DNA of 64,000 bases, taken from the NCBI RefSeq assembly GCF_007197755.1, contig NZ_CP041636.1, positions 558,001 through 622,000 of the forward strand, read 5' to 3'. The DNA comes from Ferrovibrio terrae. Lineage in GTDB: Bacteria > Pseudomonadota > Alphaproteobacteria > Ferrovibrionales > Ferrovibrionaceae. Positions 1 through 64,000 of this stretch are shown in pieces (positions within the stretch are counted from its first letter, which is position 1; every line of letters starts with the position of its first letter). Made by a program: the position numbers and the translations under genes. The notes under the pieces are model-generated. The model was not told the origin of the DNA. It was given only the letters and a program-made list of their open reading frames with translations, and searched no databases.

Positions 1-984
1 TTTCACCAGGTTGATCACCACACCGCCAAGGATGGCGCCATAGAGCGTGCCGCGACCGCCGACCGCCACCCAGATGGCGATCTCGATGGAATTGGCCGGC
101 GAGAATTCGCCGGGATTGATGATGCCGACCTGCGGCACATAGAGCGCACCGGCGATACCCGCGAGCAGCGCCGACAGCACGAAGGCGAACAGCTTGGCGG
201 CGGTCGGCGAATAGCCGAGGAAGCGCGTGCGGCTTTCGGCGTCCCTCACGGCCAGCAGCACGCGGCCGAGCTTGGACTGCGTGACGAAGCGGCAGAGCAG
301 GAAGCACAGGCCGAGCACGATCACCGATACGACATAGAGCCCGATGCGTGTGCTCGGCGCCTGGATCGGGAAACCGAGGATGTCCTTGAAATCGGTCAGA
401 CCGTTGTTGCCGCCGAAGCCCATGTCATTGCGGAAAAAGGCCAGCAGCAAAGCGAAAGTCATCGCCTGGGTGACGATGGAGATATAGACGCCGGTGACGC
501 GGCTGCGGAAGGCGAACCAGCCGAGCACCAGCGCCAGGATGCCCGGCGCCAGCAGCACCATCAGCATGGCGAAGGGGAAGCTGTCGAAACCCTGCCAGTA
601 CCAGGGCAGTTCCTTCCAGTTCAGGAAGACCATGAAATCGGGAAGCACGGGATGGCCGTAGACGCCGCGCGTGCCGATCTGGCGCATCAGGTACATGCCC
701 ATGGCATAGCCGCCGAGCGCGAAGAAGGCGCCATGGCCGAGGCTCAGGATACCGGCATAACCCCAGACCAGATCGAGGCTGAGCGCCAGGATGGCGTAGC
801 AGGCATATTTGCCCAGCAGCGGGATCAGGTAATCCGACAGATGCAGCATGCTGCCGCGACCGGGCAGGATGTTGAGCAGCGGCACCAGCACGATCAGCAC
901 GAAGCCGATGGCGAGGAATGCGGCCCAGCCCCTGCGATCCAGCAGCGGGCGCGGCTTGGCGAGAGTCTCCAACTGGTTACGCAT
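1..984 (-). CDS. urtC: Urea ABC transporter permease UrtC (3' end cut by window edge)
   Basis: Inner-membrane permease of the UrtABCDE high-affinity urea importer, a branched-chain-amino-acid (LivM-type) permease. About 328 codons are visible from the ATG at 984 and no stop is reached, so the C-terminus lies left of the window. The protein is hydrophobic throughout. The LivM-type stretch GHGAFFALGGYAMG lies near residues 83-96, and a GGRGTLYGA loop is near the visible end. The ATG sits inside the urtB stop (ATGCGTAA, 8-base overlap), which indicates translational coupling and one operon with urtA and urtB. The ATPase genes urtD and urtE would be expected next, outside the window. UrtC is favoured over a LivM paralog because urtA and urtB precede it. 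Confidence 0.95.
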   Translation of the reverse strand, partial: MRNQLETLAKPRPLLDRRGWAAFLAIGFVLIVLVPLLNILPGRGSMLHLSDYLIPLLGKYACYAILALSLDLVWGYAGILSLGHGAFFALGGYAMGMYLMRQIGTRGVYGHPVLPDFMVFLNWKELPWYWQGFDSFPFAMLMVLLAPGILALVLGWFAFRSRVTGVYISIVTQAMTFALLLAFFRNDMGFGGNNGLTDFKDILGFPIQAPSTRIGLYVVSVIVLGLCFLLCRFVTQSKLGRVLLAVRDAESRTRFLGYSPTAAKLFAFVLSALLAGIAGALYVPQVGIINPGEFSPANSIEIAIWVAVGGRGTLYGAILGGVVINLVK

Positions 985-2908
985 CGGCGGAGCGCCCCTT
1001 GGCCGCGAACAGCCCGCGCGGGCGTTTCTGGATGAACAGGATGATGCAGACCAGCACCACCACCTTGCCGAGCACAGCGCCGGCCACCGGTTCAAGGATC
1101 TTGTTGACGACGCCGAGCGTGAGCGCACCGACCAGCGTGCCCATCAGGCTGCCGACGCCGCCGAAGACGACGACGAGGAAGCTGTCGACGATGTAGATGG
1201 TACCCAGATTGGGTGAGACATTGCCGATCTGGCTGAGCGCCACGCCAGCCATGCCGGCGATGCCGGAGCCCAGCGCGAAGGTCATGGCATCGACGCGCGC
1301 GGTGGGAATGCCCATCACGGCGGCCATCTGGCGGTTCTGCGTCACGGCGCGCATATGCAGGCCAAACGCCGTGCGCTTGAGGATCAGCGCGATCAGGCCC
1401 AGCACCAGGAAGCAGAAGATGATGATGTAGACGCGGTTCCAGGTGACGGCCAGGCCGCCGGCGACTTCGATGGCGCCGGTCATCCAGGAGGGATTGGCGA
1501 CTTCCTTGTTGGTGGCGCCGAAGATGCTGCGCACCGCCTGCTGCAGGCAGAGGCTGACGCCCCAGGTGGCCAGCATGGTTTCCAGCGGCCGGCCGTAAAG
1601 GAAGCGGATCACGCCGCGTTCGATGGCGACGCCAACAGCCGCCGCGATCAGGAAGGCGACCGGCAGCGCCACGATCAGATAGGCGCCGATCCAGCCGGGC
1701 GGCAGCAGGGCACGGAAGATTTCCTGCGTCAGATAGGCCGAATAGGCGCCGAGCATGATCATCTCGCCATGCGCCATGTTGATCACGCCCATCACGCCAA
1801 AGGTGATGGCGAGGCCGACGGCCGCAAGCAGCAGCACCGACCCGAGCGAGATGCCCTGGATGAAATTCTCGACATAGGAATAGAGCGTGATCTTGGTCTG
1901 CATCCGGTCGAAGGCTTTCACCAGCGCCGCCTTCACATCGGCATCCTGCTCTTGATTCAGGCGGGCCTGCAGCAGGGCGCGCACGCGCAGATCGGATGCC
2001 GTGCCCAGCACCGCGATAGAGTCGAGGCGTTTCACCTTGTCGGGATGCGCAATCTCGGCGGCCGCCAGGCTGAGTGCCATCACGCGTTTCACGCCATCCA
2101 CCGATTCACGACCATAGGCCTCCCGCAGCAGCGCGACGGTTTCGGGGGTGGCATTTTCCAGCAGTGCATTGGCGGCCATGCTGCGCGCGGCCTGATCGGA
2201 ACTGCTCAAGCCCAGACGGCCGACCGCCTCACGCAGCACATTGCGCAGGTTGTTGTTGACGAACAGCGGCTCCAGCGTGCCCGCCGACACCGCCCCAAGC
2301 GAACTGCCGTCCAGCGGCGAGGTCAGCGCGATCTCGTTGCCGCTCGGCGCGCCGATCACCATCAGGCCGTCCGACTTGCGCAGCAGCAGCCGGCCATCGG
2401 CCAGCGCGCGGAAGACAGGAATGGCGCGCACATCGCCCAATGCGGTCAGCGCGTCGATGGCCTTGCCCTTGTCGGCGAAACTGTCGCTCTTCAGGCCAGC
2501 CAGCGCGGTGGCGAAATCGACCGGTTCACTGCTGGCGGCGGGACCGGCGCCGGCCAGCAAGGCCTTGGCTTCCTCGGGCACCGCAATGGCCTGCAGATCT
2601 TCCGGTTTCGCCATATCCTCGATATCGCCGGTGGCAGCGTTGGTCACGACGATCATCTCGCCGTCCTTCTCGCCGATCACCACGGCGTTGTCGGAAAGCC
2701 GCAGATAGAGATTGCCCGCGGCCAGAGCGGCAAGCGCGGCTTTTGCCTTGTCGTCGCTGCTCTGTGTCAGCGCCTGAATGGCCGGTTTGGGATCACTGTC
2801 GGTCAGGCCGGACAGCGTGGCGGTCAGGTCCTGCGCACCGGCGGGGCGCACGCTGGCGACCAGCGCCAGCATCAGGACGACCAGCAGAAGGGGCAGATAG
2901 CGTTGCAT
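977..2908 (-). CDS. urtB: Urea ABC transporter permease UrtB with a duplicated N-terminal domain
   Basis: Second membrane subunit (LivH-type) of the urea importer. From the ATG at 2908 it has 643 aa: a signal peptide (about residues 1-26, ending GAQ), a long periplasmic part to about residue 340, then a LivH-type permease (GEMIMLGAYSAY, GVVNKILEP near the end). An open frame continues 37 codons further upstream, but 2908 directly precedes a good signal peptide, so I chose it. The N-terminal part holds two similar units, about residues 28-110 and 132-217. Both contain ALA-x-G-x-L-x-LR-x-SD followed by VIG and a D/TG turn. UrtB proteins commonly have one such unit, so this looks like an internal duplication and explains the unusual length. 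Confidence 0.94.
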   Translation of the reverse strand: MQRYLPLLLVVLMLALVASVRPAGAQDLTATLSGLTDSDPKPAIQALTQSSDDKAKAALAALAAGNLYLRLSDNAVVIGEKDGEMIVVTNAATGDIEDMAKPEDLQAIAVPEEAKALLAGAGPAASSEPVDFATALAGLKSDSFADKGKAIDALTALGDVRAIPVFRALADGRLLLRKSDGLMVIGAPSGNEIALTSPLDGSSLGAVSAGTLEPLFVNNNLRNVLREAVGRLGLSSSDQAARSMAANALLENATPETVALLREAYGRESVDGVKRVMALSLAAAEIAHPDKVKRLDSIAVLGTASDLRVRALLQARLNQEQDADVKAALVKAFDRMQTKITLYSYVENFIQGISLGSVLLLAAVGLAITFGVMGVINMAHGEMIMLGAYSAYLTQEIFRALLPPGWIGAYLIVALPVAFLIAAAVGVAIERGVIRFLYGRPLETMLATWGVSLCLQQAVRSIFGATNKEVANPSWMTGAIEVAGGLAVTWNRVYIIIFCFLVLGLIALILKRTAFGLHMRAVTQNRQMAAVMGIPTARVDAMTFALGSGIAGMAGVALSQIGNVSPNLGTIYIVDSFLVVVFGGVGSLMGTLVGALTLGVVNKILEPVAGAVLGKVVVLVCIILFIQKRPRGLFAAKGRSADA

Positions 2909-2972
2909 GGGTTCGATGACCGCTGCGATTTTTATAACGAGGACGGAATGGATTTTTTGTTGGGCGACCCAA

Positions 2973-3009
2973 ACCCCTTCCTGCGCAGCATTGCCGCGAA
3001 GGAAGGGGT
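2973..3009 (-). terminator. Hairpin between urtA and urtB
   Basis: A perfect 9-bp inverted repeat (ACCCCTTCC at 2973-2981, GGAAGGGGT at 3001-3009) with a 19-nt loop lies between the urtA stop and the urtB start. No U-run follows it in the direction of transcription, so it is more likely an mRNA stabiliser or partial attenuator than a full terminator. It would let UrtA, the binding protein, be made in excess over the permeases. Confidence 0.5.
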
Positions 3010-3032
3010 CGGATGCCATTTACGTTACGCGC

Positions 3033-4325
3033 TTAGTTGACGAGGGCCGCGTATTTCGGCTTCTCGCAGTTGCCGCAGACCCAGGGGAAGGTCCAGTCGG
3101 CGGTCAGCTTGGCGCTTTCCGGGATGAACTTCGACCAGGCGTCGGCCTTCACCGGACCCTTGGTCTGCCAGACGGTGTTGAACTGGCCGTCGGGGCGGAT
3201 TTCACCGATCAGCACCGGCTTGGACAGGTGGTGATTGGTATTCATCACCGAGGTGAAGCCCGAGGGAGCCTTCACCTTCTGGCCATACATCGCCTGACGC
3301 ACGGCATCCACGTTGGTGGTGCCGGCCTGCGCAACCGCCTGGGCCCACATCTTGAAGCCGATATAGGTGGCTTCCATCGGGTCGTTGGTGACGCGCTTGT
3401 CGTTCTTGATGAAGGTCTTCCACTGCTTGATGAAGGCATCGTTGGTCGGGTTCTTCACCGACTGGAAGTAGTTCCAGGCAGCCAGATGGCCGACCAGATC
3501 CTTGGTGTCGATGCCGGCGAGTTCCTCTTCGCCGACCGAGAAGGCCACGACCGGAATATCGGAGGCCTTGATGCCCGCGTTGGACAGTTCCTTGTAGAAC
3601 GGCACGTTGGCGTCGCCGTTGATGGTCGAGACCACGGCGGTCTTCTTGCCCGCCGAGCCGAACTTCTTGATGTCGGCCACGATGGTCTGCCAGTCGGAAT
3701 GACCGAACGGCGTGTAGTTGATCATGATGTCTTCCTGCTTCACGCCCTTGGCTTTCAGGAAGGATTCCAGGATCTTGTTGGTGGTGCGCGGATAGACGTA
3801 GTCAGTGCCGGCCAGGACCCAGCGCTTCACTTCGCCGCCTTCCTTGCTCATCAGGTATTCCACCGCCGGGATCGCCTGCTGGTTCGGCGCCGCACCGGTG
3901 TAGAACACGTTCTTCGAGCTTTCCTCGCCCTCATACTGGACGGGGTAGAACAGCATGCTGTTGAGTTCCTCGAACACCGGCAGCACCGACTTGCGGCTCA
4001 CCGAGGTCCAGCAGCCGAACACCACCGAGACCTTTTCCTTCGAGATCAGTTCGCGCGCCTTTTCGGCAAACAGCGGCCAGTTGGAGGCCGGGTCGACCAC
4101 GACCGCCTCGACCTTCTTGCCGAGCAGACCGCCCTTCTTGTTGATGTCATCGACCATCATCAGGACGGTGTCCTTCAGGGTCGTCTCCGAGATCGCCATG
4201 GTGCCGGACAGCGAATGCAGGACGCCAACCTTGATCGTGTCCTGCGCCATAACCGGCGCACTGCCGACGGCGACTGCGCCCAGCATGGCGCCTGCCGCGG
4301 CCATCGTCCGCATAAACTTGGTCAT
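3033..4325 (-). CDS. urtA: Urea ABC transporter substrate-binding protein UrtA
   Basis: Periplasmic urea-binding protein of the Urt system, 430 aa. A signal peptide (MTKFMRTMAAAG to VMA, about residues 1-27) is followed by the family opening DTIKVGVLHSLSGTMAISE. The motifs WTSVSRKSVLPV and NSMLFYPVQYEGEESS are typical of UrtA and not of leucine/isoleucine-binding relatives. The start at 4325 has a strong AGGAGAGGAAG ribosome-binding site; the frame stays open upstream but without signal-peptide logic. It is first in the urtABC operon and is preceded by a sigma-54 promoter at 4384-4400, consistent with nitrogen-limited expression. Confidence 0.96.
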   Translation of the reverse strand: MTKFMRTMAAAGAMLGAVAVGSAPVMAQDTIKVGVLHSLSGTMAISETTLKDTVLMMVDDINKKGGLLGKKVEAVVVDPASNWPLFAEKARELISKEKVSVVFGCWTSVSRKSVLPVFEELNSMLFYPVQYEGEESSKNVFYTGAAPNQQAIPAVEYLMSKEGGEVKRWVLAGTDYVYPRTTNKILESFLKAKGVKQEDIMINYTPFGHSDWQTIVADIKKFGSAGKKTAVVSTINGDANVPFYKELSNAGIKASDIPVVAFSVGEEELAGIDTKDLVGHLAAWNYFQSVKNPTNDAFIKQWKTFIKNDKRVTNDPMEATYIGFKMWAQAVAQAGTTNVDAVRQAMYGQKVKAPSGFTSVMNTNHHLSKPVLIGEIRPDGQFNTVWQTKGPVKADAWSKFIPESAKLTADWTFPWVCGNCEKPKYAALVN

Positions 4326-4383
4326 TGAGACTTCCTCTCCTGCTTGGGCCGAGCCCCCCAGGCCGGCCTGACAGGAAAGGAAT

Positions 4384-4400
4384 GGCAAGGAGCGTGCCAA
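4384..4400 (-). promoter_or_regulatory. Sigma-54 (RpoN) promoter for urtABC
   Basis: On the minus strand the sequence reads TTGGCACG, then CTCC, then TTGCC. This matches the -24/-12 consensus YTGGCACG-N4-TTGCW at every fixed position except the last base. The invariant GG and GC are exactly 10 bp apart. Transcription would begin about 12 bp downstream, near 4373, giving a leader of roughly 48 nt before the urtA ATG. RpoN promoters need an enhancer-binding activator such as NtrC, which fits a urea importer. Confidence 0.8.
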
Positions 4401-4401
4401 G

Positions 4402-4428
4402 CGGACCATGCCGTGGCGGTATGGTCCG
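4402..4428 (-). promoter_or_regulatory. Imperfect palindrome abutting the sigma-54 site
   Basis: Arms CGGACCATGCCG and CGGTATGGTCCG with a 3-bp centre pair over 12 positions with one G-T. It lies immediately upstream of the -24 element. It could be a binding site for a regulator or an architectural protein, or it could form a hairpin in RNA started at the upstream sigma-70-like promoter. It does not match the NtrC consensus well. Confidence 0.45.
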
Positions 4429-4579
4429 ATAGCCCGCATAATTCGCTGATTCCGCGCCGCAATATGACAGGCCCGCGAGTTATCCACCGGGGCGATTCAA
4501 ACTTTGGTCGATACGCAATCGGGGCGGGTCAATGCGCTTTAATTGGGCATAGACCTTTCAAAAAAAAGGCAGCGGTTAA

Positions 4580-4633
4580 AATATAGGCAGAACCCCGCGC
4601 CGGCGAATGAGTCAGATGACTCAAATTGAGTCA
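4580..4633 (-). promoter_or_regulatory. Sigma-70-like promoter with three TGAGTCA boxes
   Basis: On the minus strand TTCGCC (4607-4602) and TATATT (4585-4580) are separated by 16 bp. Directly upstream of the -35 lie three copies of a 7-bp box: TGAGTCA 4608-4614, TGACTCA 4617-4623 and TGAGTCA 4627-4633. Each box is itself a near-palindrome. Clustered boxes that end at the edge of a weak -35 are typical of activator sites. The regulator is unknown. Confidence 0.5.
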
Positions 4634-5494
4634 GAACTTCCAGAGCCTCGGCATCGCCGGCCGCAGGTCGAGTCCGGGCCTCAGGGCCGACCACAGGCGG
4701 GCAAACTGCCGGCGCAATCGGGCGGCATCGGCATCGAGCAGCCGGACCAGCAGCAGGCTATCGATCACCGTCGCGCCCCATTCGCAGCCGGGTTCGCGAC
4801 CGGGAAGTTCGCGCAGGCAGTCGCGCGCGCCAGCCGCATCCGGGCCCTGATAGAGGATCACCGCCTGTGCCGCCGCACCGGCAAAGCCGGCGGGATGATC
4901 GAGCAGAGCCGTCGTGTCGTCCTTCAGGCGGGTGGCATCGGTCCAGATCAGGCGGCCGTCGCGGCGCACCTGCCAGCGGTCGAACAGGCTGCCAGAGGCA
5001 AAGCGCTCGCCGCGCGCGGTGCGACCGAACACCGTGATGTCGCCAGCCAGCAGACGGCTGTCGGCCTTGAGCGACACGGCAATGCGGCGATCCAGCCGCG
5101 CGCCATCGAACAGGATCATCTCCTGCGGCAGCCATTCCAGCGCCGCATCGGCCGCGACATCGAGAGTCAGATCAATCTGTGCCGCGCTGTCATCGGGAGA
5201 ACGGTAGATTTTCTCGGCGGCCTGCGGCGTACAGAGTGCGGTAGCATGGGCATCGACAGTGACAGAGAGATTCAACCGGTCGCCACCGGTCAGGCCGCCG
5301 GCCGTGGTGATCAGCACGGCTGTGATCGGCTCGCCCGGATCGGGCGACGGCAGCAGGGCACGACAAGGATCGGACTGATAGAGATCGGCCAGGCGCGTGC
5401 CACCATCGTCCTGCCCGCCATTCCGTTCAGCGGTGAAACGCAGGGTGAGCGCGCCATTGGCGCGCTGCAGGCGCGGTGCCGGTGCCGCTGTCAC
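4631..5494 (-). CDS. ureD: Urease accessory protein UreD
   Basis: UreD (UreH) is the scaffold that joins UreF and UreG on apo-urease during nickel-centre assembly in the cytoplasm. The 287-aa protein shows the family blocks ITTAGGLTGGDR (residues 62-73), TPQAAEKIYRS (89-99) and a LPQEMILFDGARL segment. The start is a GTG at 5494 with AGAGGAG seven bases upstream. No urease subunit genes (ureABC) or ureEFG are in the window; they probably lie beyond urtC at the left or elsewhere. The gene lies on the urt strand, 305 bp upstream of urtA. A terminator hairpin sits only 26 bp upstream of its start, leaving no room for a promoter in between. Confidence 0.93.
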   Translation of the reverse strand: MTAAPAPRLQRANGALTLRFTAERNGGQDDGGTRLADLYQSDPCRALLPSPDPGEPITAVLITTAGGLTGGDRLNLSVTVDAHATALCTPQAAEKIYRSPDDSAAQIDLTLDVAADAALEWLPQEMILFDGARLDRRIAVSLKADSRLLAGDITVFGRTARGERFASGSLFDRWQVRRDGRLIWTDATRLKDDTTALLDHPAGFAGAAAQAVILYQGPDAAGARDCLRELPGREPGCEWGATVIDSLLLVRLLDADAARLRRQFARLWSALRPGLDLRPAMPRLWKF

Positions 5495-5520
5495 CCGATG
5501 CTCCTCTGTCCGATACGAAA

Positions 5521-5547
5521 CGGGGCCCCATCATGGATGGAGCCCCG
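5521..5547 (-). terminator. Terminator of the DUF993 catabolic operon
   Basis: A 12-bp stem (arms CGGGGCTCCATC and GATGGGGCCCCG on the minus strand, one T-G pair) with a 3-nt CAT loop is followed by TTTCG. It lies 29 bp past the stop of the isomerase-like gene. The short U-tract makes it a moderate intrinsic terminator, and some readthrough into ureD seems likely. Confidence 0.65.
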
Positions 5548-5576
5548 CAGGTAAAGCAAGTGACGGTCAGGACCGC

Positions 5577-6413
5577 TTAGACCACCGTGGCGTGGCGCTC
5601 GATGCAGGTCTTCAGCACCGCATCGGCGTCCTTCTTCCACCAGTTGCCGGTCGACATGATCTCGACCTCACAGAAACCGTCATAGCCGACGCCTTCGACC
5701 ATGGCGCGGATCGACGGGATGTCAATCACGCCATCGCCCATCATCCCTCGATCCAGCAGCAGGTCGGTGGTCGGCACCAGCCAGTCGCAGACATGGAAAG
5801 CCAGCACGCGCTTGTTCGCCCGCCTGATCTGCGCCGCCAGGGTCGGGTCCCACCAGACATGATAGACGTCGACGGCGACGCCGAGATGGCGGTCGTTCGG
5901 CCCGGAACCGAGCGCATCGCAGATATCGAGCGCCTGCGCCACCGTGTTCACGCAGGCGCGGTCGGCGGCATACATCGGATGCAGCGGTTCGATCGCCAGC
6001 GGCACATTGGCCGCGCGGGCATGTTCCAGCACAGCCGCGATGCCATCCTGCACTTGGCTCCGGGCCCCGGCGAGATCGCGGGAACCAGAAGGCATGCCGC
6101 CAACCACCAGCACCAGGCACTGCGCGTTCAGGGCAGCGGCATCATCAATCGCGCGCTTGTTGTCCTCGATCGCCGCCTGCCGCCCGGCCGCATCTGCGGC
6201 GGGGAACATGCCGCCGCGGCAGAGACCGGTGACGGTCAGGCCGACCTCACGGATATGTTTCGCGGCTTTCGCGGTCGTGTACTCCGCCAGCTTGTCGCGC
6301 CAGGGCGAAATGCCGGTAATGCCATGGCGCGCGCAGCCTTCGATACACTGCTGCAGCGACCACTGTTCCTTCACAGTCGCCGTATTGAGCGACAGAGGAC
6401 CCGGTTTCGTCAT
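5577..6413 (-). CDS. Sugar phosphate isomerase/epimerase-like TIM-barrel protein (second copy)
   Basis: Xylose-isomerase-like TIM barrel (AP endonuclease family 2 fold), 278 aa, last gene of the five-gene catabolic operon. Likely divalent-metal ligands are visible in the usual places: E142 in IEPLHP, D182 and H185 in VDVYH, H207 in FHVCDW, and E251 near CEVEIMS. Members isomerise or epimerise sugars and inosose-type polyols, so this one probably acts on the operon's sugar or polyol intermediate. The start ATG at 6413 overlaps the stop of the DUF993 gene (ATGA) and has AAGGGA upstream. A second, divergent copy of the fold opens the same operon (10188-11015). The substrate is unknown. Confidence 0.85.
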   Translation of the reverse strand: MTKPGPLSLNTATVKEQWSLQQCIEGCARHGITGISPWRDKLAEYTTAKAAKHIREVGLTVTGLCRGGMFPAADAAGRQAAIEDNKRAIDDAAALNAQCLVLVVGGMPSGSRDLAGARSQVQDGIAAVLEHARAANVPLAIEPLHPMYAADRACVNTVAQALDICDALGSGPNDRHLGVAVDVYHVWWDPTLAAQIRRANKRVLAFHVCDWLVPTTDLLLDRGMMGDGVIDIPSIRAMVEGVGYDGFCEVEIMSTGNWWKKDADAVLKTCIERHATVV

Positions 6414-7573
6414 GCGGCAATCCCTTGCGTCGCCATCACTGCCTTCATGCGGCTGGCGGCGCGGTCCGGATCGCTGAGCAGCCCGGCCGCATCGGCCAGA
6501 CGAAACAGCTCGGCCAGATGCTGGGCCGAGCGCGTGCTCTGCTGGCCGCCGACCATCACGAAGTGATCCTGATGGCCGTTGAGATAGGCCATGAAGACAA
6601 CGCCGGTCTTGTAGAATCGCGTCGGCGCCTTGAAGATATGCCGCGACAGCGGCACCGTCGGCGCCAGCAACTCATGGAAGGTCTTTTCATCGCCGCGTGT
6701 CAGCGCGCCGATTGCGGACGAAGCCGCCGGCGCGATGGCATCGAAAATGCCGAGTAGCGCATCGGAGTAACCTTCCGCATCGCCGGCAATCAGTTCGGCA
6801 TAGTTGAAGTCGTCGCCGGTATACATGCGCACGCCCTTCGGGAGCTTGCGGCGCATGAGGATTTCCTTGTCCTTGTCCAGGAGCGAAATCTTGATGCCGT
6901 CAACCTTGGCGGCATTGGCCTTGATCACATCGAGGCAGGTGTCCATCGCCTTGAGATGGTCGCCATTGCCCCAGTAGCCGGTCAGCGCGGGATCGAACAT
7001 CTCGCCCAGCCAGTGCAGGATTACCGGCTGCTTCACCTGGGAGAGAATCCGGCTGTAGACCTTCGCATAATCATCCGGCGATTTGGCCGCAGCGGTGAGC
7101 GCGCGGCTCGCCATCAGGATGATGCGACCGCCGAGCTTCTCGATGGCGCCGCACTGCTCCTCATAGGCCGCGATCACCTTGTCGATGGTGACGTCTGGCC
7201 CCGGCGCCAGATGATCGGTGCCGGCACCCGAAGCCACCGTCGCGCCCGGCACGTCCTTCGCCGCATCGAGCGAACGGCGCACCAGTTCCAGTGCATCCTT
7301 CCAGTCCAGCCCCATGCCGCGCTGGGCGGTGTCCATGGCTTCCGCCACACCGAAACCGAGCGACCAGAGATGCTGGCGGAACGCGATCGTGCGGTCCCAG
7401 TCGATCGCCGGCGTCAGCCATGGATCATGTTCGGCAAGAGTGTCCGCCACCACATGCGCCGCCGCGTAAGCCACACGGCTGAACGGTGGCTTCGCGGCCG
7501 GGAAGGCCTTGGGCTGCTTCAGCGTATAGGGTGCCAGCTTGCCGGCGCCGGCAGGCAGGTTGAGCGTCGTCAT
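6410..7573 (-). CDS. DUF993 family protein (dihydrodipicolinate-synthase-like TIM barrel)
   Basis: 387-aa member of the DUF993 family, distantly related to dihydrodipicolinate synthase/N-acetylneuraminate lyase type aldolases. Lys228 in DGIKISL is positioned like the Schiff-base lysine of that superfamily, and HWLGEMFDPALTGYWG (187-202) is a strongly conserved-looking block. By analogy it may cleave a 2-keto-3-deoxy acid or similar compound into pyruvate and an aldehyde, but no activity is established for the family that I know of. It sits between a Gfo/Idh/MocA dehydrogenase (5 bp upstream) and an isomerase-like gene (4-bp overlap), in an operon that also encodes an enolase-superfamily protein. 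Confidence 0.82.
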   Translation of the reverse strand: MTTLNLPAGAGKLAPYTLKQPKAFPAAKPPFSRVAYAAAHVVADTLAEHDPWLTPAIDWDRTIAFRQHLWSLGFGVAEAMDTAQRGMGLDWKDALELVRRSLDAAKDVPGATVASGAGTDHLAPGPDVTIDKVIAAYEEQCGAIEKLGGRIILMASRALTAAAKSPDDYAKVYSRILSQVKQPVILHWLGEMFDPALTGYWGNGDHLKAMDTCLDVIKANAAKVDGIKISLLDKDKEILMRRKLPKGVRMYTGDDFNYAELIAGDAEGYSDALLGIFDAIAPAASSAIGALTRGDEKTFHELLAPTVPLSRHIFKAPTRFYKTGVVFMAYLNGHQDHFVMVGGQQSTRSAQHLAELFRLADAAGLLSDPDRAASRMKAVMATQGIAA

Positions 7574-7577
7574 GTTT

Positions 7578-8732
7578 TTACGCCTTCAATTCCGGCAGGT
7601 CGATCCAGCGGCGTTCCTTCCAGCTCTTCAGGCCGGCTTCGGCGAGCTGCACGCCCTTGGCGCCTTCCAGCAGCGTCCATTTGAACGGTTCGTTGTCGAC
7701 CAGATGGCGGATATACATTTCCCACTGGGCGCGGAAGCCATTGGTGTAGATCTGGTTGTCGGGGACTTCCTGCCAGGTGTCGAAGAAGTCGATGGTCTGC
7801 GGCACATCGGGATTCCATACCGGCTTCGGCGTGTTGACGCGAGCCTGGGTGCGGCAGCTGGTGAGACCGGCGACCGCCGAACCCAGCGTGCCGTCGACAT
7901 GGAAGGTGACGAGGTCGTCGCGGCGCACGCGAGTGGTCCAGGATGAATTGATCTGCGCGATCACGCCGCTCTTGAGCTGGAAGGTGGCATAGGCCGCATC
8001 ATCGGCATCGGCCTTGTAGGGCTTGCCGTTCTCGTCCCAGCGCTTCTTGATATGCGTCGCGCCGAGGCAGGACACGCTCTCGACTTCACCGAACAGGTTG
8101 TCGAGCACGTAGCGCCAGTGGCAGAGCATGTCGAGGATGATGCCGCCGCCATCCTTGTAGCGGTAGTTCCAGCTGGGGCGCTGCGCCTGCTGCCAGTCGC
8201 CTTCAAAGACCCAGTAGCCGAACTCGCCGCGTACCGACAGGATCTCGCCGAAGAAGCCGCTGTCAATCAGCATCTTGATCTTCTGCAGGCCGGGCAGGAA
8301 CAGCTTGTCCTGCACCACGCCGTGCTTGACCTTGTATTTCTTCGCCGCCTTCACCAGGTCCATGGCGACGCTGAGCTTCTCGGCGGTCGGCTTTTCGCAG
8401 TAGATGTCCTTGCCGGCGGCCATCGCCTTTTTCAGCAGGCCGGCGCGCGCCTGCGTGGTGGCGGCATCGAAGAACAGCGTGTCGTCCTTGTTCTTCAGCG
8501 CGGCATCCAGATCGTCGGTATAGCGGTCAATGCCATGCGCCTTGGCCAGACGGGCCACCTTGTCGAGGTTGCGACCGACCAGGATCGGATCGGGCATCAC
8601 GCGGCGGCCATTCTTCAGTACCACGCCGCCATCCTTGCGGATCGCGCAGATCGAACGGATCAGATGCTGGTTCATGCCCATGCGCCCGGTGACGCCGTTC
8701 ATGATGATGCCGAGACGGATATCCTTGCTCAT
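7578..8732 (-). CDS. Gfo/Idh/MocA family oxidoreductase
   Basis: NAD(P)-dependent dehydrogenase of 384 aa with an N-terminal Rossmann domain and a C-terminal alpha/beta dimer domain. Seen: the nucleotide-binding turn GVTGRMG (13-19) and the family motif EKP (113-115) with its conserved lysine. Family members oxidise or reduce sugars, inositols and their acids. Here it probably supplies the redox step of the five-gene operon. The ATG at 8732 has AAGGA nine bases upstream. The gene follows the enolase-superfamily gene by 16 bp and precedes DUF993 by 4 bp. Confidence 0.9.
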   Translation of the reverse strand: MSKDIRLGIIMNGVTGRMGMNQHLIRSICAIRKDGGVVLKNGRRVMPDPILVGRNLDKVARLAKAHGIDRYTDDLDAALKNKDDTLFFDAATTQARAGLLKKAMAAGKDIYCEKPTAEKLSVAMDLVKAAKKYKVKHGVVQDKLFLPGLQKIKMLIDSGFFGEILSVRGEFGYWVFEGDWQQAQRPSWNYRYKDGGGIILDMLCHWRYVLDNLFGEVESVSCLGATHIKKRWDENGKPYKADADDAAYATFQLKSGVIAQINSSWTTRVRRDDLVTFHVDGTLGSAVAGLTSCRTQARVNTPKPVWNPDVPQTIDFFDTWQEVPDNQIYTNGFRAQWEMYIRHLVDNEPFKWTLLEGAKGVQLAEAGLKSWKERRWIDLPELKA

Positions 8733-8748
8733 GGTGTCTTGTCCTTCT

Positions 8749-10191
8749 TCAAGAATTCAAAGTCATGGGGGCGAGATTGCCCCAATCTGGTTCGGCGTCC
8801 GACCCGAAGGCCGTGGCGTCCATGGTGCTGCGCAGATCGAGAGTGCCGTTGCGGATGCTGAGCCGCACGCGGCCGCTTTTTGGATCGCGGTGATAGAGAT
8901 CGGGATGGGCCGCGAGGAACGCATCCTGCTCAGCCTGCGGTGCCGTGCCGAAACCATCCACATAATGATGGCCGTTGCGTTCGACATCGCCGAGGCCAAG
9001 GGCTGCCACGAGGGCAAGGTCCTGCTGCAGGGCGAGGCCGGCCTGGCAGGTGAGGTCCTCGCCAGTAATGAAATAATGCGAGCTATTACTTTCCTGGCCC
9101 CAATGGGCGCAGCGCGCCGCATTCAGGATGGCGCGGTAGACGCCCTTGCAGGTCTTGGACGAGATGCCGCCATAGCCCAGTTCGCGCGCCTTGGGGAAAA
9201 CGTCGTAATCGGCATCGGATTCATCGACGATCAGCGGAATTTCGGCGGCGAGTTTTGCCACCGGCTGGGCCAACGCGGCGGCGCGCTTGATCGGCTGTTC
9301 GATGTAGATGATCGAGGAGATCAGCCGCCGCAGCATGCGATCGTCCTTCATGGCCGCCCAGAGCGCGGCAATGCCGTTGACGTCGTCATACTGTTCGTTG
9401 CCGTCCAGGCTGGCACGATAGGGCTCGCTCGATTGGTCGAGCACGGCGGCGATGCCCTGCAGGCGGGCCAGATCGCTCTCTACATTGCCGCCGACCTTCA
9501 GCTTGAACCAGCGGTGACCATACTGCGCCACCGCGCCTTCCAGACTTTCCGGCAGGCCGTCATTCAGCCGCGGCGCAGCCACATCGCTTTCACGCAGCGG
9601 ATCGATCAGGCCGACAGTATGTCGCGCGGCGATAAAGCGACCGGTCTTCAGCGAGCCAAGCCAGCCATCGAGATCGAAACCGGCCAGATCCGGCGTGAGG
9701 GCCGCGGCGTCGATGCCGAACTGGTTCCTGCCCAGCAAAGCCACGAAGGGCACGCCGCGCAGACGGCAAAGCGCATCGATCACTGCACGATCCAGCAGCG
9801 CGGCGCCGTAGGACACCACCAACGCATTCAAGTCCTCGCCTGCGCCATGCCGCACCAGGGCAGCGTGATGCGCGGCGGAATGGCCGAAGGCGGTACGCGG
9901 CGTGGGATCGGCGGCGTAAGCATTCACCGCATTCAGCAGGCTGCGGCGCAGCTGATCGAAATTCTGCTCGTTGGAGAGCGCCGGATTCTTGTCGAACCAT
10001 TTTGGCGCCATCAGTTCGGCAGCCGAGCCCCATGCGCTGCGGCCATCGGGCAAGCTAATACGCAACCGGGCATAAGCCTGCGGGGCCGCCGTCAGCGTCA
10101 CCACGCCGAAACGGAACGGCAGGCGCAGCGTGACCGGCCGCTCAAACAGCTGGATTTCGCCGATGGTGAAACCGGGCGCTTCGGTTTTCAT
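8749..10191 (-). CDS. Enolase-superfamily (mandelate racemase/muconate lactonizing type) protein
   Basis: 480-aa protein with enolase-superfamily features: a KxK pair (K230, K232 in FKLKVGG), metal-ligand candidates D263 (DGN), E298 (IEQP) and D323 (VDES), and a further lysine K346 in SSK. This arrangement of two lysines plus a later lysine resembles the muconate-lactonizing subgroup. Most sugar-acid members dehydrate an aldonate or aldarate to a 2-keto-3-deoxy acid, so I infer a dehydratase or epimerase role. It is longer than the usual 360-420 aa, with extra sequence N-terminal to the barrel. It overlaps the first isomerase gene by 4 bp (ATGA). Confidence 0.82.
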   Translation of the reverse strand: MKTEAPGFTIGEIQLFERPVTLRLPFRFGVVTLTAAPQAYARLRISLPDGRSAWGSAAELMAPKWFDKNPALSNEQNFDQLRRSLLNAVNAYAADPTPRTAFGHSAAHHAALVRHGAGEDLNALVVSYGAALLDRAVIDALCRLRGVPFVALLGRNQFGIDAAALTPDLAGFDLDGWLGSLKTGRFIAARHTVGLIDPLRESDVAAPRLNDGLPESLEGAVAQYGHRWFKLKVGGNVESDLARLQGIAAVLDQSSEPYRASLDGNEQYDDVNGIAALWAAMKDDRMLRRLISSIIYIEQPIKRAAALAQPVAKLAAEIPLIVDESDADYDVFPKARELGYGGISSKTCKGVYRAILNAARCAHWGQESNSSHYFITGEDLTCQAGLALQQDLALVAALGLGDVERNGHHYVDGFGTAPQAEQDAFLAAHPDLYHRDPKSGRVRLSIRNGTLDLRSTMDATAFGSDAEPDWGNLAPMTLNS

Positions 10192-11015
10192 GCCGCCGCT
10201 CCCAGCAGGTTGCGTAAGTATCGGATCGAATGCGCGGCGACGCCCGGGCCGTTGGGCTCATAGATGAAAGGCTCGACGCCGATATCGCCGGCGTAGTCAT
10301 GCTGCTTCAGCGCGGCGATGATCGGCACGAAATCCATATCGCCCTGGCCGGGGCCCTTGCGATTGGGATCGTTGACCTGGATATGCGAGATCAGACCGCT
10401 CGGCATCCAGCGTGCGATCAGCTCGGCGACGCTTTCCTCTTCGGCCAGGCCGGCGGCGCTGCAGTCGATCATGGTACGGAAGCTGTTGCTGCCGATGCCC
10501 TCGACCACGCCGATGGCTTCGGCCACCGTGTTGATGAAATTGGTTTCGCGGCGCGACAGCGGCTCGACGCAATAGATCACACCGGCCTTCTCGGCCGCAC
10601 GCGCTGCATAGCGGAAGGCCTCCAGCGCATAGCCCTTGGCGGCATGGATGTCGCGCTCGGGCAGCTGGCGCTGCGCCGGCGAACCATGCACCAGATACCT
10701 GCCGCCCAGATCGGCGCAGAGCTCGCACAGGCCCTGCATCATGTCGCGGGTACGGCGGCGCACCGCCGGATCGGTATCGGTGATCGACATGCCCTTGGGC
10801 GTGACCAGCAGCCAGTGCAGGCCGGTGACCGCGAGTCCGGTTTCTTCTACAGCGCGGCGAATGACCTTGCGCTCGGCTGCCGTCAGGCTGAGTGGGTCTT
10901 CGCTCAACGTGAACGGCGCGATTTCCAGCCCGTCATAGCCAAGTTCCGCCGCCAGCGTGCATTGTGCAGCGAACGGCAGACCGGCAAGAACCTCATTGCA
11001 GAGCGAGATGCGCAT
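10188..11015 (-). CDS. Sugar phosphate isomerase/epimerase-like TIM-barrel protein (first copy)
   Basis: Xylose-isomerase-like TIM barrel, 275 aa, first gene of the TetR-linked operon. Candidate metal ligands are E151 (CVEPLS), D184 (MIDCSAAG), H211 (SHIQVND) and E248 (GVEPF). It shares the fold but little obvious sequence with the second copy at 5577-6413, so the two may act on different intermediates. The ATG at 11015 lies about 27 bp from the predicted transcription start, and an operator-like palindrome covers the start site. The substrate cannot be told from sequence. Confidence 0.85.
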   Translation of the reverse strand: MRISLCNEVLAGLPFAAQCTLAAELGYDGLEIAPFTLSEDPLSLTAAERKVIRRAVEETGLAVTGLHWLLVTPKGMSITDTDPAVRRRTRDMMQGLCELCADLGGRYLVHGSPAQRQLPERDIHAAKGYALEAFRYAARAAEKAGVIYCVEPLSRRETNFINTVAEAIGVVEGIGSNSFRTMIDCSAAGLAEEESVAELIARWMPSGLISHIQVNDPNRKGPGQGDMDFVPIIAALKQHDYAGDIGVEPFIYEPNGPGVAAHSIRYLRNLLGAAA

Positions 11016-11031
11016 CGTTAGCTAGTCCGTA

Positions 11032-11051
11032 AAGTAACTAGTCAGTTACTT
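11032..11051 (-). promoter_or_regulatory. TetR-type operator of the catabolic operon
   Basis: Perfect inverted repeat, arms AAGTAACT and AGTTACTT with a 4-bp AGTC centre. It overlaps the -10 element and predicted start site of the operon beginning at 11015, a position where a bound repressor would block transcription. A site matching it at 15 of the 18 core positions, with equal half-site spacing, occurs at 14340-14359 in front of tctC. The TetR gene at 14396-15061 is the likely cognate regulator. Confidence 0.7.
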
Positions 11052-11078
11052 ATAGTGTGAAACAGCGGGTATCGTCAA
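11049..11078 (-). promoter_or_regulatory. Sigma-70 promoter of the catabolic operon
   Basis: On the minus strand TTGACG (11078-11073) and TATAAG (11054-11049) are separated by 18 bp. The expected start is near 11042, inside the palindromic operator, giving a leader of about 27 nt. Confidence 0.65.
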
Positions 11079-11092
11079 TTCCCGACTGTGGC

Positions 11093-12613
11093 TCAGGCGC
11101 GCCGGAACGGACGCAGCAGCAGCGCGGTCCCCTGCCCCAGGACGCGCCGGGCGACCGGGACATTCATCAGGATGGTGAACAAAACAAGCAGGAAGATGAC
11201 GAAGGCAATCGGGCGGCCGAAGAAGGGCGTCAGGTCGCCATCCGACAGGCTGAGGCCGCGGCGCAGGCTCTTGTCGAGCAGGTCGCCCAGCACGATGCCA
11301 AGCACCAGCGGCGCCATCGGGTAGTTCAGGCCACGCATTACCAGGCCGACAATGCCGAAGACCAGCATGACCAGAATATCGAAGGGTCGCGCGGCGATCG
11401 CGTAGGAGCCGACCGTGCAGAGCACGAAGATCACCGGCATCACCAGGGCGCGCGGCACCAGCAGGATCTTGACCAGCAACTTGGTCAGGGTCAGGCCGTA
11501 GATCAGGATACCGATCGAGGCGAACAGCATCATGGCAACGACGTCGTAAACGAAGGTCGGATTTTCCACCATGATCATCGGACCCGGACGCACGCCATGG
11601 ATCAGCATGGCGGCGAGCAGCACGGCGGCAGGCGCCGAGCCCGGCACGGCCAGCGTCAGCACCGGAATGACGGCACCCGGCACGCAGGCATTGTCGCCGG
11701 TTTCGGCGGCCATCAGGCCTTCGACCGACCCCTTGCCGAACTTTTCCTTTTCCTTGCTGGCGCGGCGCGCGGCGGCATAGGAGCTCCAGGCCGCGACATC
11801 CTCGCCCACACCCGGCACGATGCCGATGAAGGTGCCGATCAGGCCCGAGCGGATAATGGTGCGCCAGTACTGCACCACGTCTTTGATCTTTGGGACAACC
11901 GTGTCGTAGGTGTTGATGATGAATTTCTGCGGCTTGTCCTTCATCACGTTCAGCACTTCGGCGAATCCGAAGACGCCGACCAGCGCCGGGATCAGCGCAA
12001 TACCGCCCGAAAGATCATGCACGCCGAAGGTGAAGCGGTCGTAGGCATACATGCCTTCCTGGCCGATGGCGGCAATGAAAAGCCCGATGAAGCCGGCGAT
12101 CCAGCCTTTCAGCGGATCGGTGCCGGTGAGGTTGCCCGAAATCACCACACCGAAGACGGCGAGCCAGAAGAATTCATAGGCACCGAATTTCAGCGCCATT
12201 TCACCCAGGATCGGCGTGAACAGCGCCAGGAAGAACATGCCGATCCAGGTGCCGAGGATCGAGCCGGAGGTGGCGATGCCCATGGCGCGGCCGGCCAGAC
12301 CCTGCTTGGCCAGTGCATGACCATCGAGGCAGGAGGCGGCCGATGCCGGCGTGCCCGGAATGTTAAGCAGGATGGCGCTACGGCTGCCGCCATAGATCGA
12401 ACCGACATAGGTGCAGATCAGGATCAGTAGGGCCTGGTCGGACGGCAGCTTGAGCGTGAGCGTGGTCATCAGCGCCACGCCCATGGTGGCGGTGAGGCCG
12501 GGCAACGCGCCGATGATCAGACCGATCAGAGAGGCGCAGAGCGCGTAAAAAATGGTTTCCGGGCTGGCGAAATTCCAGATCGAATGGGCAAAGCCGAACA
12601 GACCGTCAAACAT
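11093..12613 (-). CDS. tctA: Tripartite tricarboxylate transporter large permease TctA
   Basis: Twelve-helix-class membrane subunit of a TTT importer, 506 aa, hydrophobic throughout. The N-terminal segment GALPGLTATMGVALM (35-49) and the motif IPGTPASAA are hallmarks of TctA. TTT systems use a proton or sodium gradient to take up carboxylates captured by the periplasmic TctC. The gene ends the tctC-tctB-tctA operon. Its stop at 11093 is 78 bp from the start of the catabolic operon, and the gap holds that operon's promoter and operator. Substrate is probably a carboxylate linked to the downstream pathway. Confidence 0.94.
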   Translation of the reverse strand: MFDGLFGFAHSIWNFASPETIFYALCASLIGLIIGALPGLTATMGVALMTTLTLKLPSDQALLILICTYVGSIYGGSRSAILLNIPGTPASAASCLDGHALAKQGLAGRAMGIATSGSILGTWIGMFFLALFTPILGEMALKFGAYEFFWLAVFGVVISGNLTGTDPLKGWIAGFIGLFIAAIGQEGMYAYDRFTFGVHDLSGGIALIPALVGVFGFAEVLNVMKDKPQKFIINTYDTVVPKIKDVVQYWRTIIRSGLIGTFIGIVPGVGEDVAAWSSYAAARRASKEKEKFGKGSVEGLMAAETGDNACVPGAVIPVLTLAVPGSAPAAVLLAAMLIHGVRPGPMIMVENPTFVYDVVAMMLFASIGILIYGLTLTKLLVKILLVPRALVMPVIFVLCTVGSYAIAARPFDILVMLVFGIVGLVMRGLNYPMAPLVLGIVLGDLLDKSLRRGLSLSDGDLTPFFGRPIAFVIFLLVLFTILMNVPVARRVLGQGTALLLRPFRRA

Positions 12614-12631
12614 GGATGCGATGCCTTCTAC

Positions 12632-13165
12632 TTACGGCAGCCGGACAAGGAACAGTTCTTCAAAGACATACTGGATCGCCCAGCCAGCGAGCACACCATG
12701 CACCACGGCCACGGCGATGCCGCGCGGCACCTGCCCGGCGGCGCGGCGCTCGGCATACTGGAAGACGATCACGAAGGCGCTGACATAGATGGCCGTGACC
12801 AGCCAGAAAGGCATGGAGCTGGAGACAATCACCAGCGCATAGACCAGCGACAGGCCGAGGCTGAAGATCAGGCGCCAGTGATCGCGCAGCACCAGCCGGA
12901 CCGGGGCGCGGCCCTGCAATGCGCCGGCGCGCACCGCGCGCAGCATCAGGATGCCGCCCATCAGTGCAATCGCAAAACCCAGCAGGCCCGGTACAAGGCC
13001 GGGCGCGGTGTAGATGCTGGCCTGGAAGCGCTCAAGGCGGTCCATCCGCAAACTGATCACGACAATGGCAAAACCCAGTACAATCCAGACCACGGCGGAC
13101 CAGAAGTCGGCGCGCGGCGGAACCGCCGGTTCGGCAGCGGTGGATTGAACGGGATTCTGATCCAT
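12632..13165 (-). CDS. tctB: Tripartite tricarboxylate transporter small permease TctB
   Basis: Small membrane subunit of the TTT importer, 177 aa with four to five predicted helices. The start was set at the ATG at 13165, which has AGGAG ten bases upstream. The frame is open to 13210, but that would add a stretch lying in the hairpin region. It lies between tctC (72 bp, containing a hairpin) and tctA (18 bp). Sequence in this family is poorly conserved, so the call leans on size, topology and position. Confidence 0.88.
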   Translation of the reverse strand: MDQNPVQSTAAEPAVPPRADFWSAVVWIVLGFAIVVISLRMDRLERFQASIYTAPGLVPGLLGFAIALMGGILMLRAVRAGALQGRAPVRLVLRDHWRLIFSLGLSLVYALVIVSSSMPFWLVTAIYVSAFVIVFQYAERRAAGQVPRGIAVAVVHGVLAGWAIQYVFEELFLVRLP

Positions 13166-13189
13166 TGCGATAACTCCTGAAAAGCAAAT

Positions 13190-13222
13190 CGGCCGCCCGG
13201 CTTTTGCCAAGCCAGGCGGCCG
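13190..13222 (-). terminator. Hairpin between tctC and tctB
   Basis: Arms CGGCCGCC and GGCGGCCG extend by GGC/GCC across one C-A mismatch (about 12 bp, 9-nt loop). On the minus strand it is followed by ATTTGCTTTT. It resembles an attenuating intrinsic terminator that would let TctC be made in excess over TctB and TctA. Confidence 0.6.
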
Positions 13223-13237
13223 TTCTGTTTACGCGTC

Positions 13238-14257
13238 TTACGGCTTCGGAATGCCGATGGTTTCCGGATTGATCTTGGCCTTGCCGCCTTCCTGCAGGAT
13301 CCAGGCAGCGCCCTGGATCGCCGGGAAGGACGCCTTCTTGGCATCATCGCCAAAGCGCGGATCGAACAGGGCGCCCTTATCGGCCGAATACTTCTGCAGG
13401 GCTGCCGACTTCTTGATCTTCTCTTCCCAGATCTTGTTCAGCGTGGCGGTCACTTCCGCCGGCACGCCCTTGGGAACGAAAATGCCGAAATAGTTGATCT
13501 CGGTGCGGAAGCTCGGCAGCGTCTTGGTGATCGGCTCGATCGGCGGCACGCCATCGACCACCAGCGGCTTGTCGGCCAGCACGGCCAGCGCACGCAGGCG
13601 CTTACCGCGGATCATCTCGATCTGCTCGACGCCCAACTGGCTGGTCACTTCGGTTTCGCCGGCCACCGTGGCGATCACCGCCGGATTGCCGCCATCGTAC
13701 GAGACGTGCTTGTAGGTGGCGCCCGCGGCGCGCGACAGCGCTTCCGAACCGTAGTGGCCCGAGGAATTCACGCCGGCGGTGGCGAACGAGACCTGACCCG
13801 GCTTGGCCTTCATGGCGGCCAGCAGGTCGGCAACGCTTTTGTACGGCGTGTTCGGATTGACGCTGATCACCGCCTGATTCGCAACGGCGAGATAGAAATC
13901 CCAATCCTTCGAGGTGGTGTCGAGCAGGCCGGACACGGCATAGGAACCAATATCCTTGGCAGCGCCCGAAGCCCAGGTGTAGCCGTCCTTCTGGCCTTCC
14001 AGCACGCTCTTGGTGCCGATCGAACCCGAGGCGCCGGGCTGGTTCACGACCACGATCTTCTGGCCGAGTTCTTTTTCCAGTTCCGCGGCCGTAACGCGGA
14101 TCACCTGGTCGGTGGAGCCGCCGGCAGCCCAGGGCACGATGATGGTGATCGGCTTGGTCGGCTTCCAGTTCTGCGCATCGGCCGGCTGGGCGACGAGGCC
14201 CAGGGTGCCCAGCGCGAATGCGGCCACAGCGATACGAATAGCAAGCTTGCCTTGCAT
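13238..14257 (-). CDS. tctC: TTT substrate-binding protein TctC (Bug family)
   Basis: Periplasmic binding protein of the Bug/TctC family, 339 aa. A signal peptide covers about residues 1-28 (ending PADAQ). The family signature PITIIVPWAAGGSTDQ follows. Bug proteins bind carboxylates, amides and aromatic acids through water-bridged contacts. It is the first gene of tctCBA, with an excellent GGAGGAG ribosome-binding site before the ATG at 14257. The leader carries two hairpins (14277-14291 and 14298-14326) and a TetR-type operator at 14340-14359, tying this importer to the operon beginning at 11015. Confidence 0.93.
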   Translation of the reverse strand: MQGKLAIRIAVAAFALGTLGLVAQPADAQNWKPTKPITIIVPWAAGGSTDQVIRVTAAELEKELGQKIVVVNQPGASGSIGTKSVLEGQKDGYTWASGAAKDIGSYAVSGLLDTTSKDWDFYLAVANQAVISVNPNTPYKSVADLLAAMKAKPGQVSFATAGVNSSGHYGSEALSRAAGATYKHVSYDGGNPAVIATVAGETEVTSQLGVEQIEMIRGKRLRALAVLADKPLVVDGVPPIEPITKTLPSFRTEINYFGIFVPKGVPAEVTATLNKIWEEKIKKSAALQKYSADKGALFDPRFGDDAKKASFPAIQGAAWILQEGGKAKINPETIGIPKP

Positions 14258-14297
14258 GGCGGTCTCCTCCGTTTATGGATCGTCACGATCCTAGTTA

Positions 14298-14326
14298 TCC
14301 GCCCAGCATTTCCGATGCCGGGCGGA
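14298..14326 (-). other. Leader hairpin upstream of tctC
   Basis: Arms TCCGCCC and GGGCGGA extend by GCAT/ATGC across one mismatch, with a 5-nt loop. No U-tract follows in the direction of tctC. A smaller repeat (GGATCG and CGATCC, 14277-14291) lies next to the tctC ribosome-binding site. They may shape translation of tctC or mark the 3' end of the TetR transcript. Confidence 0.4.
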
Positions 14327-14328
14327 CT

Positions 14329-14359
14329 TGTCAACGGGGAAGTAACCGTTCAGTTACGA
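14329..14359 (-). promoter_or_regulatory. TetR-type operator and -35-like element upstream of tctC
   Basis: The operator half-sites GTAAC (14342-14346) and GTTAC (14353-14357) are spaced exactly as in the operator at 11032-11051, and 15 of 18 core positions agree. A TTGACA (14334-14329 on the minus strand) lies 5 bp downstream of it. I cannot see a good -10 at the normal distance, so the exact promoter is uncertain, but the shared operator is clear. Confidence 0.6.
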
Positions 14360-14395
14360 AATTCGACCAAGGCCGAAAGAATGGGCATGCACGGA

Positions 14396-15061
14396 TTACG
14401 GCCGCAGGAAGCCCAGCACCACTTCCATCGAATGGTCGAGGCGGATTTTCTGCTGTTTCGCCGACAGCAGGTTGCGGCCGAAGATGGTCGACAGCGTATG
14501 GATGTTGGAAAAATAGAAGAATCCAAGTGCCGCAATCGTCGTGTAAAGCTCGACCGGGTCCACGTTTTTACGGAACACGCCTTCCTTCTGACCGCGCTGC
14601 AGCAAATCGGTGATCACCACCAGCAGCGGGGTGTAAAGCTCGCGAATCTTCTTGGAATCCTTCAGATAACTGGCCTTGTGCAAATTCTCGGCATTCAGCA
14701 GCGCGATGAACTCCGGATTGCGGGAACAGAATTTGAAATTGAATTCCATCAGGTAGCGCATGCCCTCTTCCGGCTTCATACGCGCCACGTCGATGGCATG
14801 CTCCTCTTCGCGCATCCGCGTATAGGCGTTTTCCAGCACGGTGAGCCACAGGCCCTCCTTGTTGCCGAAATACTCGTAGATCATGCGCTTGTTGGAGCCC
14901 GACCGTGCGGCGATCTCGTCGACCCGCGCCCCGGCCAGACCCTTGGCGGCGAATTCCACCAGCGCCGCATCGAGAATGTTGCGCCGCGTCACGTCCGGCT
15001 GGCGCGGTTTGGCCCCAGCAGATTTGGCCTTTACAGGCTTGGCGGATTTCGACTTGGTCAT
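14396..15061 (-). CDS. TetR/AcrR family transcriptional regulator
   Basis: 221-aa one-component regulator. A lysine-rich N-terminal tail of about 20 residues precedes the TetR helix-turn-helix (about 24-70: NILDAALVEFAAKGLAGARVDEIAARSGSN, then KRMIYEYFGNKEGL). The rest is a helical ligand-binding domain. It lies between pxpA (66 bp upstream, same strand) and tctC (138 bp downstream). Near-identical operators before tctC and before the five-gene operon make it their probable repressor, with an intermediate of the pathway as inducer. A link to the upstream pxp operon by cotranscription cannot be excluded. Confidence 0.9.
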   Translation of the reverse strand: MTKSKSAKPVKAKSAGAKPRQPDVTRRNILDAALVEFAAKGLAGARVDEIAARSGSNKRMIYEYFGNKEGLWLTVLENAYTRMREEEHAIDVARMKPEEGMRYLMEFNFKFCSRNPEFIALLNAENLHKASYLKDSKKIRELYTPLLVVITDLLQRGQKEGVFRKNVDPVELYTTIAALGFFYFSNIHTLSTIFGRNLLSAKQQKIRLDHSMEVVLGFLRP

Positions 15062-15127
15062 TCAGGCACTCTCCCCGTGGCCCAGTCTTGCCGGGCAGAG
15101 GGGGTGACCGTCAAGCGGCGAAGGCTT

Positions 15128-15898
15128 TTAAGCCAGCATCTCCGGCAGGGTCACCAACTTGACGCCGGCCTGTTCCAGCCCGGCGCGGATATGGCGGGCC
15201 ATCGAGACGGCGCCGGCGCTGTCGCCATGCACGCAGATCGAGTCGACATTGCAGGGAATCCGCTTGCCGCTGACCGAGACGATGGCGCGTTCCTGCACCA
15301 TGCGCAGCACGTTGCGCAGCGCTTCGTCGTTGTCATGCACCATGGCATGCGGCTGGCCGCGCGGCACCAGATTTCCGTCATCGTCGTAATTGCGATCGGC
15401 GAAGACCTCCTGCGCCACCGGCAGGTTCATTTTTGCCGCAGCCGTCACCATGGCCGAGCCGGCCGGCGCGAGGAAAATCAGGTCCTTCGAGACACCGGCA
15501 ATGCCGCGCGCCAGCGCCATCGCAAGGTCCATGTCGGTGGCGGCCTTGTTGTTGATCGCGCCATGCGGCTTCACATGCGTGACCTTGCCACCCTTCGTCG
15601 TCGCCACGCCCATCAGCGCGCCGATCTGATAGGCCATCAGCGCCTCGACTTCCCGGTTGCTCATGGTCATCGGCCGACGACCGAAACCCTGCAGATCGGG
15701 ATAGGACGGATGCGCACCGATCGAGACACCGTTCTTCACGGCTTCGGCCACGGTGGCCTGCATCACGCTCCAGTCGCCGGCATGGAAACCGCAGGCGACA
15801 TTGGCGGTGCCTACCACGGCCAGCATCGCCGCATCGTCACCCATGGTCCAGGCGCCGTAGCTTTCGCCGAGATCGCTGTTCAGGTTGGTTTTGGTCAT
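15128..15898 (-). CDS. pxpA: 5-oxoprolinase subunit PxpA (LamB/YcsF family)
   Basis: Subunit A of the prokaryotic ATP-dependent 5-oxoprolinase, which hydrolyses 5-oxo-L-proline (pyroglutamate) to L-glutamate. The 256-aa protein shows the family blocks NSDLGES, ANVACGFHAGD, GAHPSYPDLQGFGRR, VKPHGA, EVFADRNY and ICVHGD, which line the metal/active-site region. It follows pxpC by 18 bp and is the last pxp gene on this strand. The usual KPHGALYN reads KPHGAINN here, a modest deviation. Confidence 0.94.
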   Translation of the reverse strand: MTKTNLNSDLGESYGAWTMGDDAAMLAVVGTANVACGFHAGDWSVMQATVAEAVKNGVSIGAHPSYPDLQGFGRRPMTMSNREVEALMAYQIGALMGVATTKGGKVTHVKPHGAINNKAATDMDLAMALARGIAGVSKDLIFLAPAGSAMVTAAAKMNLPVAQEVFADRNYDDDGNLVPRGQPHAMVHDNDEALRNVLRMVQERAIVSVSGKRIPCNVDSICVHGDSAGAVSMARHIRAGLEQAGVKLVTLPEMLA

Positions 15899-15916
15899 CG
15901 CCAGTCTCCACCCAAA

Positions 15917-16960
15917 TTAATATCCACTGGGCGCGTCTACTGCGCCGCTGATCAGGTTCTGCGTATATAGCGCGTTCAGGTCGAGCATGACATCGGGCAA
16001 AGCCGTGCGGATGCCCTTGATCAGACGCCGCACCATCTTTTCCTGCTCACGACGGGCGGCCTCGGCGGCGGCCACCTCGAGGGCGGCAAACTGCAGCGTA
16101 TCGCCCGGCTTCATGCGGCCGACACGGGCGAGATCGGCGGAGATCACGGTGGCGATCTTGGTATAGCCGCCGGTGGTCTGGCGGTCGGCCATCAGGATGA
16201 TCGGCTTGCCGTTGCCCGGCACCTGGATCGAGCCGGTAACGACGCCTTCCGACGCAATGTCGGCGCCGCGCGTATGCTCGACGCTGTCGCCATCCAGCCG
16301 GATGCCCATGCGGTCGGCTTCCTTGGTCACCGTGTAGGTGGCCGAGAGAAACGTGTCGATGCCCTTGGCGGTGAAGCGGTCTTCCTGCGGTCCGAGCACG
16401 ACGCGGACCGGGCCGCTGCCATAGTCGATATCATCGGCCAGTTCGCGTTCTTCGCCCTCTGCGGCGACCGTATTGAGCGGCAGCTTGTCGCCGGCCTTCA
16501 GCGCGCGTCCTTCGAAGCCGCCGAGGCCGGAGCGCATATATGTTGAGAGACTCCCCATGAAAGGCTGGATGGCAAAACCGCCAGCCACGGCGAGATAGGC
16601 CACGCCGCCCTCTTCTACCGCGCCGACGGTGAGTTTGTCGCCGCGCCTGAGCAGCAGCGAGCGCCAAGGCTTCACGCTACGCGCCTCACCACCGGCCGGC
16701 TGCACAGTGAGTTTCGCCTTACCGCCGAGCGCGACACGCACGCCGTCGACGGCTGCCACCAAGGTCGGGCCGAGATAGCCGATTTCCAGCGCGCCGGTGT
16801 TTTCAGGATTGCCCACCACCGCATTGGCGATGCGCAGAGCCATCGCATCCGTCGCACCGGCCACCGGCATGCCGAGCGCCTGCGACCCGAGCCGACCGAG
16901 ATCCTGGACCGAGGTCATCAGACCCGGCGCGATGACGTCAAGGAAGCCCGCGTCGCTCAC
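15917..16960 (-). CDS. pxpC: 5-oxoprolinase subunit PxpC (KipA, biotin-dependent carboxylase-like domain)
   Basis: Subunit C of 5-oxoprolinase, 347 aa, with the cyclophilin-like fold seen in the urea-amidolyase and KipA family. Recognisable blocks are TSVQDLGRLG near the N-terminus and a GSIQVPGNGKP-ILMADRQTTGGY segment in the middle. The start is a GTG at 16960 that overlaps the pxpB stop (GTGA), so the two subunits, which form a complex, are translationally coupled. Confidence 0.93.
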   Translation of the reverse strand: MSDAGFLDVIAPGLMTSVQDLGRLGSQALGMPVAGATDAMALRIANAVVGNPENTGALEIGYLGPTLVAAVDGVRVALGGKAKLTVQPAGGEARSVKPWRSLLLRRGDKLTVGAVEEGGVAYLAVAGGFAIQPFMGSLSTYMRSGLGGFEGRALKAGDKLPLNTVAAEGEERELADDIDYGSGPVRVVLGPQEDRFTAKGIDTFLSATYTVTKEADRMGIRLDGDSVEHTRGADIASEGVVTGSIQVPGNGKPIILMADRQTTGGYTKIATVISADLARVGRMKPGDTLQFAALEVAAAEAARREQEKMVRRLIKGIRTALPDVMLDLNALYTQNLISGAVDAPSGY

Positions 16961-17685
16961 GGTTTCACCCTGAGCGACGCAGAATCGAACGATCCATCCT
17001 CGACCTGGCGCAGCATCGCGGCATAGTCATCGGTGGAGACGGCGAAATAAGTCACTTCGTCGCCGGCTGCCAGCAGGATCGGTTCGTCGCGCACCGCATC
17101 GAACAGTTTCAGCGGTGTGCGGCCGAGCAGATGCCAGCCGCCCGGGCTTTCCCAGGGATAGATCGTCGTCATCGATTCCGCGATCGCAACCGAGCCCTGC
17201 GGCACCTTGGTGCGCGGCGAAGACCGGCGCGGCAGATGCAGGGCCGCCTCCAGTCCGCCCATATAGGCCAGGCCGGGCATGAAGCCGAGCATGTAGACGA
17301 AATAGCGGCCGCCGGTATGGATCTCGATCACCTTCTGCGGCGTGACCTTGCAGCGTTCGGCAACCTCGGCGAGGTCCGGTGCGAATTCATCGGCGTAGCA
17401 GACCGGCAGGCGCCAGAGCCGGCCGGCGCGCTGCTGCGGCTTCAGGCCACCCAGCAGGCCGCGCACATGTGATTCCAGATCGGCGCGGCTGGTGACGAGC
17501 GGATCGTATTGCACCAGCAGGGCGCGGAAGGACGGAATGGTTTCGACCAGACCGGCCGGGCGCGTATCGGTCAGCGCGGCATGCAGCGCCATCACCATGG
17601 CATTGATACCACGGTCGATGCCTTCGCCGAATTCGACGCTGAAGCCGGTATCGCCGAAGGACCGTATCTGGGGATAGGCGCTCAT
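16957..17685 (-). CDS. pxpB: 5-oxoprolinase subunit PxpB (KipI family)
   Basis: Subunit B of 5-oxoprolinase, 242 aa, homologous to the Bacillus KipI protein. Seen: the N-terminal GDTGFSVEFG block, the hallmark GFMPGLAYMGGL, and SPGGWHLLGRTP. It partners PxpC directly, and the 4-bp overlap with pxpC fits. The gene follows the DUF2848 gene by 24 bp, so it belongs to the TRAP-pxp operon. Confidence 0.94.
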   Translation of the reverse strand: MSAYPQIRSFGDTGFSVEFGEGIDRGINAMVMALHAALTDTRPAGLVETIPSFRALLVQYDPLVTSRADLESHVRGLLGGLKPQQRAGRLWRLPVCYADEFAPDLAEVAERCKVTPQKVIEIHTGGRYFVYMLGFMPGLAYMGGLEAALHLPRRSSPRTKVPQGSVAIAESMTTIYPWESPGGWHLLGRTPLKLFDAVRDEPILLAAGDEVTYFAVSTDDYAAMLRQVEDGSFDSASLRVKP

Positions 17686-17709
17686 GCCCGAGTCATAAGA
17701 CGGAGTGGC

Positions 17710-18390
17710 TCACGCCACAACAGGAAGCGCCTCGATATCATAGGCGTGGCCGAGCTTACGCTGCAGCACCGGGTCCTCCAGCTCCATCTCGAAGCGCGTA
17801 CCGGGGCGGATGCCGCCGATGGCGCCAATGGTACCGCCGAACATCAGACTGCCGGGAGGGAGTGTGGCGGTGTTGCTGTAACGCTGCATCAGGTCGGCCG
17901 GGCTGCGGAGCCCTGAGACCGCGCCTTCCTGATACAGGGTGCGCTTGCCATCGATGGTGGCCCAGGCGCGCAGGATCAGGCTGTCCCAGTGCGGCGCGAC
18001 TTCGTCATAGCGCCACAGACCGGTGCCGACCACCTTGGAGCAAAGCTGCTTGGAGAGGGCAACGCCAGCGGCTTCGGCCTTGCGGTCGGTATGATCCGAG
18101 CCGACCGCGACCCAGAGCCCGTCGGCGAGCGACAGCACCACAGGTTCCACTTCACCCGAGGTATCCGGGCCGAGCACCTGCAGATGCGTGGTCTGGCTCA
18201 GCTGGCCGGTGCCGATGCGATAGAACAGCGGCACGGTGGACGGCCGAGGCACGCCGATAGCGGCCAGTTCCTCGATATGATGCTCGATGGCATGCGCATC
18301 GCGGCCGGCCCAGCCGGCAACAATAAGATTGTCGATCTGCACGGCGACGCGGTCGCGCTTGTCCTGCCAGAGGCGATCAAAAGTCAGCAT
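17710..18390 (-). CDS. DUF2848 family protein
   Basis: 226-aa soluble protein of the DUF2848 family. The sequence (FYRIG, GSDHTDRKAEA, SCPG-like SNTATLPPGSLMFGGTIG, then MELEDP) hints at a metal-dependent hydrolase related to fumarylacetoacetate hydrolases, but I know of no proven activity. It lies between the TRAP permease gene (36 bp) and pxpB (24 bp), all on one strand. It could handle an amide or lactam related to 5-oxoproline, which is inference from position only. Confidence 0.8.
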   Translation of the reverse strand: MLTFDRLWQDKRDRVAVQIDNLIVAGWAGRDAHAIEHHIEELAAIGVPRPSTVPLFYRIGTGQLSQTTHLQVLGPDTSGEVEPVVLSLADGLWVAVGSDHTDRKAEAAGVALSKQLCSKVVGTGLWRYDEVAPHWDSLILRAWATIDGKRTLYQEGAVSGLRSPADLMQRYSNTATLPPGSLMFGGTIGAIGGIRPGTRFEMELEDPVLQRKLGHAYDIEALPVVA

Positions 18391-18426
18391 GGGGCGAATC
18401 CTGTAGGTTAACCGAAGGCCAATATT

Positions 18427-19710
18427 TTAACCGAAAGTTTGGGGCAGCCAGAGCGCGATGCCCGGGAAGACAGTCAGCAGCAGGATCAGCAGGACCATGA
18501 TGCCGACGAAGGGCACCGAGCCTGCAATCACGTCATTCAGCGTGCCGTGGGTGCGCAGCGACTGCACGACGAAGAGGTTGAGGCCGACCGGCGGCGTGAT
18601 TAACGCCATCTCGATCAGGATGATGATGATGATGCCGAACCAGATCGGGTCGAAGCCTAAACCGAACATCACCGGCGCCACGATGGGGATCGTGGTGATC
18701 ATCATCGACAGCGTTTCCATAAAACAACCGAGGACGAGGTAGAAGACAACAAGCGCGATCAGCATCTCGAATTTCGACAGGCCGAGACCGGCGATAAAGT
18801 CGGTCAGCATCGTGGTCAGCCCAATGGCTGAAATGATGAAGTTGAGGAAATAGGCCGCGACGATGATCATCATCACCATCGCCGTGGTCCGCATGGTGTT
18901 TTCCATCACCTCTTTCAGCATGGCGATGGACAGCCGCCGGTAGAAGGCGGCCAGCCCGAGCGCCGCCACCACGCCGAGCGAGGCGGCTTCGGTGGGCGTG
19001 GCCAGACCGGCATAGATCGAGCCGACCACGACGAGGAAGATGCCGAGCGGCGGCAACAGATCGATCAGGCTGGCGAAGCGTTCGCCCCAGCTGAAGTTTT
19101 CGGTTCGGCCACCCAGCGACGGCTTGACCATGCAGCAGATGGCGACGAAGAGCATGAACAGCAGCGCCAGGCCAAGGCCGGGAATAATACCGGCGAGATA
19201 CAGCTTCGGAATCGAAGTATCGGTCAGCACCGCATAGATAATGATATTGATCGACGGCGGGATCAGGATGCCGAGCGTGCCGCCGGCAGCCAGCGTACCG
19301 AGAAACAGGCGTTCGTTATAGCCGTGCTTCTTCACCAGCGGCAGCGCCACAGTGCCGACGGTGGCTGCCGTGGCGACCGACGAGCCGGAGGTGGCGGCGA
19401 AAATGGCGCAGGCGCCGATATTGGAATGCATCAGGCCGCCGGGAATCCAGGCCAGCCACTTCACCATCGCGGCATACATACGCTCGGCCACGCCGGCGCG
19501 CAGCAGTATCTCGCCGAGCAGGATGAACATCGGGATCGAGACCAGCAGGAAGTCTTTTGAGGACGACCATGCCACCTCGCCCAGCGCCAGGCTGAGCGGC
19601 ATCTTGGAATAAATTTTGTCGAGCAGCAGGCCAAGCGTGCCGAGCGCGCCGGCAACCGGAATGGCCGCCGCCAGAAGGGCGAGCAAGAGGACGAGCGTTG
19701 TGCCAAGCAT
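18427..19710 (-). CDS. dctM: TRAP transporter large permease (DctM family)
   Basis: Large integral-membrane subunit of a TRAP importer, 427 aa with about 12 helices. Typical DctM features are an early hydrophobic GALGTLGLLLDKIYSKMP segment, GGTLGILIPPSINIIIYA, and PVGLNLFVVQSL near the end. It uses a sodium gradient to import the ligand of the DctP protein at 20384-21442. It starts 5 bp after the small permease gene. The partners point to a carboxylate such as 5-oxoproline. Confidence 0.94.
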   Translation of the reverse strand: MLGTTLVLLLALLAAAIPVAGALGTLGLLLDKIYSKMPLSLALGEVAWSSSKDFLLVSIPMFILLGEILLRAGVAERMYAAMVKWLAWIPGGLMHSNIGACAIFAATSGSSVATAATVGTVALPLVKKHGYNERLFLGTLAAGGTLGILIPPSINIIIYAVLTDTSIPKLYLAGIIPGLGLALLFMLFVAICCMVKPSLGGRTENFSWGERFASLIDLLPPLGIFLVVVGSIYAGLATPTEAASLGVVAALGLAAFYRRLSIAMLKEVMENTMRTTAMVMMIIVAAYFLNFIISAIGLTTMLTDFIAGLGLSKFEMLIALVVFYLVLGCFMETLSMMITTIPIVAPVMFGLGFDPIWFGIIIIILIEMALITPPVGLNLFVVQSLRTHGTLNDVIAGSVPFVGIMVLLILLLTVFPGIALWLPQTFG

Positions 19711-19714
19711 CGGA

Positions 19715-20314
19715 TCAGTCCTGCGGCTTGAGTGTGGCGGTATGTGCGGCTTCGCTGGCGGCGTCTTCCTCGATGGTGCGCGCGCCGGCCAGGCTGCGCA
19801 CCTTGGCGAGATCGCCGCCGAGTAGCGCGAACAGGCTGCGCAGCAGCAGCGGCAGGATGGTGAAAAGGAAGAAGACCAGGCCGATCAGCCAGAGCGACTG
19901 CGGAATCCACAGCGGCGTCGCCAGCGGCGTGGTAGCGCGGGCCTGGAAGGCCAGCGAAGTGTCGAGCACATCCCAGGCCTGCCAGGTGAGCAGCGCGAGG
20001 AAACCGCCAAAGGTGATCAGGGCGACGATATCGAGAATGGCGCAGATCGCCTGCGGCAGGTGGATATAGAGTGCGTCCACACGCACATTGGCGCGGCGCA
20101 GCAGCGTGAACGCCAGCGCCCAGGTGGTGCCGATGGCGAAGGCATAGCCGGACAGTTCGTCGGCACCGCCGAGTGACACGAGAAACAGCTTGCGCAGCAG
20201 CACGTCGACGGACACCAGAACGGCGGAAACAAGGATCATCGCGCCACCGGCCCAGATGGCATAGTGGGAAATGCGGTCGGCAAAGCCGAGCCAGCGATCG
20301 AGCAGCGCGGTCAT
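19715..20314 (-). CDS. dctQ: TRAP transporter small permease (DctQ family)
   Basis: Four-helix membrane subunit of the TRAP importer, 199 aa, with a hydrophilic C-terminal tail rich in Arg, Ala and Glu. The ATG at 20314 has GGGGGA upstream. It lies 69 bp after the binding-protein gene, with a strong hairpin in between, and 4 bp before the large permease gene. Confidence 0.9.
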   Translation of the reverse strand: MTALLDRWLGFADRISHYAIWAGGAMILVSAVLVSVDVLLRKLFLVSLGGADELSGYAFAIGTTWALAFTLLRRANVRVDALYIHLPQAICAILDIVALITFGGFLALLTWQAWDVLDTSLAFQARATTPLATPLWIPQSLWLIGLVFFLFTILPLLLRSLFALLGGDLAKVRSLAGARTIEEDAASEAAHTATLKPQD

Positions 20315-20341
20315 GATGTCCCCCGAGGTCAGAGAAAGGCA

Positions 20342-20369
20342 GGCGGGGCCGCGTCAGCGCGGCCCCGCC
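20342..20369 (-). terminator. Hairpin between dctP and dctQ
   Basis: A perfect 12-bp stem (GGCGGGGCCGCG and CGCGGCCCCGCC) with a TCAG loop lies 14 bp past the dctP stop. TGCCTTTCTCT follows on the minus strand. It is a very stable attenuator or mRNA-3'-end protector that would raise the ratio of binding protein to permease. Confidence 0.65.
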
Positions 20370-20383
20370 CTCGTTCCGGGCGC

Positions 20384-21442
20384 TTAGTTCGCCTTGGCGG
20401 TGATGCCGACGATCTTGCCGATGCTGTCGTTCCAGGCCGGAACGCAGTCGCCGGTGCAGCGGGCAGCCCATTTCGGCACAACGGTTTCAGCCATCGCCTT
20501 TTTCAGCAGCGCCTTATCGGCGTCAGTGACCGGTACGACGGTCATCTTGGCCTTGCTGCCGAGCTTGCAGTTGTCCTTGCCGGCGTTGCAGTCGTAACCC
20601 TGCTGGGTTTCTTCCGCGGCGGCCTTCCAGATGCGGTCTTCCAGGCCCTTGATCTCGGACTGCAGGAAGCTCTTCACCTTCGGGTCGAGGCGATCCCAGG
20701 TCTTCACGTTCACGCCATGCATGACATGGCTCCAGCCCAGCGGCAGGGCATAGATATGCGTCGCCACTTCATACCATTTGGCCGAATTGCCCGACAGCGT
20801 GCCGGTGATGGCGCAATCGACCACCTTGTTCTGCAACGCCGGCACCACTTCGTTGAAGGCCAGTGTCACGCCGGTGCCGCCGAAGGCCTCGACGAATTCG
20901 GCCAGCGTGCGGTTACCGGTGCGCACCTTCTTGCCCTTCAGATCGGCCAGGCCCTTGATGTCACCGTTGCAGAACAGCACCTGGGCCGAATAGGGCCAGA
21001 TGCCGAGCACCTGCACGCCGAAACGCTCGCGGTAAAACTTGTCATAGACCGGCTTGTAGGCATCGGACACCTTGCGGGCCATCTCGACATCCGGCGACAG
21101 GCCGGCGAGATCGACGGCTTCGTTGCGCGCGTCATCGGCGGCGACATAACCCAGCACGGTGGAGCCGAAGTCGATCACGCCCAGACGCATCAGGCGGAAG
21201 ATTTCCGCACCCTTCAGGCCCATTTCGTTGAACGGCGTGATTTCCGCGGTGACGGCGCCCTTGGACTTCTCGCTGATTTCCTTGGTCCAGAACGGCTGCT
21301 CGTATTCCTTGTACTGGGTCAGATTGCCCCAGGCGCCGACCACTTTCAGCGGCGTCTTCGGCAGGTCCTGCGCCAGAGCCATACCGCTCAGCCCCATCGC
21401 AACGGCGCCGGCAAGCGCCAGCGTCTTGATCATGGATTTCAT
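20384..21442 (-). CDS. dctP: TRAP substrate-binding protein (DctP family)
   Basis: Periplasmic binding protein of a TRAP importer, 352 aa with a signal peptide (about 1-24, ending ALAQ). The KKVRTGNRTLAEFVEAFG segment carries the arginine that usually binds the ligand carboxylate. Two cysteine pairs near the C-terminus (DCNAGKDNC and RCTGDC) suggest periplasmic disulfides. The ATG at 21442 has GGAGGG seven bases upstream. It follows the YcsI-type gene by 28 bp and sits in an operon ending in 5-oxoprolinase, so 5-oxoproline or a related cyclic amino acid is a plausible ligand. Confidence 0.92.
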   Translation of the reverse strand: MKSMIKTLALAGAVAMGLSGMALAQDLPKTPLKVVGAWGNLTQYKEYEQPFWTKEISEKSKGAVTAEITPFNEMGLKGAEIFRLMRLGVIDFGSTVLGYVAADDARNEAVDLAGLSPDVEMARKVSDAYKPVYDKFYRERFGVQVLGIWPYSAQVLFCNGDIKGLADLKGKKVRTGNRTLAEFVEAFGGTGVTLAFNEVVPALQNKVVDCAITGTLSGNSAKWYEVATHIYALPLGWSHVMHGVNVKTWDRLDPKVKSFLQSEIKGLEDRIWKAAAEETQQGYDCNAGKDNCKLGSKAKMTVVPVTDADKALLKKAMAETVVPKWAARCTGDCVPAWNDSIGKIVGITAKAN

Positions 21443-21470
21443 CTCTTCCCTCCGGTTGTGAATTGCAGAT

Positions 21471-22274
21471 TTACAGGATCGCCAGGCGACTGTTCTTCAG
21501 ATCGGTCACCAGCATGTGGCCCGGCGCATGGGTGATGCAGAAATCCGGTTTCACGGTGGCGATCACCGACTGGGGCGTGACGCCACAGGCCCAGAAGACC
21601 GGCAGTTCGTCGGCCTTCACCTCGACCGGGTCGCCGTAGTCGGGCTTCGCGATATCCTTGATGCCCAGCAGCTCGGGCTTGCCCAGATGCACCGGCGCGC
21701 CATGCACGGCCGGGAAACGCGAGGTGATCTGCACCGCGCGGATCGCGTCGGCGGGTTTGAGCGGGCGCATGGAAACCACCAGCGGGCCATGGAAGGGCCC
21801 GGCCGGCACGGTGTCGATGTTGGTGCGATACATGGGCACATTGGTGCCGGCACTGATGTGGCGCAGGTCGATGCCATCCTCGACCAGCGCTTCTTCAAAT
21901 GAAAACGAGCAGCCGATCAGGAACGCTACTAGGTCGTCGCGCCACACGGCCTTCAGGTCGGGCACTTCCTCGACCAGCTTGCCGTCGCGCCAGACGCGAT
22001 AGAGCGGCAGGTCGGTACGGATATCGAGGTCCTCGGCCAGCGCCGGGATCCGCGGATCGCCCGGCTCAGAGGCACCGATCAGCGGGCAGGGTTTGGGATT
22101 GAACTGGCAGAAGCGGAAGAAGTCGTCCGCCAGCGCCTTGGGCAGGATGGCCAAGTTGCCCTGCACGAAACCCGGGGCAATACCGGCGGTCTGGCCGCGA
22201 TGTTCGCCGCTGCGAATGGCCAGCCGGGCCTCGCGGCCGCTGCCATAAATCTTACCCGACGCCATTGCGTTCAT
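21471..22274 (-). CDS. YcsI-type putative hydro-lyase (DUF1445 / D-glutamate cyclase-like)
   Basis: 267-aa DUF1445 protein ([55 protein letters not shown]). The family is annotated as putative hydro-lyase. Its members include YcsI, encoded beside kipI-kipA-ycsF in Bacillus, and the mammalian D-glutamate cyclase has a domain of this family. Next to 5-oxoprolinase genes, a role in handling 5-oxoproline or a stereoisomer is an attractive inference. The start ATG at 22274 follows GGAGGACGGA; an open frame runs to 22286 but is less well placed. It is the first gene of the LysR-linked operon. Confidence 0.88.
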
Positions 22275-22342
22275 TCCGTCCTCCACTCTGCGGGTATCGC
22301 ATCATGACGGATGGATGACTGTCCAATCGCGAGTTCGCATGG

Positions 22343-22369
22343 TGACCCATAAGAATTTCTTATGGGTCA
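22343..22369 (-). promoter_or_regulatory. LysR-type operator upstream of the ycsI-TRAP-pxp operon
   Basis: A perfect 27-bp palindrome (13-bp arms TGACCCATAAGAA and TTCTTATGGGTCA, one central T) contains the LysR-type box ATAAG-N5-CTTAT. A TTGGAC -35-like element on the minus strand (22326-22321) places its centre near -67, the classical activator position. The -10 is weak, as expected at an activator-dependent promoter. Because it also lies just past the LysR stop, it could additionally act as a terminator hairpin. Confidence 0.7.
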
Positions 22370-22388
22370 AAAATCATACGACCGGAGA

Positions 22389-23300
22389 TTACTTCTGCCT
22401 CTTTTCGCGCCGACGTGCTTCCGCCTGCGCCATCTCGCGCGCAATCTCGGTCACCGCTTCGGCCAGATAGCTGTCGGGTTTGACCGGATAGCAGGCATGG
22501 AAATTCAGATCGGGCAGATTCTGTTCCGCCTTCACCACACGCAGGCGCTTTTCCGTCAGTTCGCGCCGGATGATCAGCGGCGGAATCGCCGAGATACCGA
22601 TGCCATCCAGTGTCATGCGGACGATGGTGGAGAGTGATGCATTGCCATACATCCGCAGTGCTGGCATGTCGTGACGCGTCATCATCTCGCGGATCGCGAT
22701 ATAGGGCCTGGTGTTGCGCGGATAGGTGATGATCGGCCAGCGTGCCAGAGTTGAGAGCGGCACCGGCTCGGCGCCCAGATCAAGCGACGGGCTGGCGACC
22801 CAGGCCAGTGGATAGCTGGATAAAGCCACATTTTTCATACGTGGTTCGCTGATCGGACCCAGCACGAAAGCGATATCGAGCTGATGCGCCAGCAGGCGTT
22901 CGCGCAGCAGTGGCGAAACATCAACTTCGATTTCCAGTGTCAGCGCCGGATAGACCGTGTGCATGCGCTCGATCAGTTTCGACAGCCAGGTATGCACAAT
23001 GGTTTCGGCCACGCCGAGGCGCACGATGCCACGCATCGCCTTCTTCTCGCGCGCTGCATGCAGCAGGTCGGCATGCAATTGCAGCATGCGTTCGGCATAG
23101 GGCAGCAATTCATTGCCCTTCGAGGTGAGCGCGATACCGCGCGGCTCGCGATCGAAGAGTTTCACGCCGAGTTCGGACTCGAGCTGCGCGATACGCTGCG
23201 ACACGGCCGGCTGCGTGGTGTTGAGCTTGTCGGCGGCGGCGCGGAAGCCGCCGAGATGGGCGACCCAGACGAAAGTTTCGAGATTGCGCAGATCGGCCAT
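22389..23300 (-). CDS. LysR-type regulator of the 5-oxoproline operon
   Basis: 303-aa LysR-family activator: winged helix-turn-helix at residues 1-60 (NLETFVWVAHLGGFRAAADKLNTTQPAVSQRIAQLE) and a periplasmic-binding-like effector domain from about 90. It lies directly upstream of the ycsI-TRAP-pxp operon on the same strand. ATAAG-N5-CTTAT boxes occur both in its own promoter and before ycsI, so it very likely controls itself and the operon. The effector may be 5-oxoproline or glutamate. The C-terminus is unusually basic (EARRREKRQK). Confidence 0.92.
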   Translation of the reverse strand: MADLRNLETFVWVAHLGGFRAAADKLNTTQPAVSQRIAQLESELGVKLFDREPRGIALTSKGNELLPYAERMLQLHADLLHAAREKKAMRGIVRLGVAETIVHTWLSKLIERMHTVYPALTLEIEVDVSPLLRERLLAHQLDIAFVLGPISEPRMKNVALSSYPLAWVASPSLDLGAEPVPLSTLARWPIITYPRNTRPYIAIREMMTRHDMPALRMYGNASLSTIVRMTLDGIGISAIPPLIIRRELTEKRLRVVKAEQNLPDLNFHACYPVKPDSYLAEAVTEIAREMAQAEARRREKRQK

Positions 23301-23328
23301 TGCTCGCAGCCCAGGGTTTTGCTGTCGG

Positions 23329-23359
23329 ACTATAAGCCGGGCTTATGGGCCCTCGGCAA
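23329..23359 (-). promoter_or_regulatory. LysR autoregulatory box and promoter
   Basis: ATAAG-CCGGG-CTTAT (23332-23346) is a LysR-type box identical in its arms to the one at 22343-22369; both continue into GGG. It lies between TTGCCG (23359-23354) and TATAGT (23334-23329) on the minus strand (19-bp spacer), overlapping the -10. That is the usual layout for LysR autorepression. Confidence 0.65.
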
Positions 23360-23381
23360 GGGCCGCGGCGCTGCTCCGGAC

Positions 23382-23418
23382 TTGCCTATGAAACATTCGT
23401 ATCATTATAAAATATAAT
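23382..23418 (+). promoter_or_regulatory. Promoter with palindrome upstream of the RpiR gene
   Basis: TTGCCT (23382-23387) and TATAAA (23406-23411) lie 18 bp apart. An inverted repeat ATTATA-AAA-TATAAT (23404-23418) covers the -10, so a repressor bound there would block transcription. The AT-rich repeat stands out against the GC-rich surroundings. Confidence 0.5.
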
Positions 23419-23464
23419 AGCATCAATTGTTGCAAACCATCCCGGCCTGCGGTTCAATTACGCC

Positions 23465-24382
23465 ATGCCGGAACTGATATCCGCCGATCCTTCTTTGAGC
23501 GACCGTATCGCCCAGGCCTTTCCCAGCCTGCCGCCGCAACTGCAGGCGGCCGCCCGTTTCGTGCTGGAGCATCCGGACGATGTGGCTCTGCTGTCGATGC
23601 GCGAGCAGGCGCGCCGCGCCGGCGTACCGCCGGTGACGATGACACGACTGGCGCGGCAACTGGGCTTCGCCGATTACGCTGCCTTCCGCGACCTGCAGGC
23701 CACGGCATTGCGTCGACCCAGCCATACGGCTGAATTCAGCCACCGCGCCGGCCGACTGCAGCAGCGCAAGGCGCAGAGCGGCGATGGCGCGCTGGCGACA
23801 CAGATTGGCTGGGCTACCGCCGAGCATATCGCCGGTAGCCATGACGAAGCGGGCACTGCCGCGCTGATCGCAGCCGCGACGCTCATCGAAACGGCCCGCA
23901 AAGTGTATTTCCTGGGCCTGCGCTCCTGCCATGCCGTCGCCTTCCACGCACAATATGTGCATGGCCTGTTTCGCGACAATGGCGTGCTGCTGGATGGCGC
24001 CGGTGACACCGGTTTCGACGCGCTGCGCCACGCCGGTCCGGGCGACGTGCTGGTGGTGATCAGTGTCGAGCCCTATACCACGGCGGCAGTCGAGCGTACG
24101 GCTTATGCCGCCAGGCTCGGCATGGAGGTGGTAGCCATCACCGACAGCCGCGTGTCGCCGGTGGCAGCCCTTGCCCAGGCCAGCATTCTGGTACCGACCG
24201 ACACGCCCTCATTCTTCCATGCCATCACGCCGGCCTTTGCCGCCGCCGAAACGCTGATCGCGCTGGTGGCTGCGCGTAGCGGCGAGCAGGCACTGAACGC
24301 CATCCGCAATGCCGAGCACCAGCTCGACGCCTTTTCCACCTACTGGTCCCGTCGCCCGCAGCGCAGAAAGCCGAAAGCATGA
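23465..24382 (+). CDS. MurR/RpiR family transcriptional regulator
   Basis: 305-aa regulator with an N-terminal RpiR helix-turn-helix (about 1-77; SMREQARRAGVPPVTMTRLARQLGF is the core, given here as its two halves SMREQARRAGVPP and VTMTRLARQLGF) and a SIS domain (about 125-265; KVYFLGLRSCHAVA, VISVEPYT) that usually binds a phosphosugar-like ligand. It overlaps the following aminotransferase gene by ATGA, so it regulates, and is cotranscribed with, the aminotransferase-BKACE pair. Several RpiR proteins of this kind control amino-acid or amine catabolism. No strong ribosome-binding site precedes the ATG. Confidence 0.9.
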   Translation: MPELISADPSLSDRIAQAFPSLPPQLQAAARFVLEHPDDVALLSMREQARRAGVPPVTMTRLARQLGFADYAAFRDLQATALRRPSHTAEFSHRAGRLQQRKAQSGDGALATQIGWATAEHIAGSHDEAGTAALIAAATLIETARKVYFLGLRSCHAVAFHAQYVHGLFRDNGVLLDGAGDTGFDALRHAGPGDVLVVISVEPYTTAAVERTAYAARLGMEVVAITDSRVSPVAALAQASILVPTDTPSFFHAITPAFAAAETLIALVAARSGEQALNAIRNAEHQLDAFSTYWSRRPQRRKPKA

Positions 24383-25713
24383 CAAGCCGCATCCTGCATC
24401 GCTCGATCACCCACAGCTATCCGGTCGCCGTCGGCGGCGAAGGCATCCGCATCATCGATTCCAACGGGAAGCAGTATATCGACGCCTCGGGCGGTGCTGC
24501 GGTGAGCTGTCTCGGCCACGGCCATCCCGACATCACACGCGCCATGCATGAGCAGGCCGACAAGCTGGCGTTTGCCCATACCAGCTTCTTCACCACCGAG
24601 CCGGCGGAACGTCTCGCCGACGAGCTGATCGCCCATGCGCCCAAGGGCATCAGCCATGTCTACTACGTCTCTGGCGGGTCTGAAGCCATCGAAGCCGCAC
24701 TGAAGATGGCGCGGCAGTATCATGTCGAGCGCGGCGAGCCGCAGCGCAAGCATTTCATCGCCCGCCGCCAGAGCTATCACGGCAACACGGTGGGTGCATT
24801 GTCGGTCGGCGGCAATGCCTGGCGCCGCCAGCAATTCGCCCCGATGCTGATCGAGGCGCATCATATCGCGCCCTGCTTCGAATACCGCGACCGCCGCCCC
24901 GACGAGACGCCAGAAGCCTATGGCACGCGCACCGCCGACGAGCTGGAAGCCAAGATCCTCGAACTCGGCAAGGACAGTGTGATCGCTTTCGTCGCCGAAC
25001 CGGTGGTGGGCGCGACGCTGGGCGCGGTGACGGCCGCGCCGGGCTATTTCAAACGCATCCGCGAAATCTGCGACAAATACGGCGTGCTGCTGATCCTTGA
25101 TGAGGTGATGTGCGGCATGGGCCGCACCGGCACGCTGCATGCCGTCGAGCAGGAAGGCATTTCGCCCGATATCATGACCATCGCCAAGGGCCTGGGCGGC
25201 GGCTACCAGCCGATCGGCGCCATCCTGCTGGGCCAGCATATTTTCGACTCCTTCAAGAACGGCTCCGGCTTCTTCCAGCATGGCCATACCTATCTTGGCC
25301 ATCCCATGGCCTGTGCCGCAGCGCTCGCCGTGCAGGAGGTGATCAAGCGCGACAAGCTGCTCGACAACGTGCAGGCGATGGGCGCGCATCTGATGGACCG
25401 CCTGCAGGATCGCTTCGGCAATCATCGCCATGTCGGCGACATCCGTGGCCGCGGCCTGTTCCAGGCCATCGAACTGGTGCAGGATCGCGCCAGCAAGGCC
25501 ACCTTCGATCCGGCCAAAAAACTGAATGCCCGCATCAAGCAGGAAGCCATGGCTCTCGGCCTGATGTGCTATCCGATGGGCGGCACCATCGACGGCAAGC
25601 ATGGCGACCATGTGCTGCTCGCCCCGCCTTTCATCTGCACCAAATCAGATATCGACCTGATCGTGGAAAAGCTCGGCGAGGCCGTCGATATTTCGCTGAA
25701 GAGTGTTGCCTGA
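24379..25713 (+). CDS. Class III (omega) aminotransferase
   Basis: PLP-dependent class III aminotransferase, 444 aa. Lys270 in TIAKGLGGGY is the Schiff-base lysine, D241 in LILDEV binds the pyridine nitrogen, and SGGSEAIEAALKMAR (98-112) holds the phosphate. Family members use omega- or beta-amino acids, diamines or acetylornithine-like substrates with pyruvate or 2-oxoglutarate as acceptor. The stop overlaps the start of the BKACE gene (TGATG). Coupled to an enzyme that cleaves beta-keto acids, it may convert a beta-amino acid to the matching beta-keto acid. Confidence 0.92.
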   Translation: MTSRILHRSITHSYPVAVGGEGIRIIDSNGKQYIDASGGAAVSCLGHGHPDITRAMHEQADKLAFAHTSFFTTEPAERLADELIAHAPKGISHVYYVSGGSEAIEAALKMARQYHVERGEPQRKHFIARRQSYHGNTVGALSVGGNAWRRQQFAPMLIEAHHIAPCFEYRDRRPDETPEAYGTRTADELEAKILELGKDSVIAFVAEPVVGATLGAVTAAPGYFKRIREICDKYGVLLILDEVMCGMGRTGTLHAVEQEGISPDIMTIAKGLGGGYQPIGAILLGQHIFDSFKNGSGFFQHGHTYLGHPMACAAALAVQEVIKRDKLLDNVQAMGAHLMDRLQDRFGNHRHVGDIRGRGLFQAIELVQDRASKATFDPAKKLNARIKQEAMALGLMCYPMGGTIDGKHGDHVLLAPPFICTKSDIDLIVEKLGEAVDISLKSVA

Positions 25714-26537
25714 TGACGCCTGCCATCATCGCCGTCGCCCCGAATGGTGCCCGCAAACTGAAGCCCGACCATCCGGCGGTGCCGCTGAGCGCTGATGAAC
25801 TCGGCCTCTGCGCCGCGCAGTGCCTGGAGGCCGGCGCCACAATGATCCACCTGCATGTGCGCGAGCCCGGCAGCGGCAAACATTCGCTGGATGCCGATCT
25901 CTATCGCGCCGCCATCAGGGCGGTGCGGCGCGAGGCCGGCGATGACCTGATCATCCAAGCCACGTCAGAAGCCGCTGGCGTGTATGACCGCCACCAGCAG
26001 ATGGCGGCGATGCGCGCCCTGATGCCGGAAGCCTGCAGTCTCGCCGTGCGAGAGATCCTGCCCGATGAGGCGGCAGACAAGGAAGGCAGCGCTTTCCTGA
26101 CCGAACTCTACAAGGCCGGCGTGATGATGCAGTACATCCTCTACGCCGATACGGATGTGCAGCGGTTTCACGAACTGAAAGCGCGCGGCATCATTCCGGG
26201 CGACAAGCATTTCGTGCTGTTCGTGCTCGGCCGCTATACGGCAGGGCAGAAGTCCGAACCGGTCGACCTGCTGCCTTTCCTGCACGACTGGAGCAATACG
26301 GATGGCGATTTCGCCGTCTGTGCTTTCGGCGCGAAGGAGTCGGCCTGCGCCTTGACTGCGCTCGGCCTCAACGGCCATGCGCGATTGGGTTTCGAGAACA
26401 ACATGCTGCTGAGCGACGGCAGCACCGCGCCCGACAATGCGGCCCTGATCCGCCAGACCGTGCAGGCGGCCGGCGTGATGGGTCGCAGCATCGCCGACGT
26501 GAAGACGGCGCGGGCGTATCTGGCGGCGCTGCGCTAA
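25713..26537 (+). CDS. Beta-keto acid cleavage enzyme (BKACE, 3-keto-5-aminohexanoate cleavage family)
   Basis: 274-aa zinc TIM-barrel enzyme of the BKACE family, which condenses a beta-keto acid with acetyl-CoA to give acetoacetate and a shorter acyl-CoA. H46 and H48 in IHLHVRE and E228 in LGFEN match the zinc ligands. The residue after that glutamate is Asn229, where the family usually has Asp (LEDN). The early glutamate of the Kce active site also appears to be replaced (APNGARK). These changes suggest a different substrate subclass. An open frame extends to 25110, but the true start is the ATG at 25713 overlapping the aminotransferase stop. Confidence 0.87.
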   Translation: MTPAIIAVAPNGARKLKPDHPAVPLSADELGLCAAQCLEAGATMIHLHVREPGSGKHSLDADLYRAAIRAVRREAGDDLIIQATSEAAGVYDRHQQMAAMRALMPEACSLAVREILPDEAADKEGSAFLTELYKAGVMMQYILYADTDVQRFHELKARGIIPGDKHFVLFVLGRYTAGQKSEPVDLLPFLHDWSNTDGDFAVCAFGAKESACALTALGLNGHARLGFENNMLLSDGSTAPDNAALIRQTVQAAGVMGRSIADVKTARAYLAALR

Positions 26538-26547
26538 GCAGCGCGTT

Positions 26548-27807
26548 TCAGGCAGCACTCAGCGCGAAATCCGCTTCCGGCACCGGCGACGGCCGGCCGG
26601 CAAGTGCCGCCGCGATCACTTCGGCAGACCCGAACGCCAGCGTGAAGCCGAGCGCGCCATGGCCGACATTGAGCAGCAGGTTGTCGATTCCGCTGGCATT
26701 GAGGATCGGCAGGCCCTTGGGCGTGGCCGGACGCAAACCCGTCCAGGGCTCCATCTGCTGCCAGGTCGAAGCCTGCGGAAACGTTTCGCGCGCCTGCGCT
26801 ACGAGCTGGCCCAGCCGGCGCGGATCGATGCTGTCATCGTTGCCGACGATATCGGCCATGCCGGCAACGCGCAGCTTTTCGCCCAGCCGCGCATAGACCA
26901 CCTTGTAGTCCGTGTCAGTGATCGAGACGCGCGGCGCGGCATCGTCATTGGCGATTGGCAGCGACAGGCTGTAGCCCTTGATCGGATAGATCGGCAGATC
27001 GAGGCCGGCCGTGAGTCCGAGCCGCCGACTGGCGACGCCGGCCGCCAGCACATAGGCATCGGCCTCCAGCACCTCGCCAGCGGCGGTTTCCACACCGAGC
27101 AGACGCCGGCCGCTGCGCAGCAGGCGCCGCACCTTGGCGCCATAGACGAATTTCACACCGCCGTTGCCGCCTGACAGCAGGCTTTCGATGCCCTGACAAA
27201 GGCGGTACGGATCAGCAGCTTCCTCATCGGCCGTATATACGCCGCCGACTATGCGATGTGCGATGCCGTTCAGCGCCGGCTCCAGCCGCAGGCAGGCGTC
27301 GCGGTCCAGCACCTCCTGCACGCTGCCGCGCCGGCTCTGATACTCCACCTGTGCCCGCGCGGCCTCAAGGCTGGCCGCACTGCCCTGCACCACCAGCTTG
27401 CCCGCCTTGCTCCAGGCGAAATCGAGGCTGCGGATATCCTCTGCGCCATGCAGCACGGCGCGGCTCAGATAGGCCAGGCGCAGCAGCCTGTCAGTAGTGG
27501 CGAAGGCCTGTTCGCGCGTGCAGGCCGCCATGAATTTCAGCAGCCAGCGATACTGGAACAGATCGAAGGTGGGGCGGAAGCGCATCGGCGTGTTGCGCCC
27601 GAACAGGTATTTCGGCAGATCAAACCAGACGCCGGGACTGGCCAGCGGCGCCACATAGGAATAGCTCAACTGCGCGCCATTGGCGTGGCTGGCACCCTGC
27701 GCAGTGGTGGATGCGCGATCGACGATGGTGACGCTGTGGCCGTCGCGCGCGAGACGCCAGGCGGTCGTCATGCCCACCACGCCAGATCCGATCACCACGA
27801 TATTCAT
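26548..27807 (-). CDS. FAD-dependent D-amino acid dehydrogenase-like protein (DadA family)
   Basis: 419-aa DAO-fold flavoprotein. It opens with the dinucleotide-binding motif VVIGSGVVGMTTAW (residues 3-16), followed by DRASTTAQGASHANGAQLS and a late GLRPATPKGLPIL and NVGHGALGFTLA, all typical of DadA. Such enzymes deaminate D-amino acids to keto acids and pass electrons to quinone at the inner membrane. The ATG at 27807 follows GGAGCG; an open frame to 27828 is less likely. It is convergent with the BKACE gene and divergent from a LysR gene that may regulate it. Confidence 0.88.
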   Translation of the reverse strand: MNIVVIGSGVVGMTTAWRLARDGHSVTIVDRASTTAQGASHANGAQLSYSYVAPLASPGVWFDLPKYLFGRNTPMRFRPTFDLFQYRWLLKFMAACTREQAFATTDRLLRLAYLSRAVLHGAEDIRSLDFAWSKAGKLVVQGSAASLEAARAQVEYQSRRGSVQEVLDRDACLRLEPALNGIAHRIVGGVYTADEEAADPYRLCQGIESLLSGGNGGVKFVYGAKVRRLLRSGRRLLGVETAAGEVLEADAYVLAAGVASRRLGLTAGLDLPIYPIKGYSLSLPIANDDAAPRVSITDTDYKVVYARLGEKLRVAGMADIVGNDDSIDPRRLGQLVAQARETFPQASTWQQMEPWTGLRPATPKGLPILNASGIDNLLLNVGHGALGFTLAFGSAEVIAAALAGRPSPVPEADFALSAA

Positions 27808-27926
27808 GCGACGCTCCGCATCACTCAACGAATTGGTGCACCGCGAGACAAATGGCCTCGCAGCGGCCAGATCAAACTAGGTGGCCACGACCCGCACTGC
27901 CACTGCCGATCCGGCGGTTGCCCATT

Positions 27927-27945
27927 ACATTGCGTTATGCCATGT
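27927..27945. promoter_or_regulatory. Possible LysR box between dadA-like and LysR genes
   Basis: ACAT and ATGT flank 11 bases in the divergent intergenic region, fitting the minimal T-N11-A LysR pattern. The arms are only 4 bp, so chance occurrence is quite possible. Confidence 0.3.
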
Positions 27946-27978
27946 CTTGCTCAAGTCGCCCTCCTGGCCGGACCCGCC

Positions 27979-28902
27979 ATGCAACTGCGCCACCTTGAAG
28001 TCTTTCACGCCATCATGCTCACCGGCACGATCACGGCGGCGGCAAAACTGCTCAACATCTCGCAGCCGGCGGCAACGCGCCTGCTGCTGCGCGCGGAAGA
28101 CCAGCTCGGCTACAAGCTGTTTGACCGCGTGCGCGGCCGCCTGCTGCCGACGCGCGAGGGTCAGGTGCTGCATGCCGAGAGCGAGCGCATCATCAGCGGA
28201 CTGGACAACCTGCGCAAACTCTCGCGCAACCTGGGCGCCGCTACCAGCGGACATCTGCGCATCGCTGCCGCACCGGCTTTGTGCGTCGACCTGATCCCGC
28301 TGGCGATCACACGCTTCCGGCAGAAACATGCCGATGTCAGTTTCGAGGTCGAAAGCCGGCAATATGCTGATCTGCTTCGCGTGGTGCTGAATCACGAGGT
28401 CGATCTCGGCGTCGGCTTCGACATCCAGTCTCATCCCGGCCTCGACATCCAGACGCTGGCACCCGCGCAATTCTACGGCATCTTCCCGAAATCGATGGGA
28501 ACGCAACTGCCGGCAGCGGTGAAAATCGAATGGTTCCGCAAACATCCCTTTATCGGCCTGCGCAGCGACGATCCGCTCGGTGCCGCCTTCAGCGCCGCGG
28601 TGAAACTCTCGGGGGTCGACCTGCAGCCGATCGTCGAGGTCAAGACCAACCAGATCGCCCTGGCGCTGGTCTCGCGCGGCGCGGGCGTGGCGATCGTGGA
28701 CCAGTATACCGCCGCATCGCTCAACCCGGACCTGGTCGTGGCCCGTCCGCTGTCGCCGCGAATCGATTTCACCGTGCAGACCCTGCGCGCAAAACACCAG
28801 CCCGCATCGGTTTTAGCGCGGAAATTCAGCGCTACTCTGGCACTGACCGAGAAAACCATCTCCGGCGTGCTGGGCCCGACGGACAAGACCTATCGGGCTT
28901 GA
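27979..28902 (+). CDS. LysR-type regulator divergent from the DadA-like gene
   Basis: 307-aa LysR-family protein. The helix-turn-helix spans about residues 1-58 (LRHLEVFHAIMLTGTITAAA, then KLLNISQPAATRLLLRAEDQLG) and the effector domain starts near 90 (SGHLRIAAAPALC). The start was set at 27979 because the HTH begins there; the frame is open further upstream with no ribosome-binding site for either choice. It could control the divergent dadA-like gene, the downstream TAXI-TRAP importer, or both. Confidence 0.9.
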   Translation: MQLRHLEVFHAIMLTGTITAAAKLLNISQPAATRLLLRAEDQLGYKLFDRVRGRLLPTREGQVLHAESERIISGLDNLRKLSRNLGAATSGHLRIAAAPALCVDLIPLAITRFRQKHADVSFEVESRQYADLLRVVLNHEVDLGVGFDIQSHPGLDIQTLAPAQFYGIFPKSMGTQLPAAVKIEWFRKHPFIGLRSDDPLGAAFSAAVKLSGVDLQPIVEVKTNQIALALVSRGAGVAIVDQYTAASLNPDLVVARPLSPRIDFTVQTLRAKHQPASVLARKFSATLALTEKTISGVLGPTDKTYRA

Positions 28903-29201
28903 CGAAGCGCGCCTAAATTGCCTCCATACCATCAGGTTATGGACATGGCACCGATACGCATGGCAGAAATGCCGTGCGGTTCAGCTATCACAGGGTTAAG
29001 GAACTGGCCGGCAGTCGCATCGGGGGGCGGCACCGGCATGGTTGGCGGAGACACTTCGGAGACCGATCCGAAGACAGCCGGCCCGGATCCTTGTCTGTCC
29101 CGATACCGCTGGCCCGGGTTTTCACAATCCCTGGACAGCATCTTGAAGTAACGCCTGGCCTGGCCAATCACGGCGGCGGCCATCACGGAGGAGAAGTAAT
29201 C
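28903..29201 (+). promoter_or_regulatory. Structured leader region upstream of the TAXI-TRAP genes
   Basis: 299 bases with no convincing gene. It contains a 9-bp hairpin closed by a GAAA (GNRA) tetraloop (CGCATGGCA at 28957-28965, TGCCGTGCG at 28970-28978, one T-G pair) and a second 7-bp hairpin (CTTCGGA at 29054-29060, TCCGAAG at 29067-29073). A clear sigma-70 promoter is not visible. The hairpins may belong to a cis-acting leader RNA. It does not match any riboswitch consensus that I recognise. Confidence 0.4.
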
Positions 29202-30179
29202 ATGCTGTTTGGAACCAAGCACCTCGCGATCGGTGCTTTCGGCGCGGCCGTTCTGGCTGCCCTGCCCGGCGCCAGCATGGCGCAGCAGAAGTTCGTCACC
29301 ATCGGCACCGGCGGCGTGACCGGCGTGTACTACGCGGCCGGCGGCGCGATCTGCCGCCTGCTGAACAAGGACCGCAAGGCCCATGGCATCCGTTGCTCGG
29401 TCGAATCGACCGGCGGTTCGGGCTACAATATCAACACGATCAAGGCCGGCGAGCTGGATTTCGGCGCCGCCCAGTCTGACGTGCATTATCAGGCCTTCAA
29501 GGGCGTTGGCCCGTTCAAGGATGCCGGCGAGTTCAAGGATCTGCGCTCGGTCTTCTCGATCCATCCGGAGCCGTTCACGGTGCTGGCCCGCAAGGAAGCC
29601 AACATCACCAAGTTTGAAGACTTCAAGGGTAAGCGTTTCAACGTCGGTAATCCGGGTTCGGGTACCCGCGGCTCGATGGAGCAGCTGCTTGCCACGATGG
29701 GCTGGAAGCTGACCGACTTCTCGCTCGCCTCCGAGCTGAAGGCTGACGAACACGGCCCCGCGCTGTGCGACAACAAGATCGACGGCTTCTTCTACGGCGT
29801 CGGCCACCCCTCGGCCAACATCCAGGACCCGACCACCACCTGCGGCGCCAAGCTGGTTTCGCTGACCGGCCCGGCCGTCGACAAGCTGGTGGCCGAGAAT
29901 TCCTACTTCGCCAAGGCCACGATCCCGGCCGGCCTGTACAACAACAACCCGCAGGCGACGCAGACCTATGGCGTGCTCGCCACCATCGTCAGCTCGACCA
30001 AGGTTGACACTGAAACGGTCTATCAGCTGGTGAAGGCGGTTTACGAGAACTTCGACGAATTCAAGAAGCTGCACCCGGCTTTCGCCAACCTGGACCAGAA
30101 GGCGATGATCAAGGACGGCAACTCGGCCCCGCTGCATGACGGCGCCGTGAAGTACTACAAGGAAAAGGGCCTGATGTAA
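29202..30179 (+). CDS. TAXI family TRAP substrate-binding protein
   Basis: Periplasmic TAXI-type binding protein, 325 aa with a signal peptide (about 1-26, ending SMAQQ). [21 protein letters not shown] is typical; the core [14 protein letters not shown] sits near residues 35-48. [12 protein letters not shown] follows. TAXI proteins pair with fused TRAP permeases, as here. The ATG at 29202 has ACGGAGGAG upstream. Known ligands in the family include dicarboxylates and glutamate, but the ligand here is unknown. Confidence 0.93.
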
Positions 30180-30198
30180 GGCCTCCGCAGCGATGCGC

Positions 30199-30235
30199 AG
30201 CCGGCCCGTTTTCAGGAACGGGCCGGCTTTTTTTT
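30199..30235 (+). terminator. Intrinsic terminator between the TAXI gene and its permease gene
   Basis: A perfect 12-bp stem (AGCCGGCCCGTT and AACGGGCCGGCT) with a 6-nt loop is followed by eight T. This is a textbook terminator placed inside an evident transport operon, 37 bp before the permease start. Partial readthrough would set a high binding-protein to permease ratio. Confidence 0.88.
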
Positions 30236-30271
30236 AAGTAGAAGACCTTTCGAATTTTCCGGGGGACTGCA

Positions 30272-32860
30272 ATGACTACCACCGCAAACCGGCCCGCCAC
30301 CGAGCAGGAACTGCAGGAACTCGTCAAGGAAGCCGATCTCGGCGGCCGCGATCCGCAGGGTCTGGTCGCGAAGATCATCCTGATCGTCGCCGTCGCCTGG
30401 TCGGTCTTCCAGGTCTGGTACGCCTCGCCGCTGCCCTTCGTGTTCGGCGTCTTCATCCTGAACGACACCGAAGCCCGCGCGATCCATCTCGGTTTCTCGG
30501 TCTTCCTGGCTTTTACCTGCTATCCGGCGTTCAAACGCTCGCCACGCCGCTACATTCCAATTGCCGATTGGGTATTTGCCATCGCCGGCGCATTCGCCGC
30601 GTCCTACCTCTTCCTGTTCTATCGCGATCTGGCGCTGCGGCCGGGCCAGCCGACCTGGTATGACCTGGTCGCCTCGGGCGTAGGCCTGCTGCTGCTGCTG
30701 GAGGCTACGCGCCGCTCGCTCGGCCCGCCGATGGTGATCGTGGCCGCGGTTTTCATCACCTTCACCTTCGCCGGCCCCTGGATGCCGGATGTGATCCAGC
30801 ACAAGGGCGCCTCGCTCACCAAGTTCCTGCAGCATCAGTGGCTGACCACTGAAGGCGTGTTCGGTGTCGCGCTTGGCGTCTCCGCCGGCTTCGTCTTCCT
30901 CTTCGTGCTGTTCGGCTCGCTGCTGGAAAAGGCCGGCGGCGGCAACTGGATGATGCAGATTTCCGTCGCCCTGCTCGGCCATCTGCGTGGCGGTCCCGCC
31001 AAGGTGGCCGTGGTCTCTTCGGCGCTGAACGGCGTTGTCTCGGGCTCATCGGTCTCCAACGTCGTCTCGGGCGGCATCTTCACCATCCCGATGATGAAGC
31101 GGACCGGCCTGTCCGGCGTTAAGGCCGGTGCCATCGAAACCGCCTCCTCGGTCAACGGCCAGATCATGCCGCCAGTGATGGGGGCAGCCGCCTTCCTGAT
31201 GACCGAATATGTCGGCCTGCCCTATTCCGACATCGTCAAACACGCCTTCCTGCCAGCGGTGATTTCCTACATCGCGCTGTTCTACATCGTCGATATCGAA
31301 GCGCAGATCATCAACGCCAAGCCGCTGGAACGTGCCATAAAGCGCCCGCGCGGCGAATTCTGGCTGCGCCAGTTGCTCGGCTGGAGCGGCACGGTCGCCT
31401 TCATCTGCGGCCTGTACTATGTCGTACTCGGCATCCAGGCCGTGTTCGGCGTCGCCGCGCCCTGGCTGCTCGCCATCGGCGGCATCGGCCTGTATCTGGT
31501 CTCGCTGTGGTATGCTGCCAGGTTCCCGGATCTGGAACTCGACGATGCCAGCAACCCAGACCTCAAGATTCCCGAAGCCTGGGCGGTGGCACGCACCGGC
31601 CTGCATTTCACCCTGCCGATCATCGTGCTGCTGTGGTGCCTGATGGTGGAAGAAATGTCGCCCGGCCTGTCGGCTTTCTGGGCGACCGCCTCGGTGATGG
31701 CGATCGTGGTGACGCAGCGGCCGATCATCGCCTTCTTCCGTGGCAGCCGTGAATTCTCGGCGACCGTGAAGCAGGGCCTGCTCGACCTGGTTGACGGCCT
31801 CAACCTCGGCGCCCGCAACATGATCGGCATCGGCATCGCCACCGCCACTGCCGGCATCATCGTCGGCACCGTGACGCTGACCGGCATGGGCCTGATGATG
31901 ACCGACTTTGTCGAATTCCTGTCGGGCGGCAATGTCATGATCATGCTGTTCCTGACTGCCTTCATCTGCCTGATTCTGGGCATGGGCATCCCGACCACGG
32001 CGAACTACATCCTGGTCGCCACCCTGATGGCCCCGGTGATCGTCGAACTGGGCGCACAGGCCGGCCTCGCCATCCCGCTGATCGCCGTGCATATGTTCGT
32101 GTTCTATTTCGGCATCATGGCCGACGTGACACCGCCGGTGGGCCTGGCCTCCTTCGCGGCCGCCGCGATTTCGGGCGAGGATCCGATCAAGACCGGCCTG
32201 CAGGGCACAATCTATTCGATGCGCACAGCCGTGCTGCCCTTCGTGTTCATCTTCAATCCGCAGCTGCTGCTCATCGACATTGACCACGCGGCCGAGGCGG
32301 TCCTGGTAATTGGCATTTCAACCATCGCCATCCTGCTGTTTGCCGCCGGCACCATGGGCTGGTTCCTGACCCGCAGCAAACTCTGGGAATCCGCCCTGCT
32401 GCTGCTGATCTGCTTCGCCATGTTCCGGCCGGGCTTCTTCATGGACAAGCTCTATGAGCCCTATGTGCAGGCCCCTGCCGCACAGATCTACGACATCGCC
32501 GGCCGCCTGCCGGATGACGGCCGCATCCTGCTGGTCGTGGCCGGCACCACGCTGGAAGGCGAGGATGTGACCAAGACGATCAGCCTGCCGGTAGGCCTGC
32601 CCGGCGACGGCCGCAAGCGGCTGGCTGATGCCGGCCTGACGCTGGTGCCGATGGGCGACAAGATGCAGATCGGCGCGATCAAGTTCGGCTCGGGCGCCAA
32701 GCGGGTCGGCCTGGAAGGCGGCTTCACCGTCGAGCATGTACTGCTGCCTGCCGATCGGCCGAGCAAGCACCTAGTCTACATCCCCGCCTTTATCCTGCTG
32801 GCGGGAATTGTGATGCTGCAACTGCGCCGCCGCAAGACGGCGAAGCTGGCGGTGGCATGA
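30272..32860 (+). CDS. Fused TRAP transporter permease (4TM/12TM) with DUF3394 C-terminus
   Basis: 862-aa single-chain TRAP permease. The N-terminal part (about 35-200) is a DctQ-like helical unit. The central part to about 680 is DctM-like (GSSVSNVVSGGIFTIP, GMGIPTTANYILVATL, ADVTPPVGLASFAAAAISG). The C-terminal 160 residues correspond to the DUF3394 extension seen in TAXI permeases, with a soluble segment before a last helix. It imports the ligand of the TAXI protein with a sodium or proton gradient. The ATG follows GGGGGACTGCA. The stop overlaps queC (ATGA), although queC is functionally unrelated. Confidence 0.94.
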   Translation: MTTTANRPATEQELQELVKEADLGGRDPQGLVAKIILIVAVAWSVFQVWYASPLPFVFGVFILNDTEARAIHLGFSVFLAFTCYPAFKRSPRRYIPIADWVFAIAGAFAASYLFLFYRDLALRPGQPTWYDLVASGVGLLLLLEATRRSLGPPMVIVAAVFITFTFAGPWMPDVIQHKGASLTKFLQHQWLTTEGVFGVALGVSAGFVFLFVLFGSLLEKAGGGNWMMQISVALLGHLRGGPAKVAVVSSALNGVVSGSSVSNVVSGGIFTIPMMKRTGLSGVKAGAIETASSVNGQIMPPVMGAAAFLMTEYVGLPYSDIVKHAFLPAVISYIALFYIVDIEAQIINAKPLERAIKRPRGEFWLRQLLGWSGTVAFICGLYYVVLGIQAVFGVAAPWLLAIGGIGLYLVSLWYAARFPDLELDDASNPDLKIPEAWAVARTGLHFTLPIIVLLWCLMVEEMSPGLSAFWATASVMAIVVTQRPIIAFFRGSREFSATVKQGLLDLVDGLNLGARNMIGIGIATATAGIIVGTVTLTGMGLMMTDFVEFLSGGNVMIMLFLTAFICLILGMGIPTTANYILVATLMAPVIVELGAQAGLAIPLIAVHMFVFYFGIMADVTPPVGLASFAAAAISGEDPIKTGLQGTIYSMRTAVLPFVFIFNPQLLLIDIDHAAEAVLVIGISTIAILLFAAGTMGWFLTRSKLWESALLLLICFAMFRPGFFMDKLYEPYVQAPAAQIYDIAGRLPDDGRILLVVAGTTLEGEDVTKTISLPVGLPGDGRKRLADAGLTLVPMGDKMQIGAIKFGSGAKRVGLEGGFTVEHVLLPADRPSKHLVYIPAFILLAGIVMLQLRRRKTAKLAVA

Positions 32861-33573
32861 GCCTGACCGTCGTTCTCTGCTCGGGTGGCATTGATTCCGC
32901 CACCCTCGCCTACAAAGTAGCGGTCGAGCGTAAGCTCGACCGCCTCATTTCTTTCGACTACGGCCAGCGGCATCGCCGCGAGATCGAACATGCCGCGCGC
33001 ATCGCCGCTGCGCTCGGCGCGCGCCATGATGTGGTCGACATCACCGCGCTAGGCAAGTTCCTCACGTCTTCGTCGCTGATTTCAGGCGGCGATGCGATAC
33101 CGGATGGGCATTACGCGCAGGACAACATGAAGTCCACCGTGGTGCCGAACCGCAATGCTATCATGCTGAGTATCGCTTTTGGCATCGCGGCCGGTGCAAA
33201 GGCGGACGCAGTCGGCATTGCCGTGCATAGCGGCGATCATTTCATCTATCCCGATTGCCGTCCCGCCTTCATCGATGCCTTCCGCACCATGCAGCAGCGC
33301 GCACTGGAGGATCTGTGGGAGGTCGAACTGTATTCGCCCTTCACCACGACCGACAAGGCCGGCATCGTCGCCGAAGGCGCGCGGCTTGGCGTGCCCTTCC
33401 ACCTGACCTGGAGCTGCTACAAGGGTGGTGAGATGCATTGCGGCCGCTGCGGCACCTGCGTGGAACGCCGCGAGGCATTCCACCTCTCCGGCGTGCCCGA
33501 TCCGACGCAATACGAGGACGCGGATTACTGGCTGCAGGCCATCGCGGAGATGAAAAAGACAAAAGGCGGCTGA
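32857..33573 (+). CDS. queC: 7-cyano-7-deazaguanine synthase QueC
   Basis: ATP-dependent enzyme that turns 7-carboxy-7-deazaguanine into preQ0 with ammonia, for queuosine in tRNA. The 238-aa protein has the PP-loop SGGIDSAT (residues 8-15) and the C-terminal zinc-binding cluster of four cysteines in CYKGGEMHCGRCGTC. Length is normal for the family. It overlaps the upstream TRAP permease gene by 4 bp and faces a VUT-family gene across a shared terminator. No other que genes are in the window. Confidence 0.96.
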   Translation: MSLTVVLCSGGIDSATLAYKVAVERKLDRLISFDYGQRHRREIEHAARIAAALGARHDVVDITALGKFLTSSSLISGGDAIPDGHYAQDNMKSTVVPNRNAIMLSIAFGIAAGAKADAVGIAVHSGDHFIYPDCRPAFIDAFRTMQQRALEDLWEVELYSPFTTTDKAGIVAEGARLGVPFHLTWSCYKGGEMHCGRCGTCVERREAFHLSGVPDPTQYEDADYWLQAIAEMKKTKGG

Positions 33574-33586
33574 GAGGCCGCCTTTT
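33561..33586. terminator. Bidirectional terminator between queC and the VUT gene
   Basis: Perfect 10-bp arms AAAAGGCGGC and GCCGCCTTTT with a 6-nt loop. A-runs and T-runs on both sides let it work for both convergent genes. The queC stop lies within it. Confidence 0.88.
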
Positions 33587-33588
33587 CT

Positions 33589-34146
33589 TTACGCAGTCGC
33601 GATACCTTGCCGCTGGTCACGGTCACGCAGCAGCCGAATCACCGGGATGCTGAACAGCACCATCCAGGCCTTGCCGATGATCTGGCCGGCCAGATAGTCG
33701 AGGCTACCGAAAGCCAGATAGAGGAAAGCGACCGAGTCGACGCAGAGACCCACCAGACTGGAGAGGATCACGGCGCGGATCAGGCCGCGCTTCTGCAGCG
33801 GCGTATAGACGGCAAAATCAGCCAGTTCCGACAGCAGGAAAGCAACCGTGGAGGCGACCACCAGCGCCGGCGGTGCGACAAAGCCGGAGAGCGCCGCACC
33901 GGCCAGGATCGCGGCCAGCGCCCGGCCCTTGCCAAGCCGACGCTGCACCAGGTCGCGCAGCACCAGCGCCAGCCCGATCATCAGCACGCCGCTCGGCGCA
34001 GTAATGCCGAACGGAGCAACCGGAATCAGGCAGGGCCCCTGCGGTATGCAGACCGTGCCGACATTGCCAATCAGCCAATTCGCAGCCGGCACGCAGGCGA
34101 TGAAGCCGGCGAGATAGGCAAATCCTTCGAGGCGCAGTCGGTCCAT
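33589..34146 (-). CDS. VUT family queuosine-precursor transporter (YhhQ-like)
   Basis: Integral membrane protein of 185 aa with about six helices. The conserved features of the VUT/YhhQ family are present: an early aromatic-rich helix (FAYLAGFIACVPAANWL), ITAPSGVLMIGLALVLRD, and ELADFAVYTPL. Members are thought to import preQ0 or preQ1. Its position facing queC supports a link to queuosine. The ATG at 34146 has GAAGGAG upstream and a good promoter at 34168-34196. Confidence 0.87.
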   Translation of the reverse strand: MDRLRLEGFAYLAGFIACVPAANWLIGNVGTVCIPQGPCLIPVAPFGITAPSGVLMIGLALVLRDLVQRRLGKGRALAAILAGAALSGFVAPPALVVASTVAFLLSELADFAVYTPLQKRGLIRAVILSSLVGLCVDSVAFLYLAFGSLDYLAGQIIGKAWMVLFSIPVIRLLRDRDQRQGIATA

Positions 34147-34167
34147 AGCAGGCTCCTTCGGCCGGGG

Positions 34168-34196
34168 GATATACGGCGCGAACGGATTTCAGGCAA
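34168..34196 (-). promoter_or_regulatory. Sigma-70 promoter of the VUT gene
   Basis: On the minus strand TTGCCT (34196-34191) and TATATC (34173-34168) are 17 bp apart. The expected leader is about 15-20 nt and includes the GAAGGAG ribosome-binding site. Confidence 0.55.
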
Positions 34197-34228
34197 CCCT
34201 GTCGAATTTACCTATTCAGAACATATGC

Positions 34229-35773
34229 TTACGCCGCCGCCACGCTGGCCCAGGGCTGCGCGATCTCGACCATGCCGCTGCAATTGCCTTCTGCATCGAA
34301 CATCACGGCGCTGGGGCAGGCATAGTTCAGCGGCAGGGGATCGCGGCGTTTTGGCACCGCGCCGGGGAAGCGCGCTCTGATCGCTGCCTGCACATCGGCG
34401 TCGTGCATCGGGTCGTACCAGGGCTGGCCCATGATGCTGGCGTCGATGCGCGGCTGATGGAAGGCCGCCTCCAGTGGCAGCTTGTAGTCGATCAGGAAAG
34501 ACAGGATCTGCATGACGGCCGGCATGATGCGGCGGCCGCCCGACGCGCCAGTCGCCAGCCAGGGGCGGTCACCATCCAGCACCAGTGTCGGCAGCATGTT
34601 GCACAGCGGCCGCTTGCCGGCGCCGATCGAGTTCGGCTGGCCTGGCCGGGTGTCGAACCACATGATGCCGTTGTTCATGGTGATGCCGCTGCCCGGCAGC
34701 ATCGTGCAACTGCCAAAGGCGGCCAGCAACGTCTGCGTCACCGCCACCATGTTGCCGTCGCCATCGACGACGCAGAAATGGCTGGTGCAGCTCTTGCCGT
34801 TGTCGGTGTCGCCCATGCCAGCCAGCCGCTTCTCGTAAGCCGCGGTCAGGCCTTCGATATAGGCGATGTAGCTTTGCGCCGAGAGCGTCTTGTCGATCTT
34901 GGGACCGGCGACGTTGAAGGCATCGCGCAGCGATGGACCCGCTGTCAGATTTGGCGGCAGCAGCAGTGTCTTGCCGTGATAATCGTAGCGCAGCGGCTCG
35001 ACCAGTTGCGCTTTGTAGGTCTTGAGATCATCGGCAGAAATCTTCGAACCGCCCTTGGCAAGATCGGCCACGATACCCTTGGCCAGTTCGCCCTCATAAT
35101 AATCGCGACCGCCGGCCTTGGCGATCTGCCGCAGGGTTGCCAGCAGCGCATCGTTCTTCAGATATCCGCCGGCTTCTGCTGTGGGCGGATATCCATCGGC
35201 CAGGAACACGGCTTTCGCGGCGAGCGATTTCGCCAGATGGCGCGCGGCATTGGTCACCTGCAGGCTGAGGAACCAGTCGACCTCCATGCCGCGCTCGGCC
35301 AGACCGATGGCGGGCGCCAGCAACTCGGCCCAGCTGCGCGTGCCAAAGGTTTCATGCGCCAGCCGCACGCCGTCGACCACGCCAGGCACGGCCATCGAGG
35401 AGTAACCATAGATGTTGCGATCTTCCACCACGGTCGGCCAGCCGAACATGCTGTCGTCCACGCCACCCTGCAGCGGATAATCGGCCGGATCGAGTTTCGA
35501 TGCGCTGACGGCGCTGAAATTGATCACATGCGCCTTTTTCTTCTTCGCATCCCAGATCTGCATATAGCCGATGCCGCCGATACCGCTCATCCACGGCTCC
35601 AGCACGCCGAGCGCAAACGAGGTCGCGACGGCAGCGTCGATGGCATTTCCGCCATTGCGCAGCACTTCAGCGCCGATATCGGCGGCCTTCTGGTTCTGGG
35701 CGGCCACGACGCCGCGGCGGCTGCTGGCAGCGGATTTGCGGAACTGAAGAGTACGATTCAGATTGGAGGACAT
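34229..35773 (-). CDS. Gamma-glutamyltransferase family protein
   Basis: 514-aa Ntn-hydrolase of the gamma-glutamyltransferase family, which moves or hydrolyses gamma-glutamyl groups after autocleavage. Thr330 in CTSHFCVVDGDGN is the expected cleavage site and nucleophile, giving a large N-terminal and a small C-terminal subunit. The usual TTH is TSH here. PGSGITMNNGIMWF and the late TGASGGRRIMPAVMQIL also fit. No signal peptide is evident, unlike classical periplasmic enzymes, so it may act in the cytoplasm or be another member of the family. It lies downstream of the M81 peptidase gene on the same strand (21 bp). Confidence 0.9.
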   Translation of the reverse strand: MSSNLNRTLQFRKSAASSRRGVVAAQNQKAADIGAEVLRNGGNAIDAAVATSFALGVLEPWMSGIGGIGYMQIWDAKKKKAHVINFSAVSASKLDPADYPLQGGVDDSMFGWPTVVEDRNIYGYSSMAVPGVVDGVRLAHETFGTRSWAELLAPAIGLAERGMEVDWFLSLQVTNAARHLAKSLAAKAVFLADGYPPTAEAGGYLKNDALLATLRQIAKAGGRDYYEGELAKGIVADLAKGGSKISADDLKTYKAQLVEPLRYDYHGKTLLLPPNLTAGPSLRDAFNVAGPKIDKTLSAQSYIAYIEGLTAAYEKRLAGMGDTDNGKSCTSHFCVVDGDGNMVAVTQTLLAAFGSCTMLPGSGITMNNGIMWFDTRPGQPNSIGAGKRPLCNMLPTLVLDGDRPWLATGASGGRRIMPAVMQILSFLIDYKLPLEAAFHQPRIDASIMGQPWYDPMHDADVQAAIRARFPGAVPKRRDPLPLNYACPSAVMFDAEGNCSGMVEIAQPWASVAAA

Positions 35774-35794
35774 GGACGAGCTCTTGTTTGAAGA

Positions 35795-37261
35795 TTATTC
35801 GGCGGCGAAAGGATCGGCGACGCGCGGCCAGTAGGGCCCGCGCACCTTCTGGAACGGAATATCGGCAAAGTCGGAGCGCATCGCACCAGGTGCCTGCACA
35901 TGCAGGATCTCGCCCGCAATCGGCGCGAAGCCGGCATGAAAATGCTGTGTCGATTTCACCACAATAATCGCCTTCGACTTCACATCGATACCGAACTGCT
36001 CGAAGGCACCGGGATGGAAAGTCTGCGTGCGGGTTGAGATCAGTACAAGATCGATTCCGCCCTCGACCTGCAGCCAGACGGCGTCCCCGATGGGCACATC
36101 GCCGCTGAGCGCCGGCTGCATGGCATCGGTCAGCATGCGCTTCACCGTGACCTTCAGGTCGAGCGGATCCCCCGAGGTCATGCCGCATTTTCCACCCAGA
36201 CGCAGGTCGAGAGTCGCGCCCTCGCCGGCATCGCAGCAGAAGCGCACTGCCATCGGATCCCAGTACAGGCCGCTGGCAACATTCTGGATGCCGCGCTCGA
36301 GAATGCGGCGCAGGATGAAAGTCGCATCGCCGGGAGCACCGCCGCCAGGATTGTCGGTGACATCGGCCAGCACCACCGGGTGCCTGGCCGCAGCAGACGT
36401 AGCGCGGTCGAGCGCCGCATCGATGCTAAGATTCTGTGTGGCCGTCTGCTCGCGCATGCCCCAGATCTTTTTTCCGAAACGTTCCGCTACAGCGGAAGCC
36501 CTGGCGACATCGCCATCGGCAATGACAATCACCTTTGCAGTCGCGTCAGGCACGTCCTGCATGGGGAAGCCGTGGGCAAAGGAGACGGACAGAATACCAT
36601 CCTTGCCTTCCTGCGCCTGCATCTCCTTGACAAAACCGGTCATCGGCTCGACCGGCGTACGCCAGAGATTGATCATGCGGGTATCGAACACTGCCATCAC
36701 AGGCTTCGCCGCGCCCTGCTGCTTGGCCAGCAGGATATCGTAGAGTTCCTGCGCGCGTTCCTTGCTGTCGGTATGCGGGTATTCCTTGAAGGTGATCAGC
36801 GCATCGGCACTGGTCAGCATCTTTTCCGTGATCGAGCAATGCAGGTCGAGTTCGGCGCCAACGGCGGCCTGCGGGCCGACGACGGCGCGAATTTTCTCCA
36901 GCAGATCGCCTTCGCAATCGTCGTAGCCATCCGCCACCATGGCTCCGTGCAGGCTGAGCAGCACGATATCCACCGGCATGGCCGCTTTCAGGTCGGTGAG
37001 GATTTCGTCACGGAAGCCTTCATAGACCTTGCGCACCGTCACACCGGCCGGCTGGGCGAAGGCCGACAGGCTTTCGGCGACCTCGGCCTGCTGGGCTTCC
37101 GCCGCCCGCCGCCAGACGTGCAACGGGGCCGAGAAAAGGTTCTCAGGACGTCGGGTTGCATCGCCGCGATACAGCATCCACTCCCGGAAGCCGGCTTCCG
37201 CCGTCGGCAGCGGTGAGAAGGTATTGGTTTCCGTTCCCAAGCACGCAATGAACACTTTCAT
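35795..37261 (-). CDS. M81 family metallopeptidase (MlrC-like)
   Basis: 488-aa protein of the MlrC family, named after the microcystin-degradation peptidase. D139 and H141 in ELDLHC and H163 in KEYPHTD have the spacing of the zinc ligands in MlrC. An N-terminal CLGTETNTFSP block and GGGAPGDAT also fit. It probably hydrolyses small linear peptides or amides, not necessarily microcystin. It precedes the gamma-glutamyltransferase gene and is divergent from a Dpp-type importer, consistent with peptide use. Confidence 0.9.
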   Translation of the reverse strand: MKVFIACLGTETNTFSPLPTAEAGFREWMLYRGDATRRPENLFSAPLHVWRRAAEAQQAEVAESLSAFAQPAGVTVRKVYEGFRDEILTDLKAAMPVDIVLLSLHGAMVADGYDDCEGDLLEKIRAVVGPQAAVGAELDLHCSITEKMLTSADALITFKEYPHTDSKERAQELYDILLAKQQGAAKPVMAVFDTRMINLWRTPVEPMTGFVKEMQAQEGKDGILSVSFAHGFPMQDVPDATAKVIVIADGDVARASAVAERFGKKIWGMREQTATQNLSIDAALDRATSAAARHPVVLADVTDNPGGGAPGDATFILRRILERGIQNVASGLYWDPMAVRFCCDAGEGATLDLRLGGKCGMTSGDPLDLKVTVKRMLTDAMQPALSGDVPIGDAVWLQVEGGIDLVLISTRTQTFHPGAFEQFGIDVKSKAIIVVKSTQHFHAGFAPIAGEILHVQAPGAMRSDFADIPFQKVRGPYWPRVADPFAAE

Positions 37262-37479
37262 CGAACCATTTCCCCGTTGCTAAGGTTCAGACCAGCGGCG
37301 AACCATCGACATGGACCAATGTCCTCCGGTTATGCGGCTGACGCTCTGGCAGCAGGCATGCTGCACAGCGAAACGGCAGGGACGCAACTGCCCGGCAGAA
37401 GGGCAAACTTTTCTTGACCGAGGCCCATCGACCATGATCAGCTTTCATTAGCGATCAAACAATGACAAGGGGGAGTGCT
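37262..37479. promoter_or_regulatory. Divergent promoter region between MlrC-like and Dpp-type genes
   Basis: 218 bases without a gene. At 37347-37362 on the plus strand TGGCA and TGCT elements have GG and GC exactly 10 bp apart, which would fit a sigma-54 promoter with three consensus mismatches. The same bases also form an inverted repeat (GCAGCA-N4-TGCTGC), so the reading is ambiguous. No strong sigma-70 promoter is obvious. Confidence 0.35.
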
Positions 37480-39084
37480 ATGCGTTCGCGTCGATTCCAC
37501 ATGCTCGTTTCCGCCATTGGCCTGAGCATCGGCCTGGGGCTTCTGGCTGGTGCTGCCACAGATGCCGTCGCCCAGGACAGCAAGAAGACCCTGCGCTTTA
37601 TTCCGCATTCGGGCTTGCGCGTCACCGATCCGATTCTGACCACTGCCTTCATGTCGCGCAACCATGGCTACATGATCTACGACACGCTGTTCAGCGTGGA
37701 CGACAAGATGGTCGTCAAGCCGCAGATGGTGGAGAAGTACGAGGTCAGCGGCGACAAGCTGACCTACACCTTCACCCTGCGTGACGGCTTGAAATTCCAC
37801 GACGGCGCGCCCGTCACCTCGACCGACGTCATTGCCTCGCTCGCACGCTGGGGCAAGAACGACACGATGGGCCAGAAGCTGTTCACCTATACCAAGGAAT
37901 GGAAGGAAGTTGACGCCAAGACCTTCCAGCTCGTGCTGAAGGAGCCCTACGGTCTGGTGCTCGATTCGCTCGGCAAGCCGAGCTCGAACGTGCCCTTCAT
38001 CATGCCCAAGCGCATGGCTGACACGCCGGCCACCACCAACGTGCCGGAAGAAATTGGCTCCGGCCCGTTCCGCTTCGTCAAGGGCGAATTCCAGCCCGGC
38101 GTGAAAGTGGTCTACGAGAAGAACCCTGACTACAAGCCGCGCAGCGAACCGGCCAGCAACACCAGCGGTGGCAAGGTGGCAAAGGTCGATCGCGTCGAAT
38201 GGCTGACCATTGCCGACCCGCAAACTGCGATGAATGCCCTGATCAAGGGAGAGGTCGACATCTGGGAGCAGCCGGCCTTCGACCTGCTGCCGGAGCTGAA
38301 GAAGAACAAGGAAATCGATATCCGCAACCTGCAGCCGTTCGGCATGAATTACATGCTGCGCATGAACTGGCTACAACCGCCGCTGGATAACGTGAAGGTG
38401 CGACAGGCCATTCTGCATGCCGTCCAGCAGGAAGACTATCTGGCCGCCCAGGTTGGCGACCCGGAATACTATAAGGTCTGCGGCGCGCTGTTTGGCTGCT
38501 CGTCGCCACTGGCGACCGATGCAGGCGCAGTGGGCGTGAAGAAGGCCGATGTCGCCAAGGCCAAGAAGATGCTGGCCGACAGTGGCTACAAGGGCGAGAA
38601 GATCGTCATCATGGCGCCGACCGACCTGAACAGCATCAACCAGCTGCCGCTGGTGAGCGCGCCGCTGCTGCGCGCCATTGGCGTCAATGTGGAAGTACAA
38701 TCGATGGACTGGCAGACGCTGGTTGGTCGCCGCGCCAAGATGGATCCGATCGACCAGGGCGGCTGGCACATCTTCCACACCGCCTGGGGTACGGCCGACA
38801 TGATGAACCCGATCGCCAATGCCGGCACCAAGGGCCTGGGCAAGGTGGGCGGTTTCTTCGGCTGGACCGAGGATCCGACCATCGAGAAGCTGCGCGACGA
38901 CTATGCCCGCGAGCCCGACGCCACCAAGCAGAAGGCGATTGCAGAGGCCGTGCAGAAGCGGGTCTACGAGATGGTGCACTACATTCCGCTCGGCGAGTAT
39001 TTCCAGCCGTCGGCGATTCGCAAGAACGTGGTCGGCAATCTGCCCAGCGCCGCCTACGTGCTGTGGAATATCGAAAAGAAGTGA
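37480..39084 (+). CDS. Dipeptide/oligopeptide-type ABC substrate-binding protein (SBP family 5)
   Basis: Periplasmic binding protein of the DppA/OppA family, 534 aa with a signal peptide (about 1-33, ending DAVAQ). YEVSGDKLTYTFTLRDGLKFHDG (core FTLRDGLKFHDG) is the family hallmark. The ATG at 37480 was chosen because AGGGGGAG lies eight bases upstream; an open frame starts at 37462. It opens the importer operon 37480-42526. Relatives bind peptides, glutathione, opines or nickel, so the ligand is open; the flanking peptidase, deacylase and amidase genes favour a peptide or acylated amino acid. Confidence 0.92.
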   Translation: MRSRRFHMLVSAIGLSIGLGLLAGAATDAVAQDSKKTLRFIPHSGLRVTDPILTTAFMSRNHGYMIYDTLFSVDDKMVVKPQMVEKYEVSGDKLTYTFTLRDGLKFHDGAPVTSTDVIASLARWGKNDTMGQKLFTYTKEWKEVDAKTFQLVLKEPYGLVLDSLGKPSSNVPFIMPKRMADTPATTNVPEEIGSGPFRFVKGEFQPGVKVVYEKNPDYKPRSEPASNTSGGKVAKVDRVEWLTIADPQTAMNALIKGEVDIWEQPAFDLLPELKKNKEIDIRNLQPFGMNYMLRMNWLQPPLDNVKVRQAILHAVQQEDYLAAQVGDPEYYKVCGALFGCSSPLATDAGAVGVKKADVAKAKKMLADSGYKGEKIVIMAPTDLNSINQLPLVSAPLLRAIGVNVEVQSMDWQTLVGRRAKMDPIDQGGWHIFHTAWGTADMMNPIANAGTKGLGKVGGFFGWTEDPTIEKLRDDYAREPDATKQKAIAEAVQKRVYEMVHYIPLGEYFQPSAIRKNVVGNLPSAAYVLWNIEKK

Positions 39085-39128
39085 TGCGGGAGCGAGACGG
39101 TGGCATGATTGTTGCGTAATCTTCACCC

Positions 39129-40070
39129 ATGCTGCGTCTCGTCCTTTCACGTCTGCTGGCCGCCATCCCCGTCATGGGGGTGGTGGCCATTTTCGTTTTC
39201 CTGCTGCTGCGCCTGAGCCCGGGCGACCCGGCTGCCATCCTGGCCGGTGACACCGCCACGGCAGAGACCATCGCCGCCATTCGCGCCGATCTCGGCCTCG
39301 ACCGCCCCATCCCCGAGCAGTTCGTTACGTGGATCGGCCAGTTGCTGCAGGGCGACCTCGGCAAGTCGGTGCTGTCCAAGCAGCCGGTCTCCATGATGAT
39401 CGGCCAGCGCGTCGAGCCGACCATGTCACTGGCGCTGACCACGCTGATCTTTGCCATCGTCGTAGCCGTGCCAATGGGCATTCTGGCTGCCTGGAAACAC
39501 GGCAGCTGGTTCGATCGCGGTATCATGGCTCTCTCGGTGGCCGGCTTCTCGATCCCGGTTTTCGTGCTGGGTTACATCATGGTCTATATCTTCTCGATGA
39601 AACTGGACCTGTTCCCGGCCCAAGGGTTCGCCTCGATCCGCGAGGGCCTGCCAGCCTTCCTGGAGCGTATTGCGCTGCCTACTGTCACTCTCAGTTTCAT
39701 CTATATCGCGCTGTTTGCCCGCATCACCCGCACGGCGATGCTGGAAGTGCTGAACGAAGACTATATCCGCACCGCCCATGCCAAGGGCCTGAAGGAGCGC
39801 GTGGTGCTGGTCAGACATGCGCTGCGCAACGCCGCCATCCCGATCGTGTCGGTAATCGGCATCGGCTTCGCGCTGCTGATCGGCGGCGTGGTGATCACCG
39901 AAACGGTGTTCAATATTCCCGGTATCGGCCGCCTGGTGGTGGATGCCGTGCTCGGCCGCGACTATCCAATCATCCAGGGCGTGATCCTGGTGTTTTCCGG
40001 CGTTTACGTGCTGATCAACCTGGCGATCGATGTCGCCTACGTCATGCTCGACCCCAGGATTCGTTACTGA
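39129..40070 (+). CDS. Dpp-type ABC transporter permease (DppB-like)
   Basis: 313-aa membrane permease with six helices. It starts with the typical MLRLVLSRLLAAIPVMGVV helix and LSPGDPA motif, and contains the EAA-loop region YIRTAHAKGLKERVVLVRHALRNA (core RTAHAKGL). It forms the channel with the next permease. No ribosome-binding site is visible before the ATG at 39129; unlike the other importers here, the 44-bp gap after the binding-protein gene holds no hairpin. Confidence 0.93.
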   Translation: MLRLVLSRLLAAIPVMGVVAIFVFLLLRLSPGDPAAILAGDTATAETIAAIRADLGLDRPIPEQFVTWIGQLLQGDLGKSVLSKQPVSMMIGQRVEPTMSLALTTLIFAIVVAVPMGILAAWKHGSWFDRGIMALSVAGFSIPVFVLGYIMVYIFSMKLDLFPAQGFASIREGLPAFLERIALPTVTLSFIYIALFARITRTAMLEVLNEDYIRTAHAKGLKERVVLVRHALRNAAIPIVSVIGIGFALLIGGVVITETVFNIPGIGRLVVDAVLGRDYPIIQGVILVFSGVYVLINLAIDVAYVMLDPRIRY

Positions 40071-40071
40071 T

Positions 40072-40914
40072 ATGCGGCAAGCCCTCCAGCATGCGGCTTT
40101 CCGCAATCCATCTGTATTGATTGGCGGCGGCATCCTTCTGCTGCTGCTGGTTGTCGCCCTGATCGCGCCCTGGCTGACCGATCACGATCCCGGTTCCATC
40201 GCGCCGCGTTTCCGCCTGCGCGGACCCTCCGATCAGTTCCTGATGGGCACCGACATGCTGGGCCGCGACGTCTGGACGCGCGTGGTGCATGGCGCTCGCA
40301 TTTCCCTGCTGGTCAGCGCCGTGGTGGCGAGCATTTCCATCTCGATCGGCCTGGTGATCGGCCTGATGGCCGGTTATATCCGCTGGCTTGACGGACCAAT
40401 AATGCGCTGCATGGACGGCGTCATGGCCATTCCCGGCATTTTGCTGGCCATTGCACTGGTGAGTCTGAGCGGCGCCTCGCTGGTGACCGTGATTGTCGCC
40501 ATCGTGATCCCCGAAATCCCCCGCGTCGCGCGCCTGGTGCGCGGCGTGGTGCTGTCGATCCGCGAAGAACCCTACGTCGAAGCCGCCGTGGGCCTGGGCA
40601 CACCGACAGTCAAGATCCTGATCCAGCACATCCTGCCCAACACGCTCGCGCCGCTGATCGTGCAGGGCACCTACATCTGTGCCTCCGCTGTTCTGGTCGA
40701 AGCCATCCTGAGTTTCTTAGGCGCCGGCCTGCCACCTGAGATTCCCACCTGGGGCAACATCATCGCCGAAGGCCGCGCCGTGTTTCAGCGCGCCCCATGG
40801 ATCATTCTGTTCCCCGGCGGCTTCCTGGCCGTCACAATTCTCGCTGTCAACATCCTCGGCGACGGCCTGCGCGACACGCTCGATCCGCGCATGAAGAAGC
40901 GGCTGGGAGCATAA
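40072..40914 (+). CDS. Dpp-type ABC transporter permease (DppC-like)
   Basis: 280-aa second permease. GTDMLGRDVWTRVVHGARISL and an EAA loop near VEAAVGLGTPTVKILIQHILPN identify the DppC type (cores LGRDVWTRVV and EAAVGLGTP). The start was set at the ATG at 40072, one base after the DppB-like stop; an open frame runs back to 40030 inside the upstream gene. The ATPase gene follows by 4 bp. Confidence 0.93.
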   Translation: MRQALQHAAFRNPSVLIGGGILLLLLVVALIAPWLTDHDPGSIAPRFRLRGPSDQFLMGTDMLGRDVWTRVVHGARISLLVSAVVASISISIGLVIGLMAGYIRWLDGPIMRCMDGVMAIPGILLAIALVSLSGASLVTVIVAIVIPEIPRVARLVRGVVLSIREEPYVEAAVGLGTPTVKILIQHILPNTLAPLIVQGTYICASAVLVEAILSFLGAGLPPEIPTWGNIIAEGRAVFQRAPWIILFPGGFLAVTILAVNILGDGLRDTLDPRMKKRLGA

Positions 40915-40918
40915 AGAG

Positions 40919-42526
40919 ATGACCGCCCCCGTTCTCAGCGTGAAAGACCTGTCGGTCGCCTTGCCCAGGGGCGGCGACCGCAGCCTCGCCGTCCAGAAGG
41001 TCAGCTTCGATGTCATGCCGGGCGAGATCGTCTGCCTGGTCGGGGAGTCCGGCTCGGGTAAGTCGGTTACCGCCAGCACCGTGATGGGGCTGGGCAGCCT
41101 GCCGATCGTCAGCGGCGACGTCCGTCTTGAGGGCGAGGACTTGCGCAAGGCCTCTAAGGCCCGCCTGCGCGACCTGCGCGGCAGCCGCATGTCGATGATT
41201 TTCCAGGAGCCGATGACGGCGCTCAATCCGGTGCACCGCGTTGGCGAACAGGTGATCGAGTTGCTGAAGGCGCACAACTGGAAGGGTAAGGGCGTCAGCG
41301 CCGAAGAGCGGGTGCAGCAGTTGTTCGCTGACGTGCATCTGCCGGATCCGGAACGGCTGATGCATGCCTATCCGCACCAGCTTTCGGGTGGCCAGCGCCA
41401 GCGCGTGATGATCGCCATGGCGCTGGCGCTGGAACCCGCGCTGCTGATTGCCGACGAGCCGACCACTGCACTCGACGTGACGACACAGGCACAAATCCTG
41501 TCGCTGCTGCGCGAGTTGCAGCAGACGCATGGCACCGGCGTGCTGTTCATCACACATGATTTCGGCGTTGTGGCCGATATCGCCGACCGCGTGGTGGTGA
41601 TGCGCTACGGCGAGGTGGTGGAAAGCGGCAAGACCGAGGACGTGCTATACCGTCCGCAGCATGACTATACCAAAATGCTGATCAATGCCGTGCCGCGCCT
41701 GAAGCCGCGCCAGGCAACACCGATTACCACCGAGCCGGTACTGAAGGCACAGGACCTCAGCAAACTGTATGTCACCCGCAGCCTGTTCAAGGGCGTGCGC
41801 GAAGTGCGCGCGGTGGATGGCATCGAACTGAAGCTCTATAAGGGCCAGACCCTCGGCATCGTCGGCGAATCCGGTTCGGGCAAATCCACGGCGGCGCGCT
41901 GCGTCGCGCGACTGATCGACCCCACCGGCGGCAAGGTGCTGCTTGACGATACCGACATCGCACATCTGAATGTGCGGCAACTACACCCCTTCCGTCGCCG
42001 CATCCAGGTGGTGTTCCAGGATCCGTATCGCTCGCTCAATCCACGCCGCACCGTGGCGCAGTCGATCATCGAAGGCCCGCTGAATTACGGCACGCCGCGC
42101 TCCGAAGCGATGGAGCGCGCGCGCAATCTGCTCAAGATCGTCGGCATCGATGCGAATGCACTCGACCGCTATCCGCATCAGTTCTCAGGCGGCCAGCGCC
42201 AGCGCCTGGCGATTGCGCGCGCACTCGCCATGGAGCCGGAAATCCTGGTTGCCGACGAAGCCGTGTCGGCGCTCGATGTCTCAGTGCAGGCTCAGGTGCT
42301 CGACCTGCTGGAAAATATCCGCGACCAGTTCGGCATCGCCATCCTGTTCATCACCCACGATCTGCGCGTGGCGGCTCGCTTGTGCGACCGCATCGCCGTG
42401 ATGCAGCGTGGCAAGATCGTGGAGTTCGCCGAAACGGCGCAGCTTTTTGCAGCGCCGCAGCACGAATATACCCAGCAGCTTTTTGCGGCGCTTCCCGGCC
42501 GACACTGGCTCGAGGCCGCCAGCTAG
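40919..42526 (+). CDS. ABC transporter with two fused ATP-binding domains (DppD-DppF fusion)
   Basis: 535-aa protein carrying both ATPase domains of a peptide importer on one chain. Domain 1 has Walker A GESGSGKS (42-49), signature LSGGQRQR (155-162) and Walker B LLIADEP. Domain 2 has Walker A GESGSGKS (316-323), FSGGQRQR and ILVADEA. Such fusions are common in alphaproteobacterial peptide importers. In domain 2 the Walker B ends DEAVSALD. It powers the two permeases encoded just upstream. Confidence 0.95.
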
Positions 42527-42558
42527 GCCATTCATTCGCCATTTGCTTTGAGGGTGCG

Positions 42559-43845
42559 ATGTCAGCGCTTGATCAGGTCGATGTGACGGATATCAAGCGT
42601 GCGGTCGATAGCCTGCGCGGCGAGGCGACCGCCCTGCTGTCCGACCTGGTGCGCTGCCCGTCCCTGCTGGGCGAGGAAAAAAGTGCGCAGGATCTGGTTC
42701 GCGGCGTATTCGAAGGCATGCAACTGCAAGTCGACGAATTCGCCATCGACGACACAAAACTGAAACAGCATCCGGGTTATTCGCCTTCCATCGTCTCCTA
42801 CGAAGGCCGGCACAATATCGTCGGTCTCCACAAGCCACGCCATGGTACGCGGGGGAAATCCCTGATCTTCAACGGCCATATCGACGTCGTGCCGGTTGGC
42901 GCCGAAAGGCTGTGGACAAAACCGCCATTCGAACCATGGACTGATGGCGACAAACTCTATGGCCGTGGTGCCGGCGACATGAAGGCCGGTATCGTCGCCT
43001 ATATCGTCGCCATGAAGGCGCTGAAGAACATGGGCCTGGAGCCGGCCGCCGACGTGATCCTGCAGTCGGTGGTGGAAGAGGAATGCACCGGCAATGGCGC
43101 GCTGGCCTGTCTGGTGCAGGGCTATCGCGCCGATGCCGCCATCATCCCCGAACCGCTCAACTGCATCATGCACGCCCAGATGGGTGTGATGTGGCTAGCG
43201 TTGGAAGTGGCCGGAAAACCTGTACATGCTTCCGTCGCTCACACTGGCGTGGCGGCTATCGATTTTGCGCTCTACATGTTTGGCGAGTTGAAGAACCTTG
43301 AGCAGAAATGGAATGCGCCGGAGCATCGGCATACGGAGTATCGCGGGCACGAGCATCCGGTGAATTTCAATCTCGGCAAGATCCAGGGCGGTGAATGGGC
43401 CTCCTCGGTGCCGACAGCCTGCCGCGCCGATCTCCGCCTCGGCTTTTATCCCGGCGTCGCGCCAGCCGAGGTGCGCGAAACCGTCGAGCAGATCTTCGCC
43501 GAGGCACATCGCAAGCATCCACAAAGCAATAGCATCGAATACAAGGTGATCTACGAGGGCTTCCAGGCCGAAGGCTTCGTGCTCGACATCAACTCGCCGA
43601 TGGTGACAACACTGGCCGACTGTCACCGGAGTGTCGCGGGAAGCGAAGTGACCTTCAATGCCTTCACCGGCACCACCGATGCCCGTTTCTTCAATCTTTA
43701 TGGCAATATTCCTGCCACCTGCTATGGGCCGACGGCCGCCAATATCCACGGCATCGACGAATGGGTCTCCATCGACAGCATGATGGAAGTCGCCAGCGTG
43801 CTTGCCACTTTCACTGCAAGCTGGTGCGGCACCAATCGCATCTGA
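42559..43845 (+). CDS. ArgE/DapE family M20 deacylase
   Basis: 428-aa zinc amidohydrolase of the M20 family, which removes acyl groups from N-acyl amino acids or hydrolyses dipeptides. The metal-site motifs are FNGHIDVVP, GRGAGDMKAG, the EEE of VVEEECTGNG, and a late TAANIHG. The start ATG at 42559 has GAGGG upstream; an open frame to 42382 lies within the ATPase gene. It follows the importer by 32 bp and precedes an amidase by 32 bp, suggesting intracellular processing of the imported compound. Confidence 0.91.
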   Translation: MSALDQVDVTDIKRAVDSLRGEATALLSDLVRCPSLLGEEKSAQDLVRGVFEGMQLQVDEFAIDDTKLKQHPGYSPSIVSYEGRHNIVGLHKPRHGTRGKSLIFNGHIDVVPVGAERLWTKPPFEPWTDGDKLYGRGAGDMKAGIVAYIVAMKALKNMGLEPAADVILQSVVEEECTGNGALACLVQGYRADAAIIPEPLNCIMHAQMGVMWLALEVAGKPVHASVAHTGVAAIDFALYMFGELKNLEQKWNAPEHRHTEYRGHEHPVNFNLGKIQGGEWASSVPTACRADLRLGFYPGVAPAEVRETVEQIFAEAHRKHPQSNSIEYKVIYEGFQAEGFVLDINSPMVTTLADCHRSVAGSEVTFNAFTGTTDARFFNLYGNIPATCYGPTAANIHGIDEWVSIDSMMEVASVLATFTASWCGTNRI

Positions 43846-43877
43846 TAACAATAAAACCCGTCCGCCACGAGGATAGC

Positions 43878-45266
43878 ATGACCGACCTGCATGACCTGAG
43901 CGCTCACGAACTCTGGATGGGATACCGCACTGGTGCGATTTCGCCGGTCGAAGCGACCAAGGCGGCGCTGAAGCGCATCGCGGCCTGGGAGCCCAAGATC
44001 AATGCCATGTACATCGTCGATGCTGAAGGCGCGCTGGCACAGGCCAGGGCCTCCGAGCAGCGCTGGCGCAGGGGTCAGCAACTCAGCCCGCTGGACGGCG
44101 TGCCGATCACGCTGAAGGAGAATATCGCCAGCAAGGGCGTGCCGACACCGATTGGCACGGCGGCGGCCATACTGACGCCGAGCACGACGGATGCACCGCC
44201 GGCGGCGCGGGTGCGCGAGGCCGGCTGCGTTTTCCTCGGCAAGACCACGATGCCTGATTTCGGCATGCTGGCCTCGGGCGTGTCCAGCCTGCATGGCACG
44301 ACGCGCAATCCCTGGAACCTGAAGCGCAACACCGCAGGTTCGTCCTCTGGCGCCGGCGCTGCCGTCGCCGCCGGCTATGGCCCGCTGGCGCTTGGCACCG
44401 ATATCGGCGGCTCGGTCCGCCTGCCGGCAGCTTACAATGGCATCTTCGCGCTGAAACCCAGCCTGGGCCGCATCCCGATCAATCCGCCCTATCTCGGCCG
44501 CGTTACCGGGCCGATGACACGCACGGTGATGGACAGCGCCATGCTGATGAACCATCTGACCCTGCCGGATGGCCGCGATTACATGTCACTGCCGTTTGAC
44601 GAGCGCGATTATCCCAAGCTGCTGGATGGCGAGGTGAAGGGTCTGAAGATCGGCCTGCTGCTGGACGCCGGCCTTGGCCTGCCGGTGCAGCCGGCTGTGC
44701 GCAAGGCGGTGGAACAGGCGGCGAAACTGTTTGAATCGGCCGGCGCGCGCGTCGAACTGGTTAAACCTTTCATGACCCAGGCGATGGCCGACGGTCTGAA
44801 TACTTTCTTCCAGGCCCGCGCCTATAGCGATTTCGCAGCCATGCCGACGGAACGCCAAACCAAGGTACTGCCCTATATCGCCACCTGGTGCGGCATGGCC
44901 GCCAACTATACCGCCGTCGAGGCGATGCGCGCGCTGGGCCAGGTCTTTGCCCTGCGCGAAGCGACGGTGGCCGCCACCCTGCCGTTTGACTATGTGATCA
45001 GTCCGACCTCCCCGATCACCGCCTACGACGCCGAGGAAGCCGCGCCCGGCAACGATCCGCAATTCAAGTCGGAGCACATCCGCTTCACCGCACCCTTCAA
45101 TCAGTCAGAGCAGCCGGCCGCCTCGATCTGTGCCGGCTATGACGAGGACGGCCTGCCGATTGGTCTGCAGATCGTCGGCCAGCGCTTCGACGATGCCGGC
45201 GTGCTGCGCCTGTCGCATATCTACGAACAAATGCGGCCGGCCCTGCGCGCGTGGCCAGAACCCTAA
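43878..45266 (+). CDS. Amidase (amidase signature family)
   Basis: 462-aa amidase with the Lys-cis-Ser-Ser triad: K80 in TLKENI, S155 in AGSSSGAG and S179 in DIGGSVR, spaced as in characterised members. It hydrolyses a carboxamide to acid and ammonia; the substrate cannot be read from sequence. The ATG at 43878 has GAGG upstream. It is the last gene of the importer-deacylase block. Confidence 0.92.
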   Translation: MTDLHDLSAHELWMGYRTGAISPVEATKAALKRIAAWEPKINAMYIVDAEGALAQARASEQRWRRGQQLSPLDGVPITLKENIASKGVPTPIGTAAAILTPSTTDAPPAARVREAGCVFLGKTTMPDFGMLASGVSSLHGTTRNPWNLKRNTAGSSSGAGAAVAAGYGPLALGTDIGGSVRLPAAYNGIFALKPSLGRIPINPPYLGRVTGPMTRTVMDSAMLMNHLTLPDGRDYMSLPFDERDYPKLLDGEVKGLKIGLLLDAGLGLPVQPAVRKAVEQAAKLFESAGARVELVKPFMTQAMADGLNTFFQARAYSDFAAMPTERQTKVLPYIATWCGMAANYTAVEAMRALGQVFALREATVAATLPFDYVISPTSPITAYDAEEAAPGNDPQFKSEHIRFTAPFNQSEQPAASICAGYDEDGLPIGLQIVGQRFDDAGVLRLSHIYEQMRPALRAWPEP

Positions 45267-45306
45267 ACAGCTTTCCCCGCTCACGGAAAACCGCTAAGCA
45301 TCCGCC

Positions 45307-46179
45307 ATGACTTCTGTGGTATCCGGCGGCACCGGTTTTATTGGCCGGCATCTGGTGCGGCAGCTTGCCGAGATGGGCGAGGCCGTGCATGTGCTGGCAC
45401 GCCCGGAGTCACAGGCTGCCGACCTGCCGCGGAATGTGACGCTCCATCGCATTGTCGATCCGCAGGAACTCGGCGCCCTGCTGCAGGAATTGCAGCCGGA
45501 AACCTGTTTTCACCTCGCCACACATTATGTGCATGCCGCGGCCGCGGCCGAAATACCGGCGCTGATCGCAGCCAATCTCGGCTTCGCGGCCCAATTTGCC
45601 GATGCAGCAGCACGAAGCGGCTGCAAGGCTTTCGTCAACACCGGCACGGCCTCGCAACTCAATACTCGCGGTGCCTATATGCCGGCCTCGCTTTATGCCG
45701 CCAGCAAGCAGGCCTTCGAGGATCTGTTGGTTTATTTCGACCGCCGCGCCGGCCTGCCCTGTACCAGCGTGCTGCTGTATGACACCTACGGTCCTGGCGA
45801 TACACGTAACAAGCTGCTGGCGCAGTTGATCCATGCTGCGAAAACCGGCACGCCGATCGATCTCAGCCCCGGCGAGCAGGAAATCGACCTGCTGCATATC
45901 GACGATGCGGTGGCCGGCCTGGCAGCGGCAGCCCGCGCCCTGCATGGCGGCGCCACGCATCCGGCGCATTACACGCTGTCGTCACGCCAGCCGATGACCA
46001 TCCGCACGCTCACCGACCTGATCCGGGCGAATGGAGGCGATCGGCTGCAGACCAACTGGGGCACGCGGCCGTATCGCGATGGCGAGGTGATGCAGACCTG
46101 GAAGGGCGGCACACCACCGCCGGACTGGGCAGCGCGGCGCAAGCTAGAGGACTTCCTGCGCGAAAGCCTGACGTCCTAG
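45307..46179 (+). CDS. NAD-dependent epimerase/dehydratase (probable NDP-sugar 4-reductase)
   Basis: 290-aa extended short-chain dehydrogenase with the nucleotide-binding motif GGTGFIGRH (7-15) and catalytic Tyr130-x3-Lys134 (YAASK). It resembles RfbJ-type reductases that act on 4-keto CDP-sugars. It lies 40 bp after the amidase gene but faces the CDP-sugar operon tail to tail, and I assign it to that pathway as the final 4-keto reductase. That assignment is inference. Confidence 0.86.
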   Translation: MTSVVSGGTGFIGRHLVRQLAEMGEAVHVLARPESQAADLPRNVTLHRIVDPQELGALLQELQPETCFHLATHYVHAAAAAEIPALIAANLGFAAQFADAAARSGCKAFVNTGTASQLNTRGAYMPASLYAASKQAFEDLLVYFDRRAGLPCTSVLLYDTYGPGDTRNKLLAQLIHAAKTGTPIDLSPGEQEIDLLHIDDAVAGLAAAARALHGGATHPAHYTLSSRQPMTIRTLTDLIRANGGDRLQTNWGTRPYRDGEVMQTWKGGTPPPDWAARRKLEDFLRESLTS

Positions 46180-46188
46180 CCCCAGAGA

Positions 46189-46764
46189 CTAGGCCCGCGC
46201 CTTGGCGATGAAGGCCTCTATCGGGTCGTAAAAATCGGCTTCAAAGGCACGGATTTTTTCCTCTGGCCAGTCCCACCAGCGAATGTCCAGCAGGGCCGCC
46301 GCGATCTCCGGCGCAAAACGATGCTTGATCAGGCGCGCCGGATTGCCGGCCACAATGCCATAAGCCGGCACATCGCGCGCGACAACGGCGCCGGCTGCGA
46401 TAATTGCCCCGTCGCCAACCGTGACACCGGACAGCACCATGGCGCGCGCGCCGATCCAGACGTCGTTGCCGATCCGCACCGGGCCCTTGGTGATGGCATC
46501 TGCATTACCGGCTTGGGGATGCAGCAGCTTGGTGCGGAACGGATAAGTGGACACCAGTCCGGTCGGATGATCGGCCCGGCCGAAGATCATCACCTCGGGC
46601 CCGACCGAACAGAAAGCGCCGACTGAAATCGGCGCCGAAGCATTCGGCTGCACGAAGTTGCGCTTTGACAAGCCATAGGTATGACGGCCAACGCTGACAT
46701 GCGCCGGCCAGCCTTCTGGTTTGCGTAAGCCCAGTTTTTCCCGCAGTCGACGCCAGCCGCTCAT
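46189..46764 (-). CDS. CatB-like hexapeptide O-acetyltransferase
   Basis: 191-aa left-handed beta-helix acyltransferase. The hexapeptide repeats are visible in [17 protein letters not shown] and [33 protein letters not shown] (e.g. [11 protein letters not shown]), followed by [11 protein letters not shown]. It probably acetylates a sugar of the surface polysaccharide with acetyl-CoA. The start ATG at 46764 overlaps the rfbC-like stop (ATGA). It is the last gene of the six-gene sugar operon. Confidence 0.9.
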
Positions 46765-47300
46765 GATGAGGCTCCCGTATAGTCCGGCCACGCAGTATCG
46801 CGCTGATTGATCACCACAGGCGCAAAAGGCCAAGCGATTCCAAGCGCCGGATCGTTCCAGCGCAAGCCGCCGGTGCAGCCGGGCTGCTCGCCCTCGCTCA
46901 GTTCATAGAGAACATCCGCTTCGTCGGTCAACGTCAGGAAACCATGCGCGAAACCATGCGGGACGAACAATGCCCGGTTATTGTCGGCACTGAGCTCGAC
47001 AGAGAACCAGTGTCCGCGCGTTGCCGATGCCGGACGGATATCGACGACGACATCGAAGATCGCGCCACGTAGGCAGCGCACCAGCTTGGCCTGCCGCACC
47101 GGTGCCTTCTGGAAATGCAGGCCACGCAGAGTGCCGCGCTTCAGATTGTGGCTGAGCCCACCCTGGCGTGGGGTGAAGTCGATGCGGGCGACAGCAAAGG
47201 CTTCCGTATCATGCAGGCGATGAAAATAGCCACGCTCGTCGCGGCTGGGCGTGGTGTCGACCGTAAAAAGTCCATCGAACCCGGTCGCCGCGATCTGCAT
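46761..47300 (-). CDS. dTDP-4-dehydrorhamnose 3,5-epimerase family protein (RfbC-like)
   Basis: 179-aa cupin-fold epimerase. LRGLHFQ carries the catalytic His, and [12 protein letters not shown] and a Tyr in VLYELSE complete the site. Next to CDP-glucose genes, and with no dTDP-sugar genes around, it most likely epimerises a CDP-4-keto-6-deoxyhexose intermediate rather than the rhamnose precursor. It follows the methyltransferase gene by 2 bp. Confidence 0.9.
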
Positions 47301-47302
47301 GG

Positions 47303-48526
47303 TCAGAAAATCTGCATCTGCGGGATGGCAATCACAAAATGTCCGTTCCAGTCACGGATTTTCGACTGTTCCGCTGCGATCTCGTTCTTCAGATTCCATG
47401 GCAGGATCAGCAGATAATCCGGCCGGTCCTCGACGATCGCCTCGGGTGCGCGGATCGGAATCTGCGAGCCCGGCAGCAGGTGTCTCTGCTTGTGCGGATT
47501 CTTGTCGTAGGCCGCCACAATATCCTGCGCCATGATGCCGCAGTAATTCAGCAGCGTGTTGCCCTTGGCGGCCGCGCCATAGGCGCAGACCTTTCTGCCA
47601 TCGGTTTTGGCGGCCACCAGGAAGCCGCGCAGTTCATCCCGCACGGTGGCCACGCGCGGTGCGAAGTCATCATAGGCAGCCAGCGTATCGAGGCCGGCCG
47701 CCGCTTCCTTCTTGCGCAACTTGGCCAGCCCCACGGTATCGACGTGGTCCGCACCGCGATGGCAAACATAGAGTCGCAGTGAGCCGCCATGCGTCGACAG
47801 CTCCTCGACATCAAAGACGCGCAAGCCATGTGCAGCGAATATCTTCTCAGCGGCCAGCAGCGACAGATAAGAATAATGCTCGTGGTAAATCGTATCGAAC
47901 TGAACCTGCTCGATCAGGTTCAGCAGATGCGGAAATTCGACCGTCAGCACGCCCTGCGGTTTCAGCAAAACGGCAAAGCCGGAGATGAATTGATTCAGCT
48001 CTGGCACATGCGCCATCACGTTGTTGGCGGTCATCAGATCGGCCGCCTTGCCGGCAGCGTGCAATCGCTCGGCAGTTTCGCGATTGAAGAAGGCGACTTC
48101 GGAGGGAATACCTTTCTCCAGGGCCGCGGCCGCGACATTGGCGGCCGGCTCGACGCCCAGAACACCGATCCCGGCTGCCTTGAAATGCTGCAGCAGATAG
48201 CCATCGTTGCTGGCGACCTCGACCACCAGCGACTGTGCATCAAGCCCGAAACGCTGCGTCATCGATTCTGCATAACGGCGGGCATGCTCGACCCAGCTGG
48301 TGGCGTAGGACGAGAAATAGGCATAGTCGGAAAAGATCGCTTCCGCCGGCACGTCATGATCCACCTGCACCAGCAGACAATTCTCGCAGACCCGGGCATG
48401 CAGCGGATAGCGCGGCTCGGGTTGGCCGGCCTTCTCCATCGAAACATAGGAATTGGCCAATGGCTGCAGGCCCAGATCGACAAAGCTGCGCGTCAGCGGC
48501 TTATGGCAAAAGCGGCACTTACTCAT
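47303..48526 (-). CDS. NDP-hexose C-methyltransferase (class I SAM-dependent)
   Basis: 407-aa enzyme with the three-part layout of sugar C-methyltransferases: an N-terminal zinc module (C4, C7, C47, C50 in KCRFC and VCENC), a SAM-binding Rossmann domain (VVEVASNDGYLLQHF near 101-115) and a C-terminal second Rossmann-like domain (KVCAYGAAAKGNTLLNY). Relatives methylate C-3 of 4-keto NDP-sugars. It overlaps the rfbG stop (ATGA). Confidence 0.91.
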   Translation of the reverse strand: MSKCRFCHKPLTRSFVDLGLQPLANSYVSMEKAGQPEPRYPLHARVCENCLLVQVDHDVPAEAIFSDYAYFSSYATSWVEHARRYAESMTQRFGLDAQSLVVEVASNDGYLLQHFKAAGIGVLGVEPAANVAAAALEKGIPSEVAFFNRETAERLHAAGKAADLMTANNVMAHVPELNQFISGFAVLLKPQGVLTVEFPHLLNLIEQVQFDTIYHEHYSYLSLLAAEKIFAAHGLRVFDVEELSTHGGSLRLYVCHRGADHVDTVGLAKLRKKEAAAGLDTLAAYDDFAPRVATVRDELRGFLVAAKTDGRKVCAYGAAAKGNTLLNYCGIMAQDIVAAYDKNPHKQRHLLPGSQIPIRAPEAIVEDRPDYLLILPWNLKNEIAAEQSKIRDWNGHFVIAIPQMQIF

Positions 48527-49575
48527 AGTCCATCCTCGAAAGCGGCGATCTGGCGGTCGGTCAGCACTGCGGCCTCCGCTCCGGACATCCAGTCACGATA
48601 CCATGCCACGGTGGCGGCCAGCGCCCCCTGCGTGGTGAAACGGGGCTGCCAGCTTAAGGACTGCTGCGCCAACCGCGCATCCAGCGCCAGCACGCCCTTC
48701 TCGCCGATTTCCTGCTGCGGCTCGTGTCGCCAGGCCGGCGCCCCGAAGGCACGGGTCAGATCAGTGGCAATGGTGCCGACGGTAATGCGCTGGTCTTCCA
48801 GCGGGCCGAAATTCAGTCTTTCAGACAGGCCGGTTTTTCCGGCATGCAGGGCCTCGGCATAGCGCAAATAGCCATGCACGGGATCCAGTACATGCTGCCA
48901 CGGCCGGGTCGCTTCAGGCCGGCGCAGCACCACGCTGTCCTGCCTCTGTGCGGCGCGCACGATATCGGGGATCAGCCGGTCGGCCGACCAGTCGCCGCCA
49001 CCGATCACATTGCCGGCGCGCGCGGTGCCAACCTTGTGCCGACCGGCGAAGAAGCTTTTCACCCAGCTGTGCACGGCAATCTCGGTGGCAGCCTTGGAGG
49101 CCGAGTAGGGATCGTCACCGCCGAGCGGTGCGCTTTCGGGAAACGCCGCGCCGCTTTCGTTATTGGCGTAGACCTTGTCGGTGGTGACGATCACGGCGGT
49201 CAGCGGCCGCGCATGATGACGCATCGCCTCCAGCAGGTGGATCGTGCCGAGCACATTGCTGGTCCAGTTGCCGACCGGATCGCGGTAGCTGGCCGGCACC
49301 AGCGCCTGCGCCGCGAAATGCAGCACGATCTCGGGCTGCGCCGCCGCCATCGCCGCGCTCACGGCATTCGCATCGCGCAGATCGGCCAGCATTTCGCCGG
49401 CCAGCGGGGTTTTCAGCAGGGCATGCAGGCTGGGCTCGGTCTCGGGCGGCAGGGCAAAGCCGTAAACCTGCGCGCCCAGCCGATGCAGCCAGCGTGCCGC
49501 CCAGGCGCCCTTGAAGCCGGTATGGCCGGTCAGCAGAACGCGGCGATGGCGCCAGAAATCCCGCAACACGACCAT
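48523..49575 (-). CDS. rfbG: CDP-glucose 4,6-dehydratase
   Basis: 350-aa NAD-dependent extended short-chain dehydrogenase that converts CDP-glucose to CDP-4-keto-6-deoxyglucose. It has the GHTGFKGAW motif (17-25), typical of RfbG, and the catalytic YSASK. It follows rfbF by 3 bp, and both products act in sequence. Confidence 0.94.
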   Translation of the reverse strand: MVVLRDFWRHRRVLLTGHTGFKGAWAARWLHRLGAQVYGFALPPETEPSLHALLKTPLAGEMLADLRDANAVSAAMAAAQPEIVLHFAAQALVPASYRDPVGNWTSNVLGTIHLLEAMRHHARPLTAVIVTTDKVYANNESGAAFPESAPLGGDDPYSASKAATEIAVHSWVKSFFAGRHKVGTARAGNVIGGGDWSADRLIPDIVRAAQRQDSVVLRRPEATRPWQHVLDPVHGYLRYAEALHAGKTGLSERLNFGPLEDQRITVGTIATDLTRAFGAPAWRHEPQQEIGEKGVLALDARLAQQSLSWQPRFTTQGALAATVAWYRDWMSGAEAAVLTDRQIAAFEDGL

Positions 49576-49578
49576 GCT

Positions 49579-50352
49579 TCAGCCCCAGACCTTCCAGGGC
49601 GCCTTGCCACCGGTCCACAGCGATTCCAGCACCAGGCGCTCGCGCACCGTATCCATCGGCTGCCAGAAGCCGTCATGCCGGAAGGCCTGCAGCTGGCCTT
49701 CACTGGCGAGCTTCTCCAGCGGCGCGCGCTCCCAGACGGTCTTGTCGTCGGTGACATAGTCCAGCACCTTGCGCGACAGCACGAAGAAACCGCCATTGAT
49801 CAGGCCGCCATCGCCGCGCGGCTTCTCGCGGAAGCCGGTCACGCTGTCACCATCCATGGTCAGCGCGCCGAAACGACCCGGCGGCGTCACCGCGGCCATG
49901 GTGGCCAGCTTGCCGTGCTGGCGATGGAAGGCCAGCGAGGCAGTAATGTCGATATCGGACACGCCGTCGCCATAGGTCATGCAGAAGGTGTCGTCGTCCT
50001 GCAGCCAGCGCGCCACGCGCTTCAGCCGGCCGCCGGTCTCGGTCGCTTCGCCGGTTTCCACCAGCGTCACCTTCCAGGGCTCGGGCGCGCCACTCAGGTA
50101 TTCCAGTTTGTTCTGCGCCAGATCGATGGTGACATCGGCGGCATGCAGCACGTAATTGGCGAAATATTCCTTGATCACATAGCCCTTGTAGCCGAGGCAG
50201 ATGATGAAATCGGTGATGCCATGGGCGGCATAGATTTTCATGATATGCCACAGGATCGGCCGGCCGCCGATTTCGACCATCGGCTTGGGCCGCAGCACGC
50301 TTTCCTCGGTGATGCGGGTGCCGTAGCCGCCCGCCAGGATGACAGCCTTCAT
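49579..50352 (-). CDS. rfbF: Glucose-1-phosphate cytidylyltransferase
   Basis: 257-aa nucleotidyltransferase that makes CDP-glucose from glucose-1-phosphate and CTP. The N-terminal AVILAGGYGTRITEES (3-18) is the nucleotide-binding loop, and PKPMVEIGGRPILWHIMKIY (core KPMVEIGGRPILWH) is typical of RfbF rather than RmlA. It is the first committed step of the CDP-sugar pathway. It overlaps the glycosyltransferase stop (ATGA). Confidence 0.95.
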   Translation of the reverse strand: MKAVILAGGYGTRITEESVLRPKPMVEIGGRPILWHIMKIYAAHGITDFIICLGYKGYVIKEYFANYVLHAADVTIDLAQNKLEYLSGAPEPWKVTLVETGEATETGGRLKRVARWLQDDDTFCMTYGDGVSDIDITASLAFHRQHGKLATMAAVTPPGRFGALTMDGDSVTGFREKPRGDGGLINGGFFVLSRKVLDYVTDDKTVWERAPLEKLASEGQLQAFRHDGFWQPMDTVRERLVLESLWTGGKAPWKVWG

Positions 50353-51233
50353 CGCGATTTCATCCCCATCAGATAAGCCAGCGTGCCGCAGAACCGGCCG
50401 GCGTCGCGCAGGCCCTTATTGCGAAAATCGGTCAGCAGGTACAACGGCGACTTCAGGCCGAATTTCAGCAGAGCCGGCAGGGCAATGCGCCACATGGCCG
50501 CCCGGCCTTTATACTTCTGCTCGATATACAGCCGCGACCACGCCATATGCCAGAATTTTTCCCAGTGCTTGTCCCAGCTGCGCTTGATCGAGCCGCCGCC
50601 GACATGATCAGTCACCGCATCGGCCACGCGGATCAGCTGCCAGCCGGCGCGGCGCAGCCGGATGCAGAAATCGTCGTCTTCGTAATAGAGGAAGATCGCC
50701 GGATCGAAGCCCTGCACCGCATCCAGCGCGGCGCGGCGCACCAGCATGGCGGCGCCGGAGACATAGCCGGCGCTGATATCGCCTTCCGGCTCGGGGTCGA
50801 CGCGCCTGGGCGACATCTCGGCGCGACGGAACATGTCGACGTCATGCGACACTTCCCAGTCGCCGGCGGGTGTGCGCAACGCCGGCGCCAGCACGCCGGC
50901 CTGCGGATAGCGTTCGGCGGCAGCCAGCAGGCGGGCGAGGCAATCGGGGCGCAGCTTGGCATCGGGATTGACCAGCAGCACGAAGTCGCTGTCCGTGGCC
51001 TGAGCCAGCCCCTGGTTGGCGGCATTGCCGAAACCGCGTCCGGTCTCGTTGGTGATCAGGGTCGGTAGCGGAGTATGCGAGCGGATCATGTCGCGCGTGG
51101 CATCCCGGCTGGCGTTGTCGGTCACCACCAGTGGGCAGCCCGGCGGCAGATGGGCCAAAAATTCGCCGATGACGTGCTCGCCGTAATGGGTCACGGTCAC
51201 GACGGTGATCGTTGGCGTCGCCGCAGGGGCCAT
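50349..51233 (-). CDS. Glycosyltransferase family 2 (rhamnosyltransferase-like)
   Basis: 294-aa GT-A enzyme: VVTVTHYGEHVIGEF at the start, DNASRD, the LLVNPDAKL metal-binding region, and YYEDDDFCIRLRRAG. Such enzymes add a deoxysugar to a lipid-linked glycan at the inner membrane. It is the first gene of the CDP-sugar operon, so it may transfer the sugar that the operon makes. The start is set at the ATG at 51233; a GTG at 51254 is possible. Neither has a clear ribosome-binding site. Confidence 0.88.
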   Translation of the reverse strand: MAPAATPTITVVTVTHYGEHVIGEFLAHLPPGCPLVVTDNASRDATRDMIRSHTPLPTLITNETGRGFGNAANQGLAQATDSDFVLLVNPDAKLRPDCLARLLAAAERYPQAGVLAPALRTPAGDWEVSHDVDMFRRAEMSPRRVDPEPEGDISAGYVSGAAMLVRRAALDAVQGFDPAIFLYYEDDDFCIRLRRAGWQLIRVADAVTDHVGGGSIKRSWDKHWEKFWHMAWSRLYIEQKYKGRAAMWRIALPALLKFGLKSPLYLLTDFRNKGLRDAGRFCGTLAYLMGMKSR

Positions 51234-51317
51234 CGACGGGTTCACTGGCTGCACATTCCGGCTGGAGTTTCAGGGGTTTTACACAGATTCGGCAGCCCAG
51301 GCGAGGCCTTGCTCGGC

Positions 51318-51347
51318 TGGACTTGTATATACAATTGAACCTATACT
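51318..51347 (+). promoter_or_regulatory. hutC promoter with HutC-type operator
   Basis: TGGACT (51318-51323) and TATACT (51342-51347) lie 18 bp apart. Between them sits the perfect 12-bp palindrome TTGTATATACAA (51323-51334), which fits HutC sites (TGTA/TACA half-sites). A bound HutC would shield the promoter, giving autorepression relieved by urocanate. The site also lies in front of the divergent sugar operon. Confidence 0.7.
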
Positions 51348-51388
51348 GGCCGGGCCAGGAAGACAGGGCCATACAGCAGGGAAAACCG

Positions 51389-52153
51389 ATGCCCGGGCCA
51401 GCCGCCGTTTCGCAGAACGGACCGACGCCGCGCTATCGCCGCGTCAAGGAATTCATCGTCAGGCATATCGAGGCCGGCGACTGGCGTGCCGGCGACCAGG
51501 TGCCGTCGGAAAGCGTCCTAGTTAAGCAGCTCAAGGTCAGTCGCATGACGGTGAACCGGGCGCTGCGCGAGCTGACCCACGAGGGTCTGGTCGTGCGTGT
51601 GCAGGGCACCGGCACATTCGTGGCCGAAAAACGCCCTATCTTCAATCTGGTAGAACTGCGCAATATTGCCGAGGAAATCGCCGAACGCGGCCAGCGTCAT
51701 ACCGCGCGTGTCGAATTGCTGCAGGCCGAGCGTGCCACCGTCGACCTGGCCCGCGAGCTCGGTCTCAATCCCCAGGCCGGAATCTATCATTCCGTGCTGG
51801 TGCATATGGCCGACGGCATCCCGCTGCAGGTGGAAGACCGTTTCGTCAATCCGGCCATGGCCCCGGGCTATCTGGACGCCGATTTCACCACGCAGACCCC
51901 GAATGAGTTTTTGATGAGGTCAGCGCCTGCCACCGAGGTGGAACACATCGTCGAGGCGGCGATGGCAGATGCGCGCATCCGCAAGCTGCTGAAAATCGCT
52001 GCCAGCGAGCCCTGCCTGCGGCTACGGCGGCGCACCTGGGCCGGCAGCCAGATCGTGTCGGCAGCCGTGCTCTGGTATCCCGGCCACGCCCACCGTTTCA
52101 CCACCCGCTTCTCCTATCGCGCCGACGGCACGTCGAAGCGCAGCTATCTCTGA
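51389..52153 (+). CDS. hutC: HutC-like GntR family repressor
   Basis: 254-aa GntR/HutC regulator: winged helix (about 15-80; YRRVKEFIVRHIEAGDW, QVPSESVLVKQLKVSRMTVNRAL, cores given) and a UTRA ligand domain (from about 95). It precedes hutU by 12 bp. HutC represses hut genes until urocanate binds. The ATG at 51389 has AGGG upstream; a longer open frame to 51212 would read through the promoter and operator and is rejected. Confidence 0.92.
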   Translation: MPGPAAVSQNGPTPRYRRVKEFIVRHIEAGDWRAGDQVPSESVLVKQLKVSRMTVNRALRELTHEGLVVRVQGTGTFVAEKRPIFNLVELRNIAEEIAERGQRHTARVELLQAERATVDLARELGLNPQAGIYHSVLVHMADGIPLQVEDRFVNPAMAPGYLDADFTTQTPNEFLMRSAPATEVEHIVEAAMADARIRKLLKIAASEPCLRLRRRTWAGSQIVSAAVLWYPGHAHRFTTRFSYRADGTSKRSYL

Positions 52154-52165
52154 ACGAGGCTTACC

Positions 52166-53839
52166 ATGTCAGATAATCGTCGCGACAATACCCGCGTCAT
52201 CCGTAGTCCTCATGGCAGTGACATGCATACCGGTAACTGGCAGATCGAAGCGGCCTACCGGATGCTGCGCAACAACCTCGACCCTGATGTGGCCGAGAAG
52301 CCGGAAGAGCTGGTGGTCTATGGCGGCATCGGCCGCGCGGCGCGCAACTGGCAGGCCTTCGACCAGATCCAGAAGACGCTGACGACGTTGAAGCCGGACG
52401 AAACACTGCTGGTGCAGTCGGGCAAACCGGTTGGCGTGTTCCGCACCCATGAAGATGCGCCACGCGTGCTGATCGCCAATTCGAATCTGGTGCCGGAATG
52501 GGCGACCTGGGATCATTTTCATGAGCTCGACCGCAAGGGCCTGATGATGTACGGCCAGATGACGGCCGGCTCCTGGATCTATATCGGCAGCCAGGGCATT
52601 GTACAGGGCACCTACGAAACCTTCGTCGAGATGGGCCGCCAGCATTACGGCGGAAACCTGCAGGGCCGCTGGATCCTCACTGCCGGACTTGGAGGCATGG
52701 GCGGCGCGCAAGCGCTCGCCGCCACCATGGCCGGCGCCTCGATGCTCGCCATCGAATGCCAGGCGTCGCGTATCGAGATGCGTTTGCGTACGGGCTATCT
52801 CGACCAGCGCGCCGACACGCTCGACCAGGCAATGGCGATGCTGGACGAGGCGAAAAAGGCTGGTAAGGCGATCTCCATAGGCCTGCTGGGTAACGCTGCC
52901 GAGATCCTGCCCGAGATGGTGACGCGCGGCATCCGGCCCGATGCCGTCACCGACCAGACCAGCGCGCATGACCCGCTGAACGGCTATCTGCCGGCCGGCT
53001 GGACACTGGAGAAATGGGAAAAGGCGCGAGAGATCGATCCGCAGGGCGTGATTAAAGCGGCGAAGCAGTCGATGGCCGCCCATGTGCGCGCCATGCTGGC
53101 TTTCCAGAAGCTGGGGATTCCGACCTTCGACTACGGCAATAACATCCGCCAGATGGCCAAGGAAGTCGGCGTCGCTGAAGCGTTTGATTTCCCCGGCTTC
53201 GTGCCGGCCTATATCCGGCCGCTCTTCTGCCGGGGTGTTGGCCCGTTCCGCTGGGTCGCGCTGTCGGGTGATCCCGAAGACATCTACAAGACCGATGCCA
53301 AGGTGAAGGAGCTGATCCCCGACGATCCGCATCTGCATACCTGGCTCGACATGGCGCGGGAGCGCATCAAGTTTCAGGGCCTGCCCGCACGGATCTGCTG
53401 GGTCGGGCTCGGCCAGCGCCATCGCCTCGGCCTCGCCTTCAACGAGATGGTGGCGAAGGGTGAACTCAAGGCACCTGTCGTTATCGGCCGCGATCATCTC
53501 GATTCCGGTTCGGTCGCCAGCCCCAACCGCGAGACAGAAGCCATGAAAGACGGCTCGGATGCCGTCTCCGACTGGCCGCTGCTGAATGCACTGCTGAACA
53601 CCGCGTCAGGCGCCACCTGGGTATCTCTGCATCATGGCGGCGGCGTCGGCATGGGCTTTTCGCAGCATGCCGGCGTGGTGATTGTCGCCGACGGCACGCC
53701 GGCCGCAGCAAAGCGGCTGGAACGCGTGCTGTGGAACGATCCTGGTACTGGCGTGATGCGCCATGCCGATGCGGGTTATGACATCGCGGTACAATGCGCC
53801 CGGGAACAGGGCCTGAACCTTCCCTTCCTCGACAAGTAA
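52166..53839 (+). CDS. hutU: Urocanate hydratase HutU
   Basis: 557-aa NAD-dependent enzyme, normal length for the family, converting urocanate to 4-imidazolone-5-propionate. Recognised blocks are [14 protein letters not shown] near the start, the dinucleotide-binding GLGGMGGAQ (about 173-181), and [15 protein letters not shown] near the end. GAGG precedes the ATG. It is placed between hutC and hutH, with 9 bp to hutH. Confidence 0.97.
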
Positions 53840-53848
53840 GGACGCCTT

Positions 53849-55360
53849 ATGACTGCGCTGCTGCTGGACGGATCATCCCTCACCCTCGATGCCGTCGCGG
53901 CGGTGGCGCGGCAGGGCCGCAAGACCGAACTTTCGGCCAAGGGCCGGCAGCAGGTGGCCGACTGCCATGCCCTGCTGCAGAAGATGATCGCCGACGGCAC
54001 ACCGATCTACGGCGTGACCACCGGGTTCGGCGCGCTGGACGGCCGCCCGGTGCCGAAAGAATCCAATCGCGCGCAGCAGCATAATCTGCTGAAAAGTCAT
54101 GCCGCTGGCATCGGTGCGCCGATGGCCGACGACGAAACCCGCGCCATGATGCTGATCCGCGCCAATGTGCTGGCGACAGGCCTGACTGGCGTCAGCCCCG
54201 CCGCGCTGGATGCGCTGCTGGCGATGCTGAATGGCGGCTTGGTGCCGCATGTGCCACGCCGCGGTTCGGTCGGTGCCTGCGGTGATCTCGCACCGCTGGC
54301 CCATATGGTACTGCCAATGATCGGCTTCGGCCGCGCAAAGTTGCCGGGCAAGGACTGGCAGGCGGGTGCAGTTGCTTTCGCTGCCCTTGGCATTGCTCAG
54401 CCAGCCGTGGATGGCCGCGATGGCATCGCGCTGATCAATGGTACCGAACAGACCACCGGCATCGGCGTGCTGGCAGCTTATGACGCGCGCCGGCTGGTGC
54501 GGCTGGCCGAGGCGGTGTCTGCCATGAGCCTGGAAGTGCTGGGCGGCGTATCGGATGCCTTTGACGAGCGCGTCGCCCTGGCCAAGCCACATCCAGGACA
54601 GATCGCCACCTCGGAAGCGTTGCGCCACTACACCGCTGGCAGCAAGGCTGTGCTGCCGCCGCGGCCGAGCCGGCTGCGCGATGGCCTGTCCCTGCGCTGC
54701 ATCCCCCAGGTGCTGGGTGCCACCCGCGATGCCGTCGAGCATACCGAACGCACGCTGGCGATCGAGATCAACGCAACGAACGACAACCCGATCTTTGGCC
54801 TTGCCGACGGTTTCGTGACCTCGAATTCCGGCAATTTCCACGGCCAACGCGCCGGCGAAGTGCTTGATATGCTGGCAACCTCCGTTTCATCTCTGGCGAT
54901 TATCAGCGAGCGCCGCGCGGCGCGTCTTGTCGATGAGAAGAATTCTGGCGGGCTGCCTGCCTTCCTGATCCATTCACAGGCGCGACAGGGCGAGAATTCC
55001 GGCTTCATGATCGCGCAGTACACGGCTGCCTCGCTGGTGGCCGAGTTGCGCATGCGTTCGGTGCCGGCGACGATCCAGTCGGTGCCGACCTGCGCCAATA
55101 CCGAAGACCATGTACCGATGTCGCCGCTGGCCGCCGAGCGCGCCGCATTCGCCGTCGATACCGCCGCCACCATCGTCGCCATCGAGGCGCTGCTCGCCGC
55201 CCAGGCCTATGATCTGCGTGGCCTGACGCCGGCTCCTGCCCTCCGCCCGCTTTACGAGGCGATCCGTACCCATGTGCCCGCGATGGTCGAGGACCGCGAA
55301 ATGGGCAATGATATTATCGCGGTCCGTGCGGCGCTGACCGAGGTCATCCTGCCAGCATAA
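53849..55360 (+). CDS. hutH: Histidine ammonia-lyase HutH with an Ala-Cys-Gly cofactor triad
   Basis: 503-aa aromatic amino acid lyase that deaminates L-histidine to urocanate. Conserved parts: YGVTTGFG (54-61), SHAAG with the substrate-binding His (83-87), EINATNDNPIF, and ANTEDHVPM. The internal MIO cofactor normally forms from Ala-Ser-Gly. Here residues 143-145 read Ala-Cys-Gly (GSVGACGDLAPL; codon TGC at 54278-54280). The late motif, usually NQEDH, reads NTEDH. An engineered Ser-to-Cys change in a Pseudomonas enzyme is known to still give active cofactor, so activity is plausible. hutI, hutG and hutF are not in the window. Confidence 0.9.
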   Translation: MTALLLDGSSLTLDAVAAVARQGRKTELSAKGRQQVADCHALLQKMIADGTPIYGVTTGFGALDGRPVPKESNRAQQHNLLKSHAAGIGAPMADDETRAMMLIRANVLATGLTGVSPAALDALLAMLNGGLVPHVPRRGSVGACGDLAPLAHMVLPMIGFGRAKLPGKDWQAGAVAFAALGIAQPAVDGRDGIALINGTEQTTGIGVLAAYDARRLVRLAEAVSAMSLEVLGGVSDAFDERVALAKPHPGQIATSEALRHYTAGSKAVLPPRPSRLRDGLSLRCIPQVLGATRDAVEHTERTLAIEINATNDNPIFGLADGFVTSNSGNFHGQRAGEVLDMLATSVSSLAIISERRAARLVDEKNSGGLPAFLIHSQARQGENSGFMIAQYTAASLVAELRMRSVPATIQSVPTCANTEDHVPMSPLAAERAAFAVDTAATIVAIEALLAAQAYDLRGLTPAPALRPLYEAIRTHVPAMVEDREMGNDIIAVRAALTEVILPA

Positions 55361-55445
55361 AGGGCGGGCAACAGTCGGAGATCACTGCCGATTTATCCCA
55401 ATGGCGAAATAACGGGCAGTTTCGCATGCCACGCAGTGCGGTTCT

Positions 55446-55467
55446 CGATTCTTAACATGCAGAATCG
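55446..55467 (+). terminator. Weak terminator-like hairpin after hutH
   Basis: 7-bp arms CGATTCT and AGAATCG with an 8-nt loop, followed by CGGTTTTG, lie about 85 bp after the hutH stop and upstream of the next small gene. Termination would be partial at best. Confidence 0.4.
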
Positions 55468-55518
55468 CGGTTTTGCGCTATGCTGCAGCCGTCTGACGGG
55501 GGAATTAATACTATTGCC

Positions 55519-55905
55519 ATGCCGACTCCACTGCGCCGCATCGACCGCCGGTTGCTGATCAGCAGCATCGGCGCGGCCATCGTCATATTCACCCTGGCTG
55601 GCGTGGGCTATGCGCTGCGACCCGCTGCGCGCCACGCCGAAGCCGCTTTCTACACGCCGGGCGTCACGCCGAAGCGCGAAGACTGCGTGATTGCCAAGAT
55701 GAAGACCTACAACAAGCTCGACAAACAGATGCTGCAGAATATCGCTTTCGAATGCGAACTGACCGTGCAGAGCATCGAGGGGCACGAGAAATTGCGCCAA
55801 GCCTGGGAAGAACGGCAGGCAGTGCGCGAGGCGGGGCCCAAACCGGCGACGCCGGAAGCTACAGTACCGGCAGAAACCGACCGCATGCGCCGCGTGTGGC
55901 GCTAG
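55519..55905 (+). CDS. Hypothetical single-pass membrane protein
   Basis: 128-aa protein of unknown function. A basic N-terminus (PLRRIDRRLL) is followed by one hydrophobic helix (about 14-32, ISSIGAAIVIFTLAGVGYA), then a soluble domain with two cysteines (EDCVIAKM and FECELTV) and a Pro/Ala/Glu-rich tail. It looks like a membrane-anchored periplasmic protein. The start is uncertain: the ATG at 55519 lies rather far (about 15 nt) from a GGGGG stretch, and an in-frame ATG exists at 55480. Its stop codon shares the bases CTAG with the stop of the convergent glycosyltransferase gene. Confidence 0.6.
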   Translation: MPTPLRRIDRRLLISSIGAAIVIFTLAGVGYALRPAARHAEAAFYTPGVTPKREDCVIAKMKTYNKLDKQMLQNIAFECELTVQSIEGHEKLRQAWEERQAVREAGPKPATPEATVPAETDRMRRVWR

Positions 55906-57065
55906 CCGCGCCAATCAATTCCGTGGTCGCGCAGAATCTGCGAATATAGTCGGACATAATTGTCGACACAGGCTTCCAAGGAGAAATGCTGATAAACACG
56001 CTGTCGCGCTGCCGCGCCCAGCTGGCGGCGCAGTTCCGGATTTTCGGCGAGCCGCAGGATCGCTTCTGCGAGGCTGGCAGAATCACGAGGTGGCACTACC
56101 AAACCGGTCTCGTTGTGCAGCACTGCCTCGGGATTACCGCCGACATTGGTGACAATTGAAGGCAGCCCGGTGGCCATATATTCGATGATGGCGTTTGAAA
56201 ATCCCTCTTCGTGAGAGGTCAGCAACGCGACATCTGCCGCCGCAAGCAGTGACGACACATCCTTTACCGAACCGAGCCAGTGAACGCGCTGTGTCAGACC
56301 CAACTCTTCCACACTGTCCTGCAGTGCAGCACCAATGCCGTCATCCCGACCGGCACATAAGAGTATCCAGTTCTGCGGCAGTTGGTCTTTTATTCGGGCA
56401 AACGCCCGCAGCAGGTCCCTGTGTCCCTTGTAAGGAATCAGATTGGCGACGATTACAAAAACCAGGGCTGAGTTGCTGAGGCCAAGACGATCGCGAGCGG
56501 TCCTTTCCGACATCTGCGTGCCGAAGACGGGCAAATCCACGCCATTATAGAGAAGATGCAGCTTCGAGTCGGGAACTCCTTCACCCGACAATTGCCGCAC
56601 CACACTTCGTGAATTCCCGATCACCGCGCTCATGCGGCGATGCCATTGCCGCTCAATAAAATTCGTTCCAAAAATCTGAGCTTGATATCTATTCTGGCTG
56701 CGCCGGCTCATTAACCGAATGCGGCAGCGTGAAAGTACCGATGCCGGTGTGCCAAGGATGTAAGCTGCGGGAAGAAAAAAATGGACAATATCAGGCCGAG
56801 TCCGGATCAAGTGTGCGAGCAGAATGATCGACCGAAACAAAAGGCCGCCCACTCGAAGGAAAAGATGTTTTGAGGGTCCAGTGTCGACACCAAGCACCCT
56901 GACACCTCGACGCTCCATCTCATTTGCCAGTTCACCACGATGATGCAGGCAGAAGACTTCGACGTCAAAACCCCGGCCGAGCAATCGAGGCAGGACCTGC
57001 AGCAAATGCCATTCCGCTCCACCGCGATCCAAGGCTTCAATCACTATCGTAAGTCGGCGGGGCAT
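55902..57065 (-). CDS. Glycosyltransferase family 4
   Basis: 387-aa GT-B retaining glycosyltransferase. The N-terminal ALDRGGAEWHLLQVLP (10-25) binds the acceptor side, and the GT4 E-x7-E motif is in EEGFSNAIIEYMATGLP. It probably adds a hexose to a cell-surface glycan from an NDP-sugar on the cytoplasmic side. It lies 84 bp downstream of the NdvA-type exporter gene on the same strand, suggesting one operon. Base composition and codon use look slightly less GC-rich than in the neighbours. Confidence 0.9.
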   Translation of the reverse strand: MPRRLTIVIEALDRGGAEWHLLQVLPRLLGRGFDVEVFCLHHRGELANEMERRGVRVLGVDTGPSKHLFLRVGGLLFRSIILLAHLIRTRPDIVHFFLPAAYILGTPASVLSRCRIRLMSRRSQNRYQAQIFGTNFIERQWHRRMSAVIGNSRSVVRQLSGEGVPDSKLHLLYNGVDLPVFGTQMSERTARDRLGLSNSALVFVIVANLIPYKGHRDLLRAFARIKDQLPQNWILLCAGRDDGIGAALQDSVEELGLTQRVHWLGSVKDVSSLLAAADVALLTSHEEGFSNAIIEYMATGLPSIVTNVGGNPEAVLHNETGLVVPPRDSASLAEAILRLAENPELRRQLGAAARQRVYQHFSLEACVDNYVRLYSQILRDHGIDWRG

Positions 57066-57149
57066 TTCGTCAGTCTCATCAAGAACTGTTGATTGTTGCC
57101 GGCTTCAGACGGCCCACAGCTAGGTTATGGATAGGTGCGCCCCAGGCAA

Positions 57150-58904
57150 CTAATGCACATTCTGAAATTGTGTCCGCACCAGTCCGCTGAACAATCCGTT
57201 TACAGCGACTAGCTCGTCAAAACTACCGCGTTCGATGACCCGCCCGTCCTGTAGTACCAGAATCAGGTCGGCCTGGCGCACTGTAGCAAGCCTATGCGCG
57301 ATAATGAAAGTAGTCCGGCCTTCCATTAATGTATCGAGCGCCTTTTGTATGCGCGCCTCGGTGGCCGCGTCCAGCGCCGAGGTCGCCTCATCCAGGATCA
57401 GAATCGGCGGGTTCTTCAGCAGGGCACGGGCAATCGCCAGGCGCTGGCGCTCGCCGCCGCTTAGATTGACCCCACGTTCCCCGACGATGGTCGCATAACC
57501 ATCGCTCTGACGCAGGATGAAGTCATGCGCTTCAGCCAGACGCGCCGCCCGCTCCACCTCGGCATCAGTGGCCTCAGGACGCCCGATACGAATGTTGTCG
57601 GCGACCGAGCGATGGAAAACGGCGCTGTCCTGGAACACCACGCCGATGTTGCGGCGCAGGCTTTCCAGCGTGAAGTCGCGAATGTCTGTGCCATCGATCA
57701 GTACCCGGCCGGATTGCGGATCCCAGAGCCGGCTGAGCAGTGCCATGGTCGACGTCTTGCCAGATCCGGTCGGGCCAACCAGGGCAACGGTCTTGCCAGC
57801 CTCCACGTCGAAGCTTACATCGGTCACAGCGGGGCGACGGTCATCGTAAGACAGCGTGACATGCTCGAACGCCACAGCGCCCCTTACGGTACTGACCGAG
57901 CGGGCATCCGGGCGGTCGCGCACCGCCGCCTCGGTCTCCAGAACCTGGAAGAATTCGCCGAGTGAATGCATCTGGAAGAACATACGACTGATGAATCCCA
58001 TTGCGGCTTCCAGCCGGCTGATCAGCAGTGTGGCAAAGCCCATGAAGCTGACGATCTCGCCCACACTGGTCTGGCCATGCAGGTGAAGCCAACTGCCCAG
58101 CATGAAGATGCTGATGATCGTGATGGTGGAAGCCATGCGGCTCAGCACCGTCATGAGCGCCCAGAGGTTGAGAACGGGAAATTGCGCCTTGAGCAGGCGT
58201 TCCATCACCATGGCAAGTTCGCGTGCCTCGAGCGCCAGTCGCACGAAACTTTGCACCAGAACGACATTGCCAAGCGCGTCGCCAGCACGTGCCGCGAGTT
58301 CGGAGTGGTAAGCCTCGACCTTACCCTGAGCCTTCTCTGTCCGGCTGATAACGATGGCGCTAACCAGCGCAAAAACAACAATCAGCCCGATCAGCAGCAA
58401 GCCAAGCCGCCAGTTCAGATACAGCGACAGCGGCAACAGCGCGAGCACGGCAACGAAAGTGGAAAGATGTTCACGGAAGAAAGACAGCCACATGCCGAAC
58501 AGATTGTCGGTGCCGGCCAGCATAATCTTGAGCAATGTGCCGGAATGGGTGGCGGAGTGGAACGCGGCCGGCAGGCTCAGCACATGCTCGAAATACAACG
58601 CCATCGCCGCGAGCCGGCGACGATGTGCCAGCCGGTCGGCATGCAGCGCCACCAGGATACCGGCCAAGATACCGGCCAAACCGGCACCGCACCACAGGCT
58701 CAGTAGCTCAAGCGTGCGCGACCAGTTTTCATCCGGCGTGCCGGCGCCCGGATTCGACAGCACGTCGATGATGCGACCAAACAGGATTGGTTCAATGAAT
58801 CCCACCCCGGCAAGACCGATATTGGCCAGGGCCAGAATGATCGAGAGGCGTTTCTCCGGCTTCAGAAGTGCCAGAACGCGCACATAAATGGCAACGAAGC
58901 TCAT
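57150..58904 (-). CDS. NdvA-type glucan ABC exporter (fused permease-ATPase)
   Basis: 584-aa half-size ABC exporter. Six helices lie in about residues 20-310, then an ATPase domain with Walker A GPTGSGKTS, signature [16 protein letters not shown] and Walker B ILILDEATSALD. The N-terminus MSFVAIYVRVLALLKPEKR and the RLAHRRRL and AQFPVLNLWALMTVLSRMAST stretches (core FPVLNLWAL) resemble cyclic beta-1,2-glucan exporters NdvA/ChvA. No glucan synthase gene (ndvB) is nearby, so the cargo may be another glycan. The start at 58904 aligns with NdvA; the frame is open to 58943. Confidence 0.88.
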   Translation of the reverse strand: MSFVAIYVRVLALLKPEKRLSIILALANIGLAGVGFIEPILFGRIIDVLSNPGAGTPDENWSRTLELLSLWCGAGLAGILAGILVALHADRLAHRRRLAAMALYFEHVLSLPAAFHSATHSGTLLKIMLAGTDNLFGMWLSFFREHLSTFVAVLALLPLSLYLNWRLGLLLIGLIVVFALVSAIVISRTEKAQGKVEAYHSELAARAGDALGNVVLVQSFVRLALEARELAMVMERLLKAQFPVLNLWALMTVLSRMASTITIISIFMLGSWLHLHGQTSVGEIVSFMGFATLLISRLEAAMGFISRMFFQMHSLGEFFQVLETEAAVRDRPDARSVSTVRGAVAFEHVTLSYDDRRPAVTDVSFDVEAGKTVALVGPTGSGKTSTMALLSRLWDPQSGRVLIDGTDIRDFTLESLRRNIGVVFQDSAVFHRSVADNIRIGRPEATDAEVERAARLAEAHDFILRQSDGYATIVGERGVNLSGGERQRLAIARALLKNPPILILDEATSALDAATEARIQKALDTLMEGRTTFIIAHRLATVRQADLILVLQDGRVIERGSFDELVAVNGLFSGLVRTQFQNVH

Positions 58905-58943
58905 ACTCTTACTATGCTCTGCACCACGGGATCGCGCCAGCAC

Positions 58944-58971
58944 TTGTCAGTGTGAAGAAAAGCGCGATAGT
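58944..58971 (+). promoter_or_regulatory. Possible promoter of the amidase gene at 58997
   Basis: TTGTCA (58944-58949) and GATAGT (58966-58971) lie 16 bp apart in the divergent gap between the exporter and amidase genes, with a leader of about 20 nt containing GGAG. Confidence 0.35.
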
Positions 58972-58996
58972 CGGAACTTCTTTCGTGGAGAATCGG

Positions 58997-60307
58997 ATGA
59001 ACCGCCCTGCCATCAATCGCTCCAGCCGCGACCGTCTGGAAGCCTGTCTGGCCCGGATTGACGATCCGGCGGGCGAAGGCAGCCGCGCCTTCACCAAACT
59101 ATATGCCGAACAGGCGCGCGCTGCTGCCGATGCCGCCGACCGCCGGGCACAGCTGGGCCAGAGCCTCGGCGCGCTGGATGGACGCATCGTATCCATCAAG
59201 GATCTGTTCGATATTCCCGGCGAGGTCACCACAGCGGGATCGAAGTTGCGCCGCGATGCCGCACCGGCCGCCAGCGAAGCCCCGGCGATTGCCAGGCTGC
59301 GTGCTGCCGGTGGCGTCATCATCGGCAAGGCCAACATGACTGAATTCGCTTTCTCAGGCGTCGGGATCAATCCGCATTACGGCACACCTGGCAACCCGGC
59401 CGACCCTACCCGCATCCCCGGCGGCTCCAGCTCTGGCGGCGCGGTCTCGGTGGCCAATGGTATGGCCGAGATCACCATCGGCTCCGATACCGGCGGCTCG
59501 ACCCGCATTCCGGCCGCGCTCTGCGGTATCGTCGGACTGAAGCCGAGCCAGTATCGCGTACCGACCATGGGCGCCTTCCCGCTGTCCTATGCGCTCGACA
59601 GCATCGGCCCGATGGCCAGCAGCGTGAGCGATTGTGCCCTGGCTGATGCCGTGATGGCCGGCGACACCATCGCCCCGCTGACGCCAGCGCCACTGGCTGG
59701 ATTGCGCCTCGGCATCCCGCAAGGGCTGTTGCTGGAAAGCATGGAGCCCACCGTGGCCACAGCTTTTGATGCCGCAGTGAAGACATTGACCGGCCATGGC
59801 GCGCGTGTGACCGACCACCCCCTCGCTCTGCTAGCCGACATGCTGGCCGTGAATGCCAGGGGCGGCTTCGCCGCCACCGAGGCTTTTTTCATCCATCGCG
59901 AGGCGATGGATCTGCGTCCGGGTGATTTCGATCCCTTGGTGCGCGGCCGCATCGAACGCGGTCGCGCCATACCGACCGCCGATTACATTTTTATGCAGCG
60001 CCGCCGTGCCGAGCTGATTGCCGCCATGGACGAGGATTTGGCTGATCTGGATGCCCTGATCCTGCCGACCGCGCCCATTGTGGCCCCGAAGATCGCCGAC
60101 CTCGCCACGGACGAGGCCGCCTTCACCTCCGCCAACGCCCTGCTGCTGCGGAATACTTCGGTCGGGAATTTTTTCGATCTTTGCGCGATTTCCCTGCCGC
60201 TACCGGTTTCGGGCCTGCCGGTAGGCCTGATGCTGGTCGCCAGGAACGGGCAGGACCGGCGCCTGCTACGTCTGGCCTTGGCTGTGGAAAATTCATTAAG
60301 ATATTGA
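58997..60307 (+). CDS. Amidase (amidase signature family), second gene
   Basis: 436-aa amidase. The triad is K68 in SIKDLFDIPG, S144 in PGGSSSGG and S168 in DTGGSTR. The IPGEVTTAGSK block resembles AtzE/AtzF- and GatA-like amidases, but there are no gatB or gatC neighbours, so it is a catabolic or biosynthetic amidase of unknown substrate. The ATG at 58997 has GGAG upstream; the open frame to 58868 lies in the divergent gene. It is not closely similar to the amidase at 43878. Confidence 0.91.
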   Translation: MNRPAINRSSRDRLEACLARIDDPAGEGSRAFTKLYAEQARAAADAADRRAQLGQSLGALDGRIVSIKDLFDIPGEVTTAGSKLRRDAAPAASEAPAIARLRAAGGVIIGKANMTEFAFSGVGINPHYGTPGNPADPTRIPGGSSSGGAVSVANGMAEITIGSDTGGSTRIPAALCGIVGLKPSQYRVPTMGAFPLSYALDSIGPMASSVSDCALADAVMAGDTIAPLTPAPLAGLRLGIPQGLLLESMEPTVATAFDAAVKTLTGHGARVTDHPLALLADMLAVNARGGFAATEAFFIHREAMDLRPGDFDPLVRGRIERGRAIPTADYIFMQRRRAELIAAMDEDLADLDALILPTAPIVAPKIADLATDEAAFTSANALLLRNTSVGNFFDLCAISLPLPVSGLPVGLMLVARNGQDRRLLRLALAVENSLRY

Positions 60308-60337
60308 TATTATTATATAATATAGATCAGAATTAAT

Positions 60338-60383
60338 TTGACCGCGTAATACAGCTCCTCTATCGTTCAATTCGTGAACGATA
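60338..60383 (+). promoter_or_regulatory. Promoter and start-codon-spanning operator of the winged-helix gene
   Basis: TTGACC (60338-60343) and TATCGT (60361-60366) are 17 bp apart. The -10 is followed by 7 bp and then the GTG start at 60374, so the message would begin at or next to the start codon. A perfect inverted repeat with 9-bp arms TATCGTTCA (60361-60369) and TGAACGATA (60375-60383), 5-bp centre, covers the -10 and the start codon. No ribosome-binding site exists. An AT-rich tract with TATTATATAATA lies just upstream and may act as an UP element. Confidence 0.65.
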
Positions 60384-61033
60384 AGCTGGACAAATCTGCC
60401 GAGCCGCCTCGAGACGCCGCCACACTGGTCGCCCTGCTGGCTGCCGTGAGCGATTCCGATCAGCATACCCAGCGCAGCCTCGCCGGCCGGCTGGATGTGG
60501 CCCTGGGTCTCGCCAATGCCCTGCTGAAGCGCTGCGTCTCCAAAGGCTTGATCAAGATCCAGTCTGCGCCAGCCCGGCGCTATGCCTATTACCTGACGCC
60601 CAAGGGCTTTGCGGAAAAGAGCCGCCTGGTGGCGGAGTACCTGGAATCCTCATTGAATTTCTTCCGCCACGCGCGCGGCCAGTATGAAGAGCTGTTCGTG
60701 GAGTTGGCCGGGCGCGGCATCTCACGTATCGCGATTGCCGGTAGCGGCGAACTGGCAGAGATCGCCATGCTCTCGGCTTCAGCTACCGGCATTTCCGTTC
60801 AAGCTGTCATCGCACCAGGCCGGAATATCTCACATTTCCACGGTCATGCTGTTGTAGCCGATCTGGCAGCTGCACTGGCGCAAGGAGCCGAAGCCGTGGT
60901 GGTAGCCGATAGCAATGCCCCACAGACCATCTTCGATCGGCTTTGTGCCGCCATGCCAACTGACCGCGTGCTGGCGCCACGGCTGCTGCATGTGACACTG
61001 CCTGCCGTGACGCGCAAGGAGATTGCGGCATGA
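60374..61033 (+). CDS. Winged-helix regulator with C-terminal nucleotide-binding-like domain
   Basis: 219-aa protein. The N-terminal winged helix (about 14-80: QRSLAGRLDVALGLANALLKRCVSKGLI, core SLAGRLDVALGLANALL; then RRYAYYLTPKGF) resembles MarR-type regulators associated with exopolysaccharide clusters. The C-terminal half (about 105-200: ISRIAIAGSGELAEIAML, VVADSNAP) looks like a Rossmann-type domain as found in sugar acetyltransferases. The GTG start at 60374 is the only standard one, because a stop at 60347-60349 closes the frame upstream. It overlaps the NusG-paralog gene by ATGA, so the two form a regulatory pair. Confidence 0.82.
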   Translation: MNDKLDKSAEPPRDAATLVALLAAVSDSDQHTQRSLAGRLDVALGLANALLKRCVSKGLIKIQSAPARRYAYYLTPKGFAEKSRLVAEYLESSLNFFRHARGQYEELFVELAGRGISRIAIAGSGELAEIAMLSASATGISVQAVIAPGRNISHFHGHAVVADLAAALAQGAEAVVVADSNAPQTIFDRLCAAMPTDRVLAPRLLHVTLPAVTRKEIAA

Positions 61034-61530
61034 TGCTCTCATGGCATGCCGTCTATACACAGCCTGGCAAGGAAATCCTCGCCGCCCAGCAACTGCGCAA
61101 CCAAGGCTTTGAAGTCTATCTTCCGCAGTATCAGAAACTGCGGCGCCATGCCGGACGCACAGATATCGTCGCCACCGCGCTGTTTCCGCGCTACCTCTTT
61201 GTCGGCGTGGCCATGGAGCGACAGCGCTGGCGTTCGGTGAATGGCACCCGCGGCGTGGTAGGGCTGGTGATGTTCGGCGAGCACCCAATACCGGTGCCGC
61301 ATCCCGTTATTGAGGAAATCCGCAGCCGGGAAGACGAAACCGGCTATATCCGCCTGAATGGCCCGACTTTCGAGCGCGGCCAGGCCTTGCGGATCGTGGA
61401 GGGGCCAATGTCCGACACGCAGGCAATTTTCGAGGAGCAAGTGGATGGGAACCGTGCCATCCTACTGGTGTCCCTGCTGGGCCGCATGGTCCGCACCAGA
61501 ATGCCGCTGCGACAGGTTGAAGCGGCCTGA
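61030..61530 (+). CDS. NusG-family antitermination paralog (RfaH/LoaP-like)
   Basis: 166-aa specialised NusG paralog. The N-terminal NGN domain starts SWHAVYTQPGKEILAAQQL (4-22) and holds FPRYLFVGV; a C-terminal KOW-like domain begins near 115. Housekeeping NusG would lie with secE and rplK, which are absent. Such paralogs ride RNA polymerase through long operons, often of surface polysaccharide, after recruitment at an operon-proximal signal. The nearby glycan genes are the natural targets. Two ATG codons in tandem open the gene. Confidence 0.9.
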   Translation: MMLSWHAVYTQPGKEILAAQQLRNQGFEVYLPQYQKLRRHAGRTDIVATALFPRYLFVGVAMERQRWRSVNGTRGVVGLVMFGEHPIPVPHPVIEEIRSREDETGYIRLNGPTFERGQALRIVEGPMSDTQAIFEEQVDGNRAILLVSLLGRMVRTRMPLRQVEAA

Positions 61531-61582
61531 GGCCGCCTCTTCCAACTAGCCAGCGCCCTGATTCAGGCTTATAAGCCGCGCC

Positions 61583-62917
61583 ATGAGCAGACCCGCCCCC
61601 GCCGCCACCCCACCCAAAGTGGGCATCGTCAGCCTTGGATGTCCCAAGGCCCTGGTCGATTCCGAGCGCATCATCACCAAGCTGCGCTCTGAGGGCTATG
61701 CGATTTCGGGCTCCTATGACGCCGCCGACGTGGTGCTGGTCAATACCTGCGGCTTTCTCGACAGCGCCAAGCAGGAATCGCTGGAAGCAATCGGCGAGGC
61801 GATGCGCGAGAACGGTCGCGTCATCGTTACCGGTTGCATGGGCGTCGAAGCTGACAAAATTCGCGGCATGTTCCCGGATGTACTGTCGGTGAGCGGGCCA
61901 CAGCAATACGAAACCGTGGTCAACGCCGTGCACGAGGCAGTGCCGCCATTGCACGATCCCTTCCTCGACCTGGTGCCGCCGCAAGGAATCAAGCTGACAC
62001 CGCGGCACTACGCGTACTTAAAGATTTCCGAAGGCTGCAACCACAGCTGCAGCTTCTGCATCATCCCGTCCATGCGCGGCAAGCTGAAAAGCCGACAGGC
62101 CAATGACGTGCTGTTCGAGGCCGAGCGGCTGGTGAAAGCCGGTGTCAAGGAATTGCTGGTGATCTCGCAGGACACCTCGGCCTATGGCGTCGATATCAAG
62201 CACGCCGAGAGCCAGTGGCGCGAGCGCAAGGTGAAGGCACGTCTGACCGAACTGGCCGATGCCATGGGTAGCCTGGGCGCCTGGATCCGCCTGCATTACG
62301 TCTATCCCTATCCGCACGTGGATGAGATCATTCCGCTGATGTCGGAGGGCAAGATTCTTCCCTATCTCGATATCCCCTTCCAGCATGCCGAGCCGCGCGT
62401 GCTGAAGTCCATGCGCCGCCCCGGCAACCAGGAAAAGGTATTGCAGCGAATCCGCAGCTGGCGCGACATCTGCCCCGACCTCGCCATCCGTTCGACCTTC
62501 ATTGTTGGCTTCCCCGGCGAGACCGATGCCGATTTCGAGTTCCTGCTGCAGTGGCTCGAGGAAGCCCAGCTCGATCGTGTCGGCTGCTTCAAATACGAAA
62601 ATGTCGAAGGCGCGCGTGCCAATGACCTGCCAGACCAGGTGCCAGACGAGGTCAAGCAGGAACGCTGGGAACGCTTCATGGCAGCTCAGCAGAAGATCAG
62701 TGCAAAGCGGCTGAAGCGCTTTGTCGGCCGAACGCTAGATATCCTCGTGGACGAGGTTAAGCGCACGACGGCAGTGGGACGTAGCTACGCCGATGCACCA
62801 GAGATCGACGGTATCGTGAAGCTGAAGAATGCCGGCGCCGTCCAGGTCGGCAGTATTGTGAAGGCGAAGATCGACAAGTCGAGCCAGTATGATCTGACGG
62901 CCACGGTCGTTGACTAA
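61583..62917 (+). CDS. rimO: Ribosomal protein S12 methylthiotransferase RimO
   Basis: 444-aa radical-SAM enzyme that methylthiolates the conserved aspartate of ribosomal protein S12. The three N-terminal cluster cysteines are in [16 protein letters not shown] and VTGCMG; the radical-SAM CxxxCxxC is in CNHSCSFC, followed by IIPSMRGK, diagnostic of RimO over MiaB. A C-terminal TRAM domain follows. It is a housekeeping gene, 52 bp after the NusG paralog and convergent with asnB. Confidence 0.96.
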
Positions 62918-62930
62918 GTCGGCCGGCGGT

Positions 62931-64000
62931 TCAGCACCACCGCCTGAGCCAAGCCTGCAGCATCAATACCGTCCATAGCCGGTAGCCCCAGTTTCCTCGC
63001 CCGGCCTTGTGCTCACGCCATGCAGCGGAAACCGGGGCAGCGGCGAAAAGACCGTGTCGCAGCGAGTCTTCCGTCAGAAGGTCGTCCGCCCAGGTCCGCA
63101 GCGGGCCCCGCAGCCAATCGCCCAGCGGAATGCCGAAGCCCATCTTCGGCCGCTCGATCAAGTTAGCCGGCACATATCGCTGAAGGATTCTGCGCAGGAC
63201 AACCTTGCCCTGCCTTCCATTCATCAGCATGGCCCCACCCAGCGACCATCCGGCCTCAACGACACGATGATCGAGTAGTGGAACGCGCGCCTCCAGCGCG
63301 ACAGCCATGCTGGCGCGATCTAGCTTGACGAGGATGTCATCGGGGAGATAGCCGCGCATGTCGAGATAGCGCATACGGGAGATATCATCCCATCGCGCAT
63401 CGAAATGGTCGTTTGTCTCCCGACTAAAACGCGAATGTGTCGGCGCCCATTGCTGCAGCCAGCGCTGATAGGCAGCCTCGAAACTAGATTCACCGTAAAA
63501 TTCCAGTGCCTTCGACATCCGGGTCCGCAGATACTGCGGGTTGTCTGAAACTCCAGCCAAGGCGACATTCGGCAGCCTGTGAAGCATTTTCCCCGCCGCA
63601 GCAGCGACAAATCCGCGAAGCGGAGCAGGAATATGCGAGAAGCGACGATATTGAGCCGCAACCTGCGGGTATCGCGTATATCCCGCGAAGACCTCGTCGC
63701 CGCCATCACCCGACAAGGCAACTGTCACGCTTTGTCGAGCCAGTCGGGAAACCAGCAAGGTCGGTATCTGGGAGGAATCAGCGAATGGTTCGTCGAAGAT
63801 CGATGCCAAATCGGGCACGGTTGCCAATGCATCGGCTGACGTGACGATCATTTCCGTATGGTCAGTGCCAAGATGCCTAGCAACTGCTTTGGCGTAGCCG
63901 GCTTCGTTATATGACTCTTCCTGAAAGCCAATCGAGAAGGTCTTCACTGGCCGGCCGGATTGTGCCTGCATCAAAGCCGTGACGATGGAAGAATCGACGC
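62931..64000 (-). CDS. asnB: Asparagine synthase (glutamine-hydrolysing), 5' end cut by window edge
   Basis: C-terminal synthetase part of a class B asparagine synthase, about 356 codons visible. At the right edge the frame reads VDSSIVTALMQAQ, the end of the ATP-pyrophosphatase loop (SGGVDSS), so the gene continues past 64000 and the glutaminase domain is outside. Other blocks: KTFSIGF, SGDGGDEVFAGYTRY, LPDDILVKLDRASMA and ARVPLLDHRVVE. Such genes are common in exopolysaccharide clusters, where they may amidate glycans. Confidence 0.93.
   Translation of the reverse strand, partial: VDSSIVTALMQAQSGRPVKTFSIGFQEESYNEAGYAKAVARHLGTDHTEMIVTSADALATVPDLASIFDEPFADSSQIPTLLVSRLARQSVTVALSGDGGDEVFAGYTRYPQVAAQYRRFSHIPAPLRGFVAAAAGKMLHRLPNVALAGVSDNPQYLRTRMSKALEFYGESSFEAAYQRWLQQWAPTHSRFSRETNDHFDARWDDISRMRYLDMRGYLPDDILVKLDRASMAVALEARVPLLDHRVVEAGWSLGGAMLMNGRQGKVVLRRILQRYVPANLIERPKMGFGIPLGDWLRGPLRTWADDLLTEDSLRHGLFAAAPVSAAWREHKAGRGNWGYRLWTVLMLQAWLRRWC

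Follow-up and report, generated by a model that had tools for sequence, protein, structure and literature searches.

Catabolism of myo-inositol (iol) and of levoglucosan pairs a Gfo/Idh/MocA dehydrogenase with xylose-isomerase-like enzymes, and we know of no DUF993 or enolase-type step in either route. The oxidative uronate route consists of uronate dehydrogenase (Udh), galactarolactone cycloisomerase and KdgD. In the DHDPS/NAL superfamily, the catalytic tyrosine (Tyr133) lies on strand 5, and a GTTGE loop serves the pyruvate carboxylate.

The locus described here belongs to Ferrovibrio terrae and lies in the window, the whole 64,000-nucleotide stretch of DNA that was analysed. Positions 5577-11015 are filled exactly by five open reading frames on the - strand in the order XI2-ENO-GFO-DUF993-XI1 (Table 1), spaced by a 4-nt overlap, 16 nt, 4 nt and a 4-nt overlap, respectively. 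Reading frames, spacing and Pfam families agree with the five tightly coupled genes of an earlier note on this DNA, including its two xylose-isomerase-like proteins (AP_endonuc_2 is found in both XI proteins, at 135.7 and 135.9 bits) and its Gfo/Idh/MocA dehydrogenase, in which Pfam finds GFO_IDH_MocA domains. The set resembles the iol and levoglucosan routes in this pairing of a Gfo/Idh/MocA dehydrogenase with xylose-isomerase-like enzymes and differs from them in that GFO misses their NCBIfam equivalog cut-offs: its best match, inositol 2-dehydrogenase (TIGR04380), reaches 74 of 355 bits and levoglucosan dehydrogenase (NF052479) 65.7 of 650 bits, and on these scores neither route was adopted. 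Like the oxidative uronate route, the set combines an enolase-type and a DapA-type enzyme on a sugar acid, which is here the proposed substrate; unlike that route, it has no uronate dehydrogenase among the five, and its ENO and DUF993 proteins are only remotely related to the enzymes listed for it; this assignment was not adopted either.

Table 1. Features of the locus, in window coordinates
Feature	Position	Strand	Family or evidence
XI1	5577..6413	-	xylose-isomerase-like, close to S. meliloti SMc04130 (3ju2/3qc0); Pfam AP_endonuc_2
DUF993 protein	6410..7573	-	proposed Schiff-base lyase; PF06187
GFO	7578..8732	-	Gfo/Idh/MocA dehydrogenase; Pfam GFO_IDH_MocA domains
ENO	8749..10191	-	enolase-superfamily protein, proposed dehydratase/cycloisomerase; MR_MLE_C
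XI2	10188..11015	-	xylose-isomerase-like TIM barrel, nearest IolO / ketose 3-epimerases; Pfam AP_endonuc_2
Operator before XI2	11032..11051		palindrome AAGTAACT-GACT-AGTTACTT; 18-mer GTAACTGACTAGTTACTT at 11032-11049
TctA permease, tripartite tricarboxylate transporter	11093..12613	-	Pfam TctA, 457.8 bits
TctB small membrane subunit	12632..13210	-	Pfam TctB, 25.7 bits (cut-off 29.1), and position
TctC solute-binding protein	13238..14257	-	Pfam TctC, 98.7 bits
Operator before TctC	14340..14357		GTAACTGAACGGTTACTT
TetR-family regulator (TetR_C_29)	14396..15061	-	Pfam

The candidate catalytic residues are conserved in all five enzymes. With rows at least 97% identical to the window omitted, E113-K114-P115, D201 and H205 of GFO are kept in at least 98% of 95 sequences, E142, D182, H207 and E249 of XI1 in at least 98% of 106, and E151, D184, H211 and E248 of XI2 in at least 98% of 25. 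Neither XI protein reaches the NCBIfam equivalog cut-off for IolO, the 5-keto-L-gluconate epimerase (NF041099): XI1 scores 50 and XI2 96 of 300 bits. XI1 has four PDB matches, namely IolI (E 5e-5), a sugar isomerase, an uncharacterized protein and a xylose isomerase. GFO has a near-full-length match, 3oqb, titled just 'Oxidoreductase'. Solved close relatives thus exist for DUF993 (4dnh, SMc04132), XI1 (3ju2/3qc0, SMc04130) and GFO (3oqb), under names such as hypothetical or uncharacterized protein, sugar isomerase or oxidoreductase.

ENO matches MR_MLE_C at 34.5 bits (Pfam cut-off 29.4). Its K230-x-K232, D263, D323 and K346 are invariant in an alignment of 38 sequences, as expected from the KxK motif of the enolase-superfamily protein that the earlier note had recognized, and E298 is kept in at least 90% of them. 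D263, E298 and D323, located on strands 3 to 5, are predicted to bind the metal, as in the enolase superfamily; K346 falls two residues off the muconate-lactonizing-type third lysine (strand 6) in a pairwise phmmer alignment. The predicted model (pLDDT 91.7) has the two-domain enolase fold over residues 7-478 and matches enolase-superfamily structures at Z 27.9-29.9, with identities of 13-21% among the 50 matches listed. Cycloisomerases, racemases and epimerases all appear at tied Z, so the fold search does not choose the reaction, and the ENO profile finds no PDB match at 1e-5. The protein shares fold, KxK motif and metal ligands with galactarolactone cycloisomerase (4ggb, 4hpn) and 3,6-anhydrogalactonate cycloisomerase (5olc). 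Unlike the known relatives, which have 338-389 residues, it has 480 and carries EDLT and ERNGHH motifs of its own.

The DUF993 protein covers the whole PF06187 model (1-382) at 626 bits, against a gathering cut-off of 24. It matches 4dnh at Z 54.5 and DHDPS at Z 29.2-30.0 over ~288 residues (rmsd 2.4-2.6), as a DapA-type (beta/alpha)8 barrel. In hhalign, K228 pairs with the Schiff-base lysine of DapA (GVKDATG, strand 6), at a probability of only 60%, with few effective sequences, for the larger profile and of 0.1% against a single DapA sequence, the larger profile giving the same lysine pairing. K228 is invariant in 40/40 aligned sequences. The candidate Schiff-base lysine of the earlier note therefore stands as a prediction from alignment and conservation. 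The fold and this lysine are shared with DapA, KdgD and 2-keto-3-deoxy-acid aldolases. Unlike them, DUF993 has a histidine, H187, at the position of the catalytic tyrosine on strand 5 (invariant in 40/40), a conserved EAMDTAQRG segment in place of the GTTGE loop and ~90 more residues; it also has conserved motifs of its own, HWLG-x-MFDP and TGDDFN. Because the tyrosine is exchanged and the pyruvate loop replaced, the proposed aldolase step to pyruvate plus an aldehyde is unsupported.

Among 398 sampled Pseudomonadota genomes, ENO is present in 15 and DUF993 in 36, and 14 genomes carry the two together (Fisher p 2e-15); counted by genus, DUF993 occurs in 6/7 ENO genera (p 1.5e-6). DUF993 is also carried by Actinomycetota plasmids. 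A search for the same gene set in other genomes, as the earlier note proposed, thus finds it together beyond chance, with DUF993 in 14/15 ENO genomes. ENO and DUF993 are 1.2-1.4 kb apart, space for one gene, in 13 of the 14 genomes with both, and GFO fills this gap in all six of them examined besides the window (L101, L102, L103, L106, L108, L150). Across 80 named loci, GFO, DUF993 and XI1 occur together in 69 and all five genes in 21; these counts rest on six-frame matches and not on the gene calls, which in unannotated loci come from a GC-position heuristic. Outside the Ferrovibrio-like group, all five are found in 15/74 near-kin loci, frequently reordered. In many soil and water bacteria the gene group stays together, and in many cases the same DNA signal precedes it.

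The genes form two modules, a core of GFO-DUF993-XI1 and an optional feeder of XI2-ENO, the latter accompanied by an importer, either TctCBA or an ABC system of the NMT1 type. A linear route, in which isomerase, dehydrogenase and dehydratase lead to DUF993 as a pyruvate-type aldolase releasing pyruvate and an aldehyde, would agree with the DapA-type fold and aligned lysine, and with the window gene order, which recurs in an annotated Paroceanicella record, in L092 (where ~3 kb precede XI1) and throughout the six Ferrovibrio-like loci. Against it stand not only the exchanged tyrosine and replaced loop: a separate HpcH/HpaI aldolase (GarL/HpaI-like) is added in 5/80 loci, and ENO is not seen in 42/69 triad loci, although only 52/80 loci span at least 19 kb and some are therefore incomplete. 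ENO is also found without DUF993 nearby. We consider this route unlikely, and a single linear five-step pathway, as first suggested, doubtful.

The palindrome GTAAC-N6-GTTAC lies upstream of both TctC and XI2, which bears out the shared operator of the earlier note; a search of the window with two mismatches returns three rows, corresponding to these two places, with 0.00 expected from 100 shuffles. The same search of the whole genome adds one other place, at two mismatches, and the backward-read control gives 1. Over 132 loci, 89 operator sites occur in 72, against 0 to 9 sites for eight control patterns. TetR homologs are found in 70/132 loci, and the operator is present at 57 of those 70; the strict form was not found at the other 13, including L101 and L102, which are of the type of a large genus (g16). 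Across 33 whole DUF993 genomes, 8 of the 11 strict operator positions fall at the DUF993 locus, and the strict form is absent from 26 genomes, g16 among them. Since the backward-read control pattern has 6 positions in 6 of the same genomes, the motif is supported by its location at DUF993 and not by the genome-wide count. Extra sites in three other genomes lie beside an NMT1-type binding protein and a methionine-synthase-like gene (L138), beside a TetR/Gfo pair (L139) and among neighbours not telling as to substrate (L137); as a way to the substrate, the whole-genome operator regulon gave none.

The importer bears on the substrate class. TctC, TctB and TctA lie directly upstream of the five genes, TctA and TctC above their Pfam cut-offs and TctB below its own and in the expected place, so that the three subunits of a tripartite transporter stand together. 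TctA is present in 12/31 ENO loci versus 0/49 loci without ENO. The GFO-DUF993-XI1 triad elsewhere adjoins sugar ABC importers, and because the importer varies by lineage (TctCBA, NMT1-type ABC or sugar ABC), the substrate may vary too. The carboxylate substrate suggested earlier thus agrees with the ENO/XI2 module, since TctA accompanies that module, and is weaker for the triad. PMC13390454 reports that a TTT importer binds alginate oligosaccharides, with aldarate and D-glucarate also cited; such importers can carry sugar acids. ENO relatives adjoin glycan enzymes (GH39 and KduI/IolB, heparinase II/III). The many Roseomonas TctC neighbours, ~31% identical, were given no weight.

Taken together, the locus appears to encode an undescribed and inducible catabolic route whose substrate is probably a sugar acid. 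In the fuller form of this reading, to which we give an even chance, it is a TetR-controlled two-module operon for a sugar-acid-type carboxylate. To the observed genes, families, catalytic-residue conservation, modular co-occurrence and operator, this best explanation adds enzyme steps that we infer. The TetR protein would bind GTAAC-N6-GTTAC and TctCBA would import the acid, whose keto form XI2 may epimerise or isomerise. ENO would take the proton beside the carboxylate and expel the beta-oxygen, by dehydration or ring opening, and GFO would use NAD(P) to oxidise a hydroxyl group on a ring or chain. Lys228 of DUF993 would capture the ketone so formed as a Schiff base, and DUF993 would then split either a C-C or a C-O bond, through a retro-aldol reaction or beta-elimination. 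Finally, XI1, as a metal-dependent isomerase, would turn the product toward central metabolism.

A second type of DUF993 context extends this picture. The operator lies directly before 5/8 acyl-CoA-dehydrogenase/DUF993 operons (class B: L094, L095, L129, L130, L131), two of the five being from one species. Class B loci carry different combinations of GMC oxidase, aldehyde dehydrogenase, CoA-transferase, acyl-CoA dehydrogenase and SDR; these contexts resemble sugar-acid chemistry less than a route that oxidises an alcohol to a CoA ester. The SMa14xx tags presumably mark the S. meliloti class B locus. In a DUF993 tree of 53 rows, thinned from 115 labelled loci and the window, each class label needs 7 changes. 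The labels are noisy, as some Roseomonas loci were assigned to class B on the strength of weak acyl-CoA-dehydrogenase neighbours (30-36%). Given the operator before several acyl-CoA-dehydrogenase/SDR/DUF993/XI1 operons, DUF993 and XI1 probably handle a ketone that various dehydrogenases can make, and an inducer common to the Gfo and acyl-CoA-dehydrogenase routes is likely. We tentatively propose, as a possibility below even odds, that DUF993 is a new Schiff-base lyase acting on a dehydrogenase-made ketone and not on a pyruvate-type 2-keto acid, and forms with XI1 a portable core. This core would follow a Gfo dehydrogenase in a sugar-acid route and an acyl-CoA dehydrogenase/SDR in a CoA route, with one TetR operator serving both.

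The substrate could instead be a carbocycle, a cyclitol or carba-sugar acid, with GFO in a role like that of inositol dehydrogenase, XI1 in one like that of IolI/IolE, and DUF993 opening or cutting the ring; the class B route would begin by oxidising a CH2OH group to the acid, which would then become a CoA ester. Inositol 2-dehydrogenase as the best, sub-threshold GFO match, IolI among the XI1 matches and the class B enzyme sets point this way. The family scores far under their cut-offs and the glycan enzymes beside ENO relatives argue against it, and no sign of a cyclitol was seen; we regard it as improbable. That XI2-ENO-TctCBA and GFO-DUF993-XI1 are two unrelated pathways, co-regulated or mere neighbours, would account for either module occurring without the other nearby and for the divergent ENO/XI2 of Roseomonas-type loci, and is equally improbable when nearly every ENO genome of the sample carries DUF993, usually one gene away, and one operator precedes both transcription starts in the window.

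In the open-licence literature, no paper found names DUF993 or PF06187, no functional assignment was found for DUF993, the SMc and SMa14xx tags, the PDB codes or the pathway, and no relevant paper for 4dnh, 3ju2/3qc0, 3oqb or 7VPF; nor was a described pathway with this gene set, in agreement with the earlier note. A table in PMC12542648 includes SMc04132, SMc04133 and SMc04135. DUF993 is thus a family for which no assigned substrate was found, though structures have been solved for relatives of three of the five proteins. Through its operator and modular layout, the locus offers a direct entry to naming the pathway. If the proposal for DUF993 is true, the known scope of the aldolase fold would extend to a Schiff-base enzyme that lacks both the usual tyrosine and the pyruvate loop.

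Five genes fill the interval that an earlier note had read as one possible pathway, and the set itself is real, its families being confirmed against Pfam. They encode two xylose-isomerase-like proteins (XI1 and XI2), an enolase-superfamily protein (ENO), a Gfo/Idh/MocA dehydrogenase (GFO) and a PF06187 protein (DUF993). In the order XI2-ENO-GFO-DUF993-XI1, the first and last junctions overlap by 4 nt and the gaps between are 16 and 4 nt; TctA, TctB, TctC and a TetR regulator lie upstream. Nine proteins were checked against Pfam and NCBIfam: none of the nine meets an NCBIfam cut-off, and at E 0.001 NCBIfam gives no match for DUF993, ENO or the three Tct proteins.

Positions of the gene set, its surroundings and selected genes in homologous loci (L-numbers)
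Source	Position	Strand	Feature	Remark
Window	977-5494		Urea importer/urease-like region (UreD-like)	By eye
Window	4631-5494		UreD-like gene	Bounds gene set; named by eye
Window	5577-11015	-	XI2, ENO, GFO, DUF993, XI1
Window	7578-8732	-	GFO	N-terminus GVTGRMG
Window	15128-15898		LamB/PxpA-like gene	Bounds gene set, other side; named by eye
Window	15128-20314		5-oxoprolinase-like genes with TRAP-like importer	Identity by eye
L062	7769-8827		Distinct DapA-family gene, DHDPS2
L098	8998-10188		DUF993 gene	Streptomyces yangpuensis
L104	13636-15519		DUF2264 gene
L138	3871-4893		Meth_synt_2 gene
L139	11889-13844		DUF2264 gene
L140	10734-11492		PhyH gene

The genes also occur together elsewhere, as the earlier note had predicted. 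Among 398 sampled Pseudomonadota genomes (apparently one draw for both counts), DUF993 is present in 36 and ENO in 15 (profile, E 1e-60); 14 carry both (Fisher p 2e-15, or 2e-14 with the window's own genome left out). Because 9 of these 14 come from one genus (g16), the genus-level count is the fairer measure: 6 of 7 ENO genera also have DUF993 (p 1.5e-6). ENO and DUF993 lie 1.2-1.4 kb apart in 13 of the 14 and on separate contigs in the fourteenth (G270). The nearest 80 named loci, taken from the top of a list of 438 relatives and so biased toward near kin, contain GFO in 71, XI1 in 75, ENO in 31, XI2 in 23, the triad of GFO, DUF993 and XI1 in 69, and all five genes in 21; some absences are contig ends, since only 52 loci reach at least 19 kb. 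GFO lies within 150 nt on the same strand in 70 of 71 loci, and XI1 in 60 of the 73 measured. Outside the Ferrovibrio-like group (6 loci, 2 labelled only Alphaproteobacteria), 15 of 74 loci are complete, and gene order varies: Roseomonas-type loci have ENO and XI2 inverted and downstream, and marine alphaproteobacterial bins have an extra Gfo inserted. Regions from 20 of the 36 DUF993-positive genomes hold the triad in 9, ENO in 5 and XI2 in none at the threshold used.

Rather than forming one fixed line, the genes fall into two modules. ENO is not seen in 42 of the 69 triad loci (some on short contigs), and both XI2 (23/31 ENO loci vs. 0/49 others) and TctA (12/31 vs. 0/49; 6/25 vs. 0/49 minus Ferrovibrio-like loci) are seen only with ENO within the 80-locus set; L132, a plasmid locus lacking ENO, shows distant TctA matches (33-34%). 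In the 20 phylum regions an NMT1-type ABC importer is found instead (5/5 ENO regions, 0/15 others). ENO can also lack a DUF993 neighbour. In Rhizobium leguminosarum and a relative it is accompanied by KduI/IolB, a glycosyl hydrolase (GH39 in L126, the locus tested), a xylose-isomerase-like protein and a 2-hydroxyacid dehydrogenase; a haloarchaeon has it close to heparinase II/III, and genome G156 has it with XI2 and an SDR.

The predicted DUF993 model (pLDDT 88.6) matches 4dnh at Z 54.5 and resembles DapA-type enzymes in fold (Z ~30, rmsd 2.4-2.6). By hhalign, K228 pairs with the DapA lysine, but H187 replaces the DapA tyrosine and EAMDTAQRG the GTTGE loop, leaving the proposed pyruvate-aldolase ending unsupported. 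The best phmmer DapA stretch sets query 224 on chain 157, in the same register at its start, at a non-significant E of 0.38. Across 40 sequences, with identity down to 44%, K228, H187 and T82 never vary. If its candidate lysine does form a Schiff base, DUF993, which lacks the pyruvate loop, would be expected to use a different kind of ketone. The ENO model (pLDDT 91.7) has the enolase fold. Muconate-lactonizing, dipeptide-epimerase and cycloisomerase structures tie as its matches (Z 27.9-29.9), and the fold therefore favours no one reaction. The enolase superfamily requires a carboxylate in the substrate and, together with the Tct/ENO link, this argues for a carboxylate substrate. XI1 and XI2 conserve an E-D-H-E set compatible with a metal site, and GFO conserves EKP, D201 and H205. 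Among 95 sequences, G13, T15, G16, R17, M18 and G19 of GFO are each conserved to at least 98%; its N-terminal motif is reminiscent of the DapB nucleotide-binding motif and not the usual GxGxxG. We infer both the pathway steps and their order. A text search of open-licence papers found neither DUF993 nor PF06187 named, and other print may differ. According to one study, a tripartite tricarboxylate transporter can import uronate oligosaccharides, with aldarate and D-glucarate cited as cargo of other such transporters (PMC13390454). Another, on PhaR, tabulates SMc04132, SMc04133 and SMc04135 (PMC12542648).

GTAAC-N6-GTTAC, the putative TetR operator, was counted 89 times in a set of 132 loci totalling 2.29 Mb, 72 of which carry it; eight control patterns gave counts of 0, 0, 3, 0, 9, 0, 1 and 0. 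The nearest cluster gene is GFO (28), DHDPS2 (22), TctC (11), XI2 (6), TetR (5), NMT1 (4), acyl-CoA dehydrogenase (4), DUF993 (3), AKR2 (1) or none (5). Sites occur in 57 of 70 loci having a TetR homolog, so 15 of the 62 loci that lack the homolog also carry a site (12 of the 62 only 4 kb long). A search of 33 complete DUF993 genome records (29 of 35 sampled besides the window's own, 4 of 11 from another set) placed the strict form GTAACYRNNYRGTTAC at 11 positions, spread over 7 genomes, and did not find it in the other 26. Its backward control turned up 6 times, in as many genomes, which puts the bare number of sites close to background. Their placement stands clear of it: 8 of 11 lie at the DUF993 locus and the others at a TetR/Gfo pair, an NMT1 binding protein and an uninformative position.

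Other genes adjoin the operator elsewhere. DHDPS2, which scores far under NCBIfam cut-offs, often directly follows the site; in Roseomonas-type loci it and its cluster mates often stand behind the operator, directly before GFO. A Fe(II)/2-oxoglutarate dioxygenase (PhyH, phytanoyl-CoA-dioxygenase family) immediately follows the site in L080, L087, L091 and L140, which suggests an oxygenase step (hydroxylation or demethylation) ahead of the DUF993 route there; related ORFs occur in L077, L080, L087, L091 and L107. A cobalamin-independent methionine-synthase-family (Meth_synt_2) gene, with relatives in L022, L073 and L107, adjoins an NMT1-type binding protein near the operator in L138 and might be a demethylation step. 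L104 and L139, whose genomes have genes similar to those of S. meliloti, encode DUF2264 proteins, presumably of glucuronidase family GH154, in the vicinity of operator-bearing TetR/Gfo genes.

In class B loci, DUF993 and XI1 lie near an acyl-CoA dehydrogenase on plasmids of Sinorhizobium (pSymA), Paracoccus, Sagittula, Janthinobacterium, Rhodococcus and Rhizobium NLR16a. Variable partners, named from record annotations with Pfam/NCBIfam run on representatives, are SDR, CoA-transferase, enoyl-CoA hydratase, GMC oxidoreductase, aldehyde dehydrogenase, aldo/keto reductases, glycerate kinase and sugar ABC importers. Eight loci have a close dehydrogenase (at least 56% to reference) beside DUF993: the site lies just before it in five (L094 and L129, both S. 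meliloti; L095, L130, L131) and is not found there in L093, L097 and L128. Most class B rows separate from the window's clade in the DUF993 tree, where class labels are noisy. In S. yangpuensis a DUF993 gene (~43% identical) adjoins a type I polyketide synthase and a mycofactocin-coupled SDR; the family is perhaps in biosynthetic use there. What stands of the original pathway reading, once its single line is given up, is that an undescribed, inducible catabolic pathway is likely built around DUF993.
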